A stretch of DNA of 64,000 nucleotides, taken from NCBI GenBank assembly GCA_016191285.1, contig JACPPA010000002.1, positions 62,001-126,000 on the forward strand. Reading direction: 5' to 3'. The stretch is from Gammaproteobacteria bacterium (GTDB lineage: Bacteria; Pseudomonadota; Gammaproteobacteria; Ga0077536). Of this stretch, positions 1 to 64,000 are shown piece after piece (the first letter of the stretch is position 1; every line of letters starts with the position of its first letter). The notes beneath the pieces were generated by a model, which saw nothing but the letters and a program-made list of their open reading frames with translations, made no database searches and was not told where the DNA came from. The position numbers were made by a program, and so were the translations under genes.

Positions 1-1
1 T

Positions 2-1594
2 CAGGTCCAGCGGCAAACTCAGGAACTCGCCGTGGCCCGCGACCAGGCGTTGGCGGCGTCCAAAGTTAAGTCCGATTTTCTGGCCAGCATGAGCCACGAA
101 ATCCGTACGCCACTAAACGCGATTATCGGCATGGCGGAGTTGCTCGGCGACACCCCGTTGTCCGGGGAGCAGGAACGTTACGTCGGGGTCTTTAAGAACG
201 CCGGCGAGGCGCTGCTCAGTTTGGTCAATGACATTTTGGATCTGTCGAAGATCGAGGCCGGCCAGTTGCGGTTGGAAGAAATTGAATTTGAACCGCGCGA
301 ATTGTTGGAGCAGGCCGCCGATATTTACGCGCTAAAAACCGCGGCCAAGGGACTGGAACTTGCGGTAAATGTCGCGGGTAACGTGCCGCCTGTTGTCGTC
401 GGTGATCCGGCGCGTCTGCGGCAAATCGTGCTGAATCTCGTCGGCAATGCGATTAAATTTACCGAGCAGGGTGAAATTGTCGTGGCGGCGGAGGTCGTGA
501 CTACGACTGCGACAAAGCTCCGCCTGCGGGTCACCGTAACGGACACCGGGATTGGTATTCCGCGCGACAAATGCGACGCGATTTTCGGCAGTTTTACGCA
601 GGTCGATTCATCGACCACGCGTAAATATGGCGGGACCGGTTTGGGGCTTGCGATCTCCAAACGTCTGGCCGAAATGATGGGCGGCACTATCTGGGTCGAC
701 AGCGTCGTTGGCGAGGGCAGCGTCTTTAGTTTCGAAATCGATCTCACGCGAACCACGGCAACCAATCTGCGCGTGGTCGCGCAACCGCAGATCGCGGGTG
801 TTCCGATCCTGGTGGTCGACGACAATGCGACTAACCGGTTGATCTTAAGTCAGACGCTCGCGGCACTTGGCGCGCGCGTCACCGAGGCGACGAGTGGACG
901 GGATGCCGTGCGTGCCTTTCAAAAGGCGCGCGAGGCGAAGTCGAACTTCGAATTTATTTTGTGTGATTCGCAAATGCCCGAGATGGACGGTTTTGCGGCG
1001 ATCGAGGCGATCCTGGCGCTCGGTGGTGTCGCGCGCAGTGTGGTGATGCTGACCTCGTCGAATTTGCAGCAGGATGTTGAGCACGCCAAGGCGCTTGGCC
1101 TCGGTGGATACCTGGTTAAGCCGATCAAGCGTAACGATTTGTTCATCGCTTTAGTCCGTGTGCGCGCGACGGAAGCGAAGATAACCCAGACGATGTCCAC
1201 TGCGGCGGCGGCAGGTGTTGCGCGTCGGTCAATTTTATTAGTGGAGGACAATTCCGATAACCGCCTGTTGATCCAAGCCTACTTAACCCGTGAACCGTAC
1301 GATCTCGATACCGCCGAAGATGGCGCGGCAGCACTGGTGCGGTTCCAAGAACGACGCTACGACTTGGTGCTGATGGATGTCCAGATGCCCATCATGGACG
1401 GGCACGAGGCGACTCGCCAGATTAGGCGTCTCGAACATCAAACCGGTCGGCCCGCGATTCCGGTCATCGCGCTTACCGCGCATGCCGTGAAGGAGGAATT
1501 TGATAAGAGTCTACAAGCCGGCTGTACCACTCATCTAACCAAACCCATCAAAAAGCAGATCCTGCTCGAGACCCTCGCTGAGTACTTGCACTAG
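2..1594 (+). CDS. Hybrid sensor histidine kinase with two receiver domains (5' end cut by window edge)
   Basis: Three-part signalling protein. The reading frame is open from base 2, so the N-terminal sensor part lies outside the window; a GTG at 32 is only an internal codon. In order: HisKA dimerisation helix with phospho-acceptor H-box SHEIRTPLN (His codon 95-97); HATPase_c with N-box ([13 protein letters not shown]), G1 (DTGIGI) and G2 (GGTGLGLAI); receiver 1 (VVDDN, phospho-Asp codon 965-967 in [13 protein letters not shown]); receiver 2 (VEDN, Asp codon 1376-1378 in [13 protein letters not shown]). No Hpt domain follows, so a separate phosphotransfer protein is expected if this is a relay. 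The input signal cannot be told. Its position ahead of the EPS genes suggests, but does not show, control of EPS or biofilm. Confidence 0.93.
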
Positions 1595-1916
1595 CTGCCG
1601 GACTGCCGGATCGCGGCAGTTGTCGCCGCTGGCCGACAGGCTGCGCCAATTTGAGTTAATGGCCAATCCCCGCCGAGCCCGGAACTGGTCTGCAACCGGC
1701 GGTTTAAGGCGCTCAACCAGCTCACCGCTGAAATTCTAAACCGCTGTTTTAATTAATTTATTAATTCAGATCTGTAATTCGTCACAATCCTTTGCACCGC
1801 CCGCCGCTAGTTATTTTCGGTTGGCACAAGGGTTGCTCCCTTACTTTCAAAGAATTGCTCGCGACCCCGGTTGGTCGGTCCGTGAGCGCATAACCATCGG
1901 CATCCATGGACTGCAT
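1595..1916. other. Intergenic region with hairpin and AT-rich patch
   Basis: About 320 bases without a convincing gene. Just after the kinase stop there is a hairpin (CTGCCG at 1603-1608, CGGCAG at 1614-1619) with no T-run, at best a weak terminator. At about 1738-1775 the sequence becomes strikingly AT-rich (contains TTAATTAA and TTATTAATT) in an otherwise GC-rich region. This is a plausible promoter/UP-element region for the sugar transferase, but no clean -35/-10 pair could be chosen. Confidence 0.35.
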
Positions 1917-3314
1917 ATGCTGAGAATATTCAGGCACTACATTCCTATTACCTTGCTGCTGCTCGGCGTCGCGGAGACGTTGATTCTGCTGGTCTCGATC
2001 TATTTGGGCGCCGTGTTAGGGATGGCGTTGGAGCCACCGACTCTCAGTCCGTTGCACGGGACCGGCCTACCGCTGTGGGCCAAGGCCGTTGCCTTTTGTT
2101 TGGCGATGCTGGCTGGAATGATCGCGATGGGCTTCTATCAGCGCGAGCAGCGTGACGGGCCGATGACCACGCTGATCCGCTTGTGCCTCAGTTTTCTGGT
2201 CGGCTTCCTCGTCATGGGCGTCATCTACATGACGTTCCCGATCCTAATCGTCGGTGGCGCGACGTACGCGGTTGCGCTCATCAGTTCCTTTGTCGGCATC
2301 GCCACCTGCCGCCTGATTTGCTCGGCGACAACCGACGCGCGTTTTGCGCGGCGCGTGTTGGTGCTGGGAGTTGGTGAACGCGCGCGCCAAATCGAGAATC
2401 TCCGCCGCACGTCCGACCGCAGCGGCATTTCGATTATCGGCTTCATCGATATTGGCATCGATCCGCTGGTGGTGAGCGAATCGAAAATCATTCGCCCGAA
2501 CGGGAGCCTGCGCGAACTTGCCGATCGCTTTGCGGCCGACGAGATCGTCGTCGCCATCGATGATCGCCGCAAAGGTCTGCCAATCCAGGAAGTCTTGGAT
2601 TGCAAAATGTACGGCATACGCATCATCGAAGAAGCCGTCTTCCTTGAACGCCAGTTAGGCAAGATCCGGCTCGATGCCATGCATCCTAGTAATGTCATTT
2701 ATTCCGACGGCTTTACGCAGGCCGTTCTAAAGAAAACCGAGAAGCGGATCCTGGATATTATTCTCGCGAGCTTACTCGCGCTGGTGACCTTGCCGGTGAT
2801 GCTGTTAACGGTAATTGCCATTGCGCTCGAATCCGGCATGCCGATCCTGTATCGCCAAAATCGTGTGGGGCTGCGCGGTCGCGAGTTCCAAGTCTATAAA
2901 TTTCGATCGATGTGCAAGAACGCGGAACACGATGGCGAGGCAGTGTGGGCACGGCATGATGATGATCGGGTAACCCACGTCGGCGCTATTATTCGCAAAT
3001 TTAGAATCGACGAACTGCCGCAACTGTTCAATGTGTTGAAGGGCGATATGAGTTTCGTCGGCCCGCGCCCGGAACGGCCGGAATTCGTCGCGGAACTGGC
3101 CAACGCCATCCCGTATTACGACTTACGGCATCACGTTAAACCGGGGATCACCGGCTGGGCGCAGGTATCGTATCCCTATGGCGCTTCCATCAAAGATTCG
3201 CGTGAAAAGCTTCAATACGATTTGTACTATCTCAAGAATTACAGTTTATTTCTTGACGTGAACATCCTGTTACAGACGGTCCAAGTTATACTGTGGGGTA
3301 AAGGCGCACGCTGA
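1917..3314 (+). CDS. EPS-initiating polyprenyl glycosylphosphotransferase (XrtA/PEP-CTERM type, EpsB-like)
   Basis: Membrane enzyme that transfers a sugar-1-phosphate from a nucleotide sugar to undecaprenyl phosphate, the first step of EPS repeat-unit assembly. The N-terminal half has about four or five membrane segments, followed by a CoA-binding-like Rossmann domain (RRVLVLGVGERA). The C-terminal bacterial sugar transferase domain shows KRILDIILA, YRQNRVGLRGREFQVYKFRSM-like residues, DELPQLFNVLKGDMSFVGPRPERP and GITGWAQV. The start is the ATG giving MLRIFRHYIP, which matches the usual beginning of the PEP-CTERM-associated sugar transferase family (TIGR03013 type), about 465 residues. An in-frame TTG at 1821 would add 32 residues not expected for the family. 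Donor sugar cannot be read from sequence. Confidence 0.92.
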   Translation: MLRIFRHYIPITLLLLGVAETLILLVSIYLGAVLGMALEPPTLSPLHGTGLPLWAKAVAFCLAMLAGMIAMGFYQREQRDGPMTTLIRLCLSFLVGFLVMGVIYMTFPILIVGGATYAVALISSFVGIATCRLICSATTDARFARRVLVLGVGERARQIENLRRTSDRSGISIIGFIDIGIDPLVVSESKIIRPNGSLRELADRFAADEIVVAIDDRRKGLPIQEVLDCKMYGIRIIEEAVFLERQLGKIRLDAMHPSNVIYSDGFTQAVLKKTEKRILDIILASLLALVTLPVMLLTVIAIALESGMPILYRQNRVGLRGREFQVYKFRSMCKNAEHDGEAVWARHDDDRVTHVGAIIRKFRIDELPQLFNVLKGDMSFVGPRPERPEFVAELANAIPYYDLRHHVKPGITGWAQVSYPYGASIKDSREKLQYDLYYLKNYSLFLDVNILLQTVQVILWGKGAR

Positions 3315-3389
3315 GAGAATTCTAACCCCTGATGCAAGATTGTCCGCGCAATCGTCTCCATTGCCTCCGCGCGCGGCACTCCGAGGCGT

Positions 3390-5501
3390 ATGCCTAATTT
3401 CGGCGTTGTCGCTTCTTTCACCGGTGCATTGTGCTTTATCGCGCTCGCACTCATCCAATTCGTCAATAATCGAAGCGTCCTCGTGGCGCGCGCCATCATC
3501 GCGGCGAGCGTGATCTCGGCCGCGTGGTTGGGCGTACACGCGGCGTACTACAACGAAGACTTGCCTGCGCTGGGATTTACCGGTCTACAGTTGCTCGAAG
3601 TCCTGCGCAATCTCGCTTGGCTCGCGGTGTTCGCCGCGATATTTCACGCGGGCGATCAAACGGGCACGGCCTCGCGTCGTTATCGCCGTTTGTTGGTCGG
3701 TGCGAGCGCCGCGGCATCGGTAGCCGTGGCTACCTTCATCGCTAATCGCTATCAGTGGTCGGGATTATCTTTGGCGGCGTTGTCCAAAGCCGCACTTTTG
3801 TCGTTTCTATCGCTCGCGATCATCGGTTTGATCCTAATCGAGCAGCTCTATCGCAATGTGGCACTAGAGCGCCGATGGTCGATTAAATTCCTCTGTCTCG
3901 GCGTCGGTGCGATCTACGCTTACGACTTTGTGCTCTATGCCGACGGTTTGCTATTTAACCAACTGAATCCGGCGCTGTGGGCGGGACGCGGCGCGGCGAA
4001 TGCGGTAGCGGTGCCCCTTATTGCGATCTCGGCGTCGCGTAATCGCGGTCCCCAGCTCAATCTCTTCGTCTCTCGACAATTGGCGTTTCATAGCACCGCG
4101 CTACTCGGTGTCGGCGCGTACTTACTCGCCATGGCCAGTGTCGGGTATGCCCTACGGGTGTATGGCGGCGAGTGGGGCAGTGCGTTACGCGTGGTGTTCT
4201 TGTTTGCGGCGCTGGTGTTATTGGTCACGTTGCTCGGCTCCGCGGGGTTGCGGTCGCGCTTACGGCTGTTCTTGGCTCAGCACTTTTACCGCAACAAATA
4301 TGATTACGGTGAGGTGTGGTTGTCGTTTACGAATCGCTTATCGAAAATTGAAGACGACCCGGGCGAATTACGTGGCGCGATGTTAAAAGCCATTGCCGAT
4401 ATCATGGATGCCACCGGCGGGGCATTGTGGCAACGCGGCGCGGCTTCTACCTTTGCGCCGACCGCCAACTGGGAAATTGAGACCGCCGTTTTACAGGAAA
4501 TCGCCGAAGATCATCCGTTGATCGAGTCACTGCGCAGCGTCGGCCATGTCATCGATATCCGCGAAGAAGCAACTCGCGCGAGCTTGAGCGAACACACGGC
4601 TATTCCGTTTTGGTTGCTTGAATATCCGCGCGCTTGGCTATTGATTCCGATCGTCCACCGCGAGAATTTGGTGGCCTTTGTACTGCTCTGTCAGCCGCGC
4701 ACCGAACCGCGTCTGTCGTGGGAGGATCGCGCGCTGATGACCACGGTTGGACGCCAAGCCGCCAGTTATTTAGCGCTGATGGACGCGACCGCCGCGCTTG
4801 CTGACGCGCGCCAGTTCGAAGCCTTCAATCGCCTCTCGGCGTTTTTGGTGCACGATTTGAAAAACGTAGTGGCGCAACTTTCGCTCGTCACCCGTAATGC
4901 CGAGAAGCACCGTAGTAATCCTGAATTCATTACCGATGTGTTCACCACCGTTGGCGATGCGGTGGCCAAGATGAATCGAATGCTCGGCAATTTACGCCAC
5001 GCGCAAACCGGCCCGACCGCAGTGCTCGATCTGCAAGAGGTGGTGCGCGAGGCAGTCATCCAGCTCAGTGCCCGCGTACCCGTACCGCGCGTGCTTGGGA
5101 CCGCCGAAGCGCTGCAGGTGGTTGGTAACCGCGATCGCGTGGTGGCCGCCATTGAACATCTATTGCAGAACGCCCAAGATGCCACCCCGCCCGACGGTAG
5201 TATTCAAGTTCGGCTGGCGCATACCGATGAACGTGCGATAGTCGAGATCATCGACACGGGTAGCGGAATGACGCAAGAATTTATTCAGAATCGTTTGTTC
5301 AAGCCGTTTGATACCACGAAAGGGAAAGCGGGCATGGGGATTGGCGTCTACGAGAGCTTGCACATCGTCACCAGCCTGGGCGGACGGCTCACCGTGGAAA
5401 GCACCCCATCGAAAGGTACGACGTTTAAGATTTTGTTACCCCGCTATGTCGAGGTTGCAGGGCACGAAGCGCATCCGGCGCGCCTGGAAAAATCCGCATG
5501 A
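3390..5501 (+). CDS. prsK: PEP-CTERM system sensor histidine kinase PrsK
   Basis: Membrane sensor kinase of the PrsK/PrsR pair found beside exosortase A systems. Residues 1-290 carry about eight hydrophobic segments. A GAF-like region follows (about 310-450), then an unusual His box AFLVHDLKN (His488), an N-box-like HLLQNAQDA, DTGSGM, and a G2 region GKAGMGIGVYES. The 703-residue length fits the PrsK family (TIGR02916 type). The start used is ATG at 3390; no strong ribosome site is visible. The 3' end overlaps prsR by 4 bases (ATGA), so the two are translationally coupled. Its stimulus is unknown for the family. Partner: PrsR. Confidence 0.94.
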   Translation: MPNFGVVASFTGALCFIALALIQFVNNRSVLVARAIIAASVISAAWLGVHAAYYNEDLPALGFTGLQLLEVLRNLAWLAVFAAIFHAGDQTGTASRRYRRLLVGASAAASVAVATFIANRYQWSGLSLAALSKAALLSFLSLAIIGLILIEQLYRNVALERRWSIKFLCLGVGAIYAYDFVLYADGLLFNQLNPALWAGRGAANAVAVPLIAISASRNRGPQLNLFVSRQLAFHSTALLGVGAYLLAMASVGYALRVYGGEWGSALRVVFLFAALVLLVTLLGSAGLRSRLRLFLAQHFYRNKYDYGEVWLSFTNRLSKIEDDPGELRGAMLKAIADIMDATGGALWQRGAASTFAPTANWEIETAVLQEIAEDHPLIESLRSVGHVIDIREEATRASLSEHTAIPFWLLEYPRAWLLIPIVHRENLVAFVLLCQPRTEPRLSWEDRALMTTVGRQAASYLALMDATAALADARQFEAFNRLSAFLVHDLKNVVAQLSLVTRNAEKHRSNPEFITDVFTTVGDAVAKMNRMLGNLRHAQTGPTAVLDLQEVVREAVIQLSARVPVPRVLGTAEALQVVGNRDRVVAAIEHLLQNAQDATPPDGSIQVRLAHTDERAIVEIIDTGSGMTQEFIQNRLFKPFDTTKGKAGMGIGVYESLHIVTSLGGRLTVESTPSKGTTFKILLPRYVEVAGHEAHPARLEKSA

Positions 5502-6841
5502 GCAAGGGCAAAGTTCTCATCGTCGATGACGACAGCGGCCTACAGAAGCAACTGAAGTGGTCGCTCGAAGATTATGATGTGTCGATCGCGGGCGATCGCG
5601 AGTCGGCACTGGAGGCGTTGCGGCGGCATGAGCCGCCGGTAGTGACTTTGGACCTCGGTCTACCGCCGGACGCCGCCAACGCGTCTGAAGGCTTACGCGC
5701 CCTGCGCGAAATCTTACGCGTGGCGCCGATGACCAAGGTGATTGTGATCACCGGTAATGATGATCGCGAAGTTGCCGTGCGCTCAGTCGGGCAGGGCGCT
5801 TTCGATTTCTACGAAAAGCCCATCGACCCCGATGTGCTGCGGCTGATCATTGCGCGTGCTCATCGGATGCACGAGCTTGAAACCGAAAACCGGCGGTTGC
5901 TCGAAACTCGACGCGAACCGCTCGCCGGGATCGTAGCCAGCAGTGTGCAAATGCTCGAAACCTGTCGGCGCATCGAAAAAATCGCGCCAACCAACGCCAC
6001 CGTGCTAATTCTCGGCGAAAGCGGCACCGGCAAGGAGATCCTGGCGCGGGCAACCCACGAGTTGAGCGCCCGCAAAGACAAGCGCTTCGTGGCGATCAAT
6101 TGCGCGGCCATTCCGGAATCACTACTCGAAAGCGAGTTATTCGGTCACGAGAAAGGGGCCTTCACTGGTGCCGCCAAACAAACCAAGGGTAAGATCGAAT
6201 ACGCCGAAGGCGGCACCTTATTTCTGGACGAAATGGGCGATTTGCCCGGCGCCTTGCAGGCTAAGCTGCTACGCTTTTTGCAGGAACGCGTGATCGAACG
6301 CGTCGGCGGCCGCGAGGAGATCCCGGTCGATACTCGCGTGGTGTGCGCCACACACAAAAATCTCAAGGCGCTAATTTCGCAGAATCTGTTTCGCGAAGAT
6401 CTGTACTACCGCGTGAGCGAGGTATCGATTGCAATTCCGCCGCTCCGTGAGCGCCCGGGCGACGCAATCCTGATCGCGCGCGTGCTTTTAAACAAGTACC
6501 GCGAATCGAATGCTGGTTCGGTGCTTGATTTTAGTCCGAGTGCGCTCGCCGCGATTGATTGTTACGAATGGCCGGGCAACGTGCGGGAACTCGAGAATCG
6601 AGTCAAACGCGCAGCAATCATGGCTGACGGGCCTATTATCGAATCTTACGATCTCGAACTTGACGCGCCCGCGGCTACGGGTTTTAAGACCTTGCGCGAG
6701 GTGCGCGAAATTGCCGAAGCCAATGCCATCCAGCATGCGCTGGCGGTCAACGGCGGACAGATCGGCAAGGCTGCCGATCTGCTAGGGGTCAGTCGACCGA
6801 CCGTTTATCACCTTCTAAAGAAATACAATATTCCAGCGTGA
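5498..6841 (+). CDS. prsR: PEP-CTERM system sigma54-dependent response regulator PrsR
   Basis: NtrC-class transcription activator. Receiver domain at residues 1-125 with phospho-Asp52 (VTLDLGLP) and Lys in YEKPID. AAA+ domain with Walker A GESGTGKE, the sigma54-contact loop GAFTGA, Walker B TLFLDEMGD and the R-finger region. C-terminal Fis-type HTH ending near IGKAADLLGVSRPTVYHLL. Length 447, as expected for TIGR02915-type PrsR. The intact GAFTGA motif means its targets should have -24/-12 promoters; one clear example lies upstream of the PEP-CTERM gene at 25.3 kb (see regulatory entries). Overlaps prsK by 4 bases. Confidence 0.95.
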   Translation: MSKGKVLIVDDDSGLQKQLKWSLEDYDVSIAGDRESALEALRRHEPPVVTLDLGLPPDAANASEGLRALREILRVAPMTKVIVITGNDDREVAVRSVGQGAFDFYEKPIDPDVLRLIIARAHRMHELETENRRLLETRREPLAGIVASSVQMLETCRRIEKIAPTNATVLILGESGTGKEILARATHELSARKDKRFVAINCAAIPESLLESELFGHEKGAFTGAAKQTKGKIEYAEGGTLFLDEMGDLPGALQAKLLRFLQERVIERVGGREEIPVDTRVVCATHKNLKALISQNLFREDLYYRVSEVSIAIPPLRERPGDAILIARVLLNKYRESNAGSVLDFSPSALAAIDCYEWPGNVRELENRVKRAAIMADGPIIESYDLELDAPAATGFKTLREVREIAEANAIQHALAVNGGQIGKAADLLGVSRPTVYHLLKKYNIPA

Positions 6842-6861
6842 ATCACACCGGTATATCGAAT

Positions 6862-7065
6862 TTACTTGTAACAAGTCGTGTGAGTTAACAGGGATTTAAC
6901 CGCGGATGAGAATTCAGTTGCTTGTTTCTTCACCGGCTTTGGGGTGGTATCGGCGGGAGCATCATCCTCATGGGCATCGTGCTCCGCGATAAAGAAATCG
7001 TGCTCCGCGTCCGCCACGACGACGGTCGCCCCCAACGATGAAACCAGCTGTTGGCTCTTAGCCAT
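6862..7065 (-). CDS. Unrecognised small acidic protein (67 aa)
   Basis: I do not recognise this family. The call rests on a very good ribosome site: on the minus strand GGAAGGAGCAAAGATT precedes the ATG at 7065. The product starts MAKSQQLVSSLG, has a middle rich in Asp, Glu, His and Ala (three His within AEHDFFIAEHDAHEDD), a short Pro/Lys stretch and ends LLTHTTCYK with one Cys. No signal peptide or membrane segment. It converges with prsR and diverges from the AHL-synthase-like acyltransferase at 7198, so the 130-base gap upstream may hold two back-to-back promoters. Function unknown. A longer in-frame opening up to 7365 exists but its extra part overlaps the acyltransferase and is unlikely to be real. 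Confidence 0.6.
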   Translation of the reverse strand: MAKSQQLVSSLGATVVVADAEHDFFIAEHDAHEDDAPADTTPKPVKKQATEFSSAVKSLLTHTTCYK

Positions 7066-7197
7066 AATCTTTGCTCCTTCCAATGGAGTGAACTTTTTTA
7101 GTGAGTACGCCTGACGAATCGACCCGATGTTACACTTTTTAACGTCGATTACGAAATAGAGTGATGGCAGTAATGTACATAGCGCGGGCGCAGGCCA

Positions 7198-7929
7198 ATG
7201 GATACTGAACGTGTGGTGGAGGATTTCCGCCATTACTTTTCGATGGTCGCGGCGATTACACCTGAGTTGCGGGATCAGGCCTACCGGATCCGCTATGCGG
7301 TGTATGCCGAGGAGTTGGGCTGGGAGGACAAGGACCGATTTCCCGACAAGCGCGAGACCGATCAATATGATATCGATAGTTTGTGCTGCCTTTTACGGCA
7401 TCGGGCCAGTGGCCAGAACGTTGGCTGCGTACGCCTCATTCGGAGCACTGCGGACGGCGAGCGTGCCTTTCCGTTTGAGAGCGTGATTGTCGCCGGCAGT
7501 GCCCTCGAGGACCGTTTCGGCGTCGATTGGCGGTCAAAGTCGGCCGAAATATCGCGAATCGCCGTGGTCTCCCAATTCCGCCGCCGGCGTGGCGAACGTG
7601 AGCGACCCGAAAATGCCATCGAGGACGATAATTCCGTCACGCCTGAGCGGCGCGTATTTCCGCATATCGCGATTGGGTTATATCTAGGCGCGGCGACGAT
7701 GGGCCTAATCAATGGCGTTGCGCGCGTATTCGCGATCATGGAACCTAAGCTCGCGCGCCGTTTGCGGATTTATGGGATTGAATTCGAAGCCATCGGCGAA
7801 CCGATAGAACACCACGGAGTGCGCATTCCCTATGTTCTGACTCGCGAATCGTTTGAGGGGAGTGCCACGGCGTCGATCAAATCGTTGTTGCGGACGATTA
7901 CGGAGGATCTGCGGAGTTCGGGGGGATAG
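7198..7929 (+). CDS. PEP-CTERM/exosortase-associated acyltransferase (AHL-synthase-like GNAT)
   Basis: GNAT-fold N-acyltransferase of the family that accompanies exosortase A loci (TIGR03694 type), related to LuxI-class autoinducer synthases and N-acyl amino-acid synthases. Typical residues are R-x-R-Y-x-V-Y-x-E-E-L-GW near residue 30 and E-x-D-x-YD near 55, followed by GCVRLI, SAEISRIAVV and a late ...RLRIYGIEFEAIGEPIEHHG. 243 residues, soluble. The substrate is unknown for the family; a diffusible acylated signal is possible but inferred. Start is ATG at 7198; 5' of it lies the divergent small gene. It may be monocistronic, as a repeat-filled gap follows. Confidence 0.85.
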   Translation: MDTERVVEDFRHYFSMVAAITPELRDQAYRIRYAVYAEELGWEDKDRFPDKRETDQYDIDSLCCLLRHRASGQNVGCVRLIRSTADGERAFPFESVIVAGSALEDRFGVDWRSKSAEISRIAVVSQFRRRRGERERPENAIEDDNSVTPERRVFPHIAIGLYLGAATMGLINGVARVFAIMEPKLARRLRIYGIEFEAIGEPIEHHGVRIPYVLTRESFEGSATASIKSLLRTITEDLRSSGG

Positions 7930-7944
7930 GGTCGCGCGCGGATG

Positions 7945-8085
7945 TCGTTTCCCCCTCACCCCGGCCCTCTCCCACGAGGGGAGAGGGCGTAATTTCGCGA
8001 GTCGCCAAAGTGTTTCTCCGTACCAACGGATTCGAATTTATCCCCTCTCCCCTCGGGGGAGAGGGCTAGGGTGAGGGGGTGCGTT
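7945..8085. repeat. Dispersed inverted repeat, CCCTCTCCC family (two facing copies)
   Basis: Two copies of a short palindrome in opposite orientation. At about 7949-7993: CCCCTCACCCCGGCCCTCTC then GAGGGGAGAGGG. At about 8041-8083: CCCCTCTCCCC, GGGGAGAGGG, then TAGGGTGAGGGGG. Each can form a hairpin by itself and the pair can form a long cruciform. The same element recurs near 9.3, 16.7, 20.0, 20.1 and 29.5 kb. It is a REP/MITE-like interspersed repeat of unknown function. Confidence 0.8.
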
Positions 8086-8193
8086 TGTCGTCATCGCAAG
8101 CATTCGCACACGAACAGGGCAACTATTGTCGCGACGCCCTAGATCGCGTGGCGCTCGCCGCTAAAATTAAGGCTTCATACCGAACTGGCACAG

Positions 8194-9258
8194 ATGAATA
8201 AAAAAGTTCTAATCACCGGCGGCGCTGGCTTTATTGGTTCCGCCCTGGTCCGTTACGCGCTTGCGAATACAGACTGGCAGGTTCTTAATCTTGACCTGCT
8301 GACCTATGCCGGCAATTTAGAATCGCTGCGCGCGATCGAACGCGATCCGCGGTATACCTTTCAGCAAGTGGATATCTGCGACGCGCCGGCCGTCGCGCAG
8401 GCATTCAGAGAATTCCAACCCGACGCCGTGATGCACCTTGCAGCCGAATCGCATGTGGACCGCTCGATCGACGGTCCCGCCGATTTCATTCAAACCAATA
8501 TTACCGGGACCTACGTACTGCTGCAGGCCGCCAAGGATTATTGGTTGACGCTGTCGTCACCGGCCAAGGAGCAATTTCGTTTTCATCACATCTCGACCGA
8601 TGAGGTGTTCGGCAGTTTAGGCGCCGAAGGCTTGTTCACCGAATCGACGCCATATGATCCGCGTTCCCCGTATTCGGCGAGCAAGGCGGCGAGCGATCAC
8701 CTGGTGCGCGCCTGGCGCGAAACGTACGGACTCCCGATTTTGATCACCAATTGCTCTAATAACTACGGACCCTATCAATTTCCAGAGAAGCTCATTCCAT
8801 TGACGATTCGGAAGGCAGTGGGCGGTGAGCGTTTACCGGTCTATGGCAAGGGCGAGAATGTGCGCGATTGGCTGTATGTCGACGATCACGTGCGTGCGCT
8901 AATGTTGGTGTTGGATCAGGGTCGGATCGGCGACACCTATAATATCGGCGGCAGTAGCGAGCGTAAGAATATCGACGTCGTACGCACGCTTTGCAGATTG
9001 TTAGATGCACAGCGACCGAGCCCCGATAGCACCGCGCACGAGAATCTGATCGCGTTCGTCGCCGATCGCCCAGGTCATGATTTTCGCTACGCCATGGACA
9101 CGACTAAAATTCAGCGCGAACTCGGCTGGCAACCGCTAGAAACTTTCGATTCGGGCCTCGCAAAAACCGTGCAGTGGTATTTAGATAATGCGGAGTGGTG
9201 TGCACGCGTGGAATCAGGCGCCTATCGCGGTGAACGATTGGGGCTATCCGGTGCTTAA
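8194..9258 (+). CDS. rfbB: dTDP-glucose 4,6-dehydratase
   Basis: Second step of dTDP-L-rhamnose synthesis: converts dTDP-D-glucose to dTDP-4-keto-6-deoxy-D-glucose. Extended SDR fold with NAD-binding [10 protein letters not shown] at residues 7-16, [10 protein letters not shown], the STDEVFG active-site segment and the catalytic [12 protein letters not shown] (Tyr-x3-Lys). 354 residues, full length for RfbB/RmlB. Cytosolic. First gene of the rfbBACD set. A repeat-containing gap of about 117 bases separates it from rfbA, so the two may be only loosely co-transcribed. Confidence 0.97.
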
Positions 9259-9284
9259 GCGATTCGAACAGCGCGCAGGGAGGG

Positions 9285-9366
9285 GCACTTCCCCCCTCAC
9301 GCTAACCCTCTCAAGCATCGCATTACTCCCTCTCCCCTTGCGGGAGAGGGCCGGGGTGAGGGGTAA
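9285..9366. repeat. Dispersed inverted repeat, CCCTCTCCC family
   Basis: Between rfbB and rfbA: CCCCCCTCACGCTAACCCTCTC on the left, then CCCTCTCCCCTTGCGGGAGAGGG and CCGGGGTGAGGGG. Same family as at 7.95-8.08 kb. It ends only about 10 bases before the rfbA start and probably contributes the 5' untranslated region of rfbA. Confidence 0.75.
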
Positions 9367-9375
9367 GAAACGTCA

Positions 9376-10251
9376 ATGAATAGAAAAGGTCTCATTCTCG
9401 CTGGCGGCTCCGGCACGCGGCTGTATCCAATCACGCTCGCCGTCAGCAAACAATTGCTGCCGGTGTACGACAAGCCGATGATCTATTATCCGCTCAGCAC
9501 GCTGATGCTCGCCGGGATTCGTGACATCTTGTTGATTTCCACGCCGCGCGATCTCCCACAGTTTGAAGCGCTATTGGGTGATGGACGACATTGGGGTTGC
9601 AATATTCAGTACGCGCCGCAGCCGAGCCCCGATGGTCTTGCGCAGGCCTTTATCATCGGTGAGCGCTTCATCGGTGACGCGCCGGTCTGCCTGGTGCTCG
9701 GTGATAATTTGTTCTATGCACATGGTTTCTCCGCCCAACTGCAACGCGCGGCGGCGCGTGAGAATGGCGCGACGGTGTTCGGCTACTACGTTAGCGATCC
9801 TGAACGCTACGGCGTGGTGAACTTCGATGTTAATGGCAATGCCCTGGATATCGAGGAAAAGCCGCTCAAGCCAAAATCCAACTATGCCGTCACTGGTCTC
9901 TACTTCTACGACAATGGCGTGGTCGACATCGCGAGAGGGATGAAGCCCTCGCCGCGCGGCGAACTTGAAATTACGGACGTGAATAAAGCGTATCTTGCGC
10001 GCAGCGAGCTCAAGGTTGAAATCCTGAGTCGCGGCGCCGCATGGCTCGACACGGGTACCCATGACTCGCTAGTGGACGCGACCGAATTCGTCCGCGTGGT
10101 GGAGAGTCGTCAGGGTTTGAAAATTTCGTGCCCGGAGGAAATTGCCTACCGCATGGGCTTTATTGATCGCGCGCAGCTTGAGCGATTGGCCGCACCGTTG
10201 CTGAAGAACGCGTATGGGCAATATCTGATGAATCTCTTAACGCATGACTAA
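9376..10251 (+). CDS. rfbA: Glucose-1-phosphate thymidylyltransferase
   Basis: First step of dTDP-rhamnose synthesis: dTTP + glucose-1-phosphate to dTDP-glucose + pyrophosphate. Nucleotidyltransferase signature [11 protein letters not shown] at residues 9-19, then [26 protein letters not shown] and [20 protein letters not shown]. 291 residues, the standard length of RfbA/RmlA. The last 8 bases overlap the start of rfbC, indicating coupled translation. Sequence appears intact with all expected motifs. Soluble, tetrameric in characterised homologues. Confidence 0.97.
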
Positions 10252-10876
10252 GTTTGATGGGATCTCCGGCGCGAGCATTCTCGAAACCCACGAGACGCCA
10301 CAAGGCACACGGGCCGCCTATTTAGATATTCCTGGATTAGTCCTTATTTGTCCGCGCATTTTTGGTGACGCGCGTGGGTTTTTCATGGAGACCTGGAACG
10401 TCGAACGCTATGACAGTCTTGGTGTGCGCGTGCAATTTCTACAAGACAATCTGTCGTATTCAGCGCGTGGCGTGCTGCGCGGCCTGCATTTTCAAGAGCC
10501 GGGCGCGCAAACGAAGCTGGTCAGTGTGGTTCATGGCGAAGTTTTCGACGTGGTGGTGGATGTGCGCCGTGGCTCGCCGACCTTTGGCCGTTGGGCGGGA
10601 GCAATCTTGAGCGGCGACAATCGCCGACAGTTCTATATTCCATGCGGTTTTGCCCACGGGTTTTGCGTGTTAAGCGAAACCGCCTATTTCAGCTACAAAT
10701 GCGATGCGTATTACGCGCCAGCGCATGAACGCACTATCGCGTGGTCCGATCCCGATATCGGGATTCAATGGCCGGAGATAGGGACGCCAAGCCTGTCGCA
10801 GAAAGATCTTCAGGGTCAGCGTCTTCGCGACTTCAATCCCGACTCATTGCCGGTCTACACCACACCAACGTCCTAA
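10244..10876 (+). CDS. rfbC: dTDP-4-dehydrorhamnose 3,5-epimerase
   Basis: Third step of the rhamnose pathway, double epimerisation of the 4-keto sugar. Cupin fold. Characteristic [19 protein letters not shown] with the catalytic His, [19 protein letters not shown], and [24 protein letters not shown]. 210 residues, slightly longer than the usual ~180 because of about 25 extra residues before the canonical beginning ([22 protein letters not shown]). Part of it (10441-10593) is duplicated at 17667-17819. The original junction TAACGTG with an rfbD start codon is still visible directly after its stop. Confidence 0.96.
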
Positions 10877-10877
10877 C

Positions 10878-11336
10878 GTGATGCGGCCAACACTGTCAAA
10901 ACCATTCTCAAATTGGCGGCCACGCGAGATGAAATAAAAATCGTCGCCGACCAAACCCGGTGCCCCGACGTGGAGTCGGGTGATTGCGGAGGCGACTACA
11001 TTAGTGCTCGGTGGCTTAAACTTCGTGCAGGCTGAGAACGCTCTCAGGGACGTTTCGGAGACGTATCATTTGACTGCCGATGGGGCCACGAATTGGTGTG
11101 AATTCGCGCGCGAAATTGTCGCGCTGGGTCAAATCCACCGACTTCTGCTGAACAAGGTTGCGACGATCAGTGCGACGACTACAGCGGCGTATGGCGCGCC
11201 CGCCCCACGCCCCGCCAACTCGCGACTGGACAATAGTAAACTCGCGCGGATGTTTGGGATCCGCATTCCGAACTGGCGGGTCAGCGCTGCGCAATTCATT
11301 GCTGGACTTGGAGGGAGAGCTTCTATCGACGATTGA
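10878..11336 (+). pseudogene. Decayed second copy of rfbD (internal deletion and frameshift)
   Basis: Directly after rfbC, TAACGTG is followed by codons resembling the first five of intact rfbD (ATGCGGCCAACACTG against ACGCGACCCACTTTG). The sequence then jumps to a copy of the rfbD 3' part starting GTCAAAACCATTCTC, equivalent to 13159 onward, so roughly 465 bases are missing. A one-base gain in the GACCAAA..GACGTGG segment (near 10955) breaks the frame again. The tail from 10980 still reads 118 residues of an RfbD C-terminus (YHLTADGATNW, PRPANS, IPNWR). By eye the tail is about 80% identical to the intact gene, so it is an old duplicate or a foreign allele, not a recent copy. It is not expected to work. 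Confidence 0.88.
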
Positions 11337-11374
11337 GAGGACCTCCCGGCGGCCCACCGCAAAGCGATCCGCGT

Positions 11375-11404
11375 ATGGCGCCATTTTGGCGTCAGTGCTA
11401 TGAT
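11375..11404 (+). promoter_or_regulatory. Possible promoter/operator of the DUF1778-GNAT toxin-antitoxin pair
   Basis: A perfect 10-base palindrome ATGGCGCCAT (11375-11384) lies just upstream of a -10-like TATGAT (11399-11404), some 30 bases before the antitoxin start. No good -35 was found. Such antitoxins usually repress their own promoter, which fits, but this is an inference from position. Confidence 0.35.
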
Positions 11405-11432
11405 TTCCTTATCGACTTTATCGACGCTAACC

Positions 11433-11744
11433 ATGAAATCTGATGCCACAAAACAAGAGCGAATCGGAGCGCGAGTACCGCGTAACGTCTATGACACACT
11501 CAGTCGCGCCGCGGAATTAACTGGCGCCACCGTTAATCAGTTTTTGGTCCAATCGGCGCTCAAAGAAGCCCAAGCGGTTTTTGAACGCGAACAGACCATC
11601 CATCTGTCGCGAAGGGACTGCGAATTCCTACTCGATTTATTAGCAAATCCGCCGAAGATCAACTCCCGGTTAGCGGTAGCAACTCGACGCTATCGCAAAG
11701 CGAAACTCGCCAATGCAAATAATGTCTTTGACTGGCGACCATAA
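11433..11744 (+). CDS. DUF1778-type antitoxin (TacA-like, ribbon-helix-helix)
   Basis: Antitoxin partner of the GNAT toxin that follows. N-terminal ribbon-helix-helix region (ERIGARVPRNVYDTLSRAAELTGATVNQFLVQSAL) for DNA binding, then a C-terminal arm (HLSRRDCEFLLDLLANPP) of the kind that wraps and blocks the acetyltransferase. About 103 residues from the ATG at 11433 (MKSDATKQ), chosen because earlier ATG at 11400 would add an unusual Ser/Thr/Leu stretch. It overlaps the toxin gene by about 30 bases. Lies inside the rfb gene set, an accessory insertion. Confidence 0.88.
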   Translation: MKSDATKQERIGARVPRNVYDTLSRAAELTGATVNQFLVQSALKEAQAVFEREQTIHLSRRDCEFLLDLLANPPKINSRLAVATRRYRKAKLANANNVFDWRP

Positions 11745-12186
11745 TCGAAGGAGCTTTGATTGTGGTCGAGAGGAACTGAATTTATGGCTACGGAACATTG
11801 CAAAACAGCATCAGGAAAAAGGACTGTCTAAAACGTTTGTCGCGAACTTGGAAGAAGATCCTGCCCGCATCTGCGGTTACTACGCGCTGACACTCGCGGA
11901 AGTCGAGACTACCGCACTCCCTACGTCGCGTAGGAAAAAATTGCCGCGAGTGATCCCAGGTGTTCGCCTTGGACGATTGGCCATAGATCGGGACTTCCAG
12001 GGAAGACATCTGGGAGAATTGCTGCTTATGGACTCGATAGTCAGGGTCGGACGGATCAGAGAGCATGCGGGTGTCGTCGGTTTGTTCGTCGACGCGCTCG
12101 ACGAATCAGCAGCGAATTTCTATCGCCGCTACGGCTTTGAGGCCTTTCCGGATGATCACCTTAAGTTGTTCCTCGCCGTGCGCTGA
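11713..12186 (+). CDS. GNAT-type toxin of a TacAT-like toxin-antitoxin system
   Basis: Acetyltransferase toxin; characterised TacT/AtaT relatives acetylate the amino group of charged tRNAs and stop translation. Residues seen: FDCGREELNLWLRNIAKQ at the beginning, GYYALTLAEVE, the acetyl-CoA P-loop region VRLGRLAIDRDFQGRHLGE (the expected R-x2-Q-G-x-x-G pattern is present as DRDFQGRHLG), FVDALDESAANFYRRYGFEAFP near the C-terminus. 157 residues, usual length. Start could be ATG 11713 or 11722. No obvious inactivating change. tRNA target is not predictable here. Confidence 0.87.
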   Translation: MQIMSLTGDHNRRSFDCGREELNLWLRNIAKQHQEKGLSKTFVANLEEDPARICGYYALTLAEVETTALPTSRRKKLPRVIPGVRLGRLAIDRDFQGRHLGELLLMDSIVRVGRIREHAGVVGLFVDALDESAANFYRRYGFEAFPDDHLKLFLAVR

Positions 12187-12230
12187 AGACACACGGGTAA
12201 GGGCGGAGAAGAAGCCGGCAGCGCGAGCGG

Positions 12231-12320
12231 TGGCCCTGTCATCGCCCAGGCAAACAGGCCAAGCGCTATCAGGTCGAAGAGGCTCGTGAATTGCTGGAAC
12301 GTGCAGGGGTCAAGCCATGA
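12231..12320 (+). pseudogene. 3' remnant of a HicA-type toxin gene
   Basis: Only the last about 29 codons remain in frame: HRPG-KQAKRYQ followed by ARELLERAGVKP and a stop that overlaps the HicB start (ATGA). This resembles the C-terminal end of HicA-family toxins (a HRPHPG-K-x-x-KRYQ type end). The dsRNA-binding core with its catalytic His is absent, so no toxin is made. Upstream sequence back to the GNAT stop (12187-12230) shows no recognisable continuation. The call rests on a short segment, so it is moderate. Confidence 0.55.
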
Positions 12321-12649
12321 ACACCATGAACCACAAAGGTTACACTGCCCGGGTCGAGTTCGACGAGCACGACTGCGTCTTTGTTGGCCGCGTGCTTGGG
12401 CTGCACACTATGATCGGCTTTCAGGGTGAAACAGTGAAAGGATTGCGCACTGCGTTCGTGATAGCCATCGAAGAGTTTTTGCGCGACTGTAAGGAGCAAG
12501 GAGTCCGGCCGGAGAAGTCTGCATCCGGCAAGCTTATGCTACGAGTACCCCCGGAGGTGCACGGTGCCGCTTTAGTCGCGGCGCAGGCAGCGGGCAAGAG
12601 CCTGAACCAATGGGCCACCGAGGTACTCGAAGAAGCCACTCACGGTTAA
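12317..12649 (+). CDS. hicB: HicB-family antitoxin (orphan)
   Basis: 110 residues. N-terminal partial RNase-H-like HicB domain (YTARVEFDEHDCVFVGRVLGL; GFQGETVKGLRTAFVIAIEEFL) and C-terminal ribbon-helix-helix segment (KLMLRVPPEVHGAALVAAQAAGKSLNQWATEVLEEA). In intact loci HicB neutralises HicA and represses the operon. Here the toxin is truncated to its last codons, so this antitoxin is an orphan; it could be kept as a regulator or as an anti-addiction factor against a HicA elsewhere, which is speculation. Start ATG at 12317 overlaps the toxin stop. Confidence 0.88.
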   Translation: MNTMNHKGYTARVEFDEHDCVFVGRVLGLHTMIGFQGETVKGLRTAFVIAIEEFLRDCKEQGVRPEKSASGKLMLRVPPEVHGAALVAAQAAGKSLNQWATEVLEEATHG

Positions 12650-12675
12650 GCGCAACAGCCATCTATCGATCTAAC

Positions 12676-13581
12676 GTGACGCGACCCACTTTGCTTTTGT
12701 TCGGTGCGAACGGCCAGCTCGGATCCGAACTGGCGCGCACATTAACGCTGGTGGGCGAGGTTACGCCGCTCACGCGCGATGGCTGCGATATCGTTGATGT
12801 CGATGCAATCGGACGCGTAATCGCGAACGTTAAGCCACAGCTTGTGATTAACGCGACAGCGTATACCGCAGTCGACAAGGCAGAGTCGGAACCCGAGGCG
12901 GCGCGCCTTGCCAATGAAATTGCGCCCGGCGTAATGGCGCGCGCGGCAAATAAAATCGGCGCGGGATTAGTTCACTATTCCACGGATTATGTGTTCGACG
13001 GCAGATCGGAAGATCCCTACCGCGAAGATGATCCCGTGGCGCCGCAGAGTGTGTATGGACGTACTAAACTTGCCGGCGAAGTCGCCATTCGCGAGTCGGG
13101 TTGCGCCCATTTAATTTTCCGCACCTCATGGGTCTATGGGCAGCAGGGTAGTAATTTCGTCAAGACTATTCTGCGGTTAGCATCCACACGCGACGAGTTA
13201 AAAATTGTCGCCGACCAAAAGGGTGCGCCGACGTGGAGTCGTGTGATCGCCGATACCACCACGCTAGTGCTCGATAGTCTTAATATTGAGCAGCGTACCA
13301 ACTGGCTAAGCGAGGTATCCGGAACCTATCATTTGACCGCAGATGGCGCGACAAATTGGTTTGAATTCGCCCGCGAAATTATTGCACTGGGCCAAAGGCA
13401 CAGACTGCTGTCGAATAAGGTTGCGACGATCCGTGCGACGACTACCGCCGCGTATGGCGCCCCTGCACCGCGCCCCGCGAATTCATACCTCGATAACGAA
13501 AAGCTCGCGCGAACGTTCGGGATCCGAATTCCGAACTGGCGAGTGAGTGCGGCGCAGTTCATTGCGGGGCTTGGTTCGTAG
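12676..13581 (+). CDS. rfbD: dTDP-4-dehydrorhamnose reductase
   Basis: Last step of dTDP-L-rhamnose synthesis. NADPH-binding GANGQLGSELA at residues 9-19, INATAYTAVDKAESEP, HYSTDYVFDG, catalytic YGRTKLAGE (Tyr-x3-Lys), FRTSWVYG and C-terminal YHLTADGATNW. 301 residues from GTG 12676, which sits in a TCTAACGTGACG context matching the rfbC-rfbD junction at 10874. In-frame sequence back to 12610 is hicB in another frame and not part of this gene. Full-length and apparently functional; it is separated from rfbC by the decayed copy and two TA modules. Confidence 0.95.
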   Translation: MTRPTLLLFGANGQLGSELARTLTLVGEVTPLTRDGCDIVDVDAIGRVIANVKPQLVINATAYTAVDKAESEPEAARLANEIAPGVMARAANKIGAGLVHYSTDYVFDGRSEDPYREDDPVAPQSVYGRTKLAGEVAIRESGCAHLIFRTSWVYGQQGSNFVKTILRLASTRDELKIVADQKGAPTWSRVIADTTTLVLDSLNIEQRTNWLSEVSGTYHLTADGATNWFEFAREIIALGQRHRLLSNKVATIRATTTAAYGAPAPRPANSYLDNEKLARTFGIRIPNWRVSAAQFIAGLGS

Positions 13582-13694
13582 TGCTTCTATCAACGGTTGA
13601 TATCGCGTTCCTCCGCATCGCCACACACGATCCGTATTGACTATCGTATGATTACAAGAGACGCCAACGAAGGATCCCCATACAAGGCGACGCA

Positions 13695-14765
13695 ATGAAA
13701 AAATGTAAGCGATGCTTGCTACCGGCCACTGTTCCGGGCGCCGAAATCGATGCGGCTGGAGTATGCAAACTCTGTCGAGAATTTTCGCCGGATATGCTGC
13801 GTAGTGAGGATGCGGATCGTGCGCAATACGAGCAAGACTTAGAAGCGGCCTTGGTCGCGTGCCGCGGCCAGGGGCAGTACGACGTGTTGGTCCCCTTCAG
13901 TGGCGGCAAGGACAGCGCCTTACTTCTTTATAAACTCGTCGTTGAAAAAAGCTTGCGGGTGCTGGCGTTCACGGTTGATGTGAACATTCCGGATGTGGCA
14001 TGGAAGAATATTAAACGAACGATTGCCAAACTGGGCTGCGACCACCTGACCTACGCACCGCCTGCTGAATTCTATCGCAAGCTGTTTCGCTATTTACTGT
14101 GCAATCAGGAAGCGCGCGGCGCGGTGTACACCGTTTCCTACGTTTATGCGCCGTTATTCGAAGGGGATGCCATCAAGGTTGCGCTCGAGAAGAATATCCC
14201 GTTGGTCATGGCGGGCTATTCGCCCGGGCAGCCCGAGCCGGAGCGAATGCTGTATGAGTTTTCGCGAAAATTAATTGAGCACACGGATTGGACGCCACCG
14301 GGATTGGTGGAGAGCGGTCAATTTAGCGCGGCCGAGCTTAGTCGATTCTTTAATCCCGCGAATTATCCGGTCGCGACCCAATTCCCGCGCTACCTCGCCC
14401 CGTTCCACGCGTGGCCCTATAACCAAGATGAGGCGATTAAAATCGTGGTCGACAAGGGCCTCATTGAAACCTCGCGCAATGCGAGCCCAGTCTTTAGCAA
14501 TTATCCGATTAACTGGCTGTTGATGTATTCGGATCTCAAGCATTTTGGTTACAACCCCTACGCACCGGAATTTGCCACCTTGATTCGTGAGGGCAAGGCC
14601 AAACTTTCCGAGTGGCGCCTCATGGCGCCTATCGTCGATTTGATGATTCGTAAACGTTGGTTCCTTGGCCGCCACACCACCGAGCATCTCAAATGGTTGG
14701 ACATGACCAGTGACGATTTGCGAATCAACCTGCCGCGCGGTGCTTATGATCCCATTGTTACCTAA
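13695..14765 (+). CDS. PP-loop ATPase, N-acetyl-sugar-amidotransferase-like (WbpG/PseA relative)
   Basis: N-terminal four-Cys zinc-ribbon-like motif (CKRC at residues 4-7, CKLC at about 24-27), then the ATP pyrophosphatase loop PFSGGKDSALLLYKL near residue 68. This arrangement occurs in N-acetyl sugar amidotransferases (WbpG/PseA, TIGR03573 type), which use ammonia from a HisH-like glutaminase and HisF-like partner. No such partners lie in this window. The remaining sequence (GYSPGQPEPERM, FPRYLAPFHAWPYNQDEAI, NASPVFSNYPINWLLMYSDL) is characteristic but I cannot assign a substrate. 356 residues. Only 25 bases separate it from the acyl-ligase gene, so the two are likely one operon and may act on one product. 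Confidence 0.7.
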   Translation: MKKCKRCLLPATVPGAEIDAAGVCKLCREFSPDMLRSEDADRAQYEQDLEAALVACRGQGQYDVLVPFSGGKDSALLLYKLVVEKSLRVLAFTVDVNIPDVAWKNIKRTIAKLGCDHLTYAPPAEFYRKLFRYLLCNQEARGAVYTVSYVYAPLFEGDAIKVALEKNIPLVMAGYSPGQPEPERMLYEFSRKLIEHTDWTPPGLVESGQFSAAELSRFFNPANYPVATQFPRYLAPFHAWPYNQDEAIKIVVDKGLIETSRNASPVFSNYPINWLLMYSDLKHFGYNPYAPEFATLIREGKAKLSEWRLMAPIVDLMIRKRWFLGRHTTEHLKWLDMTSDDLRINLPRGAYDPIVT

Positions 14766-14790
14766 TCCTCGCGACTGAGGCGCAACAGTA

Positions 14791-16590
14791 GTGACCGCGG
14801 CGCCGACGCTTTTGGTTGACTATTATTTGCGCCGCGCAGAACAGGCGCCCGAAAGCGTGGCTTTTTACTCGCATAAGGATGCCACGTGGACGCCAACCTC
14901 GTGGGGTCAGTTTGTGACCGAGGCGCGCGTACTCGCCGCAGGGCTTGCTGACCTTGGACTTAAGCCCAATGACCGGCTCGGCATCATGGCGCCGACGGGG
15001 CAAGCGTGGGAGTCTTTTCAACTTGCGGGCTTGTTGCTCGGCGCCGCCATTGTGGGATTGGACGCGCACGATCAACCGGAGCGCTTATTGTCGATTGCGA
15101 ACGCTAGCGGACTTGCGGGTCTAGTCATCGGTCACGCTGAATTACTTGCACGCCTTAACCCTGCGCAGATTCCTACGCTGCGATTCGTGGCGGTGATTAC
15201 TAAATCTGCGCCGCCGCCAGAACTAAAACTGCCATGGGCGATCATGGAGCAGTTACTCGCGAAGAACCCACCACGCAAACAGATCGAGCCGCCATCACCT
15301 GCAACGTTGGCGACCATAGTATTCACCTCCGGCAGCACCGGCGCGCCGAAGGGGATTGGGTATACTCATGCGCAAGTCTGTCTTGCGGTGGAAAGCATTC
15401 TGGAAGCCTTCCTCGAAATTACCCCGCAAGATCGCCTGGTTTGCTGGCTGCCGCTTTCGAATCTGTTTCAGCGGATGCTCAACTTCTGCGCGGCGGGTCG
15501 TGGCGCGCAAACGTATTTCGTCGCCGATCCCCGCACCATTATTTCGCATCTACCCACGATCAAGCCGAATGTCTTTATTGCCGTGCCGCGCTTTTTCGAG
15601 AAACTTAACGAAGGCATTGATCAACGTTTGGCGCGGCAGTCCGCGTTCGCGCGTGGGATGGTCGCCGCAGCTTTGCGAATTGGCAATGCGGTAGCGCGGC
15701 GCCAAAGAGATGGGCGTCCAATCAGTGGTGTATTGAGGGCCGCCTATCGACTCGCCGATACCCTGGTCTTGAACAAACTACGCGCCGTGATGGGCGGCGA
15801 GGTGCGTTTTATGGTAAGCGGCTCGGCAGCGTTTCCGCGCTGGCTCTTGGAGCGTTTTCACGCGATGGGTTTGCTCGTGCTTGAGGCTTATGGCCTTAGC
15901 GAAAACGTAGTTCCGGTGGCGATTAATCGCGTAAGCGCCTATCGGTTTGGCTCAGTCGGGCGTGTGCTTCGCGCCAACCAGGTGAAAATTGGGAGCGAAG
16001 GGGAGGTATTGGTCAAAGGCGGCGGCGTGTTCGGAGGATATCTCACAAGTGAATCAGGAGCGTCGATAGATCAGGAAGGTTATCTGGCAACCGGCGACCA
16101 AGGCGTGATCGATGGCGATGGATATTTGCACTTGGTCGGTCGCATTTCTGAGATTTTCAAAACTTCGACGGGGCGAAAGATCGCACCGATTGGGATTGAA
16201 TCGAAGCTAAAGCGAATCGCGGGCATCGACCAGGCTGTCGTCGTCGGTGCAGGCAGAAAAGCCGTGGGTGCACTCATAACCCTCACGCCGGGAACTATCA
16301 CCTCCCTCGCAGACGCGAACAGCTTTCAACAATTTGCGCGTCGCGTGGCGGATCAGGTCCCGGTGGTGCTCAGTGATGAGTCAGACTATATGCGACCCGC
16401 TGGCCTCGCGATCAGCAAACGCGCTTTCGCCATTGAATCCGGCGAACTCACGAGTAATCTCAAGCTGCGGCGTAAAGTCATTGAAGAGAATTATCGCGAG
16501 GAACTGGATAGTTTATTCGCGCGAGTGGAAGCGGCCGATTCGAGTTTCAATGAAATGGTAAACAGCGACGTGTGTATTCTCAATTGTTAG
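14791..16590 (+). CDS. AMP-dependent acyl-CoA synthetase-like enzyme (FadD/FAA1 type)
   Basis: Adenylate-forming ligase, predicted to activate a (long-chain) fatty acid to acyl-AMP and acyl-CoA. ATP-binding loop TIVFTSGSTGAPKGIGYTH at about residue 172; RFMVSGSAAFPRWLLE; adenine motif EAYGLSENV; GYLATGDQGVIDGDGYLHLVGR hinge; C-terminal catalytic Lys region TSNLKLRRKVI. About 600 residues, the length of eukaryote-like long-chain synthetases. Start is GTG at 14791 (a weak GAGG lies about 10 bases upstream). Located with a PP-loop ATPase and, beyond an insertion zone, an acyl-reductase-like SDR. Acyl chain preference unknown. Confidence 0.85.
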   Translation: MTAAPTLLVDYYLRRAEQAPESVAFYSHKDATWTPTSWGQFVTEARVLAAGLADLGLKPNDRLGIMAPTGQAWESFQLAGLLLGAAIVGLDAHDQPERLLSIANASGLAGLVIGHAELLARLNPAQIPTLRFVAVITKSAPPPELKLPWAIMEQLLAKNPPRKQIEPPSPATLATIVFTSGSTGAPKGIGYTHAQVCLAVESILEAFLEITPQDRLVCWLPLSNLFQRMLNFCAAGRGAQTYFVADPRTIISHLPTIKPNVFIAVPRFFEKLNEGIDQRLARQSAFARGMVAAALRIGNAVARRQRDGRPISGVLRAAYRLADTLVLNKLRAVMGGEVRFMVSGSAAFPRWLLERFHAMGLLVLEAYGLSENVVPVAINRVSAYRFGSVGRVLRANQVKIGSEGEVLVKGGGVFGGYLTSESGASIDQEGYLATGDQGVIDGDGYLHLVGRISEIFKTSTGRKIAPIGIESKLKRIAGIDQAVVVGAGRKAVGALITLTPGTITSLADANSFQQFARRVADQVPVVLSDESDYMRPAGLAISKRAFAIESGELTSNLKLRRKVIEENYREELDSLFARVEAADSSFNEMVNSDVCILNC

Positions 16591-16654
16591 CGGCGAAGTC
16601 AACGCCGCCTTGATCCACGTAGTAGTCGGGATCAAGGCGCGGCGTGAGGCATTT

Positions 16655-16765
16655 TTACCCTTCACCCCAACCCTCTCCCGCAAGGGGAGAGAGTGAAAGA
16701 CTGTTTCTTCAAGCGAGACCACTCGCCCCTTCTCTTGTAAGAGAGGGCGAGTGAGGGGGTGCGAT
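16655..16765. repeat. Dispersed inverted repeat, CCCTCTCCC family (two facing copies)
   Basis: In the 375-base gap after the ligase gene: CCCTTCACCCCAACCCTCTC, GCAAGGGGAGAGAG, a spacer, then CCCCTTCTCTTGTAAGAGAGGG and GAGTGAGGGGG. This is the same family as at 8.0 kb, in the same double arrangement. The remainder of the gap (16766-16950) shows no gene that I can support. Confidence 0.75.
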
Positions 16766-16964
16766 GCTCGGTCTCGCAGTAGGGCTTCGGTTAGGCATTG
16801 GACCCGAACATAGCGCTCGACATCTATACGTCTTGGACGTACAGTCTGCCGGGCGTTCACGTTTGTCGAAACACCGTTGTTCACTCGGCTCATTACCTAC
16901 CCAAAGAACGTGACGGAAAATATTCCAACACCCATGCTCCGCGCCATTCGCAGGGAGATCGAAC

Positions 16965-17243
16965 ATGAGTAGGAAAAAGACGCGCAGTATCGGTGCCGAA
17001 ATACTAGAAGGCATTCGTCAGCTCAAACGTGGTGAAACGGGTCGTGTAATAACGATTCCATCAGTTTCAGAAACACGCACCCGCGTCGGCCTAAGCCAGG
17101 CCGAGTTTGCCCGCCTGCTTGGTGTATCGGTACGCACGCTTCAAGAATGGGAGCAAGGACGCCGGGCACCCTCCGGGCCCGCCCGCACACTGCTAGCAAT
17201 TGCGCACAAGAATCCACGCGCCTTACTAGAGACCGCCATTTAA
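16965..17243 (+). CDS. HTH-type antitoxin/regulator (HigA/XRE-like), no partner toxin beside it
   Basis: 92-residue XRE-fold protein. HTH: RVGLSQAEFARLLGVSVRTLQEWEQGRRAPSGPA, preceded by an N-terminal segment like the antitoxins of RelE/HigB systems (ILEGIRQLKRGETGR). Good ribosome site GGGAGA six bases before ATG. No toxin gene flanks it. Its TAA stop (17241-17243) lies within the sequence ATTTAAC, which begins an attC-like half site, the usual arrangement in integron gene cassettes. A homologous antitoxin with its toxin occurs at 30.4-31.1 kb. Confidence 0.82.
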   Translation: MSRKKTRSIGAEILEGIRQLKRGETGRVITIPSVSETRTRVGLSQAEFARLLGVSVRTLQEWEQGRRAPSGPARTLLAIAHKNPRALLETAI

Positions 17244-17260
17244 CCATCATTCAAAGCGGT
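17238..17260 (+). other. Half of an attC site (left arm only)
   Basis: ATTTAAC (17238-17244) is a perfect RYYYAAC box and is followed by CATCATTCAAAGCGG, almost the same as the left arm of the complete attC site at 17878 (TTCATTCAAAGCGACGCCG). The expected right arm ending in GTTRRRY is missing; instead a truncated antitoxin fragment begins at about 17258. I read this as an attC broken by recombination. Confidence 0.45.
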
Positions 17261-17265
17261 GCAGC

Positions 17266-17415
17266 TTGTCAAAACTTGATCGCTATGAGCGGGAAATTTT
17301 AAGCGCCTTCGAAAAAGGAAGACTTAAGTCTGTCGCCACGAAGCGTGAGCTTGAAAAGCTAAAAGCAGCAGCTCGGGCTACCGCGATTAAGGGTCACCGG
17401 GTAAACAACCGTTGA
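17266..17415 (+). pseudogene. Truncated CopG/BrnA-type antitoxin fragment, copy 1
   Basis: 49 codons, TTG start without a ribosome site: SKLDRYEREILSAFEKG then a Lys/Glu/Ala-rich helix and ending GHRVNNR. It resembles the N-terminal part of CopG-type antitoxins (PF12441-like: a LDxxExxIL-SFExG motif and KDxRVNxR), whose ribbon-helix-helix DNA-binding part would follow but is cut off. A second copy (18663-18812) is about 70-75% identical in protein. Both copies run into the start of the same SDR reductase sequence. It is probably non-functional. Confidence 0.55.
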
Positions 17416-17666
17416 GCGTCTATCTTGTCACCGGTGCTTCAGGCGTTGTCGGCAGCGCGATAGTTCCCGTGCTCCTGCAACGGCCGGACGCGAAGGTCTA
17501 TATTTTGCTTCGCGCCAAGAAGGGCCAGTCCTTAGACTCACGGTTTGAGGAGCTTAAAAAATTCTGGTGCGAGCATTATTCGGCGCTGTCCTCCGAAATG
17601 CTTTCAACTCGCGTATCGCCCATGAATGGCGAAATTACCGAGCCGGTGCTTGGCCTTAATACTGCG
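17412..17666 (+). pseudogene. 5' fragment of the SDR/thioester-reductase-like gene (duplicate)
   Basis: First 85 codons of the reductase found intact at 18809, nearly identical at the base level (only scattered differences, by eye about 97%). It includes the NAD(P)-binding TGASGVVGSAI. At 17667 it breaks off and joins a fragment of rfbC, so no functional product is expected. The far higher identity here than in the antitoxin fragment just upstream implies recent duplication or gene conversion of this segment. Confidence 0.9.
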
Positions 17667-17819
17667 ACAAGACAATTTGTCGTATTCAGCGTATGGCGTG
17701 CTCCGCGACCTGCATTTCCAAGAGCCGGGCGCGCAAACGAAACTCGTCAGCGTGGTCCATGGCGAAGTTTTCGACGTTGTGGTGGACGTGCGCCGTGGCT
17801 CGCCAACCTTTGGTCGTTG
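17667..17819 (+). pseudogene. Internal fragment of rfbC (duplicate)
   Basis: 153 bases matching rfbC 10441-10593 with about 90% identity by eye, covering [21 protein letters not shown] up to RRGSPTFGR. It lacks both ends of the gene. It abuts the truncated reductase copy on the left. Sequence beyond 17820 (up to the attC site) is not recognised. The fragment shows that illegitimate recombination has moved pieces of the rfb operon into this zone. Confidence 0.9.
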
Positions 17820-17877
17820 TCGCCTTCGCAAAATCGACTTCGCCGGCAGTGGTTCTCTCTGGCCGGACATTGCCGAC

Positions 17878-17965
17878 ACTAAACGCTTCATTCAAAGCGA
17901 CGCCGTTCAGTGCGTTCGGCCGAGTTGGTGCCGGGGGGCGGCGCGCTTCAATTCAAGCGTTAGCG
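17878..17965 (+). other. Integron-type attC recombination site
   Basis: Imperfect inverted repeat with the layout of attC (59-base element). Left: ACTAAAC (near RYYYAAC, one mismatch), then GCTTCATTCAAAGCGACGCCG. Right: GGCGGCGCGCTTCAATTCAA followed by GCGTTAGCG (inverse core GTTAG). Both arms closely resemble those of aadA-type cassette sites (TTCATTCAAGCCGACGCCG ... GCGGCGCGGCTTAATTCAAG CGTTAG). Pairing continues outside the cores (TTGCCGACAC with GAGTGCCAA). About 88 bases, within the usual range. No integrase gene is in the window, so this is an integrase-less attC (CALIN-like) remnant. A TA module follows, as is common in chromosomal cassettes. Confidence 0.68.
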
Positions 17966-18025
17966 AGTGCCAAGTCCACGCGATACACTTAGCGAACACA
18001 CATCATTTAATGGAGAGGAAGCCCA

Positions 18026-18259
18026 ATGACGACGACCCTCGCGGAGGTTGAGGAGAAGGCCCGGGAACTCAGTAAAAGCGACAAGGCGGCGTTGATTCGG
18101 TTGCTGATTGACGAGCTCGACGGTCCGCCGGAAGTCGATATCGAAAGAGCTTGGATCGCTGAGGCGAAAAGGCGACACCAAGAGCTACTCGATGGACGCG
18201 CCAAGGGCATACCTGGCGAGCAAGTTTTTGCAAACGTTCGAGCGCTGCTGGTGAGATGA
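18026..18259 (+). CDS. Addiction-module antitoxin (RelB-like, PF09720 type)
   Basis: 77-residue antitoxin of the 'unstable antitoxin' family: LAEVEEKARELSKSDKAALIRLLIDEL at the beginning and a middle VDIERAWIAEAKRRHQELLDGRAKGIPGEQVFANVRALL, both diagnostic. Strong ribosome site (GGAGAGGAAG) before ATG. Overlaps the toxin start by 4 bases (ATGA). It is expected to bind and inactivate the toxin and repress the pair. Located directly after the attC site, so it could be a captured cassette. Confidence 0.9.
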   Translation: MTTTLAEVEEKARELSKSDKAALIRLLIDELDGPPEVDIERAWIAEAKRRHQELLDGRAKGIPGEQVFANVRALLVR

Positions 18260-18552
18260 GATACGAGTTCCACCCTGAGGCTGAGGTGGACTTGGTCGAA
18301 ACGATCCTCTATTACGAGACGCAAGCACTCGGTCTGGGCGAACGGTTCGCCGACGAAGTTCGGCGCGCAATCGAGCAACTATTAAGGCATCCGAAGACCG
18401 GTGCTCCTGATGCCGAAGGTTTTCGCAAGTGGGTGTTGGACACTTTCCCCTACAACCTCCGCTACACCGAAAGCGAAAACTTGGTGTACATCTTGGTTGT
18501 CGAGAGCCAGCGCCGTCGTCCCGATTATTGGAAGTCCCGAGTTGCTCGCTAG
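18256..18552 (+). CDS. RelE/ParE-superfamily toxin
   Basis: 98-residue small basic toxin. ParE/RelE features: YEFHPEAEVDLVETILYYETQALGLGERFADEVRRAIEQLLRHPKTG, then RKWVLDTFPYNLRYTESENLVYILVVESQRRRPDYWKSR, the last strand with the usual basic residues. Characterised relatives cut ribosome-bound mRNA or poison gyrase; which applies here cannot be told. Translation coupled to the antitoxin. After its stop there is a 110-base stretch without recognised features up to the second antitoxin fragment. Confidence 0.9.
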   Translation: MRYEFHPEAEVDLVETILYYETQALGLGERFADEVRRAIEQLLRHPKTGAPDAEGFRKWVLDTFPYNLRYTESENLVYILVVESQRRRPDYWKSRVAR

Positions 18553-18662
18553 CGCATTCGACCAGACTCCCGGCTGAGTGCGGTGGCACTGCGCGGTTAC
18601 TGCGATCGTTGGCGGAAATACTGGGCAAGCTAACGCGGATCATTTGCTTAGGAGTGCACCAA

Positions 18663-18812
18663 ATGTCAAAACTTGATCGCTACGAGCGAAAAATTTTGAG
18701 CGCCTTCGATACAGGCAAATTCAAATTCGTCGCCACGAGGCGTGAGCTCGAACAGTTGAACGCGGCAACCAGTGCCACAGCGGCCAAAGACCGTCGGGTA
18801 AACAACCGTTGA
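18663..18812 (+). CDS. Truncated CopG/BrnA-type antitoxin fragment, copy 2 (49 aa)
   Basis: MSKLDRYERKILSAFDTG ... KDRRVNNR and stop. Unlike copy 1 it has an ATG and a ribosome site (TTAGGAGTGCACCAA before ATG), so it may be translated. It matches only the N-terminal, toxin-facing half of CopG-type antitoxins; the DNA-binding half is replaced by the reductase gene, whose TTG start overlaps the stop (TTGA). In practice it may serve as a leader that couples translation into the reductase. Whether the peptide itself has a role is unknown. Confidence 0.5.
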   Translation: MSKLDRYERKILSAFDTGKFKFVATRRELEQLNAATSATAAKDRRVNNR

Positions 18813-19930
18813 GCGTCTACCTCGTCACCGGTGCTTCAGGCGTTGTCGGCAGCGCGATAGTTCCCGTGCTCCTGCAACGGCCGGACGCGAAGGTTTATAT
18901 TTTGCTTCGCGCCAAGAAGGGCCAGTCCTTAGACTCACGGTTTGAGGAGCTTAAAAAATTCTGGTGCGAGCATTATTCGGCGCTGTCCTCCGAAATGCTT
19001 TCAACTCGCGTATCGCCGATGAATGGTGAAATTACCGAGTCGCTGCTTGGCCTTAATACTGCGGATCAGGGCGTTCTCACTCAAAGCTGTACAAACATCA
19101 TCCATTGCGCTGCAAGCGTGCGCATGAATCTGCCGTTGGACGAAGCGCGTCAGACGGCGCTCTTCCCGGTGCAAAGCGTCATCGCACTCAGCAAATCCTG
19201 TCGGGCGCTGCGCAAAACCGAATTCATCAGCACCGTGGGCGTTGGGGGGCGGCGTGAGGGCGCTTTGCCGGAACTTTGGATCACCGAGCCGCGAGAATTC
19301 CACAACACGTATGAAGCCTCGAAAGCCGAAGCGGAAGATCTGCTTAGAAATGAGATCGCCGGTGGCTTCTCTGCTACCGTTCATCGTCCGAGCATGGTAG
19401 TCGGGGACTCGAACACCGGCGCCGTGATCCATTTTCAGATCTTTTATTTTATCTGCGATTTCCTATCCGGTCGCCGTACGTTTGGCGTGTATCCCGATAT
19501 CGCGCGCGGCACGTTGGATATCGTGCCGAATGATTATGTTGCGCGAGCTGTGGTGGCGGCGTCGATGGATACCGCCACGATTGGAAAAATATTCCACCTC
19601 TGTTCCGGTCCGCAGGATGCTTTGCGTCTGACGGAGCTGCGCGAAATCGTCCGTGCGAAATTTCGCGCGGCGAAGCGCATGGGTTGGTTGCCAACCTTGG
19701 ACCTAAGCGCCGCCAACTTTACGCGGTTGGTGCGCGCGCTAGCTCGCTTGCTTCCGGAGCGCGAGCGGCGAGCGATCGGTACCTTGCCGGTTTATCTCGA
19801 CTATTTGTCTGGCGTGCAGCAATTTTCGAATGAAATCACGAGCAAGCAACTTAATAGTTACGGGATACTAGCCGTGAATAATCGACAAGTGCTCGATCGG
19901 GTGCTGGATTTTTACTTAAGCGCTGAGTAA
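18809..19930 (+). CDS. SDR / thioester-reductase-like (fatty acyl reductase-like) enzyme
   Basis: Extended SDR related to NAD_binding_4 proteins (fatty acyl-CoA reductases and the R domains of carboxylic acid reductases). Cofactor loop VTGASGVVGSAI at residues 6-17, HCAASVRMNLP, STVGVGG and catalytic YEASKAEAE (Tyr-x3-Lys), then VHRPSMVVGDSNTGA. About 373 residues. Start is TTG at 18809 overlapping the antitoxin fragment; the frame has no better start nearby. Predicted to reduce an activated acyl group to an aldehyde or alcohol, or modify a sugar-lipid; the acyl-ligase at 14.8 kb is the natural upstream partner. A C-terminal ~130 residues without SDR motifs may bind substrate. Confidence 0.75.
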   Translation: MSVYLVTGASGVVGSAIVPVLLQRPDAKVYILLRAKKGQSLDSRFEELKKFWCEHYSALSSEMLSTRVSPMNGEITESLLGLNTADQGVLTQSCTNIIHCAASVRMNLPLDEARQTALFPVQSVIALSKSCRALRKTEFISTVGVGGRREGALPELWITEPREFHNTYEASKAEAEDLLRNEIAGGFSATVHRPSMVVGDSNTGAVIHFQIFYFICDFLSGRRTFGVYPDIARGTLDIVPNDYVARAVVAASMDTATIGKIFHLCSGPQDALRLTELREIVRAKFRAAKRMGWLPTLDLSAANFTRLVRALARLLPERERRAIGTLPVYLDYLSGVQQFSNEITSKQLNSYGILAVNNRQVLDRVLDFYLSAE

Positions 19931-19969
19931 AGGTTACGCGCTTGTTACCAGACCGATCGCGCTCTCCAT

Positions 19970-20175
19970 TCCGTCTCCCCTCGCGGGAGAGGGAGTTGGT
20001 GCATCGTAAATCTTTACCCCTCACCCCAACCCTCTCCCGCAAGGGGAGAGGGTGAAAGAATGCTGCGATTCAACCGAGACGCCTGCCCTGCGAATGACAT
20101 TAACATACGCTTGTACGCCCGCGCGAATTCATCCCCTCTCCCCTCGCGGGAGAGGGCTAGGGTGAGGGGGCAAAT
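19970..20175. repeat. Dispersed inverted repeat, CCCTCTCCC family (three units)
   Basis: Units at about 19976-19994 (CCCCTCGCGGGAGAGGG), 20018-20055 (CCCCTCACCCCAACCCTCTC, GCAAGGGGAGAGGG) and 20128-20170 (CCCCTCTCCCCTCGCGGGAG with GAGGGCTAGGGTGAGGGGG). They fill the gap between the convergent reductase and methyltransferase genes and could act as a bidirectional transcript end. Confidence 0.78.
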
Positions 20176-20207
20176 AGACGCCCTTCGAATTCGAGACGGG
20201 ATCCGGC

Positions 20208-21077
20208 TTACGCAAACGGATCGTTCGCCAACCCACCTAGCGCGAAAAACTTGCGTAAGTCATCCAGATCTTTCTTATAAGTCGTCGGCAGTGCATCCCG
20301 CATCGCGTGAATCCGTGCGCGAAGCGTCGGCGCAAGCGTGCGGTCCGCAGTCTTAATGACAACCAGAAAGGGCACAAGGAAAGTTGTATGAACGTTGATT
20401 CCGCTGAGAACGGTAGCGACCTCGCGTAATTCCCGCACGGTAAATGCCGCGTTTAAAGAGCAGCGGTAGAGATCAGCAAAGCGGTCGTACGGAATCGGCG
20501 CATTGAGACCAACGAAGAAATCAATTGAGCGCGGTGATTTCAAGCGCGCAAAATCTTCGATATATACCGCGCCGTTTGTGCCGATAAGGCTAGCCATGGC
20601 GGAGGTACAGGCCATTAGGTCTGTCGCGGTTTCGAGATTGTGTAAGGTCATGGTTGAAATCACCGCGTCCACTTTGCGCTCGCGCAGCACCGTGGGGCGC
20701 GTGATATCGTCCACCATCCATTCCACATTCGGGATCCCTACACGTTCTGCCGCAGTCTTTGCCCGCGCCAACATCGTGGGTTCGCGATCAATACCTAGGA
20801 ATTGAATCGCCGGATTTAGTTGCGCAACCTGGAGCAGTTGAACGCCAGTGCCACAACCGAAATCCGCGCAGATATTGCTCCCCGCAATGACGACGGAGAT
20901 CCGCGCGCTATGGTAGAGATAGCCGGCGGCGGTACGTCCATCACTCGCACCGCCGTCTTCCATCGCCGCGATAATCCCGTCGACCCCGAGCAGGGCTGCT
21001 GGTGTCGCGCCACGTGGCTGCTGCGATCTTCCGAGTACTTCGCGGGCGAACATCCGCGCCATGCCAAATGCGGACAT
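20208..21077 (-). CDS. Class I SAM-dependent methyltransferase
   Basis: 289 residues. SAM-binding motif I ADFGCGTGVQLLQVA near residue 90, acidic end of strand 2 GIDREPTMLARAK, motif II-like VEWMVDDIT, VDAVISTMTLHNLE. The N-terminal ~75 residues (MARMFAREVLGR, ATPAALLGVDGIIAAM, GYLYHSARIS) are family-specific. It is the last gene of a minus-strand set with the two FtsX-type permeases (36 bases from the second), so it is probably co-transcribed and may act on the exported molecule. Acceptor unknown. No membrane segment. Confidence 0.8.
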   Translation of the reverse strand: MSAFGMARMFAREVLGRSQQPRGATPAALLGVDGIIAAMEDGGASDGRTAAGYLYHSARISVVIAGSNICADFGCGTGVQLLQVAQLNPAIQFLGIDREPTMLARAKTAAERVGIPNVEWMVDDITRPTVLRERKVDAVISTMTLHNLETATDLMACTSAMASLIGTNGAVYIEDFARLKSPRSIDFFVGLNAPIPYDRFADLYRCSLNAAFTVRELREVATVLSGINVHTTFLVPFLVVIKTADRTLAPTLRARIHAMRDALPTTYKKDLDDLRKFFALGGLANDPFA

Positions 21078-21113
21078 CGACCTTGCTCAGTAGGTTAGCG
21101 CGTATGAAGTCAT

Positions 21114-22346
21114 TTAAATATTTTGGCGCAAGGCCTCGACCACGGGTACCCGCGCCGCGCCGCGCGCCGCGAGCAACGAAGAAAGCACGGTGGCAATGAA
21201 GCCGATCAAGAAGGCGACAATCAAAACGCTCGGCACTATCCGAATATACGCCGTGTATCCCGCGTTGGAATTCGGCGGCGGCGGCATGGGGATCCCGATC
21301 GCAGAAATGCCCCAGGCCAAGGCGACGCCAACGGCGACGCCAAGGGTCGCGCCGAATAAGCCCAGCAGACAGTTCTCGAGAATGATCATGCGCGAGATAT
21401 CGGAATCGCGTTTGCCGAGCGCCTTTAACGTGCCGAATTCCCCGACTCTTTCGTAGGCCGTCATATTGACGCTGTTGGCGACGCTGAGCAGCACTACCAG
21501 CAAGATGATCAACTGCAAAACGCCGAGCTCGCTTTTGTACAAGTCGACCGTCTTCGCATAGAAATCATCGAGTTCGAACCAGGTTTTAACTTCGAACGCT
21601 TGTCCGGCCAGCGCCGCTTTAATGCGCGAAGCGACCGCATCGGTCGCCAAGGTGTTTGCAAGTGACACAACTACGGCGTGCGCGCCTTTAGCGGCCAACA
21701 GCTCCTGCGCGTCGGGCAGCGCCAAGCGGACAGCTCGCGCGTCGAAGTCCTTGGAGAAGGTACGGAAGACGCCGACCACTTCAAACTCCAGGCTATTCAA
21801 GCCGCCTTCCGGCGTGTTGGCGAGAACCGTAACAAAGCTCCCGATGGGAAGATTTAAAGACTTGGCGACACCTTCACCTAACAGGATTTTGTTCTGATCT
21901 TTAGCCGTGATTTGCCGACCCTCGATGATGAAGAAGAAGCTCCCAAACTGGGCCGCTTCCTTCGCCGGTTCCACGCCCTCACCGATGATCGGCAGATCAG
22001 TCTTCCCGTTATTCAGCAATCCAAAGAAGGTGACTCGTTGCATCGAGTCCACCACCCCAGGTATCTTCGCGACCGCTGCTTGTACGATATTAGGCGCGTC
22101 GATCAAATATTTGCCCGGCTCCTTGGTCCAATTCGCAAGATAGCCGTCTTTGTAGATTTGAATATGCCCGAGCCGGGAATGGATGGTGGCCTCGCGCAAT
22201 TGGATGAAAACATCCTCGACGAAACCGCCGCTTAAGATTAAGCCGACCACGCCAAACACGATCGAAGCCAGGGTCATCGCGGTTCGCGCTTTTTGACGGA
22301 ACAGGTTTCGTAGCGCGAACTGAAAATCCATCATCTCAAGATGCAT
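21114..22346 (-). CDS. FtsX/MacB-type ABC transporter permease (second of two paralogues)
   Basis: 410 residues with the MacB/LolC/FtsX layout. One N-terminal membrane helix (TAMTLASIVFGVVGLILSGGF), a large periplasmic domain (about residues 45-270), then three C-terminal helices (LQLIILLVVLLSVANSVNMTAYERVGEFGTLKALGK; CLLGLFGATLGVAVGVALAWGIS; VLIVAFLIGFIATVLSSLLAARG). The ERVGEFGTLKALG coupling helix contacts the ATPase. Its beginning (DFQFALRNLFRQKARTAMTL) parallels that of the upstream paralogue. Start ATG 22346 with AAGGA about ten bases upstream; two further ATGs follow within six codons. It lies 17 bases after the first permease. No ATPase lies in this operon; the candidate is at 31.6 kb. 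Confidence 0.88.
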   Translation of the reverse strand: MHLEMMDFQFALRNLFRQKARTAMTLASIVFGVVGLILSGGFVEDVFIQLREATIHSRLGHIQIYKDGYLANWTKEPGKYLIDAPNIVQAAVAKIPGVVDSMQRVTFFGLLNNGKTDLPIIGEGVEPAKEAAQFGSFFFIIEGRQITAKDQNKILLGEGVAKSLNLPIGSFVTVLANTPEGGLNSLEFEVVGVFRTFSKDFDARAVRLALPDAQELLAAKGAHAVVVSLANTLATDAVASRIKAALAGQAFEVKTWFELDDFYAKTVDLYKSELGVLQLIILLVVLLSVANSVNMTAYERVGEFGTLKALGKRDSDISRMIILENCLLGLFGATLGVAVGVALAWGISAIGIPMPPPPNSNAGYTAYIRIVPSVLIVAFLIGFIATVLSSLLAARGAARVPVVEALRQNI

Positions 22347-22363
22347 CGGGCGATTGTCCTTAA

Positions 22364-24040
22364 CTAACGTGCGCGGCGGAGCGCGTCGACGATTTCAAGT
22401 CGCGAGGCCTTCCAGGCCGGATACAAGCTCGCCAACACCGCGGAGATCACGGCGACCACAAACCCGCTCGCCGCGATTTGCCAAGTCACACGGATGGAGG
22501 CGACGAAGCCTGCATCCATCCCGGGCGCCGGTGGCATTGGGATCCCGACAACGGAAATTACTTTCGCCAGACCCACGCCGAGTAGGGTTCCAACCACGCC
22601 ACCCGCGAGGCCGAGGATGAGACCCTCACTCACGAAGAGGCGCATGATTGTGCGGCCGCGAAAGCCCACCGCCATCAAAGTGCCGATCTCGGATGTACGC
22701 TCCATCACGCTCATCACCAGCGTATTCGAGATACTCATGATGATGATGATGGCGATGATGGTGTTGACGAAGGTCGTCTGCGCTGAAAACAGGTCGACTA
22801 CCGCTTTGTAGAATTCCGCGAGATCGAGCCAGCGGACGAGTTGCAGCCCGGATTTTTGTTCGGGCACCATCTTGCGCAGCATGCCGAGCATTTCATCCGT
22901 GTTTTCGGTCTCATCGAGCAGAACCACGAGCTGGTGTGAGCCCTCGGTCCGCAGCAGTCGCCGCGCGAGGCCAATGGGCACCCGCAGCGCGACATCGTCG
23001 AACGCTTTGACCGCCGTGTGAAAGATCCCGCGTACTTGGGCGTCGACCGCGGACACCTTGCCATCTTTATCATTGGTGAGAAGCACCACGCTATCTCCGG
23101 GCTGTGCGCCCAGGATCGACGCCAACCCTTTGCCGAGAATAATGCCGGTAGGCGCCGAATCCGCGAGCGCCTCCCCGGCATGCACGATGACTTCCTTCGA
23201 GACCTGCGATTCGGTTGCCGGCGCGACCCCTTCGCCAAGAAAACTCACCGTAGTTTCACCTTTTGAAATCAGGCCGGAGAAATTGAGCCGCGGGGTCACG
23301 GTCTTGATATGCGGAAGAGCTGCCAGCCGTTTCGTATCGAGTGCGGTATCGCCGATGAGATAGGAATAAGGATCGGCGAGCCCTTTTTCATAAAAGCCCT
23401 TTTTGACGATTTGGAGATGACCGAGATGCGAATGAATGGTGGATTCGCGTTCCGCCCAGACCATCCATTCGGCAAACCCGCCGGCGAGGATTAGGGCGAT
23501 GACGCCAAACCCAATCGCGCCCATCGCGAGCGCGGTGCGCCGGCGGTGGCGCGCTAAATTGCGGAGCGCGAGGCTGAGCGTCTGTCCGAGCAGAGTCCGA
23601 ACTAGGTTGCCAAGGCCAGCCCCACGTTGAGGAGATTCTGATTCAGCGGCGGGTTGCGCCGCATCCACGGGTACAGACGCCGCAGTTTGAGTTTGGCGAA
23701 CAACCGGAAGCGGGGTCGTAGAAGGAGTGGGCTCGGTGGCAATCGATGCCGGCGCCAACGGCGGACGTGTCGCCGCCAGTGCATCCCGATACCAATCCTG
23801 GCGCGCGAGAAAGCTCGCGTCGATAACTGCCGAGTCGCCAAACTCGCGAACCGGGAGTTGTCCGCCTAAGGTTTCCGCTTGGTTCGGTTCAATGTCGTGT
23901 TCGTCTTTAAACGCTGCCAAGGCGTTAAACACGTTCGAGCAATGGGTACACCGCACCATGCCCATCGCGACCCGCAGGTTCTCCGGGTCGGCGCGGAAGA
24001 GGCTGTTACAGGCGGGGCACTGGGTGTACACGCGGGTCAT
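22364..24040 (-). CDS. Zinc-ribbon domain fused to an FtsX/MacB-type ABC permease
   Basis: 558 residues. Residues 1-45 form an MJ0042-type zinc ribbon (C8-x2-C11 ... C31-x2-C34; CPACNSLF and CTHCSNVFNAL), as found at the beginning of DUF3426 proteins. A Pro/Ala-rich linker (about 45-150) follows, then a complete permease: LALRNLARHRRRTALAMGAIGFG with helix 1 near 175, a periplasmic domain, and three C-terminal helices around TSEIGTLMAVGFRG. Such a cytoplasmic zinc ribbon on an exporter permease is unusual. The start is supported because the ribbon begins at once after the ATG. First gene of the minus-strand set. Confidence 0.88.
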   Translation of the reverse strand: MTRVYTQCPACNSLFRADPENLRVAMGMVRCTHCSNVFNALAAFKDEHDIEPNQAETLGGQLPVREFGDSAVIDASFLARQDWYRDALAATRPPLAPASIATEPTPSTTPLPVVRQTQTAASVPVDAAQPAAESESPQRGAGLGNLVRTLLGQTLSLALRNLARHRRRTALAMGAIGFGVIALILAGGFAEWMVWAERESTIHSHLGHLQIVKKGFYEKGLADPYSYLIGDTALDTKRLAALPHIKTVTPRLNFSGLISKGETTVSFLGEGVAPATESQVSKEVIVHAGEALADSAPTGIILGKGLASILGAQPGDSVVLLTNDKDGKVSAVDAQVRGIFHTAVKAFDDVALRVPIGLARRLLRTEGSHQLVVLLDETENTDEMLGMLRKMVPEQKSGLQLVRWLDLAEFYKAVVDLFSAQTTFVNTIIAIIIIMSISNTLVMSVMERTSEIGTLMAVGFRGRTIMRLFVSEGLILGLAGGVVGTLLGVGLAKVISVVGIPMPPAPGMDAGFVASIRVTWQIAASGFVVAVISAVLASLYPAWKASRLEIVDALRRAR

Positions 24041-24059
24041 TCAAATGGCAGTGCACTCC

Positions 24060-24088
24060 ACGCTATCACCGCGATTCGGGGATGACAA
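24060..24088 (-). promoter_or_regulatory. Candidate sigma70 promoter for the permease-methyltransferase genes
   Basis: On the minus strand TTGTCA (24083-24088), a 17-base spacer, then TAGCGT (24060-24065), about 20 bases before the first permease start. The -35 matches 5 of 6 consensus bases but the -10 is poor, so this is only a candidate. Confidence 0.3.
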
Positions 24089-24120
24089 TGCGGGGGCGTT
24101 TGAAAAGTATTTAGGACGCA

Positions 24121-24148
24121 GAAAAGAAAAGGGCGGCCGAGGCCGCCC
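24121..24148 (-). terminator. Rho-independent terminator of the PEP-CTERM protein gene
   Basis: Perfect GC-rich hairpin GGGCGGCC/GGCCGCCC (24131-24148) with, on the minus strand, a following TTTTCTTTTC run (24121-24130). It lies about 35 bases past the stop of the PEP-CTERM gene and separates it from the permease set transcribed in the same direction. Confidence 0.88.
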
Positions 24149-24183
24149 TTGCAGGATAGGTAAACTTATTTGGTATTCCGCGT

Positions 24184-25254
24184 TTAGGCCGGCGTACGGC
24201 GGCGGCTGGCGCCGACCCCAAGCAAACCAAGGCCTAGCAGGGCGAGGGTGCCTGGCTCCGGTATCGCTGCAATTGCTGCTTTAGCTTCCGTGTTGTGGCT
24301 GATTGTGAACGTGTACTTACCTGCAGCGAGCACGAGTTCCGCTTCGAATGCTTTTTTGGCATTGATGATGGAAACGTCACCGTTCGTGAGTAACCCGACG
24401 TTATTAGACATTGAGAAGCCATCTGCGAACTTTTTGCAAGTGCCCGCAGCAACGCAGGTTCCTTCGACGCCAACGAGGAATCCATTATTGGTAATGCCAG
24501 GGGAGTTCGCGGGCACAAACCCGTTAGGCGTCCATTTCAAGATGTCAGTGCTACTACCGACTGCGCGCACCGTCGCAGTCCAACTGTATGAGGCGTTTGC
24601 GTTGGTCCCAGCCTGGCCCAGCGCAGCACGCAGAAAGCCTTCGGCATCAAAGCTGAGCTCGAAATTTTGGGTGGCTAACGCAGTGAAGGTGAAGTCCGTA
24701 ATCAGGTTTTGGTGCGAAAGTGCCGATCCAACAGAATTGAACGAACTCAAATTAACTTGATTGTGTACCGGTACACAATCGCCCATGTTGCCGGGGCCGC
24801 ATATCGAACCGGGTTGAACCGACGGATCGAGCGCATTACCGAACGAGCTTGTTGACGAGCCGGCATAAGAACCCGGGTTGATGGTTCCCGACGGAAGTGT
24901 CGTGTTCGCGATGAAGCCCGGGCCGCCCGCCGTCTTCAACAACGAGAACGGCACGCCGAGACCGACTGCAGTACTGGTCGAATTGGTCACACCATTGAGT
25001 GAGGCCAGTACGTCAGCGTTCGTCACGACGCTATCGAGAATTATTTTACCTGTTGGGTTTGTAATGGGATCAAAAATGTCTAATGGCACACCGCTTTTGC
25101 CTAAGAAGCCATTTCCACTCAGGATCGTGAAATTACTGAGCGCTAGGTAAGCGTCTGCTACTGCGCCGGGCGACGGGATAGCGAGCACGCTGGCCCCGTA
25201 CCCTAAGGTCAGCGCAGCGCCCATTGCCGCAGCTAACTTATTCATTCGAATCAT
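24184..25254 (-). CDS. Secreted PEP-CTERM sorting-domain protein
   Basis: 356 residues from the ATG at 25254 (MIRMNKLAAAMG), which has a good AGGAGAACATC ribosome site; an upstream ATG at 25299 is less likely. Signal peptide with hydrophobic core GAALTLGYGASVLA. Body is a Ser/Thr/Asn/Gly-rich beta-type secreted protein with two Cys pairs (SICGPGNMGDC; TCVAAGTC). C-terminus: a PEP-CTERM tripartite signal in the last 26 residues (IPEPGT, hydrophobic LALLGLGLLGVGA, then SRRR), the recognition sequence for exosortase A. Expected to be cleaved by XrtA (45.5 kb) and released to or held at the surface. Its sigma54 promoter is annotated separately. No known family for the body. It is the only PEP-CTERM substrate in the window. 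Confidence 0.93.
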   Translation of the reverse strand: MIRMNKLAAAMGAALTLGYGASVLAIPSPGAVADAYLALSNFTILSGNGFLGKSGVPLDIFDPITNPTGKIILDSVVTNADVLASLNGVTNSTSTAVGLGVPFSLLKTAGGPGFIANTTLPSGTINPGSYAGSSTSSFGNALDPSVQPGSICGPGNMGDCVPVHNQVNLSSFNSVGSALSHQNLITDFTFTALATQNFELSFDAEGFLRAALGQAGTNANASYSWTATVRAVGSSTDILKWTPNGFVPANSPGITNNGFLVGVEGTCVAAGTCKKFADGFSMSNNVGLLTNGDVSIINAKKAFEAELVLAAGKYTFTISHNTEAKAAIAAIPEPGTLALLGLGLLGVGASRRRTPA

Positions 25255-25323
25255 GATGTTCTCCTTCTGACCAAGTAACTTGTGGATACCCGCCCCCACT
25301 AGGCGGGGACTTGCGGAACATTA

Positions 25324-25339
25324 AGCAGAAACGATGCCA
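25324..25339 (-). promoter_or_regulatory. Sigma54 (-24/-12) promoter of the PEP-CTERM protein gene
   Basis: On the minus strand TGGCATCGTTTCTGCT: TGGCAT (consensus TGGCAC) and CTGCT (consensus TTGCW) with the exact GG-N10-GC spacing required by sigma54. It lies about 70 bases before the ATG. It agrees with the intact GAFTGA loop of PrsR (5.5 kb) and with the known dependence of PEP-CTERM genes on PrsR and RpoN. Confidence 0.78.
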
Positions 25340-25413
25340 TCTTTTTAAAAACAGAAATTAGCGATGCATAACAACTGGTTAATGCTTAGGGCTGAATATG
25401 CTTTTTTACCCTC

Positions 25414-25432
25414 TTGTCAAATTTATTGACAA
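25414..25432. promoter_or_regulatory. Candidate PrsR enhancer site (perfect palindrome)
   Basis: TTGTCAA-ATTTA-TTGACAA is a perfect 7-base inverted repeat with a 5-base spacer, centred about 90 bases upstream of the -24/-12 element. That is the usual place for an enhancer bound by an NtrC-class dimer. Assignment to PrsR is inference. The rest of the 25255-25891 gap shows no supported gene; the prsT promoter must also lie here but I could not fix it. Confidence 0.5.
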
Positions 25433-25891
25433 ACTCACAGCGGAACGACGCGTGCGGCGCGCTTTGGTGTGCTCGAATAACCAGAGATATTTTCCCGGCT
25501 ATGGAGCGCTCAACAACCAGTGCGATCCCGTATCCTCCAAAAAAATATCTTAAATACAAAGTGTTGAAACGGATCACGTGATCGGTGTCGCGTCCTCCGG
25601 GGTCGCATCTCGGATTCGAACGAGCTGTTTTCCGCGTGTAAAGTTTATTGACTCTTCGGTTCGCGATCACCGACTGGTAGTATCAAGTCGAGCGCGCATA
25701 AATTTCCCCCGTCGCATTTTGCCGTGTTAGCTCTTAGAGTCGACTCTCGATGCAGGGTTTTCACTCAAACAGGTGTAACCAAACGATAAATCGCCAGATC
25801 CGAGTAGCGTCGTTGCGATGAATAATGGGATAACACTACCGCGTGTGAGGACAGAGGCCCCACGGCCGTCCGCAATGATGAGGAGTAAGGA

Positions 25892-28660
25892 ATGTCGTTA
25901 AAGCTGGCGTCTCGCAGTGCGATTATCGCAACAACTTTTCTATTTTTGGCCGGGTGCGCAAAAACAGCCGATCAATTATTCCAAGACGCTACGGCGCGTG
26001 AGGCGAAGGGCGATCGGGCCGGGGCACTTATCGATCTGAAAAGTGCGCTGCAGCAGGACCCGAATAATGGCGCTATGCGCTTCATGGCCGGACGGCTCTA
26101 CAACGCGACTTTTGATCCGGTAAATGCCGAAAACGAACTCAGAAAGGCCGGTAAGCTCGGCGTGGTAGAAAATGGGAGACTCGTCGTCGAACTCGCGCGG
26201 TCCTTACGCGCCCAGCAAAAATTCGCCCAGCTTCTAAAAGAGATCACGCCCGATAAGGCCTTCGCAGCCCCCCAATTGGCGACTCTTTACGCCTTACGCG
26301 GGCGTGCGCAACATGTACTTGGCTATGTAGAAGACGCGGAACTCAGTCTGAAAACGGGTAACTCTATCGGCGCCGATAACCCCGATGTCGATTTACTCGA
26401 CGCGCAGATCAAGGCTGGGAAGGGTGATTTCGAGGGCGCTCTAGCGGCGGCAGAGCGTGCGCTAAGCACCCACCAAAACGATTTCGACGCGTGGACCTAT
26501 AAGGCGGAATTATTGCGAGAGCTTAAACGCGACGATGATGCAATTAATGCGTATGGAGAAGTACTAAAGCTAAATATCATTAATTTCCGCGCGTTGAAGG
26601 CGCGTTCAATGCTGTACTTGGCTATGGGGAAACTCACACAAGCGCAAAAGGATGCCGATCTACTAGCTCGGGTTTACCCGCAAAACCCGGAAGCCTTAAC
26701 CCAACGTGGAATTTTGCAATTGGCTCAGGGCAACCCGAAATTGGCTTTGGAGTCGGCGCGCGCAGCATTGAAGAACGTTCCGGATTTCGCGGATGCGAAG
26801 CTCTTATCGGGGCTGGTTTATCGCGCGCTCGGCTCCTTAGCGCAATCCGAAGATTTCCTGTCCAAATACCTCGCGGGACAGCCGGATTCCAGTTTCGCGC
26901 GCCGTGCGCTGGCCGATACCCTGCTCGGCCTAGACCAACCTGCTCGAGCGGTCGAAATCCTCGAGCCGCTATTGAAAAATCGGGCGAATGACCCGCGTCT
27001 TTGGGCCTTAGCCGGCGACGCTTACCTGCGCAGTGGCGACTCCGCAAAAGCCATGGAATGGTTCGACAAAGCCGCGACTGCCGATCCCAAGGATGCGGAC
27101 ATCCAAATCAAGCACGCATTAGCAACGATAGACACAGGCAAGGGCGATCTTGGTTTAGACGAACTTGCCGATGCGCTAGAGCTGACGAAGGACGCGTCCC
27201 GCGCGGATGAAATGCTAATCCTATCGCTACTCGCGCGCAAGGAAGTGGAGAAGACCGACGCGGCGCTACAAAAGCTCGAAAAGCGGGCGCCTAAAGATCC
27301 AATTACTTCCAATCTTAAAGGCCTGGTCTTGTTGGCTAAGAATGATCGTGAAGCGGCAAACAAAGCATTTGAAGAAGCGTTGAAACAAAAGCCAGGATTT
27401 TTCCCGGCCGCCGCAAACGCGGCGCAACTAGACCTCGCCGCAGGTAAACCCAAAGACGCGCGCGCGCGTTATGCGGGGGTGCTGACAGCGGACGATAAAT
27501 CGGTGCAGGCGATGCTGGCGATCGCGGATCTCGATCTGCAGCTAGGGCAGCGCAAAGAAGCGATAGAAATGCTGGAACGGGCGGCTAAAGCCGCGCCGAA
27601 CTCAATGCAACCAAGGCTGTTGTTGATCGCCCTGTACAACGCCGTCGGCGACAAGAAACGAGTCACGGCCACCGCCGAGGAAGCCCTGGCCGCGAACCCT
27701 GAAAATCCGCAAGCAATCATGTTAGCGGCTGAAGCTGAGTTAAGTGAGGGCAACACTAATAAAGCGATTGCAACGTATGGCAACTTGGTACGGTTAGATC
27801 CGGACTCCACGGACGCGCAAGTTCAACTCGCGCGGTTCCAGGCGCGCGTCGGCGCGCCAGAGGACGCAGAGTCGACCTTGCGCCGCCTCTTAGATCGGCA
27901 CCCGACCCCAGCGGCGCAGATCGCCTTGATTTCCTTGTTGGTTGCAGAGAAGAGGATTGACGATGCAATGGCTTACGCTAAACAGATGCAAAAAGCGCAG
28001 ATGAAGGCGCCGCTAGGGTATGCCCTTGAAGGGGAGGTGTTCGAAGCAACTAAGAAATTTACCGAGGCCGCTACCGCCTATGACACCGCGCTGCGCCTAC
28101 AACCGATGGGACAATTCGCCGTAAAACGCTTTCTGGCGCGCGCCCGCGGCGGTGATCAAAAAGCGGCGCTCGTTGAATTGGAGCACTGGGCGGACGCATA
28201 TCCAGAGGATTTCATTGCGCGCGCCAAAGTAGGTGACGCGTTCATGGCGGCTGGCGACTACAAAACCGCTGCGGCCAACTACGAAATCACTGTGAAAGGT
28301 AAACAGGTGCCGCTGGACGTTGCGAATAATCTGGCCTGGGCCTACTACCAACTCAAAGACAAGCGCGCACTTGAAATGGCTGAAACCGCGCTCAAGGCGA
28401 ATCCTAATTCCGGGCTGACCGCAGACACCTTCGGCTGGATTCTAGTTGAACAAGGGGACGTGGCGCGCGGTCTCGGCAATCTGAAACGAGCGGTAGCGCT
28501 CGCACCGGAGGAAGCTGATATTCGTTACCACTTAGCCGCGGCGCTAGCGAAGTCCGGGGACTCCGCTGGCGCGCGTTCTGAACTTGAGAGACTCTTAAAA
28601 TCCGATAAGCCCTTCGCAACCCGCAAAGACGCCGAAGCCCTATTGGCGTCGCTTAAATGA
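25892..28660 (+). CDS. prsT: PEP-CTERM system TPR-repeat lipoprotein PrsT
   Basis: 922 residues. Lipoprotein signal peptide with lipobox LAGC (Cys22), then tetratricopeptide repeats along the whole chain (for example GDRAGALIDLKSALQQDPNNGAM, and repeated A-x-x-x-P motifs). Length and sequence match the PrsT family (TIGR02917 type), which accompanies prsK, prsR and exosortase A. Predicted to sit on a membrane facing the periplasm and to scaffold EPS or PEP-CTERM assembly; its exact role is unknown. Good ribosome site (GAGGAGTAAGGA before ATG). Converges with the LolA-like gene with only two bases between the stops. Confidence 0.95.
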   Translation: MSLKLASRSAIIATTFLFLAGCAKTADQLFQDATAREAKGDRAGALIDLKSALQQDPNNGAMRFMAGRLYNATFDPVNAENELRKAGKLGVVENGRLVVELARSLRAQQKFAQLLKEITPDKAFAAPQLATLYALRGRAQHVLGYVEDAELSLKTGNSIGADNPDVDLLDAQIKAGKGDFEGALAAAERALSTHQNDFDAWTYKAELLRELKRDDDAINAYGEVLKLNIINFRALKARSMLYLAMGKLTQAQKDADLLARVYPQNPEALTQRGILQLAQGNPKLALESARAALKNVPDFADAKLLSGLVYRALGSLAQSEDFLSKYLAGQPDSSFARRALADTLLGLDQPARAVEILEPLLKNRANDPRLWALAGDAYLRSGDSAKAMEWFDKAATADPKDADIQIKHALATIDTGKGDLGLDELADALELTKDASRADEMLILSLLARKEVEKTDAALQKLEKRAPKDPITSNLKGLVLLAKNDREAANKAFEEALKQKPGFFPAAANAAQLDLAAGKPKDARARYAGVLTADDKSVQAMLAIADLDLQLGQRKEAIEMLERAAKAAPNSMQPRLLLIALYNAVGDKKRVTATAEEALAANPENPQAIMLAAEAELSEGNTNKAIATYGNLVRLDPDSTDAQVQLARFQARVGAPEDAESTLRRLLDRHPTPAAQIALISLLVAEKRIDDAMAYAKQMQKAQMKAPLGYALEGEVFEATKKFTEAATAYDTALRLQPMGQFAVKRFLARARGGDQKAALVELEHWADAYPEDFIARAKVGDAFMAAGDYKTAAANYEITVKGKQVPLDVANNLAWAYYQLKDKRALEMAETALKANPNSGLTADTFGWILVEQGDVARGLGNLKRAVALAPEEADIRYHLAAALAKSGDSAGARSELERLLKSDKPFATRKDAEALLASLK

Positions 28661-28662
28661 TT

Positions 28663-29412
28663 TTAGTTTTTGAGCTTGCGCAGGAAGTCCTTGGTGAACA
28701 CTTTATCCGGAATGTCGCGTACCTTGAGCGAACTGTAGACGAGGACTGACTGCTCGCCGCTTTTCAACGCATCAATCAGTGTCAGCTTGGTGGGGCGGAC
28801 CTTGCCGCCCAACTCCTTGAACTCGCTATACAGGCCGGTTTTCATCAAGCGTTTAGAGAGCGTGTAAAACTCGGCTTTTACCGGCCGGTTGGTACCTTTT
28901 TCAACCCAATACAACACGCGATGATAGGTCACTCCTTTGCGCGCGGCGGTGAGTTCCAGCACGCGGCACTTTCTGCCTTCCATATTTTCTTCCTTGACGA
29001 AGGTGGCGGCGTAGTCGCCGGCGAAATTCGCGCGCGCCAAATCGCCGTTTGCCACCTGGCCAGTGAGGCGTTGCGATAGCGGCAAGCGCACCGGTTGCGA
29101 AACTTCGGGTAAAAACACCCATAAGTCCGGTCCGCGCAGCAGCATCACCTGGCCAGCTTCGGAAGCCGGCGCGAGCGTGCGAACCACGCTTTTGTCGTGG
29201 CCGCTTTGTAATACCTGGTATTCGTGCAGTTCAGGGTCGCGGTTCGGAACCAGGCTGGTTACGTTTACGCTGACTTGAAAACCTTCGTCGGGGAAACGGA
29301 TTTGGTCGGCGGCGGTAACGGTGTCTTCGGCACTCGGCGCCTCGGCTGCCATGACCGTGGTGTTTGCCAAGAGGGAGATTAAGAACAGCGCGGCGGATCT
29401 TCGAATGGGCAT
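28663..29412 (-). CDS. Periplasmic LolA-like (outer-membrane lipoprotein-sorting-type) protein
   Basis: About 249 residues. Signal peptide RRSAALFLISLLANTTVMA, then a LolA/LppX-like half-barrel fold region: VTAADQIRFPDEGFQVSVNV, LLRGPDLWVFLPEVSQPVRLPLSQRLTGQVANGDLARANF (typical of the family annotated 'outer membrane lipoprotein-sorting protein'), RKGVTYHRVLYWVEKGTNRPVKAEFYTLSKRLMKTGLYSEF. Such proteins carry a lipid or lipidated cargo across the periplasm. An alternative start at 29460 has a better-spaced AGGA but gives an implausibly long N-region. Together with the FtsX-type permeases, the ATPase at 31.6 kb and the barrel at 32.3 kb it makes a plausible export chain. Confidence 0.85.
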   Translation of the reverse strand: MPIRRSAALFLISLLANTTVMAAEAPSAEDTVTAADQIRFPDEGFQVSVNVTSLVPNRDPELHEYQVLQSGHDKSVVRTLAPASEAGQVMLLRGPDLWVFLPEVSQPVRLPLSQRLTGQVANGDLARANFAGDYAATFVKEENMEGRKCRVLELTAARKGVTYHRVLYWVEKGTNRPVKAEFYTLSKRLMKTGLYSEFKELGGKVRPTKLTLIDALKSGEQSVLVYSSLKVRDIPDKVFTKDFLRKLKN

Positions 29413-29534
29413 GGGGTGGAGGCTCCAAAGGCGTGCAATGAATGGTCTTTGATAACGCATGTTAGTCCTGCGTGCGTTGGGTATTCTTTTTTTGCTCGTT
29501 TTAGATTTACTTGGGTGCTTTATAGTGCCGTCCC

Positions 29535-29615
29535 AAACCCCTCACCCCGGCCCTCTCCCGCAAGGGGAGAGGGGGAATACGTTCACCTTGCCTTTTTTTG
29601 CAGGGGAGAGGGGTG
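29535..29615. repeat. Dispersed inverted repeat, CCCTCTCCC family
   Basis: CCCCTCACCCCGGCCCTCTC with GCAAGGGGAGAGGGGG (about 29538-29576), then a partial facing arm GCAGGGGAGAGGGG near 29600. Same family as the copies at 8.0, 9.3, 16.7 and 20.0 kb. Confidence 0.75.
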
Positions 29616-29626
29616 TGTTATAGGAC

Positions 29627-29680
29627 GCTGAAAATGTGGAATATCCCAAGCTCGAACGCAAGGACATTAGGAAGGAGCGT
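29627..29680 (+). pseudogene. 54-base remnant of an ABC-transporter ATPase gene
   Basis: GAAAATGTGGAATATCCCAA and the following bases down to GAAGGAGCG match the ATPase gene at about 31924-31979 (encoding ENVEYPMLQRKDISKKER) at roughly 80%, with one 3-base deletion. Only this short piece exists. It shows that an ATPase gene, or a copy of it, once stood directly beside the LolA-like gene, before the Uma2 and HigBA genes came to lie between them. Confidence 0.65.
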
Positions 29681-29742
29681 TGTGGCCGATGTTCGTAGCC
29701 TATACTGGCAAAGTACCCCCTGTTGATGTTGCGGAGTTGAAA

Positions 29743-30315
29743 ATGAGTGTCGTCAATCCTCAGATTCGGTTCGTTTATGAAGACTACAAGGCCTTGCCGG
29801 AATCCATGGCAAAGCGTTATGAGCTCCTGGACGGAGAAATACTGATGGTTCCGGCACCTACTACGACGCATCAGTTTTTGTCGCGCAACGTCGCCTATGT
29901 ATTACACGGATTTGTGCGCCAACATGCCCTCGGAACAGTCTTATCCTCGCCGATCGATGTTGTGTTCGGAGAAGGTGACGCACGCGAAATCGTACAGCCA
30001 GATGTTCTCTATGTCAGCGTCAAGCACGCCGATATCATCCTAGTCGAAGAGATCCGTGGCGCTCCAGATCTTGTCGTCGAAGTAGTATCGCCAGGTACTG
30101 AGACGCGCGACCGTACTTATAAAAAACATCTCTACGGACGGTATGGCGTGCGCGAGTATTGGATAGTCGACCCGGTCACCGAAACAGTCACGGTGTATCA
30201 ATCTTCGGGCGCTAAGTTTGATGATCCAACCACTTACCGAGCCGACGATACGTTGAATTCACCACTGTTTGTCGGGCTCGACATCGAGTTGCGGGAAGTC
30301 TTCAAAGTTCGGTGA
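29743..30315 (+). CDS. Uma2-family (DUF820) predicted endonuclease-fold protein
   Basis: 190 residues from ATG 29743 (MSVVNPQIRF), which has GGAG six bases upstream; a longer opening from 29680 lacks support. Restriction-endonuclease-like fold: YEDYKALPESMAKRYELLDGEILMVPAPTTTHQFLSRNV, then the active-site pattern QPDVLYVSV ... APDLVVEVVSPGTETRDRTYKKHLYGRYGVREYWIVDP (PD ... ExK-like). This family is common in cyanobacteria and appears as accessory genes elsewhere; its biological role is not established. It looks like part of an accessory insertion with the HigBA pair. Confidence 0.85.
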   Translation: MSVVNPQIRFVYEDYKALPESMAKRYELLDGEILMVPAPTTTHQFLSRNVAYVLHGFVRQHALGTVLSSPIDVVFGEGDAREIVQPDVLYVSVKHADIILVEEIRGAPDLVVEVVSPGTETRDRTYKKHLYGRYGVREYWIVDPVTETVTVYQSSGAKFDDPTTYRADDTLNSPLFVGLDIELREVFKVR

Positions 30316-30447
30316 AGACCAACGAGCTGTGACAAACAAGGTGTTCAGCGTTGTAATAATTCCTCGAAATTTCATCACGCTGCCCGATGCGGTCGCTCGA
30401 TAGCCTGAGCTTCACCGAGCAGCCAGCATAGAGCAAGCCGCTGCCTG

Positions 30448-30741
30448 CTACGTGTGCAAGGCCTCAATCGCGGCCTTCGGATTTGACGCCACTATCTTTA
30501 GCAGCGCGCGTGCCGGCCCCGCGGGCCGCGTCCGGTGTTGCTCCCAGTTTTGCAGCGTCCGCAGGTTCACGCCGATCAGCTTTGCGAACTGTGATTGACT
30601 GATTTTTGCCGCCTCGCGGACAGCGCGAATGTCCGGTTCGATAAGCTCGGTGGTACGAGCGCCATGGACGACGTTGCCCGCACGGTGGCGCTTCATCTCG
30701 CGTACCCCTTTGATCAATTGTTCAAAATGTCGCTTATCCAT
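30448..30741 (-). CDS. higA: HigA-type HTH antitoxin
   Basis: 97 residues. HTH segment VREAAKISQSQFAKLIGVNLRTLQNWEQHRTRPAGPARALLKIV after an N-terminal part LIKGVREMKRHRAG, typical of second-gene antitoxins in HigBA-order modules. It overlaps the toxin gene by 8 bases; AAGGA lies about 8 bases before its ATG inside the toxin gene. Expected to bind the palindrome upstream of the toxin and to neutralise the toxin. Related to the solitary HTH protein at 16965. Confidence 0.88.
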   Translation of the reverse strand: MDKRHFEQLIKGVREMKRHRAGNVVHGARTTELIEPDIRAVREAAKISQSQFAKLIGVNLRTLQNWEQHRTRPAGPARALLKIVASNPKAAIEALHT

Positions 30742-31054
30742 CTTTCATATCCTTCATCAGTGCTGCAAGCGTCGCGATTTGCTGAGGGGTCAAGTCTTCA
30801 CGTTCGCTCTTGACGTAGCCGTAAATGAGATAAACGTGGTCCTTTGGCACATGCCAGTAGTAGATGACTCTAGCGCCACCTCGTTTGCCACGCCCCTGCG
30901 CCGACCAACGGATCTTTCGTAACCCTGAGCTGCCACGAATCAAATCTCCCGCATCTGGTGACAAAAGCAGAAAGTTCTGCAAAGCGCGCAAGTCATCATC
31001 GGTCCAATATTCAGTGCGAAAAACAACGAAAGGGGTTAATTCGACAAAGACCAT
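30734..31054 (-). CDS. higB: HigB/RelE-type toxin
   Basis: 106 residues: MVFVELTPFVVFRTEYWTDDDLRALQNFLLLSPDAGDLIRGSSGLRKIRWSAQGRGKRGGARVIYYW, then LIYGYVKSEREDLTPQQIATLAALM. This is the RelE-superfamily pattern (G-x-R-K-x-R-W and G-G-x-R-V-I-Y-Y), a ribosome-dependent mRNA interferase in studied members. Toxin-first order. The promoter's -10 (31061-31066) is so close to the ATG that the mRNA probably starts at or next to the start codon; no ribosome site precedes it. Confidence 0.9.
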   Translation of the reverse strand: MVFVELTPFVVFRTEYWTDDDLRALQNFLLLSPDAGDLIRGSSGLRKIRWSAQGRGKRGGARVIYYWHVPKDHVYLIYGYVKSEREDLTPQQIATLAALMKDMKDG

Positions 31055-31060
31055 CGTGTC

Positions 31061-31093
31061 ACTATACGCGTTTCGCGTATACGCTAAAAGCGT
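31061..31093 (-). promoter_or_regulatory. HigBA promoter overlapping its operator palindrome
   Basis: On the minus strand: -10 TATAGT (31061-31066), 17-base spacer, -35-like TTTTAG (31084-31089). The perfect palindrome TATACGCG-TTT-CGCGTATA (31063-31081) covers the -10 and spacer, and a second one, ACGCT-AAA-AGCGT (31081-31093), covers the -35. Binding of HigA here would block RNA polymerase, as in classical autoregulation. Confidence 0.7.
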
Positions 31094-31189
31094 AGAATGA
31101 GAGTCTGCCGATATCTAAATAGCAGAGCGGAAATACCAGCACCCCGCGGGCGCCAAGTTTTAACCGCGTCAGGCCGACACCACAGAGCC

Positions 31190-31292
31190 TACCACTCGTC
31201 GTTGCGAGGAGCGCGCAGCGCGACGCGGCAATCCATAACGGTTGGCCGCTGCATCCCCCTGGATTGTTTCGCTGCGCTCGCTACCTGGTCGA
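31190..31292. repeat. Dispersed inverted repeat (CGTTGCGAGGAGCGC type)
   Basis: CGTTGCGAGGAGCGCGCAGC...CGGCAATCCA on the left and TGGATTGTTTCGCTGCGCTCGC on the right form imperfect arms of a common proteobacterial interspersed repeat. A short open frame across it (31097-31330) has a composition explained by the repeat and is not a gene. The rest of 31094-31615 shows no other supported feature; the ATPase promoter is expected just after it. Confidence 0.6.
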
Positions 31293-31615
31293 TATTTATG
31301 CTCTTCTATTTAGGGCCGAGGAGTCGATAGTTTCCGATTAGCGCTTAAAGGTCAGATTTGCCATCGTAGTATCTTCACGCCATTACTTCGGAGTTAGTGT
31401 AGGCGGGTTATTTTAGGCGGATCGAGACTTAGCAGCGGAGGGGAATCGTCGTCAGTAACTCGCACGGAATCAGCGTTATCTTGTCGATTTTTTTGTGCTA
31501 GCATCCCGCGAGTTCGTGCGATCAGTGGGTTACCAGTGCTTCTTAAAACGAGGATAAGCCGTCGTGCTCCAGATTGCGAAGCTCTGGTCTTCTGCACCGC
31601 GCGCAGAGTTCCCCG

Positions 31616-32290
31616 ATGAGTGTCGTTCGGGTTGAACATGTGTGGAAGGACTATATGCTTGGAACCCAAACCGTTCATGCCTTGCAAGATGTCTCCATGG
31701 TGGTTGCCCCCGGGCGTTTCCTGGCGATTGCGGGTCCTTCCGGCAGTGGTAAAACGACCTTGTTGAATCTAATAGGTTGCATCGATACCCCGACCAAAGG
31801 CGATATCTTCATCGGTGAAGAAATGGTTAGCCGCAAGACCCCCGACGAACTTGCAGATCTGCGCGCCCGCACCTTGGGTTTTGTGTTCCAAACGTTCAAC
31901 CTTCTGCCCGTGTTATCGGCCGCCGAAAATGTGGAATACCCCATGCTTCAGCGCAAGGACATCAGCAAGAAGGAACGGGTCGCGCGGGTTAAGCACTATC
32001 TCGACACGGTGGGTCTCGGCGCCAAGATGCATAACCGACCCAACGAGCTCAGCGGCGGGCAACGACAACGTGTGGCGATTGCCCGTGCGCTTGCCGGTGG
32101 CCCCAGCATTATTTTGGCCGATGAACCCACAGCAAATTTGGATTCGAAAACGGGCGAGAGCATTCTTACTTTGATGAAACACATCAATGAAACGGAACGG
32201 ACGACGTTCGTGTTTTCGACCCACGACTTTCGCATTATGGAAATGGCCGATCGAGTAGTGAGCGTGGCCGACGGCAGGGTGGTGATTTGA
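31616..32290 (+). CDS. ABC-transporter ATPase (LolD/MacB type)
   Basis: 224 residues. Walker A GPSGSGKTT, Q-loop VFQTFNLLP, signature LSGGQRQRVAIARAL, Walker B IILADEPTANLD, H-loop STHD. The LolD/MacB/FtsE subclass is the one that pairs with FtsX-type permeases, and the only such permeases in the window are those at 21.1-24.0 kb, so they are probably partners although encoded apart. Start ATG 31616 (MSVVRVEHVWKDY) fits the family; sequence upstream is not. Its stop overlaps the ATG of the outer-membrane protein (TGATG), tying the ATPase to that barrel. Confidence 0.92.
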   Translation: MSVVRVEHVWKDYMLGTQTVHALQDVSMVVAPGRFLAIAGPSGSGKTTLLNLIGCIDTPTKGDIFIGEEMVSRKTPDELADLRARTLGFVFQTFNLLPVLSAAENVEYPMLQRKDISKKERVARVKHYLDTVGLGAKMHNRPNELSGGQRQRVAIARALAGGPSIILADEPTANLDSKTGESILTLMKHINETERTTFVFSTHDFRIMEMADRVVSVADGRVVI

Positions 32291-33888
32291 TGCGCGCGGC
32301 GATGTTATGGACCTTGGTGTGCGGAATGCTCGGGGCGCTAAGCATGGCCATGGCGAATGCGTCGGACGTCGACACGGTATTTGCGCCAACGACGCCGCTA
32401 CTCATCGCGCAAGAAAGCATGGATGATTTGTTCGAAGGCTCGGCAGCGGCGAAACCTGCCCCTACCACGCCCTCGAAACCAGCCGCAGCACCGGTCAACC
32501 CAGCGACAAAGCCCGCGGAATCCGCGCCTACCGCGCAGAAATCCGCGACCGACGCGGGTTCGATGGACGACCTATTCGATAAAGCAACTCCAGAGCCGGC
32601 GACGCCTGCGAAGCCAGCAACGACGCCGGAGGCTATAGTCGCACCGAGCGTCGCGAAAGCGGAACCAAAATCGTCGATCAAAGTGAGCGGATTTGTGCAG
32701 AACGAATTGGCTTATACGTATGCTGGCCGTGAACACTTCTCTAAGTTCAAGACGCTGTCGAAAGTCCGGATTAACGGCCGCTTCAACGATGATGTGTCGT
32801 GGCAGGTTGGTGGCCATCTCCAATACGACCCGATCTACGAACTCAACGATTTCTATCCGCGCCGCGTCGAGCACGATCAGAAACTTGACGGTTATCTCGA
32901 CGAGACCTTTGTCGATATCGACGCTGGGGCGTGGGATATTCGCTTAGGTCGCCAGCACATTGTGTGGGGCGAAATGGTCGGCCTGTTTTTCGCCGATGTC
33001 GTCTCGGCGCTCGACCTACGTGAATTTGTGTTGCCCGATTTTGATTTGATTCGAATTCCGCAATGGGCAGCTCGCGCCGAGTATTACCACGACGATTTTC
33101 ATCTGGAATTCATCTACATCCCGTACATGACGATTGACGATCTCGGCAAATTTGGGAGCGAGTTCTTCCCCTTTCAAATTCAATTGCCGCCGGGTGTTCA
33201 AGCGGTCTTTCGCAATGATCGCACGCCTGATGATCTGGGTTCCGACATGGGCGCGGGAACGCGTGCGTCGTACCTTAAAGACGGTTGGGATGTTTCACTC
33301 TTTTACTACACGAGCCCGGATAAAACCGCGGCGTTTCAACGCCAGATCGACCTTGGACCGATACCCACGCTCACCTTCAAACCGATCCACGACCGGATCC
33401 ATCAAATTGGCAGCACGGTGGCGAAAGATTTCGGGTCGTTTGTGTTTAAAGCGGAGGCCATCGAAACCGCGAACCGTTTGATCAGCGTGACCGATCTTGC
33501 CGATCCGGACGGTCTCGCGCGAAGCAACGAGTTGCGCTACGTGCTCGGCGTGGACTGGGCCGGCGAGACCGGACACAACGCGAATTTTCAATTCTTCCAA
33601 ACCTGGTTGCAGGAGCATAAGCCGACGATGATCTCGAAAGAGGTCGAGACCGGGGCCAGCATCTTTCTCACGACCACGAGTTGGCATCACGATATTAAGC
33701 CCGAGGTATTGTGGATCCGGAGTTTGGATCGCAACGAATGGCTGTTGGAAACGAAGGTGACTTGGAACTTCGCGACGAATTGGCGCGGGGTTCTTGGCGC
33801 GGATATCTTCGACGGGCCGCCAACCGGTGTGCTTGGGCAGTTTGATTCAACCGACCGCGTGTACTGGGAATTTCGGTATAGCTTCTAG
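32290..33888 (+). CDS. Outer-membrane beta-barrel protein, DUF1302-like, with SMDDLF repeats
   Basis: 532 residues. Signal peptide (LGALSMAMANA region), then a low-complexity Ala/Pro/Thr linker (about 35-120) carrying the hexapeptide SMDDLF twice, then a barrel beginning IKVSGFVQNELAYTYAGREHFSKFKTLSKVRINGRFNDDVSWQVGG and WDIRLGRQHIVWGE, ending in the outer-membrane signature YWEFRYSF (terminal Phe). Typical of DUF1302-type outer-membrane proteins that sit in operons with exporters. Translation is coupled to the ATPase gene. Function unknown; likely the outer-membrane end of the Lol-like export chain (inference). The repeated acidic motif may be a docking peptide. Confidence 0.82.
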   Translation: MRAAMLWTLVCGMLGALSMAMANASDVDTVFAPTTPLLIAQESMDDLFEGSAAAKPAPTTPSKPAAAPVNPATKPAESAPTAQKSATDAGSMDDLFDKATPEPATPAKPATTPEAIVAPSVAKAEPKSSIKVSGFVQNELAYTYAGREHFSKFKTLSKVRINGRFNDDVSWQVGGHLQYDPIYELNDFYPRRVEHDQKLDGYLDETFVDIDAGAWDIRLGRQHIVWGEMVGLFFADVVSALDLREFVLPDFDLIRIPQWAARAEYYHDDFHLEFIYIPYMTIDDLGKFGSEFFPFQIQLPPGVQAVFRNDRTPDDLGSDMGAGTRASYLKDGWDVSLFYYTSPDKTAAFQRQIDLGPIPTLTFKPIHDRIHQIGSTVAKDFGSFVFKAEAIETANRLISVTDLADPDGLARSNELRYVLGVDWAGETGHNANFQFFQTWLQEHKPTMISKEVETGASIFLTTTSWHHDIKPEVLWIRSLDRNEWLLETKVTWNFATNWRGVLGADIFDGPPTGVLGQFDSTDRVYWEFRYSF

Positions 33889-33927
33889 TGCGCTGGCCCG
33901 CAGCATAATTCGGCTTGCAATGAGTGC

Positions 33928-34105
33928 GGCTTGTGGGAGCGGCTTTAGCCGCGAATGGGGTATCGATCAAGATTCGCCGCTAAAGCGGCTCCCACAAGCG
34001 AGGCGTCCTGCACTGGATCGATGTGGCGGGAGCGGCTTTAGCCGCGAATCTTTAGGGGCTTTCGTCGTTGTCGAAGATTCGCCGCTAAAGCGGCTCCCAC
34101 CAGCC
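33928..34105. repeat. GTGGGAGCGGCTTTAGCCGC repeat array (four units)
   Basis: Four copies of a palindromic REP-like element: forward at about 33932-33954 and 34025-34048 (GGGAGCGGCTTTAGCCGCGA), inverted at about 33972-33995 and 34076-34100 (TTCGCCGCTAAAGCGGCTCC). Forward and inverted units alternate, so two neighbouring hairpins can form. Rest of the gap up to 34225 has no recognised element. Confidence 0.85.
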
Positions 34106-34225
34106 GCTCTCCCATACATTCGCACTGGGATTCGCGTCTCCAGTTTGAATTAGCCCCTTCCGCCAGGTCTTTGTTAGACTCCATGGTAGGGCAAATTCAT
34201 TTCGCTGCCGGAGCCCAATGCACCC

Positions 34226-35434
34226 ATGCCAATACGCATCAAACTAGCCCAAAACGCCAAAGAGATCGACGACGCTTTATGGCTGCGCCACGAAGTGTTC
34301 GTCATCGAAGACGGCAAATTTGGCGGTAAGCCGATTCATGGGCAGCGCTTGGTGGATCGCTTCGATGCCTTTCCCAGTGCCTATCATGTCGTGGCCTACG
34401 AAGGCGTGGAACCGGTCGCCACGATGCGGCTGTTGAATGACAGCGAAGCGGGCATGCCGGTGGATGAACTCTACGATTTCAGCGAATACCGGCGCGAGGC
34501 GCGTGCCGCGACGAGCGTTGCCACGGTGGCTGGTGTTGCCACCGAGCCGACGGTCGTCTTCGGGAGTGCCGGCATGCTCGCGATTCGCGGGCAGTGGCGG
34601 CGGCGGCGGGATGTGATCCGGGCCATGTTTCGCATGGCGGCGACGGTTTGTCACCGCTACGGCGCGACGCATATTTTGGTGGTGGTGAATCATGAAACGG
34701 CCGGCATGTACCGGCGGTTGGGGTTTGCGCAGTTAAGCGACAAGATTTGGAACGAAGAAATTGGGAATCATGTCATTCCTCTGGTCGGGACCACCGAACA
34801 ATTCCTAAGCTGGGCGTTCAAGGATTTACCGGATACGGCGTTAAGCGCCTTCCAAGACAGCTTCGAGCGCATGGTCTATCGCGCGGGCGAGGAGGTCTTT
34901 CAGGAAGGTGATATTGGCGAGCATGCCTATGTGGTCGATTCGGGCGAAATTCGCATCGCGCGTAAACGCACCACTGGCGAAGAATTAACGCTGGCCCATC
35001 TTTCGCGCGGAGATTTGTTTGGCGAATTAGCGCTAATCGATGACCAACCGCGCTCGGCTGCGGCCACGGCAATCACCGATAGCGAACTGATGACCCTCGA
35101 CCGCGCCACGTTTCAAATGCAGCTTCAGGTCCATCCAGAGCGCTGCCGTCGACTGTTTAGGATATTTTCCGCGCGCATGCGCTCCATGGATGAACTCGCG
35201 ATGGTGTTGGCCTTTGCGCCACAGGGCCAACGCTTGGAATTCGCCCTCGAGGTTGCGCGCCAACAAGCGACGCCGGATCGCAGCGACCCAGTGCAGTTCG
35301 TGTTCCGCGGCGGACCGCGCGAATTGGCCCTGCTGGCGGCCGTAGACGAACAGGCGGCGGTCGATTTTCTGACGCGGGGTGCGGAAACCGGGACTTTGGC
35401 GTTTTCTCAACGCCATATCTCGTTTGCGAAATAG
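34226..35434 (+). CDS. GNAT acyltransferase fused to a cyclic-nucleotide-binding domain
   Basis: 402 residues. Residues 1-190: acyltransferase fold related to AHL-synthase-like/FeeM-type enzymes (ALWLRHEVFVIEDGKFGG, VDRFDAFPSAYHVVAYEGVEPVATMRLL, then HILVVVNHETAGMYRRLGF). Residues about 205-320: cNMP-binding domain with VYRAGEEVFQEGDIGEHAYVVDSGEIRI and a phosphate-binding cassette GDLFGELALIDDQPRSAAATA that keeps the Glu and Arg used to hold cAMP. Residues 320-402: helical tail of unknown type. In the known mycobacterial cAMP-regulated acetyltransferase the domains are in the opposite order. Predicted to be a ligand-gated acyltransferase. Flanked by repeats on both sides, so probably single. 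Confidence 0.82.
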   Translation: MPIRIKLAQNAKEIDDALWLRHEVFVIEDGKFGGKPIHGQRLVDRFDAFPSAYHVVAYEGVEPVATMRLLNDSEAGMPVDELYDFSEYRREARAATSVATVAGVATEPTVVFGSAGMLAIRGQWRRRRDVIRAMFRMAATVCHRYGATHILVVVNHETAGMYRRLGFAQLSDKIWNEEIGNHVIPLVGTTEQFLSWAFKDLPDTALSAFQDSFERMVYRAGEEVFQEGDIGEHAYVVDSGEIRIARKRTTGEELTLAHLSRGDLFGELALIDDQPRSAAATAITDSELMTLDRATFQMQLQVHPERCRRLFRIFSARMRSMDELAMVLAFAPQGQRLEFALEVARQQATPDRSDPVQFVFRGGPRELALLAAVDEQAAVDFLTRGAETGTLAFSQRHISFAK

Positions 35435-35480
35435 ACTAGTGCCAGGGCCAGAACGAAAATTCGGCAATCGAAGTGTTGTT

Positions 35481-35652
35481 ATTGTGGGAGCGGCTTTAGC
35501 CGCGAAGGGGTCTCAGCTTTTGTGAGAGCGGCTTTAGCCGCGAAGGGGCCGGGGCCTCAGCTTTTGTGGGAGCGGCTTTAGCCGCGAAGGGGTCTGCTTC
35601 AATTAAAGATTCGCCGCTAAAGCGGCTCCCACATAGCGGCGGCTCCCACATA
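35481..35652. repeat. GTGGGAGCGGCTTTAGCCGC repeat array (about four units)
   Basis: Three forward copies (35483-35506, 35521-35544, 35566-35589) and an inverted copy with a duplicated end (35610-35650). The rest of this 517-base gap (35653-35951) has no supported gene. It must carry the promoter of the XrtA EPS operon; a TGGCGC...GT near 35712 resembles a -24/-12 element but lacks the -12 GC. Confidence 0.85.
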
Positions 35653-35951
35653 ACCCACACTATGTCGCCAGGGGGCGGCCTTCCACTAGAATTACGATTC
35701 AAGAAACCACTTGGCGCGGTCGCTGTCATTAGCTCGACCGTGACGGTTCGTGCAGGGCGAGGCCGAACCGTTAGGGTCAGGCGGTCAAGAATTACGGCGA
35801 AGGTAGGAAATTACGCTAGACTTCGCAAGTAAATAGTTGAAAAATTAGACTTATAGAATATTGGGACAAGGTCGTACCGAGTAGGGTCCAGGTTACGACA
35901 ACCGCGTGCCGGCCAACTCTCAAAATCCAACTTGAAGGTGAGGAGACTCCA

Positions 35952-36608
35952 ATGCCCGGACCGTTTTCAAAGCTAAGTAAGGCGCTGGCGACCGCAATGC
36001 TCACATGCGTTGCGCTTAGTCTAGGTGGATGTCTACAAGAACTCCGCGATTCGATGTGGTCCTCGCGCGAACCCGCGCCGAAAGAAAGTACCGTCGCGAA
36101 GGATTGGACGTACCGGATCGGGCCAGGGGATTCATTAAATATTTTTGTCTGGCGCAATCCTGAGCTTTCGCAGACGGTTGCTGTCCGTCCGGATGGCAAG
36201 TTCTCGACCCCCCTCGTGAAGGAATTCTTAGCCACCGGCAAAACGCCACCACAGTTGGCGGTTGAGCTCGAAAAACTGCTTGGGGAATATGTGCGAGATC
36301 CACTGGTGACGGTTACGCCGTCCGGTTTCGTCGGTGAATATGAGGACCAAGTCCGCGTCGTCGGCGAGGCAACGCGGCCGACGGCAACTCCCTATAAAAA
36401 GAACATGTCCATCCTCGACCTCATGATTCAAGTCGGCGGCTTAACCGAATTTGCCGCCGGTAACCGCGCCGTGCTCGTGCGCTACACCGGCGGGAAGGAA
36501 GAAGAGTACAAGGTGCGCTTGCACGATTTGGTCAAGGACGGCGATATCTCCGCTAACGTGGCAATGCAGCCGGGCGATATTTTGATTATCCCGGAAGCGT
36601 GGTTCTAG
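35952..36608 (+). CDS. XrtA-type polysaccharide export lipoprotein (Wza-like)
   Basis: 218 residues. Signal peptide with lipobox LGGC (Cys near 25), then the polysaccharide export domain: WTYRIGPGDSLNIFVWRNPELSQTVAVRPDGKFSTPLV, a SLBB-like segment VRVVGEATRPTATPYKKNMSILDLMIQVGGLTEFA and MQPGDILIIPE. It matches the small Wza-type family of exosortase loci (TIGR03027 type), shorter than Wza of E. coli. Forms the outer-membrane/periplasmic part of the EPS channel. Good ribosome site (GGTGAGGAGACTCCA before ATG). First gene of the main XrtA operon. Confidence 0.94.
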   Translation: MPGPFSKLSKALATAMLTCVALSLGGCLQELRDSMWSSREPAPKESTVAKDWTYRIGPGDSLNIFVWRNPELSQTVAVRPDGKFSTPLVKEFLATGKTPPQLAVELEKLLGEYVRDPLVTVTPSGFVGEYEDQVRVVGEATRPTATPYKKNMSILDLMIQVGGLTEFAAGNRAVLVRYTGGKEEEYKVRLHDLVKDGDISANVAMQPGDILIIPEAWF

Positions 36609-36662
36609 GGTTGGGAAATTTTGTGGTTAACCAACGCCATCTTTCTCACGGCAGCATAGCCT

Positions 36663-38285
36663 ATGTTTGAACAAGTCCAGCTCGTTCGAACGTTCCTTCG
36701 CATGGCGTGGCTTTATCGTTGGGTCGGGATCGCTGCGACCATCGTGATGTGTATCGCGGGGTGGACCGTCGTCCAATTACTGCCCGATACCTACGAGGTT
36801 AAAGCCAAGGTTTTCCTCGATTCCCGCTCGATGCTCCGGCCGCTTTTGCAGGGCATCGCTTTCCAAAGCGGCGCACTCTCGGATTCCGCGCTGTTGTTGA
36901 GCCGAACGCTATTGACCAGGCCCAATCTAGAACAAGTAGCGCGCCGTGCCGATCTCGATTTAACGGCCAAGACACCAGAAGAGTTCGACAAATTAATCAA
37001 GGATCTTGCATCCAAGATTTCGATCTCGGGAACGACGGGCGACAACATCTACGAAGTTAAATTTTCAGATAAAAAAGCGAAAACCGCCAAATTGGTCGTC
37101 GACGAATTGCTGAACACCTTCATGGAACAATCGCTGGGCGATGCACGGCGCGACACCGCCGTTACGCAGAAATTTCTAGACGAACAAATTTCGGCATATG
37201 AAAAGCGTTTATTGGAAGCCGAAGATCGCGTCAAACAATTTAAACAACGTAATGTCGCGGTGATGCCGGGTTCCCAAGGTGGTTTTTTTTCGCGCTTGGA
37301 GGAAGCCCATAACCAACTGAAGGGCGCGGAACTTGAATTACAGGAGGCGCAGAACAAGCGCGATCAGCTTAAGAAACAAGCGGCGACGGGTATGGGCGGC
37401 GGCGGTCTGTTCGGTTCGGAAGAATTCTCCGGTGGGGGTGATGAAACGGCACCCGAAGTCGCCGTTTTCGATGGCAAGATCCAGGAACTAAATGGGCGCA
37501 TCGACGAACTATTGCTGAATTATACGGAGAAGCATCCGGATGTTGTCGCGATGCGCAAGCTCATTGCTGATCTCGAGAAAAAGAAGAAAGACAAAATCGC
37601 CGAGTTAGCGAAAAAGGCGGCTGACAACCCCAAAGAGTCGGCGACCGGCGCCGAATCGAACAACCCCTTTTCACAGCAGCTCAATCTGCAAGCGGCGGAA
37701 ATGGATGCCGCGGTCGCCGGACTTAAAACTCGCGTCGATGAGTACAAGAACCGCATCAAACAACTTGAACAAAAAGTCGATACGGTACCGGAAGTGGAGG
37801 CCGAGCTTTCGCGCCTCAATCGCGACTACACCATCAATAAAACGCAGTACGACCAGCTGCTGCAGCGTCGCGAATTGGCGCATATGGCGCAGGAAGCGGA
37901 TCAGTCCGAAGACGATGTGAAGATCAAACTGATTGAGCCGCCCGTGCTTCCACTATTGCCGACGGGTCCGAATCGGCTGTTGTTCGCGACCGTTGTACTG
38001 CTCGTCAGTCTTGCCGCCGGCGGCGGATTGGCGGTGTTACTGTCGCAATTGAATCCGCGGATTATCGATGTGCCGGACTTGAAAGGCTTGACTGGATTGC
38101 CCGTGCTGGGCGTTATATCGATGACATCAAATATTGTGCATCGGCAACAACGGCGGTTTGAGTTGATGGCGTTCTTAGGCGCCTTATCCGCCGTTTTTGT
38201 TGTTTATATTGGCCAAGTCGTTTTGCACTTCATGGGATTCGATCTCCACTCCAAACTGTCGTTAGTGATGGGAGCAATAGCGTGA
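36663..38285 (+). CDS. XrtA-type polysaccharide chain-length determinant (Wzz/GNVR)
   Basis: 540 residues. Helix near residues 15-40 (WVGIAATIVMCIAGWTVVQLL), Wzz domain (YEVKAKVFLDSRSMLRPLLQG), a long periplasmic coiled coil (about 150-430; LDEQISAYEKRLLEAEDRVKQFKQRN and others), the GNVR-like VPEVEAELSRLNRDYTINKTQYDQLLQRRE, then C-terminal helices (LLFATVVLLVSLAAGGGLAVLL). Matches the exosortase-linked chain-length family (TIGR03007 type). Controls chain length together with the kinase that follows; 4-base overlap (GTGA) with it. Part of the same operon as the export lipoprotein (54-base gap). Confidence 0.94.
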   Translation: MFEQVQLVRTFLRMAWLYRWVGIAATIVMCIAGWTVVQLLPDTYEVKAKVFLDSRSMLRPLLQGIAFQSGALSDSALLLSRTLLTRPNLEQVARRADLDLTAKTPEEFDKLIKDLASKISISGTTGDNIYEVKFSDKKAKTAKLVVDELLNTFMEQSLGDARRDTAVTQKFLDEQISAYEKRLLEAEDRVKQFKQRNVAVMPGSQGGFFSRLEEAHNQLKGAELELQEAQNKRDQLKKQAATGMGGGGLFGSEEFSGGGDETAPEVAVFDGKIQELNGRIDELLLNYTEKHPDVVAMRKLIADLEKKKKDKIAELAKKAADNPKESATGAESNNPFSQQLNLQAAEMDAAVAGLKTRVDEYKNRIKQLEQKVDTVPEVEAELSRLNRDYTINKTQYDQLLQRRELAHMAQEADQSEDDVKIKLIEPPVLPLLPTGPNRLLFATVVLLVSLAAGGGLAVLLSQLNPRIIDVPDLKGLTGLPVLGVISMTSNIVHRQQRRFELMAFLGALSAVFVVYIGQVVLHFMGFDLHSKLSLVMGAIA

Positions 38286-39304
38286 GCACCATTGAACGCG
38301 CGATGCGTAAGCTGAGCGGCGAGAAGGTTGCGTCTCCGTCACCGGAAGCAGAAGCTGCCGCGGCGGTTCAAACCGAAACGTCCACCGAGCCCGGTGCTAT
38401 TGTCGATAATCAGGTTGAGGAGCAGGCAGTACTAAGTCCACCGAGCACGCCCCCGGCTCCAACTTCACGCAGCGTGGCGCAAACTTCAGCAGCGCGAGGA
38501 CCCTCGCATCGGCCGATGCTCGAACTCGACTTTGAGCGTCTTAAACGCCTCGGATTCTTGGTGCCTGGAGAGACCTCGAACCGGATGTCGGAAGAATTTC
38601 AGCAGATCAAGCGCAAGCTCATCGCGAATACCGTACCCGGTATGACGAACTCCCTCGGCCCGCCGAATCTCATCATGGTGACAAGTTCGGTCCCTGGCGA
38701 GGGGAAGACTTACACGTCGATGAATCTGGCGCTAAGCATCGCCAAGGAAATCGATCGCACGGTGCTCGCGATCGATATCGATATCTTGAAGTCGGACTTA
38801 AGTAAACTCTTCGGCGCGTATAACCGCACCGGCATTTACGATTACCTAGCCCACCCCGAACTTGATGTCGCGGATGTCATTTTTCGTACGAATATCCCGA
38901 CGCTCTCGTTCATTCCCGCCGGCACGATTCGCGAGGGCATTACCGAACGTCTGGCGAGCCAGGCGGCCGTGGAGCTAACGCGCGAGCTCGCCGCGCGCTA
39001 TCCGGACCGCCTTATCATTTTCGATGCGCCACCGGTGCTCGCGACCACCGGCGCATCGGCCCTGGCGTCGTTGATCGGCCAAGTGGTGTTAGTCGTTGAA
39101 GCCTACAAAACGACGCAAGAAAGCTTAAAGGCTGCCTTGATCGCCTTAGAGCACGTGCCGATCGCTGGCGTTATTCTTAATAAAATGCGTCACCGCGCCT
39201 CTGGCGGTGGATATGGTTACGGATACGGTTATGGATATGGCTACGGATACGGCTATGGCGGCAAGCCGCAACCGCCGCAACCGCCGCAATCGGATCAACC
39301 GTAG
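38282..39304 (+). CDS. XrtA-associated tyrosine autokinase (Wzc-like)
   Basis: 340 residues, cytosolic BY-kinase. Walker A TSSVPGEGKTYTSMNLALS near 140, Walker A' LAIDIDILKSD, Walker B LIIFDAPPVL. N-terminal ~90 residues are Ala/Pro/Thr-rich. The C-terminus is a tail of alternating Gly-Tyr (GGGYGYGYGYG..) of about eight Tyr, which is the autophosphorylation cluster. It is encoded by a 6-base repeat (39210-39262). The GTG start overlaps the chain-length gene. The kinase and chain-length protein act as the split equivalent of Wzc. TIGR03018 type. Confidence 0.94.
   Translation: MSTIERAMRKLSGEKVASPSPEAEAAAAVQTETSTEPGAIVDNQVEEQAVLSPPSTPPAPTSRSVAQTSAARGPSHRPMLELDFERLKRLGFLVPGETSNRMSEEFQQIKRKLIANTVPGMTNSLGPPNLIMVTSSVPGEGKTYTSMNLALSIAKEIDRTVLAIDIDILKSDLSKLFGAYNRTGIYDYLAHPELDVADVIFRTNIPTLSFIPAGTIREGITERLASQAAVELTRELAARYPDRLIIFDAPPVLATTGASALASLIGQVVLVVEAYKTTQESLKAALIALEHVPIAGVILNKMRHRASGGGYGYGYGYGYGYGYGYGGKPQPPQPPQSDQP
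39208..39262 (+). repeat. 6-base tandem repeat coding the Gly-Tyr tail of the kinase
   Basis: Repeats of GGNTAY (GGATATGGTTACGGATACGG and so on) encode the Tyr cluster. Because the unit is six bases, slippage would change tail length by Gly-Tyr pairs without breaking the frame. Confidence 0.85.
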
Positions 39305-39317
39305 TTCGCTCGTGTAA

Positions 39318-40880
39318 ATGCCGTACGCGTTGAAATACGCCCTTCGCGGCGCTGTCGTATTTGCGCTCTGCGGTGCTGCTCCTGTCGTTGCGAATGCCGC
39401 CAGCTGGCGATTTACCCCCAGCATGTCGCTTTCCGAAACCTATACCGACAATGTCTTTCAAGCACCGAGCGACATCAAAGACGATTTCATTACGAATATC
39501 GCGCCGGGCGTGTCGTTAACTAGCAGTGGCCGGCGAATTAAGACGACAACCTTTTATCGGATGCAGAATCAATTCTTCGCGAACAACGGAAGCTTGAACC
39601 AAACCACGAATTTTCTGGGTTCGAACTCCAGTATCGAGGTCATAAAAAACAATCTATTCGTCGATGGATACGCGTCGATGTTCCCGACTCAGGAAAATAG
39701 CTTCGGACGGATCTCAAATCAGAATCGCCGTAACTTGGGCAATGGCAATCAGGTCGACGTGATTTCCTACGGCATGACACCGCGATACATCTATCGTTTC
39801 GGCTCCTGGGCAACCTTTAGGGCCAGCACGAGTTTCTCGACTACCACCGCTACCCGCGACAATGGAACGAGCAATGTGGGCGGCAATGGCAGCGGCGGCG
39901 ATATCAATTTGGGCCTTACAAGCGGCAGCAAATTTTCGATTCTGACTTGGAATATCAACCATCGTCAGCGGTTTTTTAACTTCGACAGCGGCACCCAGCG
40001 TTCAAATTTACAAAGCACGGATCTGGGCTTGGGTTACCGCGTTAACCGGTATTTTCGAATCAATGCCTCGATTGGAACCGAAAACAATAGCTTCGCGGGG
40101 AATCAGAATCAGCGCTCTGGTCTTAGCTGGTCGCTCGGTGGCACTTGGACGCCGACGCCGCGTACGTCCATTTCTGGACGCTTCGGTAAGCGATCTTTTG
40201 GTGACACGAAATCGTTCGATTTCTCGTATCGGTTGCGACGGGTGCGGATTGGTGGCAGCTATACCGAGGATTTGCATACGACCTCGGAGTTGTTACAGCA
40301 ACAGCAAGTTTTTCAAACCCGCGATATTTTCGGTAACCCCATAGCGAATCCGAACCCAACCGGGGATATCGTGACGCCAATCCGTAATCTTGGTCTGCTG
40401 GATCAAGTGTTCGTGTCGCGGACGTTCAGCGCGAATTTCGGTTTTCAGCAGAAGCGCGGCTCGATTACCGCCAGTATTTACCGCAGCGAACAGCAATCGA
40501 CGCAGACGAATAGCGCGTCGGATCAGTCAACCGGCGTCAGCGTCGGCTGGCAGCATCGATTAAGTAACCGGTTATCGACCGGAATCACCGCGGATTATCA
40601 GCAGCGGAAGGGTAGTAACCAGGGCGGCAATCAGGGCCGAAATCAAAACTCATTTTTTGTATCGCCGTCGCTATCGTATTCGATTAGCGCTCATTTAAGT
40701 TCGCAGCTAAGTTTCCGGCATAGTGAAGAACGGGGTGGCTCGGGATTTTTCGGTAACAGCTTTGGGATCAATAGCCTCGGATTTAACGGGTTTGGATTTA
40801 ATGGGTTAGGAATAAATGGCTTCGGCTCTAATGACTTCGTCGAAAATTCCTTGACGGGCTCGTTGAATTACCGCTTCTAA
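39318..40880 (+). CDS. XrtA-associated outer-membrane beta-barrel protein (TIGR03016 type)
   Basis: 520 residues, signal peptide (AVVFALCGAAPVVANA), then many amphipathic strands rich in Asn, Ser, Gly (WRFTPSMSLSETYTDNVFQAPSDIKDDFITNIAPGVSLTSSG) ending LTGSLNYRF with terminal Phe, as in outer-membrane barrels. Family found in EPS/exosortase loci with unknown role, probably an EPS porin or surface scaffold. Close to the end it has an unusual run of about six short [FIL]-N-[GS]-[FL]-G repeats (coded at 40760-40830). ATG start 14 bases after the kinase gene. Confidence 0.88.
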   Translation: MPYALKYALRGAVVFALCGAAPVVANAASWRFTPSMSLSETYTDNVFQAPSDIKDDFITNIAPGVSLTSSGRRIKTTTFYRMQNQFFANNGSLNQTTNFLGSNSSIEVIKNNLFVDGYASMFPTQENSFGRISNQNRRNLGNGNQVDVISYGMTPRYIYRFGSWATFRASTSFSTTTATRDNGTSNVGGNGSGGDINLGLTSGSKFSILTWNINHRQRFFNFDSGTQRSNLQSTDLGLGYRVNRYFRINASIGTENNSFAGNQNQRSGLSWSLGGTWTPTPRTSISGRFGKRSFGDTKSFDFSYRLRRVRIGGSYTEDLHTTSELLQQQQVFQTRDIFGNPIANPNPTGDIVTPIRNLGLLDQVFVSRTFSANFGFQQKRGSITASIYRSEQQSTQTNSASDQSTGVSVGWQHRLSNRLSTGITADYQQRKGSNQGGNQGRNQNSFFVSPSLSYSISAHLSSQLSFRHSEERGGSGFFGNSFGINSLGFNGFGFNGLGINGFGSNDFVENSLTGSLNYRF

Positions 40881-40900
40881 CCAGCCGGCAACTTCCACGC

Positions 40901-42064
40901 GTGTACGAAGAATTCTACAAATTTACCGGTAAGCCGTTTCAGCTTAATCCGGATCCGTCGTTCTTTTTCCAAAGCGCCGGGCATCAGCGCGCGATGTCGT
41001 ATTTGCGCTATGGTCTGCAGCAAGGGCAGGGCTTCATCATCGTGACCGGCGATGTGGGCACCGGTAAGACCATGTTGGTCAATAATCTTTTCCGCGAGCT
41101 CGAAGCGCGCGATGCCGGAATCGTCGCGGCCAAGATCGTGTCGACCAATATCAATGAAAGCGACTTATTGCGAATCGTGTGTTCGGAGTTCGATTTACCC
41201 TACGAGCGCGTGTCGAAGGCGTCGTTATTGAAGCAGCTTGAAGTTTTCTTCAAGAGTTGTGTTGACGAAGGCAAGCGCGTCCTGTTGGTGGTGGACGAGG
41301 CCCAAAATTTGCCGCGAAGCTCGTTGGAAGAGCTGAGAATGCTCTCCAATTTCGATTACAAGGGCATGCCGGTCGTGCAAAGCTTTCTGCTCGGTCAACG
41401 CGAGTTTCGCGCCATCATGCGCTCACCGGGATTGGAGCAACTCCGGCAACGTGTCCTCGCGGCGTATCATTTGAAACCCTTATCCCCGCCTGAAACCGAG
41501 ACCTACATTAAGCATCGGCTCTCGAAGGTCGGTTGGACGTTGGATCCCGAACTCGAACACGATGTGTACCTTGGCGTGTATCAATTCACCTCGGGTGTCC
41601 CGCGCCGGATCAACACGCTGATGGATCGCCTATTGTTGAATGCGAGTCTCGAGGAATCGCACAAGATTTCTTACAAGAATCTACGCCAGATAACCGCCGA
41701 AATAACGAATGAGCAAGATGCGGGGGAAGATAGCGACGATGTGGTCGGCTCGCCGTCCATTCCTGCAACACCCATGTCAATACCGGAAAAAACTTCGCCC
41801 GCAGCCACCAGAACGAGCGTGGTCACCGAAGCGGATGAAGCGCAGAATGTAGAAATCCGTAAACTTAAGGCACAGCTCACGGCGATGCAGCGCGCGTTCG
41901 ATAATCTCTCCGGAGATTTAACTCGCCGAGGGATGGAGCCCGGTAACGATGCTTCGATGCCACCAAAATTGGGTGCCGGTAGCGCATTGCGCTGGTGGAT
42001 GGTCGCCGCGGTTGGCGCACTCTTCGGTCTCGGCGTGGCGGCGGCGATTCATTATTTCAAATAG
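40901..42064 (+). CDS. XrtA-associated AAA ATPase (ExeA-like)
   Basis: 387 residues. Residues 1-270: AAA ATPase with Walker A VTGDVGTGKTMLVNNL, Walker B VLLVVDEAQNLP, and a beginning YEEFYKFTGKPFQLNPDPSFFFQSAGHQRAMSYLRYGLQQG typical of ExeA/GspA-like proteins. A linker and coiled segment (VEIRKLKAQLTAMQRAF) follow, then one C-terminal membrane helix (WWMVAAVGALFGLGVAAAIHYF). Matches TIGR03015 type. GTG start. Membrane-anchored and probably used in assembly of the EPS machine; the precise role is unknown. Confidence 0.93.
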   Translation: MYEEFYKFTGKPFQLNPDPSFFFQSAGHQRAMSYLRYGLQQGQGFIIVTGDVGTGKTMLVNNLFRELEARDAGIVAAKIVSTNINESDLLRIVCSEFDLPYERVSKASLLKQLEVFFKSCVDEGKRVLLVVDEAQNLPRSSLEELRMLSNFDYKGMPVVQSFLLGQREFRAIMRSPGLEQLRQRVLAAYHLKPLSPPETETYIKHRLSKVGWTLDPELEHDVYLGVYQFTSGVPRRINTLMDRLLLNASLEESHKISYKNLRQITAEITNEQDAGEDSDDVVGSPSIPATPMSIPEKTSPAATRTSVVTEADEAQNVEIRKLKAQLTAMQRAFDNLSGDLTRRGMEPGNDASMPPKLGAGSALRWWMVAAVGALFGLGVAAAIHYFK

Positions 42065-42156
42065 CGTCAAATCAGCTGCCTCTTTTGAATTTTTAGGCTC
42101 TCGAGACAGCCCGCATTCGAATCTCAAATGAACCGCTCCAGTCAAACCCGTTTAAA

Positions 42157-42209
42157 GCTTATCGCGGGGTAACCGATAAGCGTCTGGCGCGCGAACGCGA
42201 GCTGTTTTT
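42157..42209 (+). terminator. Possible hairpin/terminator between the ATPase and deacetylase genes
   Basis: GCTTATCG (42157-42164) and CGATAAGC (42174-42181) form a hairpin, followed by a small CGCG-CGAA-CGCG hairpin and a T7 run (about 42202-42208). The first hairpin is separated from the T-run, so this may attenuate rather than end transcription. Confidence 0.3.
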
Positions 42210-42242
42210 TTGATACGCGTACCCCCGGGCAATAAGAGCACG

Positions 42243-43073
42243 ATGCAAGTAATCAACGCCTTCACCGTCGACGTCGAAGACTATTTTCACGTCTCGGCGT
42301 TTGAGCGCCATATCCCGCGCGCCGCCTGGGCGCAGCAGGCGCAGCGAGTGGAAACGAGTACCGATCGCGTCTTGGCCGCGCTCGAAAAGCGTGGAACCTT
42401 CGGGACTTTTTTTACATTGGGCTGGGTTGCCGAGCGCTATCCGCAATTAATTCGGCGGATAGTCGCGCAGGGCCACGAGCTGGCGAGTCACGGTTATGAC
42501 CACACCCGCGTGACTCAAATGACCCCTGAGGTTTTTCGCGCGGATATCACGAAAACAAAGCGCTTGCTCGAAGACATTGCGGGCACTGAAGTCATTGGGT
42601 ATCGCGCGCCAACCTTTTCATTTACCAAAGACAATCAATGGGTGTACGAAATTCTCGCCGAGGCAGGTTATCGGTATAGCTCGAGTATCGCGCCCGTCAG
42701 GCATGACCTCTACGGTATCCCCGATGCGCCACGACATGCCTACCAAGCGCCATCCGGGATCATGGAAGTGCCCATTTCAACGGTTCGAATCGCGAGCCAC
42801 AATCTGCCCTGCAGCGGCGGCGGATTTTTTCGGCTTTATCCGTATCGCCTGACGCGTTGGTGCTTCGAGCGCCTGAACGTGCGCGAAGGCAAGCCCTGCA
42901 TTTTCTATATGCATCCCTGGGAAATCGACCCGGATCAACCGCGCCAGCGCCAGTTAAGTTTCCGCACAAAGTTCCGACACTACTTGAACCTCGATCGGGT
43001 CGCGCCGCGGCTTGATCGCTTACTCAAGGATTTTGCGTGGAATCGAATGGATCGGATTTTTCTCGCCGCATGA
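42243..43073 (+). CDS. XrtA-type polysaccharide deacetylase
   Basis: 276 residues from the ATG giving MQVINAFTVDVEDYFHVSAF, the usual beginning of the family (TIGR03006 type); a TTG at 42210 in the same frame is unneeded. NodB fold: TVDVEDYF (metal-binding Asp pair), TFGTFFTLGWVAERYP, ELASHGYDHTRVT (the metal His pair), GYRAPTFSF and FYMHPWEIDPDQP. Predicted to remove N-acetyl groups from EPS amino sugars. 4-base overlap (ATGA) with the FemAB gene. Confidence 0.94.
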   Translation: MQVINAFTVDVEDYFHVSAFERHIPRAAWAQQAQRVETSTDRVLAALEKRGTFGTFFTLGWVAERYPQLIRRIVAQGHELASHGYDHTRVTQMTPEVFRADITKTKRLLEDIAGTEVIGYRAPTFSFTKDNQWVYEILAEAGYRYSSSIAPVRHDLYGIPDAPRHAYQAPSGIMEVPISTVRIASHNLPCSGGGFFRLYPYRLTRWCFERLNVREGKPCIFYMHPWEIDPDQPRQRQLSFRTKFRHYLNLDRVAPRLDRLLKDFAWNRMDRIFLAA

Positions 43074-44137
43074 ACGCGAACCTGAGCGCCACGGCCTCAA
43101 ACACTGGATCGGTGACGGTGGCAACAGCAGCGGCGGCCGACGCAGTCCACTGGGATGCGTATGTTGACGCGCACGATGAAGGCACTTTTTTTCATTTATT
43201 TGCCTGGCAGAGCGTGCTCGCGGAATCGGTAGGATTTAAGCCCATGTACTTGATTGCCCGGCGCCACGGTCGCATTGTCGGTGTGTTGCCGTTAATGACG
43301 GTTAGCAGTCTCCTGTTTGGCAGTGCGCTGGTGTCATTACCGTTTTGCGTCGAAGGCGGCGTGTTGGCGGACGATCTCGCGACGCAATCCGTGCTGATCG
43401 AGGCGGCACGAGATGCCGCCGTTCGTGCGCGTGTGGATTATCTCGAACTGCGTCATAGCCGCCGTATGACCGCCGACTGGCCGTGCAAGGATTCGACGTA
43501 CGTCAGTTTCAAAAAAGCGCTGGCCGCCACTCCAGACGACAACATGAAGGAGATCCCACGTAAGCAGCGCGCGGTGGTGCGTAAGGGGATCGCTGCTGGG
43601 CTGATTACTCGCGAAGAGACCGACATCGAAACCTTCTTCACGATCTACGCCACCAGCGTGCGGAATTTAGGCACGCCGGTATTTCCAAAGCGCTATTTTG
43701 CGAAGCTTTATGCGGCGTTTCGCGAGCGCTGCCGGATTACCGTCGTCTACTCGGATTCAATCGCGGTCGCGGCGGTAATATCGTTTTTATATAAGGACAT
43801 CGTGATGCCGTATTACGGCGGCGGCACGCCGGCGGCCCGCGAGCTCAAGGCATTTGATTTCATGTATTGGGAAGTCATGCGCTCGGCCTGTGAACGCGGC
43901 ATGAAATGGTTCGATTACGGCCGCAGCAAAGTCGATTCCGGCTCCTACTCGTTCAAGAAAAACTGGGGCTTCGAGCCGACGCCTTTGCATTACGAGTACC
44001 ACCTGGTCAAAGCGCGCAGCGTGCCGAATCGCAATCCCAATAACCCCAAATATGAAATGGCGGTGAATGCGTGGCGACACCTGCCGCTGCCGATTGCGAA
44101 TACGGTGGGCGCTTGGATTTCGCCGTATCTCGCGTGA
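43070..44137 (+). CDS. FemAB-family XrtA-associated protein
   Basis: 355 residues from the ATG at 43070 that overlaps the deacetylase stop. GNAT-like FemAB fold: WDAYVDAHDEGTFFHLFAWQSVLAESVGFKPMYLIARRHGRIVGVLPL and later YYGGGTPAARELKAFDFMYWEVMRSACERGMKWFDYGRSKVDSGSYSFKKNWGFEPTPL. FemAB enzymes use aminoacyl-tRNA to add amino acids to cell-wall peptides. In exosortase loci (TIGR03019 type) the acceptor is unknown and may be an EPS amino sugar freed by the neighbouring deacetylase. That pairing is inference from gene order. Confidence 0.93.
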   Translation: MNANLSATASNTGSVTVATAAAADAVHWDAYVDAHDEGTFFHLFAWQSVLAESVGFKPMYLIARRHGRIVGVLPLMTVSSLLFGSALVSLPFCVEGGVLADDLATQSVLIEAARDAAVRARVDYLELRHSRRMTADWPCKDSTYVSFKKALAATPDDNMKEIPRKQRAVVRKGIAAGLITREETDIETFFTIYATSVRNLGTPVFPKRYFAKLYAAFRERCRITVVYSDSIAVAAVISFLYKDIVMPYYGGGTPAARELKAFDFMYWEVMRSACERGMKWFDYGRSKVDSGSYSFKKNWGFEPTPLHYEYHLVKARSVPNRNPNNPKYEMAVNAWRHLPLPIANTVGAWISPYLA

Positions 44138-44140
44138 GGC

Positions 44141-45358
44141 ATGCCGAACCTTCTATTTTTATGTCATCGGATCCCCTATCCGCCGAACAAAGGGGACAAG
44201 ATCCGTTCGTTCCATTTCCTGCGCGCGCTTGCTAAGCAGTATTCGATCTCGCTCGCGACCTTTGTCGACGATCCGAACGACGCACGGCATGTGTCGGCAT
44301 TGGCGCCGTATTGCGCGCGGATCTGCGCCGTGCCGCTCCGCCCTCGGCTCCAGCGGCTGTGGAGCTTGCGTGGACTCCTAAGCGGAAAATCGTTGAGCGT
44401 CGAGTACTACGATCACCCCGAGATTTGGCACTGGGTCCGCAAAGAAGTGGCGCGACAAACACCTGATGCGGTATTCGCCTATTCGTCGCCGATGGCGCAA
44501 TATCTCACGGTAGTCGACGACACGGTGCGTCGAGTGATCGATTTCGTTGATGTCGATTCCGAAAAATGGCGCGCGTACGCCACCGCGAAGCCGTGGCCCG
44601 TCAGCCAACTCTATCGTTTAGAAGCTGAACGCTTGGGACGCTTTGAGCGAAGTTGGGTGAGATCCCCTGCGAGCTGTGTGTTTGTCTCGAAAGCCGAGGC
44701 GCAACTTTTCAATTCTTTACTCGACGTTCCCGCGAAGAACGTGTCGTATGTCGACAACGGGGTTGATCTCGACTATTTCTCACCCGACGCGAATTTGCCG
44801 AATCCGTTTCCACGCGAACGACGCATCATCGTGTTTACCGGTGCGATGGACTATTGGGCGAACGTCGATGCGGTGACCTGGTTTGCGCGCGAAATATTTC
44901 CACAAATCAGAGCCGCCTTACCCGCGAGTGAATTTTGGATCGTTGGCTCGCGACCGGCTCAATCAACGCAGCGTTTGGGCGCTATAGAAGGAGTGACCGT
45001 GACTGGCCGGGTGGACGACATCAGACCGTACCTACAACACGCACACGTTGCGGTTGCACCCATGCGCATCGCGCGCGGCGTGCAAAATAAAGTATTGGAA
45101 GCAATGGCCATGGCGAAACCGGTAATCGGCACCACCGCGGCGTTTGAAGGCTTGCATCTGCCGGCAGCGTATAGCGCCGTGACGAGCGATGGCGTGCCCG
45201 AGTTTGCGATGTTGTGTATTGAAGCGCTATCCGAATCGTCGATCTCGCGCTTCGGCGCGAGCGGGCGGGAATACGTCGAACGGCACCACGCCTGGTCACG
45301 CAACACTGAAAAACTACTGTCATTATTGAACGGCCCGATACGCTTGGTACCCACTTAA
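44141..45358 (+). CDS. XrtA-type glycosyltransferase (TIGR03087 type)
   Basis: 405 residues, GT4-like GT-B fold. Begins PNLLFLCHRIPYPPNKGDKIRSFHFLRAL, the typical signature. Later SYVDNGVDLDYFSPD, a C-terminal Rossmann segment IIVFTGAMDYWANVDAVTWFAREIFP, and GVQNKVLEAMAMAKPVIGT with the donor-binding Glu. Adds a sugar to the lipid-linked EPS unit in the cytosol. Start ATG three bases after the FemAB stop. Donor sugar cannot be told. Confidence 0.93.
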   Translation: MPNLLFLCHRIPYPPNKGDKIRSFHFLRALAKQYSISLATFVDDPNDARHVSALAPYCARICAVPLRPRLQRLWSLRGLLSGKSLSVEYYDHPEIWHWVRKEVARQTPDAVFAYSSPMAQYLTVVDDTVRRVIDFVDVDSEKWRAYATAKPWPVSQLYRLEAERLGRFERSWVRSPASCVFVSKAEAQLFNSLLDVPAKNVSYVDNGVDLDYFSPDANLPNPFPRERRIIVFTGAMDYWANVDAVTWFAREIFPQIRAALPASEFWIVGSRPAQSTQRLGAIEGVTVTGRVDDIRPYLQHAHVAVAPMRIARGVQNKVLEAMAMAKPVIGTTAAFEGLHLPAAYSAVTSDGVPEFAMLCIEALSESSISRFGASGREYVERHHAWSRNTEKLLSLLNGPIRLVPT

Positions 45359-45392
45359 GCCAAAACGTGAGAAACACATGAAATCCTGTTCC

Positions 45393-45489
45393 ATCGTCAT
45401 TCCGGCGCGATCCCGGCTTTCGCCGGGAGGAATCCAGTCCAATAATGAATTCATTTTTTACTGGACCCCGTGTCGGAGCACGGGGTGAC
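45393..45489. repeat. CATTCCGGCG..CGCCGGAATCC repeat
   Basis: CGTCATTCCGGCGCGATCCC, TTCGCCGGGAGGAATCCAGTC, then ACTGGACCCCGTGTCGGAGC and CACGGGGTGACG. Common interspersed repeat with two hairpins. It fills most of the gap before xrtA. Related copies at 48.4 kb and an array at 58.6-59.3 kb. Confidence 0.85.
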
Positions 45490-45530
45490 GCATCAATTTC
45501 GTTTAAGTAAGTGCTGGTCTGAATCGACAC

Positions 45531-47096
45531 ATGAATAAACCCGAACTCGCTGAACCAACCGCCGTGCCATCGCGCTTGAGTGCGGAAGGCCTCACGGCGT
45601 TCGTGGTGTGCGGCATGATCGGCGTGCTACTGCTGGCGTATCGTGAACCTGTGCTGGCCATGGTGCACCTGTGGCGGACCTCGGATACCTATGCGCATGG
45701 CGCGTTGATTCCGTTCGTGACGATCTACCTGCTCTATCAAAATCGCAATCAATTTTTCGCGCGCGATGCACGAATCTTTTGGCCCGCACTGCTCGCGGTG
45801 CTGGGCTCTGGCGCACTGTGGGCAGGCGCTGCGTTGGCCGATATCGAAGTCATTCAACAACTGGCGGTGGTGGCGATCCTGCTCGGTCTGGTGCTTTTGT
45901 TCTACGGCACGGCGAGGGTAACAACGGTCATCTTCCCGTTGTGCTTCCTATTCCTGGCGGTGCCGATGGGCGATGGGTTGATTCCACCCTTGGTCGAGAT
46001 GACCGCCGACTTCGTGGTGGCGGCGTTGCGCTGGAGTGGCATTCCGGTCTATCGCGATGGCACGTCGTTTGTGATCCCGAGCGGATCATGGTCGGTGGTC
46101 AGCGGGTGCAGCGGCATGCGGTATTTGATGGCGACCATCACGGTTGGGATGCTGTTTGCCTATTTAAATTACCGTTCGATCGGGCGCCGGATACTCTTTG
46201 TGGCCGTTGCCATGGTGGTCGCGATTGTCGGCAACTGGCTCCGCGCTTACGCCATTGTCATGATCGCCCACCTGAGCGACATGAAGCTCGCGCTCGGCGT
46301 CGATCATCTAATTTACGGCTGGGTATTTTTTGGGATTTTAATTTTTATACTGATGTCGGTCGGCATGATGTGGAGTGAACCGCCCGCCGCCGACGCCGGA
46401 ATAAACCGTGCTCGCCACCCGATCCGGCCAACGCCTGCTGCGTTGTTTGGCGCAGTGTTGCTGGGCGCGATCTCATTGCTGGTGTGGCCGTTGTTTGTTC
46501 AGCACTTGTCTAATGTCGCCGAGGTATCGCCACCGTCGATTGCTATCGCGGCCCAAGACCTCGGTCCGGAATGGCGCGCCAGCACGCCGGTAGTCGACGA
46601 ATGGAAACCCTATTACGCCGGCGATCCGGTTCGTGCCAGCGGCAATTATTCAAGTGGCGAACATCACCTGGGTTGGGACGTCGCGTGGTACGGCGCGCAG
46701 CGTCAAGGCGTGGAGGTCATTAATGCGGCCAATCATCTAGTCGCCGAGAAAGCCGAGCCGTGGCGGCTTAAGGACGCGCCGGAATCGACCATGGGGCCCG
46801 CGAGTAATCCAAACGTTACTGAGTCCATCCTGCGTGAACGCGCGGGGGATGGCCAGCTGATCGTATGGCAGTGGTATTGGGTGGGTGGGCACACCACCAC
46901 TAACCGGTTACTTTCCAAACTCTACGAGTTGAATTCACTTTTTCATGGCCATGGCAATCCCGGCGCCAGTGTGTTGGTCTTCACGCTCGTAGGCGCGCGT
47001 GAAGACTTGGATCAAGCGCGTCATCGGCTGCGAACACAAAGCGATAGGCTCGCGCAAGCTCTCAACGCGGCGCTCGATCGCACGCTAAGCAAATGA
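45531..47096 (+). CDS. xrtA: Exosortase A with fused C-terminal EpsI domain
   Basis: 521 residues. N-terminal ~290 residues: about eight membrane helices of the exosortase/archaeosortase fold with the three catalytic residues in order, Cys193 (VVSGCSGMRY), Arg238 (NWLRAYA) and His259 (VDHLIYGW). C-terminal ~220 residues: EpsI-like periplasmic domain (LGPEWRASTPVVDEWKPYYAGDPV.., GWDVAWYGAQRQGVEV, WQWYWVGGHTTTNRLLSKLYEL). Cuts and transfers PEP-CTERM proteins, such as the one at 24.2 kb. TIGR03109 type. All catalytic residues present; apparently active. Confidence 0.96.
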   Translation: MNKPELAEPTAVPSRLSAEGLTAFVVCGMIGVLLLAYREPVLAMVHLWRTSDTYAHGALIPFVTIYLLYQNRNQFFARDARIFWPALLAVLGSGALWAGAALADIEVIQQLAVVAILLGLVLLFYGTARVTTVIFPLCFLFLAVPMGDGLIPPLVEMTADFVVAALRWSGIPVYRDGTSFVIPSGSWSVVSGCSGMRYLMATITVGMLFAYLNYRSIGRRILFVAVAMVVAIVGNWLRAYAIVMIAHLSDMKLALGVDHLIYGWVFFGILIFILMSVGMMWSEPPAADAGINRARHPIRPTPAALFGAVLLGAISLLVWPLFVQHLSNVAEVSPPSIAIAAQDLGPEWRASTPVVDEWKPYYAGDPVRASGNYSSGEHHLGWDVAWYGAQRQGVEVINAANHLVAEKAEPWRLKDAPESTMGPASNPNVTESILRERAGDGQLIVWQWYWVGGHTTTNRLLSKLYELNSLFHGHGNPGASVLVFTLVGAREDLDQARHRLRTQSDRLAQALNAALDRTLSK

Positions 47097-47100
47097 GTTC

Positions 47101-48243
47101 ATGGCCAATCGTCCGCATATTTGTCATGTAATTTATCGCCTCGATTATGGCGGCCTGGAAAATGGTTTGGTCAATTTGATTAATCGGCTACCGGTCGAGG
47201 AGTGGCAACACACTATCGTCTGCTTGGCCGGCTTTAGCGATTTCCGCGCGCGGTTGCGACCGGGGGTCGAGGTGGTGGAGTGTCGCAAGCAGCCGGGGCA
47301 GGATTTCGCACTCTATGGCCGGCTATGGCGGTTGTTTCGGCGTTTGCGCCCAAGCATTTTGCACACCCGTAATCTGGCCACGCTCGAAGCGCAATTGGCC
47401 GGGTGGTGCGCCGGTGTGCCGGTGCGAATTCATGGTGAACACGGTCATGATGTGCACGATTTAGACAATCAACGTGCTCGCTATCGCTTGCTGCGAAAAT
47501 TGTTCAGTTCGATGGTTGATCGTTACGTGACAGTTTCGCGAAGGCTGGAAGCGTATCTCGCCAAGGATGTCGGCATTGCCGCGGCGCGCATCACGCGCAT
47601 TTGTAACGGCGTCGATACGATTCGTTTCCATCCGCGAAGCGCGCCCGATGACCGGTTATTCGCAGCCGCACCGTTTGCGCGAACCGGGCGCGTGATTATT
47701 GGCACAGTCGGCCGGATGCAGGCCGTCAAAGATCAACTGACACTGGCCCGCGCCTTTGTCGCCTTGCTGGACGCCAATCCGCATTATCGCGCGCAGGTCG
47801 CCTTGGTCATGATCGGCGACGGCCCCTTACGCGTGGAGGTTCAGAAAATATTAGCCGCGGCCGATCTCATGGACTGTGTGTGGCTGCCGGGTAGCCGCGA
47901 CGACGTGCCAGCCCTGATGCGCGAATTCGATGTTTTTGTGCTCCCGTCGCTGGGTGAAGGGATTTCCAATACGGTCCTCGAAGCGATGGCGTGCGGACTG
48001 CCGGTGCTGGCGTGCGACGTGGGTGGCAACGGCGAATTGGTCGTTGACGGAGAAACCGGCGTGCTGGTCCCCCGCGCTCAGCCGGAGGCGATGGCAGTAG
48101 CGCTCGGGCAGTATGTCGAGGATTCGCTCTTACGCGAGATCCATGGACAGAACGGGCGTCGGCGCGTTGAGGAGCAATTTAGCCTCGACGGAATGGTTGA
48201 CGCCTACGCGACCCTCTATCGACGCGCTTTGACTAAACAGTGA
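47101..48243 (+). CDS. XrtA-type glycosyltransferase (TIGR03088 type)
   Basis: 380 residues, GT4 GT-B fold. Begins RPHICHVIYRLDYGGLENGLVNLINRLP, then HTRNLATLEAQLAGWCAGVPVRIHGEHGHD, CNGVDTIRFHPRS, GTVGRMQAVKDQLTLARAF and the donor-site EGISNTVLEAMACGLPVLA. It lies 4 bases after xrtA, so it is in the same transcript. Cytosolic face of the membrane; donor and acceptor unknown. Confidence 0.94.
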   Translation: MANRPHICHVIYRLDYGGLENGLVNLINRLPVEEWQHTIVCLAGFSDFRARLRPGVEVVECRKQPGQDFALYGRLWRLFRRLRPSILHTRNLATLEAQLAGWCAGVPVRIHGEHGHDVHDLDNQRARYRLLRKLFSSMVDRYVTVSRRLEAYLAKDVGIAAARITRICNGVDTIRFHPRSAPDDRLFAAAPFARTGRVIIGTVGRMQAVKDQLTLARAFVALLDANPHYRAQVALVMIGDGPLRVEVQKILAAADLMDCVWLPGSRDDVPALMREFDVFVLPSLGEGISNTVLEAMACGLPVLACDVGGNGELVVDGETGVLVPRAQPEAMAVALGQYVEDSLLREIHGQNGRRRVEEQFSLDGMVDAYATLYRRALTKQ

Positions 48244-48298
48244 ACTAACTAGCGTCGTCCCGCAATGAACCTCGATAAAGCGAAACTTAGGTTTTATT

Positions 48299-48547
48299 TT
48301 TTGTGGGAGCCGCATTGAGCTGCGAATAAGGAATCACTAATGAATGGCACTTACAAAAGCAGAAATGCCGGGAAAGATGCGCAATCCTGGCCCTTCGTCA
48401 TGCCGGCGAACGCCGGAATCCAGTCAAACAATGAATTCATTTTTCACTGGACCTAGTGCTCGGAGCACGGGGTGACACATAAAATCGGCTTAAGTTAAGT
48501 GCCATTCGAATCACCGATGTCTTCGCCGCTAAAGCGGCTCCCACGGT
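48299..48547. repeat. Mixed repeats in the gap before the amidotransferase gene
   Basis: A degenerate GTGGGAGCCGCATTGAGCTG unit (48301-48328), a CATGCCGGCGAACGCCGGAA unit with its ACTGGACC..CACGGGGTGAC partner (48397-48476), and an inverted GCCGCTAAAGCGGCTCCCAC unit (48525-48544). Two repeat families lie side by side here. No gene was found in the 356-base gap. Confidence 0.8.
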
Positions 48548-48599
48548 CAGAGAAATAATTGCATCAGATTTCAATGTACAACGGCATGATGGAAACCCT

Positions 48600-50519
48600 A
48601 TGTGCGGCATCGTCGGCATTGTAGATATTAACGGCACGCGCCCGATCGACGCCGGGTTGCTGCGGCGAATGAACGATGTTCAGTTCCATCGTGGCCCGGA
48701 TCAGGAGGGGTTGCACCTTGACCCTGGTGTGGGTCTCGGCCATCGCCGATTGTCGATTATCGACTTAAGCAGCGGTCGTCAGCCGCTGTATAACGAAGAC
48801 GGCACGGTGGTCGTGGTCTATAACGGCGAGATTTTCAATTTCAAGGAAATTCGCGCCGAACTGCTGCGTGCCGGCCACCGTTTCACCACCGATTGCGATA
48901 CGGAGATTATTGTCCACGGCTGGGAAGAGTGGGGGCCGCGCGTGGTCGAGCGCTTTCGCGGCATGTTCGCGTTTGCGTTGTGGGATAAGACCAAACGCAC
49001 CTTGTTTATGGCGCGCGACAGAATCGGGATTAAACCGCTCTATTACACGGTGTCCGCGAGCGGTTTCCTGGTTTTTGCCTCTGAGTTAAAAGGGATCATG
49101 GTTCATCCCGATGTCCAGACCGAACTCGATCCCCAGGCGATAGAAGATTACTTCGCCTTTGGCTATGTGCCGGATCCACGGTCGATCTATCGTGGTATTC
49201 ACAAGCTCGAACCGGGGTTCACGCTGACGGTCGATCTCGGATCGCGCGCGCGCGGCGCGATCAAGCTCAATCAATATTGGGATGTGGTCTTCACCGGCGA
49301 TGGCCCGGCGGACGCCGCCACCGCCGGACCAGAACTCATCGAACGATTAAGTGAAGCGGTGCGGATCCGAATGATTGCCGACGTGCCGTTGGGCGCATTT
49401 CTATCCGGCGGTGTCGATTCGAGTGCGGTGGTTGCGATGATGGCGCGGGCGAGCAATGCCCCCGTCAACACCTGCTCGATCGCGTTTGCGGATCGCGCAT
49501 TCGACGAATCTGAATACGCCGCGATGGTCGCGCGACGCTACGGCACCAATCACTACACCGAAGAAGTGGACTCGGATGATTTTAATTTAATCGATAAATT
49601 GGCGGGAATTTACGACGAACCGTTCGCGGATAGTTCCGCCATTCCGACGTATCGCGTGTGCGAAGTCGCGCGTCGCCGCGTGACGGTCGCGCTATCCGGC
49701 GATGGCGGCGACGAAGGGTTCGCGGGCTACCGGCGTTATCGCTGGCATATGCGCGAAGAGGCCATCCGCCGCAGTGTCCCGCAAGCCTTGCGTGGGCCGT
49801 TGTTCGGCACGTTAAGCCGCTGGTATCCCAAGCTCGATTGGGCGCCGCGCGTGCTGCGCGCAAAGTCGACCTTGCAGGCTTTGGCGCGCACGACCATCGA
49901 TGGCTATTTTCATAATTTCAGTGTGCTTCCCGATGAGCAACGCGCTGCGCTTTTTTCGCCGGGTTTACGCGCGGCGCTAGGCGGCTATTCCGCGCACGAA
50001 GTTTTTGGCCGGCATTTAGCGAAAGCCCCGGACGATCCGCTGTCGCTGGTCCAATACTTGGATTTTAAAACCTATCTGCCAGGCGATATTCTGACCAAGG
50101 TCGACCGCGCGAGCATGGCGCATTCGCTGGAGGTTCGGGTTCCGATACTCGATCACAAATTCGTGGAGTGGCATGCAACGCTACCCTCGAGTCTTAAATT
50201 GCATCGCATGCAAGGTAAGCACGTCTTCAAAAAAGCGTTGGAGCCCTATCTTCCGCATGCAGTGTTATATCGTTCGAAAATGGGCTTTGCGGTGCCGATT
50301 GGCGCGTGGTTTCGCGGCCCACTCCGCGCGCGGACCCGCACCGCGCTACTCGACGGCGCGTTCCGCCAGCACGACCTCTTCGACCAGCGATGTTTAACGG
50401 CAATGGTCGATGATCACCAATCCGGCGCTCGTGATCACGGCGCCGCGATCTGGGCATTACTGATGTTCGAAGCCTTTCTTCGTCAAGCGGGCACGGCGCG
50501 CGGCGCGCTCGCGGCTTAA
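48600..50519 (+). CDS. XrtA-type glutamine amidotransferase (asparagine-synthase-like)
   Basis: 639 residues. Class II glutaminase with nucleophile Cys2 (MCGIVGIVDING), FHRGPDQEG, RLSIIDLSSGRQPLYNEDG; then an asparagine synthetase domain with PP-loop LSGGVDSSAVVAMM near residue 263 and ALSGDGGDEGFAGYRRY. Matches the exosortase-linked amidotransferase (TIGR03108 type). Probably amidates a uronic acid or similar group on the EPS rather than making asparagine. Gene is preceded by repeats, so it may start a new transcript. Confidence 0.94.
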   Translation: MCGIVGIVDINGTRPIDAGLLRRMNDVQFHRGPDQEGLHLDPGVGLGHRRLSIIDLSSGRQPLYNEDGTVVVVYNGEIFNFKEIRAELLRAGHRFTTDCDTEIIVHGWEEWGPRVVERFRGMFAFALWDKTKRTLFMARDRIGIKPLYYTVSASGFLVFASELKGIMVHPDVQTELDPQAIEDYFAFGYVPDPRSIYRGIHKLEPGFTLTVDLGSRARGAIKLNQYWDVVFTGDGPADAATAGPELIERLSEAVRIRMIADVPLGAFLSGGVDSSAVVAMMARASNAPVNTCSIAFADRAFDESEYAAMVARRYGTNHYTEEVDSDDFNLIDKLAGIYDEPFADSSAIPTYRVCEVARRRVTVALSGDGGDEGFAGYRRYRWHMREEAIRRSVPQALRGPLFGTLSRWYPKLDWAPRVLRAKSTLQALARTTIDGYFHNFSVLPDEQRAALFSPGLRAALGGYSAHEVFGRHLAKAPDDPLSLVQYLDFKTYLPGDILTKVDRASMAHSLEVRVPILDHKFVEWHATLPSSLKLHRMQGKHVFKKALEPYLPHAVLYRSKMGFAVPIGAWFRGPLRARTRTALLDGAFRQHDLFDQRCLTAMVDDHQSGARDHGAAIWALLMFEAFLRQAGTARGALAA

Positions 50520-50536
50520 GCGCCTTGCTAAACGCC

Positions 50537-51745
50537 ATGAAGATCCTGCACGTCTTCGATCATTCCATCCCGCTGCAGAGCGGGTATACCTTTCGCTCGC
50601 GCGCCATTTTGTTGGAGCAGCGCCGACGCGGCTGGCAAACGTTTCATGTCACCGGCGGCAAACAGGGCGCGATCACGTCGGCGACGGAAGAAGTCGACGG
50701 CTTGACGTTTCATCGGACCGCGCCGCCAACGGGCATGACGGCAAACGCACCGGTGATCAACCAATTTTCGATCGCCAACGGCTTGCGCCAGCGAATATCC
50801 GAGCTAGTCGAAGTATTGCGCCCGGATGTCATCCATGCGCATTCGCCGGCGCTCAACGGCGCTGCCGCGCTGGCAGCAGCGCGCGCCACGCACACGCCAG
50901 TCGTGTATGAAATCCGCGCGTTCTGGGAGGACGCGGCGGTCGATCATGGAACGAGCAGCGAAAACGGCGTGCGCTACCGGCTGACCAAAATGCTGGAAAC
51001 CCGCGTCGCCCGCCAGGCCAACGGATTATTCACGATCTGCGAAGGGTTGCGGCGCGATTTGGTGACTCGTGGGATTAACGAGCGCAAAATCACCGTGATC
51101 CCAAATGCGGTAGACGTGGCGCGCTTTAAATTTAATCCGCCGCGAAATGCCGTGCTGGCCGAGCGGCTGGGAATTGGCGATCGCCCAGTGCTCGGCTTCA
51201 TCGGCTCGTTCTATGGTTATGAAGGGATCGCGAGTTTGGTGTCTGCGTTATCGATGGTGCGGACCGCTGTGCCCCAGCTGCGTGTGCTATTGGTCGGTGG
51301 CGGCCCGTGTCACGCCGATGTGATGCGACTGATTGAGGAATTGCAGCTTTCAGAGATGGTGATCACGGTCGGTCGGGTGCCGCATACGGAAGTGGAGGAT
51401 TACTACAGTTTGGTCGATGTGTTCTGTTATCCGCGCTTGCCGATGCGCTTGACGGAATTGGTTACGCCATTGAAACCGCTCGAGGCGATGGCGCAGGGAA
51501 AAATTGTGCTCGCGTCCGATGTCGGTGGGCATCGCGAACTTATCGATCACGAGCGGACGGGGGTGTTGTTTCCAGCGGGCGATCGCCAGGCCATGGCCGC
51601 TGCCATTATCGAATTATTTTCTCATCCGGAACGTTGGCCGGGCCTGCGCGATGCGGCGCGGCGATTTGTCGAGCGCGAGCGCAATTGGCCGGGCAGTGTG
51701 GCGCGATATGAGGCCGCGTATCGTCAGTGTGGAGCCCATGAGTAA
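50537..51745 (+). CDS. XrtA-type glycosyltransferase (TIGR04063 type)
   Basis: 402 residues from the ATG giving MKILHVFDHSIPLQSGYTFRS, the usual beginning of the family; an ATG at 50525 is upstream in frame. GT4 fold: RPDVIHAHSPALNGAAALAAAR, EIRAFWEDAAVDHG, IPNAVDVARFKFN, LGFIGSFYGYEGI and TELVTPLKPLEAMAQGKIVLASDVGGHRELI. 8-base overlap with the next gene. Sugar unknown. Confidence 0.93.
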   Translation: MKILHVFDHSIPLQSGYTFRSRAILLEQRRRGWQTFHVTGGKQGAITSATEEVDGLTFHRTAPPTGMTANAPVINQFSIANGLRQRISELVEVLRPDVIHAHSPALNGAAALAAARATHTPVVYEIRAFWEDAAVDHGTSSENGVRYRLTKMLETRVARQANGLFTICEGLRRDLVTRGINERKITVIPNAVDVARFKFNPPRNAVLAERLGIGDRPVLGFIGSFYGYEGIASLVSALSMVRTAVPQLRVLLVGGGPCHADVMRLIEELQLSEMVITVGRVPHTEVEDYYSLVDVFCYPRLPMRLTELVTPLKPLEAMAQGKIVLASDVGGHRELIDHERTGVLFPAGDRQAMAAAIIELFSHPERWPGLRDAARRFVERERNWPGSVARYEAAYRQCGAHE

Positions 51746-53009
51746 TCCGAGCCTGGTGGTCATAAGTAGCTTGTTTCCGAGTGCTGTGCGCCCGCTCGCC
51801 GGTAGTTTTGTGCGTGAGCGCATGTTCAGAGTCGCACAGACACTGCCGGTGACCGTCGTGTCCCCGCAAGCCTGGTTTCCGGGACAGTCGCTCCTGCGCA
51901 TGCGCTTTTCTGACTATCGATTAATCGGCGCGCCGTTCGAAGCGATGGATGGGATTGAAGTCTACCGGCCGCGAGCCTTGGCATTGCCCGGTGTTGGGCG
52001 GCGTTGGGATGGTTACGCGATGGCGCGAGCAGCGTTGCCGGTGATGCGTCAATTAGTCGCGGCAGGCCGGTGCGACATTATCGACGCGCATTTTGCTTAT
52101 CCCGACGGCTATGCTGCAGCGTTGGTCGGACTATGGTTGAAGATCCCTTATTGCGTGACCCTGCGTGGCACGGAACCGCGACATCTTGGCATTCCCGCCT
52201 TGCGGCTACGAATCATGAAGGCGCTAACCGGCGCGGCGCGCATCTTCTGTGTATCGAATTCACTGCTCGAGCATGCGCTACGCGCCGGCGCCGATCCCGC
52301 GCGAACGTTAGTCGTCGGCAATGGGGTTGATCCCGGCGTTTTCTATCCGGTCCCGCGCGCCGCGGCGCGCGTGCAACTGGGCATCCCGCAGGACGCAAAG
52401 GTTCTCATCACCGTTGGCGCACTGGTCGAACGCAAGGGTTTTCACCGGGTTCTTGAGCACCTACCCAAATTGCGCCAACAACATCCCAAATTGCATTACT
52501 TAATCGTCGGCGGTGGATCTCCGGAAGGGGATTACAGCCCGCGTCTTCGCCAACTGGTGCACGACTTAGGCCTCACGGACTGTGTCCGGTTTTTAGGGCC
52601 AGTGGCGCCCTCGGAATTAAAAGTGCCGCTGTCGGCGAGCGATGTGTTCGTGCTGCCGACCAGTAATGAAGGGTGGGCCAATGTAATTTTGGAAGCGATG
52701 GCGTGCGGCCTGCCCGTTATCGCGAGCGATGTCGGTGGCAATGCCGAAGTCATCGATGCGCCGGGCGTCGGCGCCGTTTTCCCCTTCGGTGAGCGAACCG
52801 CGTTGTACGCGACGGTGGCGCGAGCGCTAACCACCGAGTGGAACGCTGCGTTTATAATTGACTATGCGAAGCGTAATACTTGGGCTAGGCGCGTTGAGGC
52901 ATTAGTCGGCGCGTTTAGCGCCGTAGCACAAGCGCCACTTAACAGTTCGAAGGAAGAAGCGAATTCGCCGGTGATTGAACATCCGCGCGTGCCATCCCAG
53001 TGTCCGTGA
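51738..53009 (+). CDS. GT4 glycosyltransferase
   Basis: 423 residues from the ATG at 51738 inside the preceding gene's last codons. Begins NPSLVVISSLFPSAVRPLAGSFVRERMF; IIDAHFAYPDGYAAALVGLWLKIPYCVTLRGTEP; VVGNGVDPGVFYPVP; LITVGALVERKGFHRVLEHLP; donor site NEGWANVILEAMACGLPVIASDVGGNAEVI. C-terminal ~30 residues are hydrophilic and not conserved-looking. In-frame sequence back to 51504 overlaps the neighbour and is not part of it. Adds one EPS sugar. Confidence 0.93.
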   Translation: MSNPSLVVISSLFPSAVRPLAGSFVRERMFRVAQTLPVTVVSPQAWFPGQSLLRMRFSDYRLIGAPFEAMDGIEVYRPRALALPGVGRRWDGYAMARAALPVMRQLVAAGRCDIIDAHFAYPDGYAAALVGLWLKIPYCVTLRGTEPRHLGIPALRLRIMKALTGAARIFCVSNSLLEHALRAGADPARTLVVGNGVDPGVFYPVPRAAARVQLGIPQDAKVLITVGALVERKGFHRVLEHLPKLRQQHPKLHYLIVGGGSPEGDYSPRLRQLVHDLGLTDCVRFLGPVAPSELKVPLSASDVFVLPTSNEGWANVILEAMACGLPVIASDVGGNAEVIDAPGVGAVFPFGERTALYATVARALTTEWNAAFIIDYAKRNTWARRVEALVGAFSAVAQAPLNSSKEEANSPVIEHPRVPSQCP

Positions 53010-53023
53010 TTCGAGGGTAGACG

Positions 53024-54343
53024 ATGCGCGATATTCTCATCACAGTAATTGTTTTCGGTTCACTCCCGTTCATATTAAAACGCCCGTTTTTCGGCGTGAT
53101 GATGTGGACCTGGCTGGGCCTTATGAATCCGCACCGCCTGGCCTGGGGATTCTCGCTTAACTTTCCCTTCGCGTTAATCGTTTTCATCACCACGGTTATC
53201 GCGTATGCGTTTTCAAAAGAGCCGAAGCAAGTGCCGGGTTCGCGCGAGATTACCGTTCTCGCGATCATGCTCGCGTGGATGTTACTAACAACCCAATTCG
53301 CCTGGTTTCCAACGCCGGCGCTGGAGCAGTGGAGCAAAGTTTGGCGCGTACAGCTTGGGATATTGATCACGCTCATGCTCACCAATTCGGCCTACCGGAT
53401 TCACTTGCTGGTGTGGACAATCGTGGTTTCATTAGGGTTTTACGGGTTCAAAGGCGGGATTTGGACCATATTGAGTGGGGGCGGCAACCGTGTCTACGGA
53501 CCCGACGGTACGTTTATCGCCGGCAACAACGAACTCGGCTTGGCGCTCAACATGATCGTCCCGCTCATCTGGTACCTCGCCACGCGCGCCAAGCGGATCT
53601 GGATCAGGAATAGCCTCTATGCCGGAATATTCTTTACGCTAGTCGCCATTGTCGGGACGCATTCGCGCGGCGCCTTGGTCGGTATCGTCTGTATGGGGAT
53701 GATGTTCGTCTTGAAATCCCGGCACCGGGTGTTACCGATTCTGATTGCGGTCTTATTCCTGGTCCTGCTCCCGCAAATAATGCCGCAAGAGTGGTGGAAT
53801 CGAATGAGCACGATCACCGCCCCCGAGGGAAAACGCGATGAATCGGCCACCAACCGAATAGACGCTTGGAACCGTGCGATCGCAATCGCCAATTCGAATA
53901 TCGCCGGCGGTGGGTTCCGAGTCTTGGTCTACGACAACGGGGTAGATGCGCACAGTGTCTATTTTCAACTGCTAGCCGAGCACGGTTACATCGGTCTCGG
54001 CTTATTTCTTCTGATGAGCGTCATGACCTGGATGAAGGCGAGCAGCATCCGGCGGCGAGTAAAAGGGCGCGAGGAACTAAGATGGGCATCCGATCTCGCC
54101 GCGATGATTCAAACCAGCATGGTCGGTTACGCGTCCTCCGGCGCCTTCCTGGGCCTCGCGTATTTCGATTTGTATTACATCCTGATCGCCTTGGTCGTGG
54201 TGCTCGACAAAATCGTGCGCGCAGCGCCCGCCAGTGTGCGCGCCAACGATCCTCGGCGCCTGGTGCCGCAGGCGCGCGCGCTGGAGCCGTTCAATGGGCC
54301 GCACGGCGAACACGGCGTAGCCACACGAACATTCGGCGCATAA
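53024..54343 (+). CDS. Exosortase A-associated O-antigen-ligase/polymerase-like membrane protein
   Basis: 439 residues with ten or more membrane helices. Begins RDILITVIVFGSLPFILKRPFFGVMMWTWLGLMNPHRLAWGF, the signature of the XrtA O-ligase family (TIGR03097 type). The large periplasmic loop has the Wzy_C/O-ligase features GTHSRGALVG, NRIDAWNRAI and the H in VDAHSVYFQLLAEHGYIGL. It may polymerise EPS units or glycosylate PEP-CTERM proteins, and since no other Wzy-like gene is in the window it could fill that role. The stop is followed at once by the sulfotransferase ATG. Confidence 0.92.
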   Translation: MRDILITVIVFGSLPFILKRPFFGVMMWTWLGLMNPHRLAWGFSLNFPFALIVFITTVIAYAFSKEPKQVPGSREITVLAIMLAWMLLTTQFAWFPTPALEQWSKVWRVQLGILITLMLTNSAYRIHLLVWTIVVSLGFYGFKGGIWTILSGGGNRVYGPDGTFIAGNNELGLALNMIVPLIWYLATRAKRIWIRNSLYAGIFFTLVAIVGTHSRGALVGIVCMGMMFVLKSRHRVLPILIAVLFLVLLPQIMPQEWWNRMSTITAPEGKRDESATNRIDAWNRAIAIANSNIAGGGFRVLVYDNGVDAHSVYFQLLAEHGYIGLGLFLLMSVMTWMKASSIRRRVKGREELRWASDLAAMIQTSMVGYASSGAFLGLAYFDLYYILIALVVVLDKIVRAAPASVRANDPRRLVPQARALEPFNGPHGEHGVATRTFGA

Positions 54344-55267
54344 ATGACCGCGCTTGCCGAGAAAATCCTAAAGACCCTGCACCATTACCGCCGGCGCGGC
54401 GCGCGTGCATGGTATGCGGGGTGGTGGGAGTTGCGGCGACCGCGGACGGTGCGGCCGATATTCGTGTTGGGGTGTTCCCGCGCGGGAACGACGCTGCTCT
54501 ACAAGACATTATCCGAATCGCGCGAGTTGGGGAGCTTGCAGCGGGAAACCCACGACTTCTGGGTCGATCTGCATCCGTTGTCCGAAAAGAACTGGGACAC
54601 CCATGGTCTTACCGCCGCGGATGCGAGCGATCGGGATCGCGATTTTGTTAGCAAATACTTTTACACCTGGACCGGATCCTCGCGCTGGGTGGATAAGAAT
54701 AATCAAAATGGATTGTGCGTCGACTATCTTGCGCGGCTGTTCCCAGATGCGATGTTCGTCTACATCAAGCGTAGCCCGGGTGACAATCTCAATTCCTTAA
54801 TCGAAGGCTGGGGCAAGCCTGAGGAGTTCGCCACCTGGTCAGATCGGCTACCCGCCACGGTGTCGATCGAAAATCGCTATAAGCGCTGGTGCTTTTTTTT
54901 AGCGGATGGTTGGCGGGAGTATCTCAATCGGCCGCTCGAGGATATTTGTGCGTTTCAATATCGCACTATCAATCGTGCAATTATCGAGGCACGGACACGG
55001 ATCCCGGCGCAACAGTGGATTGAAGCGAAGTACGAAGAGTTCCTGGTCGATCCGGTAGCCACGTTTCGAAGCATATTTATCGCCTGTGGGCTTAGCTTTG
55101 ACTCAAGGTTGGAAGCCCATTGTTCGAAAGTTTTGGGGATCCCCTACAACGCGTTTTCTGAGATCCGCCTGGATAAGTGGAAGGATGGCGCGCATCGTGA
55201 CAGAGTCGCGCGTGCCCTGCCGCAAGTCGCGGCGATCGCGCACGCGATGGGATACGCAGCGGTTTGA
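54344..55267 (+). CDS. Sulfotransferase-family protein
   Basis: 307 residues. PAPS-binding: 5'-phosphosulfate loop IFVLGCSRAGTTLLYKTL near residue 43 and 3'-phosphate motif VYIKRSPGDNLNSLIEGW near 145, both positioned as in the Sulfotransfer_3-type family. W-x-x-K-x-x-x-N (VDKNNQNGL) lies between. Cytosolic. Predicted to put sulfate on an EPS sugar or a lipid carrier unit. No PAPS synthesis genes in the window. Stop codon overlaps the TTG start of the next gene. Confidence 0.85.
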   Translation: MTALAEKILKTLHHYRRRGARAWYAGWWELRRPRTVRPIFVLGCSRAGTTLLYKTLSESRELGSLQRETHDFWVDLHPLSEKNWDTHGLTAADASDRDRDFVSKYFYTWTGSSRWVDKNNQNGLCVDYLARLFPDAMFVYIKRSPGDNLNSLIEGWGKPEEFATWSDRLPATVSIENRYKRWCFFLADGWREYLNRPLEDICAFQYRTINRAIIEARTRIPAQQWIEAKYEEFLVDPVATFRSIFIACGLSFDSRLEAHCSKVLGIPYNAFSEIRLDKWKDGAHRDRVARALPQVAAIAHAMGYAAV

Positions 55268-56448
55268 TTCCGGCATGCGTGCTCGCCGTGATTTGGCTCG
55301 CGGTTCTCGCTTGTTTCGCGCGTCCGTTGTGGGCCCGTTGGCGCGAACCGACGTTTTCATCTCCGATCCTGATCCTGGAGAGCGATGATTGGGGCGCGGG
55401 TCCGACCGCGCAAGCCGCCGCGCTGACGGCGCTGACGGCCGTGCTCGATAAGTTCAGGAACCGACATCAAGAGCAACCGGTGGTGACGCTCGGTATTGTG
55501 CTTGAAGTCGCGGACCGGGATGCGATGCGAGTCGAAGAACCGCTCCGGTATATCGCGGCTAGTCTCGACTCTCCGCCATTGGTCGCCGTCCTAAATAGTA
55601 TCAAGGCTGGGATCAGTGCCGGTGTGTGCGCGCCGCAATTGCACGGCGCCGCCCATTACTGGCCGGACACGCTGATGAGGTTGGCGACGACGAACACGCC
55701 AGTGCACGCGTGGCTAGCCCAGCCTGGTTTGGGTTGGACGGAAGCATTGCCCGCGGCAGTCCAATCACGATGGATAGACGTCAGCACCTTACCGAGCCTT
55801 ACTTTGGATGAGGCCGACGTGAGGGCCGCGGTGGCGAATGAGATAAAACACTGGACATCGATTTTCGGCGCTCCGCCGACGGTTGCGGTGCCGACGACCT
55901 TTGTGTGGACCGAGGCCGTGGAGACGGCGTTGGCAAACGCGGGGATACAAACCCTGGTGACCCCCGGGGCACGCTACCCGGGCCGCGGCGCGGATGGCCG
56001 GTTGGTCGCGGCCGATCGCAGGATGTTAAATGGCGACCGCGGTGACTCCGGGATCTTGTTTGTGGTGCGCGACATTTACTTTGAGCCGGCGTTGGGACAC
56101 ACCGAAGCCGGTCTGCTTGAAGCGCTAGCCGAGAAGATCAAACGCGGACGCCCGGCGCTCGTCGAGATGCATCGCTTCAATTTTTGTGGATCGAACGCAC
56201 TCGCGACATCCTACGACGTGCTGGCGCAGGCGCTTGAGACGGTGCTCGCGCGCTGGCCCAATCTGCGATTCATGTCCACGGAAGCGCTGGCTAGTCATAT
56301 TCGAACTCAAGATCCGCGGTGGATCGAGTCTCGATTGATACGACGCTTAAGCGCGTGGGCGTGGCGCGCGCTCGACTTAGGGAATTTTCGGAGAGCCGCA
56401 ATGCTGAGCGGCCTGATTCTACCGTTGCTGTTGCTGCAACGCCTATGA
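55264..56448 (+). CDS. Polysaccharide-deacetylase-like membrane-anchored protein
   Basis: 394 residues. An N-terminal membrane helix (residues 3-19), then a NodB-like fold marked by LILESDDWG (residues 36-44), which parallels the metal-binding Asp pair of deacetylases, CAPQLHGAAHYWPD (metal His candidates) and LVEMHRFNFCG. C-terminal hydrophobic stretch (MLSGLILPLLLLQRL). Weaker similarity to classic deacetylases than the XrtA one at 42.2 kb, so the activity may differ. Start is TTG 55264 overlapping the sulfotransferase stop. 4-base overlap with the next gene as well, so it is in a tightly packed operon. Confidence 0.65.
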   Translation: MIPACVLAVIWLAVLACFARPLWARWREPTFSSPILILESDDWGAGPTAQAAALTALTAVLDKFRNRHQEQPVVTLGIVLEVADRDAMRVEEPLRYIAASLDSPPLVAVLNSIKAGISAGVCAPQLHGAAHYWPDTLMRLATTNTPVHAWLAQPGLGWTEALPAAVQSRWIDVSTLPSLTLDEADVRAAVANEIKHWTSIFGAPPTVAVPTTFVWTEAVETALANAGIQTLVTPGARYPGRGADGRLVAADRRMLNGDRGDSGILFVVRDIYFEPALGHTEAGLLEALAEKIKRGRPALVEMHRFNFCGSNALATSYDVLAQALETVLARWPNLRFMSTEALASHIRTQDPRWIESRLIRRLSAWAWRALDLGNFRRAAMLSGLILPLLLLQRL

Positions 56449-57383
56449 CCGCCGCATTGCCCACGTTCTCGGTCATCATTCCGGTATTTAACGGTGCGCG
56501 TACGCTCGCCAGGGCCATCGATTCGGTGCTCAACCAAGCCGCGTCGGCGCATGAGATTATCGTGGTCGACGATGCCTCAACCGACGCTACGCCGGGGATC
56601 GCAAAAGCTTATGGCGGCAAAATCAGATCGCTGCGCTTCGAGCGTAATCAGGGCGTGTCGGCCGCCCGGAATCACGGCGCGCGCGCGGCGACCGGCAGTT
56701 GGTTGGCCTTTCTCGACGCCGATGACTGGTATTTTCCCGATCGAATCAAAGCGCACCTGCAATGGATTAGTGAGGATCCAGAACTGGATTTCTTGACCGC
56801 TGACTACGAGTACCAAGATGCGAACGGCAAATCGCTCGGTCGTTCTCTCGAACAGCATGCGGCCGGTCGCAGCCTACTCGACCGTGCGAAAGCTGACGAT
56901 CGGGCGGTAATGGAAGTCGATCTGTTTGAAGCGTTTGTTGCCGATCATTTTGGGGACACCCATACGCTGAGCCTGCCCAAGGCTAGCTTCGATCGCCTCG
57001 GCGGTTATCCGCTCGGGTTCAAAGTGTGCGAAGACGTTCATTTTCTTACCCGGCTTGTCGCGCGGAGCCGGCGTGTCGGCGTGATTTGCAGGCCGCTTGG
57101 GGTCTATGTGGTGCACAACAACAGCGCGACGCGCCGCGATCCCGTTGCCGCGCAAGTCGAGAACGTGCGCACACTTAAGGCGCTTAAGCGCCTCGCTCCG
57201 GCATTTTCGCCAGCCGTGCGCCGAGGGGTGAAGACCCGAGTTAGGATCGGGCGTCTGAATCTCGCCTATGCCCTGCATAAGGCCGGGCGCCGAGTGGACG
57301 CGATACGCGCAGTCCTGCCCTCGTTGATTGAATCCCCGAGTCTCGCCAGCGTGCGCGATCTACTCAGCATTGTCCGCGGTTAA
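56445..57383 (+). CDS. GT2 glycosyltransferase
   Basis: 312 residues from the ATG overlapping the previous stop (ATGA). GT-A fold: FSVIIPVFNGARTLARAIDSVLNQ, IIVVDDASTDATPGIA, NQGVSAARNHGARAATGSWLAFLDADDWY with the DxD metal site. The C-terminal part includes LPKASFDRLGGYPLGFKVCEDVHFLTRLVA. Inverting transferase that adds an EPS sugar. An upstream in-frame extension to 56319 lies inside the previous gene and is not used. Confidence 0.92.
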   Translation: MTAALPTFSVIIPVFNGARTLARAIDSVLNQAASAHEIIVVDDASTDATPGIAKAYGGKIRSLRFERNQGVSAARNHGARAATGSWLAFLDADDWYFPDRIKAHLQWISEDPELDFLTADYEYQDANGKSLGRSLEQHAAGRSLLDRAKADDRAVMEVDLFEAFVADHFGDTHTLSLPKASFDRLGGYPLGFKVCEDVHFLTRLVARSRRVGVICRPLGVYVVHNNSATRRDPVAAQVENVRTLKALKRLAPAFSPAVRRGVKTRVRIGRLNLAYALHKAGRRVDAIRAVLPSLIESPSLASVRDLLSIVRG

Positions 57384-57386
57384 CCC

Positions 57387-58529
57387 TTGCGCCTGTTGGT
57401 CCTGACCGAGCTCTTTCTGCCGACCAAGGGCGGCACGGCCGTTTGGTTCTCGGCGGTATACCCGCGCCTGGGGGGCAAGGAGCTTCATATCGTCACTGCC
57501 GAAGTGCCGGGATCGCGCGATGTCGACAGCACGCACGTAAATTCCATCCATCGTCTGGATCTGCGGCGGCGACCGTGGGTTCGGCCCGAGTCTTTGCTGA
57601 TGTATCTTGCGTTTATCGCCAAGTCATTGCGACTCGTTTTCTCGCAGCGATTCGAAGCGATTCATGCGGGACGCGCGTTGCCAGAAGGATTCGTGGCCTG
57701 GGTAGTGGGATCTGTTACTCGCCTGCCCGTTATCATCTACGCGCATGGGGAAGAATTGACGACTTGGGGTAGCGGCGCAAAATACCAGGTAATGCGATTT
57801 GTCCTGCGGCGTGCCGATCGTGTGATCGCGAACAGTGAATATACTGCCGACGAGCTGCGGCGGATGGGGGTGAACACCGCGAAAATCACCGTGATAAACC
57901 CCGGTGTCGATGTGTCGCGTTTTAGACCTGGGTTGGCAAGTAACGATTTGCGCCAAAGTCTGCGTTTAGGTCCCGACGCGAGTTTGATACTGTCGGTCGG
58001 ACGGCTCCAGAAACGCAAGGGCTTTGACATGGTGATCCGAAGCCTCCCGCGCCTGCTCGAGCGTGGCGTCGACGTGCAGGCGGCCATCATTGGGATCGGC
58101 GAGGAACGCGAGACTTTGGGCGCTTTAGCGGCGCAACTTGGCGTCACGTCCCGCGTTCATTTCTTAGGTCATGTGCTACCGGTCGATCTGCCGCGCTGGT
58201 ACAACGCCTGCGATCTCTTCGTCATGCCGAATCGCAATATCGACGGGGACACCGAAGGATTTGGCATGGTCTTCCTGGAAGCGGCGGCCTGCGGACGCTG
58301 CGCGATCGCGGGCCGCGATGGGGGCACCGGCGACGCGGTGGAACACGGCAAGACCGGCTATCGAGTCGACGGTAGCGAGCTAAGCGAGATAGTCGAGGCA
58401 ATGGCGACCCTCCTCGGGGATCGGCGCTTGAGAGATGATTTGGCGAGATCGGCATTAGATCGCGTTCAGAAAAAATTTACGTGGGATGCGGTTGCCGAAC
58501 AAACGGCCGCTATCCATATAACGCAATAA
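57387..58529 (+). CDS. GT4 glycosyltransferase
   Basis: 380 residues. TTG start three bases after the previous stop; RLLVLTELFLPTKGGTAVWFSAVYPRLGG is a normal GT4 N-terminus. Then IYAHGEELTTWGSGAKYQVMRFVLRRADRVIANSEYTADELR, INPGVDVSRFRPG, ILSVGRLQKRKGFDMVIRSLPRLL, and the donor site DTEGFGMVFLEAAACGRCAIAGRDGGTGDAV. Last gene of the main EPS operon before a long repeat array. Confidence 0.92.
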   Translation: MRLLVLTELFLPTKGGTAVWFSAVYPRLGGKELHIVTAEVPGSRDVDSTHVNSIHRLDLRRRPWVRPESLLMYLAFIAKSLRLVFSQRFEAIHAGRALPEGFVAWVVGSVTRLPVIIYAHGEELTTWGSGAKYQVMRFVLRRADRVIANSEYTADELRRMGVNTAKITVINPGVDVSRFRPGLASNDLRQSLRLGPDASLILSVGRLQKRKGFDMVIRSLPRLLERGVDVQAAIIGIGEERETLGALAAQLGVTSRVHFLGHVLPVDLPRWYNACDLFVMPNRNIDGDTEGFGMVFLEAAACGRCAIAGRDGGTGDAVEHGKTGYRVDGSELSEIVEAMATLLGDRRLRDDLARSALDRVQKKFTWDAVAEQTAAIHITQ

Positions 58530-58615
58530 ATCCTTATCGAGATGATGGCAAACAACTGGGTGCTCGAGCAGCGGGCGGGATCCCGATGCAATCACGGACA
58601 AGAACCGCCGCATGC

Positions 58616-59290
58616 AAACTGCCGTCATGCCGGCGAATGCCGGAATCCAGCACCCGTCATTCCGGCGCACGAGCAGGGAACAAGTACTCAGCACCCGTCA
58701 TTCCGGCGAACGCCGGAATCCAGTAAAAAAAAGCGTCCGCGCTGCGCGGACGCCCATTTTGACTGGACCCCGGAGTTTCGCTGTGCGAATTCCGGGGTGA
58801 CGGCGGTTCGAGCTTTTACACGGCCTCGCTCGCCGGGATGACGATGGGGGTGCTCGAAGGCCCTTGGATTCCGGCGTGCGCCGGAATGACGGTGGTGGGG
58901 GTTGCACCGAGGCCCTTTGGATTCCGGCATTCTGGGCCGTGTAACAACGCCAAGTGAATTGGAGCAGGAAACAAGAACTCAGCACCCGTCATTCCGGCGC
59001 ACGAGCAGGGAACAAGTACTCAGCACACGTACGTCATTCCGGCGACCGCCGGAATCCAGTAAAAAAGACGGATCCGCGTACGGCGCGAACGCCTATTCTG
59101 ACTGGACCCCGGAGCTTTGCTTTGCGAATTCCGGGGTGACGGCGGTTCGAGCTTTTACACGGCCTCGCTCGCCGGGATGACGATGGGGGTGCTCGAAGGC
59201 CCTTGGATTCCGGCGTGCGCCGGGATGACGGTGGTGGGGGACTCTGATGCCCTTTGGATTCCGGCGTGCGCCGGAATGACAGTGGTGGGG
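58616..59290. repeat. Array of CATTCCGGCG..CGCCGGAATCC repeats with a duplicated long unit
   Basis: The 880-base gap between EPS genes is filled by the repeat family seen at 45.4 and 48.4 kb. Two long units of about 240 bases are recognisable, 58680-58920 and 58990-59235, each running from GAACAAGTACTCAGCAC through CATTCCGGCG..CCGGAATCCAG, an A-run, ACTGGACCCCGGAG, AATTCCGGGGTGACGGCGG, then GGGATGACGATGGGGGTGC and GGATTCCGGCGTGCGCCGG. The first holds a perfect hairpin GCGTCCGC-GCTGC-GCGGACGC after an A8 run. Open frames across it are explained by the repeats. Spacing is irregular; this is not a CRISPR. Confidence 0.85.
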
Positions 59291-59414
59291 TTGCACAGGG
59301 TACTTCGATGGATGAATGTGAATAGGAGTCAGCCCTGCGGTAGGGCTAGGGTAAGGGGTTAAGGATGTTAATGCGCAAATACCTACTTGAATCTCAACCG
59401 AGCCCATAAGTGAA

Positions 59415-60323
59415 ATGTTTCACCGATTACGCGATCGTTTCAGTAGAGCAGTATTTGGAATACAAACGAACGGCATATTTGATACGCCGCCTTTGCTCTT
59501 GTCTGCTGGCTCGCCGCTCGCCGTGCTGTCGCAGCTCCAACACAAGGATGTGCCGCTGGCGCTTCTCGCCTTCAAATCTTTCGCACAGCGCGTCGACGTG
59601 GGTCGTGTGTTTATTCTTAATGACGGGTCATTGACCTCGGCGGATCATGCAACGCTCACATTTCATCTCGCCGATCCGACGTTTCTTAAGCTAAGCGATT
59701 ATTCCAGTCGCCATTGTCCCAAAGGCGGATGTTGGGAACGGCTATTGGCCATCTCGACATTGGTGAAAAACTATTACGTTGTGCAGCTCGATTCCGACAC
59801 CTTGACGATCGGCGATATTAGCGAGGTCCAACAGTGCATCGCGCGCAACGAATCGTTCGTGATTGGTACTTGGGATCGCCAGACACTAGAAACGATGAAA
59901 TTCCGCAATCAAGAAGCGCAGCGCCATTTGAGCGGAACCCAAGGCCGATCGCATATCCAGCTCGCGGCGGAAGCGGCATTTGATCGCCTCAGTGGGTATG
60001 AGGATCTGCGTTACGTGCGGGGTTGCGCCGGTTTCACCGGGTTTGGAAAGGGTAGTTTTGAGCCAGCCTTCGTGGAAGGCATCTCTGGGGAAATGTTGGA
60101 AATCCTCGGCCCGCGTTGGACCGAATGGGGTAGCGAGCAGGTCATGTCAAACATCGTGATCGCGAATATCCCGGGGAGCGGCGTGCTTCCGCATCCAAAA
60201 TTTTCCGATTGCATGAAGTATCATTCCGGCACTACTGCGTTTATCCACTTCATCGGCAGTTGCCGCTTTCGAGGCAGCCTCTATGCGATGCACGCACGCA
60301 AAGTAGTCGCTGGACTTTTATGA
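59415..60323 (+). CDS. Putative glycosyltransferase-like protein (GT-A fold)
   Basis: 302 residues. Not a named family to me. The segment FILNDGSLTSADHATL, then YYVVQLDSDTLTIGDISEVQQCIA has the DxD-like DSD centre of GT-A enzymes, and VIGTWDRQTLE, YVRGCAGFTGFGKGSFEP, WGSEQVMSNIVIANIP and HPKFSDCMKYHSGTTAFIHFIGSCRF follow in the order usual for small hypothetical glycosyltransferases of polysaccharide loci. No membrane segment. Could modify EPS. The start codon is the ATG at 59415, directly after a short repeat-derived stretch. Confidence 0.65.
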   Translation: MFHRLRDRFSRAVFGIQTNGIFDTPPLLLSAGSPLAVLSQLQHKDVPLALLAFKSFAQRVDVGRVFILNDGSLTSADHATLTFHLADPTFLKLSDYSSRHCPKGGCWERLLAISTLVKNYYVVQLDSDTLTIGDISEVQQCIARNESFVIGTWDRQTLETMKFRNQEAQRHLSGTQGRSHIQLAAEAAFDRLSGYEDLRYVRGCAGFTGFGKGSFEPAFVEGISGEMLEILGPRWTEWGSEQVMSNIVIANIPGSGVLPHPKFSDCMKYHSGTTAFIHFIGSCRFRGSLYAMHARKVVAGLL

Positions 60324-60411
60324 CAGGAACCGCGTGTCGCCTGTCTGAGATGGCGGTTCAAGCAGCGCCAACGACGTTTTACAGCGCTGTCGTAAGCAGT
60401 CGAGGTAACCG

Positions 60412-60810
60412 ATGAGCCGCATAAAGCTGAAGGTGCTGGTGTTTGGCGTGCTGAGCGCCTACGTCTTGTCCTGCGCCGCAACCGAATACAAAGGAGCAGC
60501 GTCCGAGGTGGTTCAACTGCCCAAATTCTGTTGGGGTCAATACAACGCCAAGCTGTTGCCCAAGATGTATACCTTGGTTGCCGACAAGCGGTGCGGCCCA
60601 TTCACGAATCACTATTGCCCAGGACTACTCGACTATTTGCACGCGATAAATCCGATAGCCTCCAAAACCGCCCGCAGGCAAAGTTATCAGAGCGCGATAA
60701 CCAATACGAAATACACGCTTGACGGATTGAAGGGTTATCCAAGCTGCCCTCTGCGCGGCCATGTCGAGAAGTTCTATAAAAAACTCACCTCGCAGCTATT
60801 TATACCGTGA
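60412..60810 (+). CDS. Small cysteine-containing exported protein
   Basis: 132 residues. Hydrophobic N-terminus KLKVLVFGVLSAYVLSCAA looks like a signal peptide; VLSC could be a lipobox. Mature part has several Cys (KFCWGQYN, KRCGPFTNHYCPGL, YPSCPLRGH), suggesting disulfides. I recall similar proteins of unknown function in betaproteobacteria (FCW-x-QY and NHYCPGL pattern). Start ATG 60412. It follows an unrelated gene by 88 bases and precedes the FkbM gene by 97. Function not known. Confidence 0.7.
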   Translation: MSRIKLKVLVFGVLSAYVLSCAATEYKGAASEVVQLPKFCWGQYNAKLLPKMYTLVADKRCGPFTNHYCPGLLDYLHAINPIASKTARRQSYQSAITNTKYTLDGLKGYPSCPLRGHVEKFYKKLTSQLFIP

Positions 60811-60907
60811 CGAACGATCTCGAGGCCCTGCATGAATGCCGTACCGCACGCGTGGACGTTAGCGCATGCTTCCTGCGACTCGATCCCGACCTAGCCGATA
60901 ACTCGCG

Positions 60908-61744
60908 ATGTCAAGCATGTTGTTAAGCAGGCGGCTTTCAAAATTACCCAACTACCTCCGTGCGTTTGGCGCGCTGTCGGGTCTTAGGCTTTTGTTCTCG
61001 ATCGAGAGGGAAACCCCTGGCACCTCCCAAATCATTAAGCGTTACGCTGTTCCCGGCTACACTGATCCATTCTATTTGCGCGACGCCGTGGCGGACCACG
61101 CGACCTTTTGGCAATGCGTGGTCATGGAGCAATATGATTTCCGCAGGTTTAAGCACCATGAGCGGTTGTTCGCGAGTTATAAAGCGCAAGTTTCTCAGGG
61201 CAAGAAGCCCCTGATCATCGATTGCGGCGGCAACATTGGGCTTGCGACGAGATGGCTTTCGCGGCAATTCGCTGAAGCACGGATTTGTGTCGTGGAGCCT
61301 GACCGTGAAAATTTCGAATTGCTAAAGATGAATACCGCTGGTTTGGGCGCGCGGGTCTCGTTGTTGAACGGCGGGATCTGGGATCGTGCCACCAAACTCA
61401 CGATCACGAATCCGTACGCAGGATCCGCCGCGTTTCGCGTTTCAGAAGTGGACTCGAGTAGCGATGAGGGACTACGCGCTTATACGATTCGCGAAATATG
61501 CGAACTTCACGGCGCGGAATCACCCTTCATCGTCAAGCTCGATATAGAAGGCGCCCAGTCCGCGTTGTTTCGTAGCGCCACCGAGTGGGTACAATCCACC
61601 CAACTAATAATATTGGAACTCGATGATTGGCTTTTGCCGTGGAGCGGAACAAGCCGGCAATTCTTTTCGACGGTTAGTAAATACCCCTTCGAATATTTAT
61701 TTCGAGACGAGTGCATATTCTGCTTTCGCGATTTTAATGCGTAG
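60908..61744 (+). CDS. FkbM-family methyltransferase
   Basis: 278 residues. SAM-binding KKPLIIDCGGNIGLATRWLS near 100, acidic VVEPDRENFELLKMN, and VKLDIEGAQSALFRSATEWV, the FkbM hallmark. FkbM enzymes O-methylate sugars or polyketides. Here a sugar-tailoring role in EPS fits the context. Overlaps the following gene by 8 bases. No transmembrane segment. Confidence 0.88.
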   Translation: MSSMLLSRRLSKLPNYLRAFGALSGLRLLFSIERETPGTSQIIKRYAVPGYTDPFYLRDAVADHATFWQCVVMEQYDFRRFKHHERLFASYKAQVSQGKKPLIIDCGGNIGLATRWLSRQFAEARICVVEPDRENFELLKMNTAGLGARVSLLNGGIWDRATKLTITNPYAGSAAFRVSEVDSSSDEGLRAYTIREICELHGAESPFIVKLDIEGAQSALFRSATEWVQSTQLIILELDDWLLPWSGTSRQFFSTVSKYPFEYLFRDECIFCFRDFNA

Positions 61745-62870
61745 CGGCGCCGTGGACGAAGAGGGCTACCGCTCGCGTGACAGCCGTAACCCGGGATCCG
61801 GGCGCCCAACCGAAACGTTCGGCGAAAAGACTGAAGACCAGGCTAGGTATCGCCGCGCGATTCTGCGTTTTTCGCGCGAATGGCGCGGAAGAAAAATTGT
61901 CGGTAGAGCGCCGTTTTGCGGCCTGCTGATCGCCGTGGCCATCTTGTGCCTAGTCGAGGGGAGCCTGCATTCGGACGCCTTCCTGATGCGCTATCGCGCG
62001 GTGTTTGCGGCCGGACGCGCCATGGATAAGGTGCTCAATGTCGAACGCGCGCCGCCCCAACTCTTAGTCATCGGCAACAGTCGAGCGGACAATGGCGTGG
62101 TGCCAGCGGAACTCACCGCGCAAACGGGGTTGTCGTCGTTCAATCTTGGGATCCCTGGAACCGACGCCTGCAATCAATACGGAATAGCCTTGCGGCTGGC
62201 GCGCAAGGATCGGCTCGGCGCTGGGCGCATCGAGCGCGTACTGCTGGTGCTCGATGAGGGGTTTCTGCAAGCCACGGATGGTCTTGGTTACAGCGTATTT
62301 TTCGATGACCGCAGGCGCTTACTTAAGCAAGGACGCTTCATCGACTGGGGGAAGTCTTGGTTTCGACTGTGGGGCTTTGCGCCCAGTTTGAAGACCTTGC
62401 AGGAACCCGAAAAGCTCATCCGTTTCGCGCAAGCGAGTATCCGCGACATCGCGCCGTGGGGCGGTAACGCGCGCGACAACCGCGGATTTCGTGCCGCGGA
62501 GTCGGGCAAATTTCAAGATGCGGCTCAATTGGCCGCCCAGGAAGTCGGCAGTACGGCGGCTCCCGCCGCGCCGACGATCGAATGCCTATTTGACATGATA
62601 GGTCTATTTCAGGCGCACGATGTGAAGGTCGCTGTCGCATTTCCGCCGCTATTGAATCGAATGACACGCTATGAACAATCCGCCACCGGAGTTGCCGCGC
62701 CTTACCGGGCAGTGCGCGAGCGGTTGGTTAGTCGCGGCGTGGTCGTCGTTGAAGTAGATAACGCGAGGCTACGCAACCCGGCGTTCTTCGCCAATGCCGG
62801 ACATCTCAATGCCGATGGCGCGCAACGTTACTCCGCGGCGCTCGGCGCCCGGCTCAACGCAGCCTGGTAA
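61737..62870 (+). CDS. AlgJ/AlgX-like SGNH-fold protein, probably EPS O-acetylation
   Basis: 377 residues from ATG 61737. One N-terminal membrane helix (CGLLIAVAILCLVEGSLH), then a SGNH-like periplasmic domain: LLVIGNSRADNGVVPAEL with the nucleophile Ser in GNSR, FNLGIPGTDACNQYG, VLLVLDEGF and a C-terminal HLNADGAQRYS supplying the His. This matches the accessory proteins that accompany MBOAT acyltransferases in acetylating alginate-type polymers. The MBOAT gene follows 15 bases later. Likely acts in the periplasm on the EPS. Confidence 0.75.
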   Translation: MRSGAVDEEGYRSRDSRNPGSGRPTETFGEKTEDQARYRRAILRFSREWRGRKIVGRAPFCGLLIAVAILCLVEGSLHSDAFLMRYRAVFAAGRAMDKVLNVERAPPQLLVIGNSRADNGVVPAELTAQTGLSSFNLGIPGTDACNQYGIALRLARKDRLGAGRIERVLLVLDEGFLQATDGLGYSVFFDDRRRLLKQGRFIDWGKSWFRLWGFAPSLKTLQEPEKLIRFAQASIRDIAPWGGNARDNRGFRAAESGKFQDAAQLAAQEVGSTAAPAAPTIECLFDMIGLFQAHDVKVAVAFPPLLNRMTRYEQSATGVAAPYRAVRERLVSRGVVVVEVDNARLRNPAFFANAGHLNADGAQRYSAALGARLNAAW

Positions 62871-62885
62871 GACGAAAGCCACGCC

Positions 62886-64000
62886 ATGTTATTTAATACG
62901 TTGGAGTTCATCGTCTTCCTAGCCGTGGTGCTGACGATGTACGGCTGCTGCACGTCGTATTTGCAACGCGCGATGGTGATTCTCGTTAGTAGCATCGTGT
63001 TTTACGCAGCTTGGAAACCCGTCTATTTAATTCTCCTTATTGCGTCGCTCAGCATCAATTATTTGTTTTATGCTTCGTTGATGCGGCGCCGTTCGCGAGC
63101 GGTACTCGTGTGTGCGGTGACGCTAAACCTGTTGCTGCTCGCGAGTTGCAAATATCTGGTTTTCTTATGGGAAAGTGGGTCCTCCTTCGCGGTGTGGACC
63201 GGCGTGGCCGGCGCTCACCCGGTGCCAGCGTGGCTCAATTGGGCGTTGCCGCTTGGGATCAGCTTCTACACCTTTCACATGCTGAGTGTGATGATCGACG
63301 TCTTCCGCGGTGATTGGACACGACGGATCTCGTTCCTGTCATGGTCGCTTTACGTCACCTTCTTCCCGCACATGGTGGCGGGGCCGATCCTTCGCGCGTC
63401 GCAACTCGTCGAGCAAATTGAGCAACTAGGGCCATTGAAGCTGGCCAACTTGCGTCTCGGTGCGTTCTTGTTTATCGGGGGTCTGCTGAAGAAGTTGCTC
63501 TTGGCGGATCACCTCGGGCCGCTTGCGAATCTGGTCTACAGCGCGCCTGCAGGCGTAACCACTGGGACGGCGTGGCTCGGCACCCTCGCGTTCTCGTTGC
63601 AGATCTATTTCGATTTTTCCGGTTACAGCGAGATGGCGATTGGGCTCGCGCAAATGTTTGGCGTTAACTTGCCGCGCAATTTTCTGTATCCCTATATCAG
63701 CCGCAACCCGCGCGAGTTCTGGCGGCGCTGGCATATCACGCTGTCACGCTGGTTGCGCGATTATCTGTATGTTTCTCTCGGCGGCTCGCGCGTCAGTTTT
63801 GTCCGCAATCAATGCAATCTGTTATTGACCATGCTGCTTGGCGGCCTGTGGCACGGTGCGGGCTGGACGTTCATTATCTGGGGTCTCATCCACGGGCTTT
63901 TCCTCGTGGGGCATCGCCTGCTTCTACAGGTCTTTGAATTGTTCGCTATTGAGCGCCACCCGCGGGTCGCCACGATGTTGAATTTGGCCGGCTGGCCGGT
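62886..64000 (+). CDS. MBOAT-family O-acyltransferase (AlgI-like), cut by window end
   Basis: 372 codons visible from ATG 62886 with no stop before the edge. Many membrane helices: MLFNTLEFIVFLAVVLTMYG, LPLGISFYTFHMLSVMIDVFRG, TFFPHMVAGPILRASQLVEQ, FFIYF-type helices, and the catalytic region REFWRRWHITLSRWLRDYLYVSLGGSR followed by LLGGLWHGAGWTFIIWG with the conserved His. This is the AlgI/DltB class, which brings acetyl groups across the membrane to polysaccharides. Its partner is the AlgJ-like protein just upstream. Confidence 0.93.
   Translation, partial: MLFNTLEFIVFLAVVLTMYGCCTSYLQRAMVILVSSIVFYAAWKPVYLILLIASLSINYLFYASLMRRRSRAVLVCAVTLNLLLLASCKYLVFLWESGSSFAVWTGVAGAHPVPAWLNWALPLGISFYTFHMLSVMIDVFRGDWTRRISFLSWSLYVTFFPHMVAGPILRASQLVEQIEQLGPLKLANLRLGAFLFIGGLLKKLLLADHLGPLANLVYSAPAGVTTGTAWLGTLAFSLQIYFDFSGYSEMAIGLAQMFGVNLPRNFLYPYISRNPREFWRRWHITLSRWLRDYLYVSLGGSRVSFVRNQCNLLLTMLLGGLWHGAGWTFIIWGLIHGLFLVGHRLLLQVFELFAIERHPRVATMLNLAGWP

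Follow-up and report, generated by a model that had tools for sequence, protein, structure and literature searches.

The protein PERM1 of a gammaproteobacterium carries a putatively zinc-binding ribbon fused, through a linker, to a type VII ABC permease. The fusion is real and rare, with known parts brought together in a new domain arrangement. The DNA analysed here, referred to as the window, is 64,000 nucleotides long, and its relevant features are listed in Table 1. The original prediction of a fusion between a ribbon and an FtsX-type permease was borne out in position, strand and frame by an uninterrupted 558-residue ORF and by profile matches above the cut-offs. Residues 5-40 matched Zn_ribbon_5 (E 1.3e-9; 38.1 bits against a curated cut-off of 29.3), Zn_ribbon_4 (E 1.9e-8, also above its curated cut-off) and TIGR02098 MJ0042_CXXC (E 4.4e-10; 39.1 bits against 20.9). 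In Pfam, MacB_PCD was located at residues 169-384 and FtsX at 424-549. The corresponding domain test for type VII permeases gave 50.2 bits against 27 for MacB_PCD and 69.1 against 25.5 for FtsX. PERM1 missed the LolC/LolE equivalog TIGR02212 (111 bits against a cut-off of 362). The adjoining paralogue, PERM2, starts 17 bases downstream and, as had been claimed, lacks the ribbon; its Pfam domains are FtsX/MacB_PCD only. Both permeases belong to the LolC/E-MacB type, with LolF, LolE and MacB as solved relatives, but score far under the LolC/E equivalog threshold.

Table 1. Features of the window and, in the last row, RND-PERM1 fusions of other genomes (coordinates of their own loci).
Feature	Coordinates	Strand	Basis or remark
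PERM1, zinc ribbon, linker and type VII ABC (FtsX/MacB_PCD) permease, 558 aa	22364..24040	-	Single ORF, Pfam, NCBIfam, 12 fused homologues
MJ0042/Zn_ribbon_5 ribbon of PERM1, residues 4-40, Cys 8, 11, 31, 34	23921..24031	-	Profile matches, constraint, AF2
Linker of PERM1, residues 41-145	23606..23920	-	Alignment, pN/pS, pLDDT, composition
Permease core of PERM1, residues 146-558, four TM helices and large periplasmic MacB_PCD domain	22367..23605	-	Profiles, AF2; solved relatives LolF, LolE
PERM2, paralogous permease without ribbon	21114..22346	-	ORF, Pfam; pair conserved across homologous loci
Class I SAM methyltransferase, 36 bases downstream of PERM2	20208..21077	-	Pfam; in only some ribbon-bearing genomes
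EDSAP-1 family PEP-CTERM protein, upstream of PERM1	24184..25299	-	Pfam, NCBIfam
PrsT, XrtA/PEP-CTERM TPR protein	25892..28660	+	TIGR02917, 659.9 bits
LolA-like periplasmic carrier (PF17131)	28663..29460	-	Pfam; conserved beside permease pair
ABC ATPase, LolD/DevA/MacB type, probable motor of permease pair	31574..32290	+	Profiles, neighbourhood
DUF1302 outer-membrane beta-barrel, probable outer-membrane end of system	32287..33888	+	Profiles, neighbourhood
Exosortase A, XrtA	45531..47096	+	TIGR03109, 307 bits
RND-PERM1 fusions, one open frame each	L087:6713-11695 (1661 aa), L063:6335-11203 (1623 aa), L059:6491-11347 (1619 aa)		

The same architecture was found in 12 other assemblies, which brings the intact fused proteins to 13, from seven genera and three GTDB families (f1, f71 and f134). 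Eight of the other genomes, located by a search of relatives, belong to the window's own family; two bins of a second family (UBA664 and UBA7966) came from scanning about 85,000 species genomes. The third family is represented by G280, taken from a class-wide sample, and by G168, found in an order search around G280. Within the window's own order, 9 of 36 genomes carry the fusion, and a tenth (G005) has a ribbon remnant only. There, an orphan 77-residue frame (L135:6589-6819) is very like the fused ribbons and the permease is gone; it is a deletion remnant of the fusion. The ribbon was always on PERM1 and never on PERM2 in the homologous loci examined, and the flanks examined around ribbonless permeases contained no separate ribbon gene. 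We must also note that two of the MAG contigs (L039, CAMATU010000342; L041, CAMAXW010000033) are titled Klebsiella pneumoniae. Since they match G003 and G016, which belong to the window's genus or family, these titles look wrong.

The possibility of a stop or frameshift at 23600-24000, for which read mapping had been proposed, was addressed by comparing assemblies instead. In each of the 12 others a single open frame spans the junction, and this recurrence, together with purifying selection on the ribbon, indicates that neither defect is present. An assembly or sequencing error joining two genes would have been conceivable, since the assemblies are all drafts, but the identical junction occurs in 13 separate assemblies, including the seven-contig G280, and the codon substitution pattern is gene-like. 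We consider the chance of such an error negligible and rejected an assembly chimera on the recurrence of the junction. The fusion is apparently undescribed. No description was found in the titles and abstracts of the papers searched with “zinc ribbon”, “FtsX” and “permease”, and in the literature searched the term “zinc_ribbon_5” appeared only in papers on ZitP.

The ribbon is under purifying selection. In an alignment of 11 fused proteins (that of the window, eight further proteins of family f1 and two UBA proteins), the four cysteines were invariant along with Thr6, Leu22, Arg23, Met26, Gly27, Met28, Phe38, Asn39, Ala40 and Leu41. The proteins of L190 and L193 keep the four cysteines and vary at several of the other positions. 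In two members (L049:10001-10150 and L051:5811-5960), the first zinc knuckle is C-x4-C (CSNTEC and CSNHEC) instead of C-x2-C. Between the window and L039, pN/pS was 0.23 for the ribbon, 0.25 for the core and 0.48 for the linker, and between the window and L040 it was 0.35 for the ribbon and 0.31 for the core; with only 42 codons in the ribbon, such single-pair ratios are rough. In the pair L039/L040 the ribbon was more conserved than the core, and between L052 and L053 it shows no amino-acid change though a third of the synonymous sites differ. The contrast in pN/pS and the L052/L053 pair thus show a ribbon that is selected for, with a constraint comparable to the core's in most pairs, and a much looser linker.

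The linker was correctly described as Pro/Ala-rich ahead of the permease, with 10 prolines and 12 alanines among the 58 residues of the stretch 88-145, which is predicted to be disordered. In the AF2 model of PERM1 (66 sequences, mean pLDDT 82), the ribbon forms an ordered block with pLDDT 78-87. It is followed by a tether (residues 62-145) mostly below 50 (62-74 and 92-145) with a weak helix at 75-91, and then by the permease. The model contains four long membrane helices, in agreement with hydropathy. Around the weak helix lies a partly conserved motif, G-x-QLP followed by GD and VID, which most fused proteins keep in part and which is absent from L041 and L042. The 15 residues before TM1 include five Lys/Arg and no acidic residue, and by the positive-inside rule the N-terminus of PERM1 and its ribbon are therefore expected to be cytosolic.

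PERM1 lies in an XrtA/PEP-CTERM exopolysaccharide locus. The XrtA, PrsK, PrsR and PrsT equivalogs of the cluster all scored above their cut-offs, and the window also encodes an exosortase-associated acyltransferase. A terminator-like hairpin (24129-24150) separates PERM1 from the EDSAP-1 gene. No sigma-54 promoter was found at PERM1 (the window has three matches where two are expected), and a sigma-70 scan performed no better than on shuffled sequence. The LolA-like protein, the ATPase and the DUF1302 barrel occurred all together in 35 of 68 homologous loci, many of which have incomplete flanks, and a LolD/DevA-type ATPase was present in 40 of the 68 despite these incomplete flanks. Such loci often adjoin PrsT, PrsK, PrsR or Wza. 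With the two permeases, these genes form a conserved five-gene module that looks like a lipid or lipoprotein shuttle. The module resembles LolCDE/LolF in its FtsX and periplasmic core domains, four TM helices, paired permeases, separate LolD-like ATPase and LolA-like carrier in the locus. It differs in the ribbon added to PERM1 and in its tie to XrtA/PEP-CTERM with a DUF1302 barrel. An ABC transporter is mentioned neither in the 2006 paper defining the PEP-CTERM system nor in a 2023 study of floc formation. The original label “exporter” is reasonable, with the qualification that type VII ABC machines do not, as a rule, transport cargo out of the cytosol but act on the periplasmic side, and that a partner protein generally sets their function (PMC12646458).

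Several side observations were made on the window. The DUF1302 barrel has a weak match to the capsule assembly protein Wzi (PF14052, 23.8 bits, under the cut-off). The segment 17302-17819 is a chimeric duplicate: its first part, 17302-17666, matches 18699-19063 at the start of the thioester reductase gene with 90% identity, and the rest, 17667-17819, matches 10441-10593 in an rfbC-like gene with 91% identity. Small ORFs at 16965-17243, 18256-18552 and 30448-31054 appear by eye to be toxin-antitoxin-like (XRE-type, RelE/ParE-like).

Zn_ribbon_5 occurs in two proteins of the window's genome, PERM1 and a DUF3426 protein whose gene adjoins prmA (G000:C22, L110). The latter is the sole match to the DUF3426 domain (PF11906) in a profile search of the genome, and PERM1 lacks this domain. 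The original description of the ribbon as DUF3426-like agrees with this comparison: the two proteins share the start M-x-T-Q-C, the register and 44% identity over the aligned ribbon region, and their N-termini align without gaps except for three extra residues at the start of PERM1. In the DUF3426 protein, the DUF3426 domain follows one TM helix, there is no FtsX domain, and the signature residues of the fused ribbons are missing. Among the DUF3426 ribbons of the family, the cysteines, Gly27 and Phe38 are shared with the fused ribbons, or nearly so, but Arg23, Met26 and Met28 are not, which argues that the fused ribbons have a constrained surface of their own. The ribbon of L193 is nearer the DUF3426 type. 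Judged from these sequences, the PERM1 ribbon likely derived from the start of a DUF3426 gene, and the direction of the transfer is itself inferred.

In the permease trees, the ribbon label requires four changes, two of which are forced by well-supported branches. Since a ribbonless Accumulibacter/Propionivibrio clade (L044-L048) falls in a group with the window's own fused relatives, the ribbon was either lost in this clade or gained separately. Constraining all fused proteins together with the nested ribbonless clade costs 1.4 log units and is not rejected (p-AU 0.458), so that one gain of the ribbon with later loss is possible. With the ribbon absent from this clade, some hosts have a machine that functions in its absence. 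The missing ribbon further lends something to the view that the ribbon is a passenger, acquired by chance fusion with a DUF3426-like 5′ sequence and tolerated without a function, as does the persistence of the orphan remnant in G005. We regard this as very unlikely, because pN/pS of the ribbon is low while the linker drifts, and because the architecture persists across three families.

With moderate confidence, we read PERM1 as one half of a heteromeric LolCDE-like machine of the XrtA locus, whose ribbon would be a zinc-stabilised docking module for a cytosolic or membrane-associated partner. From the anatomy and the conserved neighbourhood, PERM1, PERM2 and the ATPase of the locus probably extract a substrate, lipid or membrane-anchored, from the inner membrane; the LolA-like carrier would then receive it and deliver it to the DUF1302 barrel. 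In some Gammaproteobacteria, PERM1 has at its presumably cytosolic N-terminus a ribbon that resembles the first residues of a DUF3426 protein; it would hang on a flexible tether of about 100 residues beside the ATPase end of the machine. The ribbon most likely places the exporter near a partner, or couples the two, as the ribbon of ZitP does with PopZ. Docking appears the likeliest role because of this precedent and because the conserved non-ligand residues mark a surface.

ZitP from Caulobacter consists of Zn_ribbon_5, a TM helix and DUF3426 (PMC5182065, PMC5182063), and protein binding by its ribbon has been tested: residues 1-43 suffice to bind PopZ, for which the four cysteines, Trp35 and a basic patch are required (PMC5182065). 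PERM1 and ZitP are both membrane proteins with a ribbon of the spacing C-x2-C-x19-C-x2-C at the cytosolic N-terminus (predicted for PERM1), separated by a stretch from the TM helix. In contrast to ZitP, the ribbon of PERM1 sits on an ABC permease and no DUF3426 domain follows. The best PDB sequence match of the PERM1 ribbon was 2nb9 (E 0.019), whose residues fit the published numbering of ZitP. Of the PopZ contacts, Arg27 is kept (Arg30 in PERM1), whereas Trp35, Arg24, Arg34 and Lys18 correspond to Phe38, Gly27, Val37 and Asn21. A polarity ribbon of the ZitP/PopZ type was rejected, as most of the contact residues are not conserved in PERM1.

Two other roles were weighed against docking. The ribbon might autoregulate the complex by packing on the ATPase or on the cytosolic face of the permeases, tuning activity or assembly with no outside partner. 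It does adjoin the cytosolic coupling region and is confined to PERM1, but a mostly disordered tether of about 100 residues exceeds what such packing needs, and ribbonless homologues have the same ATPase and module; we find this role doubtful. Alternatively, the ribbon could be a metal or redox sensor gating the transporter, with zinc loss or cysteine oxidation altering ATPase activity or assembly; an ABC-system domain expected in the cytosol, with all four cysteines invariant, might suggest this. We judge a sensor unlikely. The constraint reaches non-ligand residues (Arg23, Met26, Met28 and Asn39-Leu41), which better suits a binding surface, the ZitP ribbon needs its zinc centre for protein binding (PMC5182065), and the tether, predicted to be disordered, offers no obvious allosteric path. 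None of the findings here speaks specifically for sensing.

Docking to a partner had been part of the original prediction and is its best-supported proposal for the ribbon, given the ZitP precedent, but the partners named there were not supported. Five ribbon-bearing genomes (G001, G019, G105, G234 and G280, of which G105 and G234 are incomplete bins) have no orthologue of the methyltransferase anywhere in the genome, and the ribbonless G342 has one. The acyl enzymes fared no better, as the acyl ligase and the thioester reductase occur in loci both with and without the ribbon. Co-occurrence with the ribbon thus supports neither candidate.

A second fusion was observed at the same end of the permease. 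In Plasticicumulans acidivorans, P. lactativorans and one MAG (3 of 40 genomes of the Plasticicumulans order), PERM1 is the C-terminal part of a 1619-1661-residue frame whose first part is a complete AcrB-type RND pump, an RND-ABC hybrid polypeptide. The two parts are joined by a segment of about 200 residues, conserved among all three, which is TPR-like by eye and gave no match in Pfam. The joint is topologically sensible, because the C-terminus of the RND pump and the N-terminus of PERM1 are both expected to be cytosolic. As the ribbon and the pump are attached at the same place, the N-terminus of PERM1 appears to be a recurrent fusion point. We tentatively suggest that it may be a plug-in port that tethers the XrtA-linked LolCDE-like machine to partners, by a zinc ribbon in some lineages and by covalent fusion to an entire AcrB-type RND pump in another. 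PERM1 recalls YbbAP-TesA and MacAB, type VII permeases whose function is set by the attached partner (PMC12646458). Unlike in those systems, the partner module of PERM1 would be cytosolic and fused, not periplasmic.

Little is known of how PEP-CTERM proteins or components of the exopolysaccharide get to the outer membrane, a step that the five-gene LolCDE-like module could serve. The ribbon is a small, separable handle for finding the cytosolic partner of this machine. With it, ABC transporters join the carriers of MJ0042 ribbons, which have so far been tested (in the literature searched) in polarity proteins like ZitP. If the plug-in port is true, PERM1 would belong to a type VII ABC system that is positioned or coupled from the cytosolic side.
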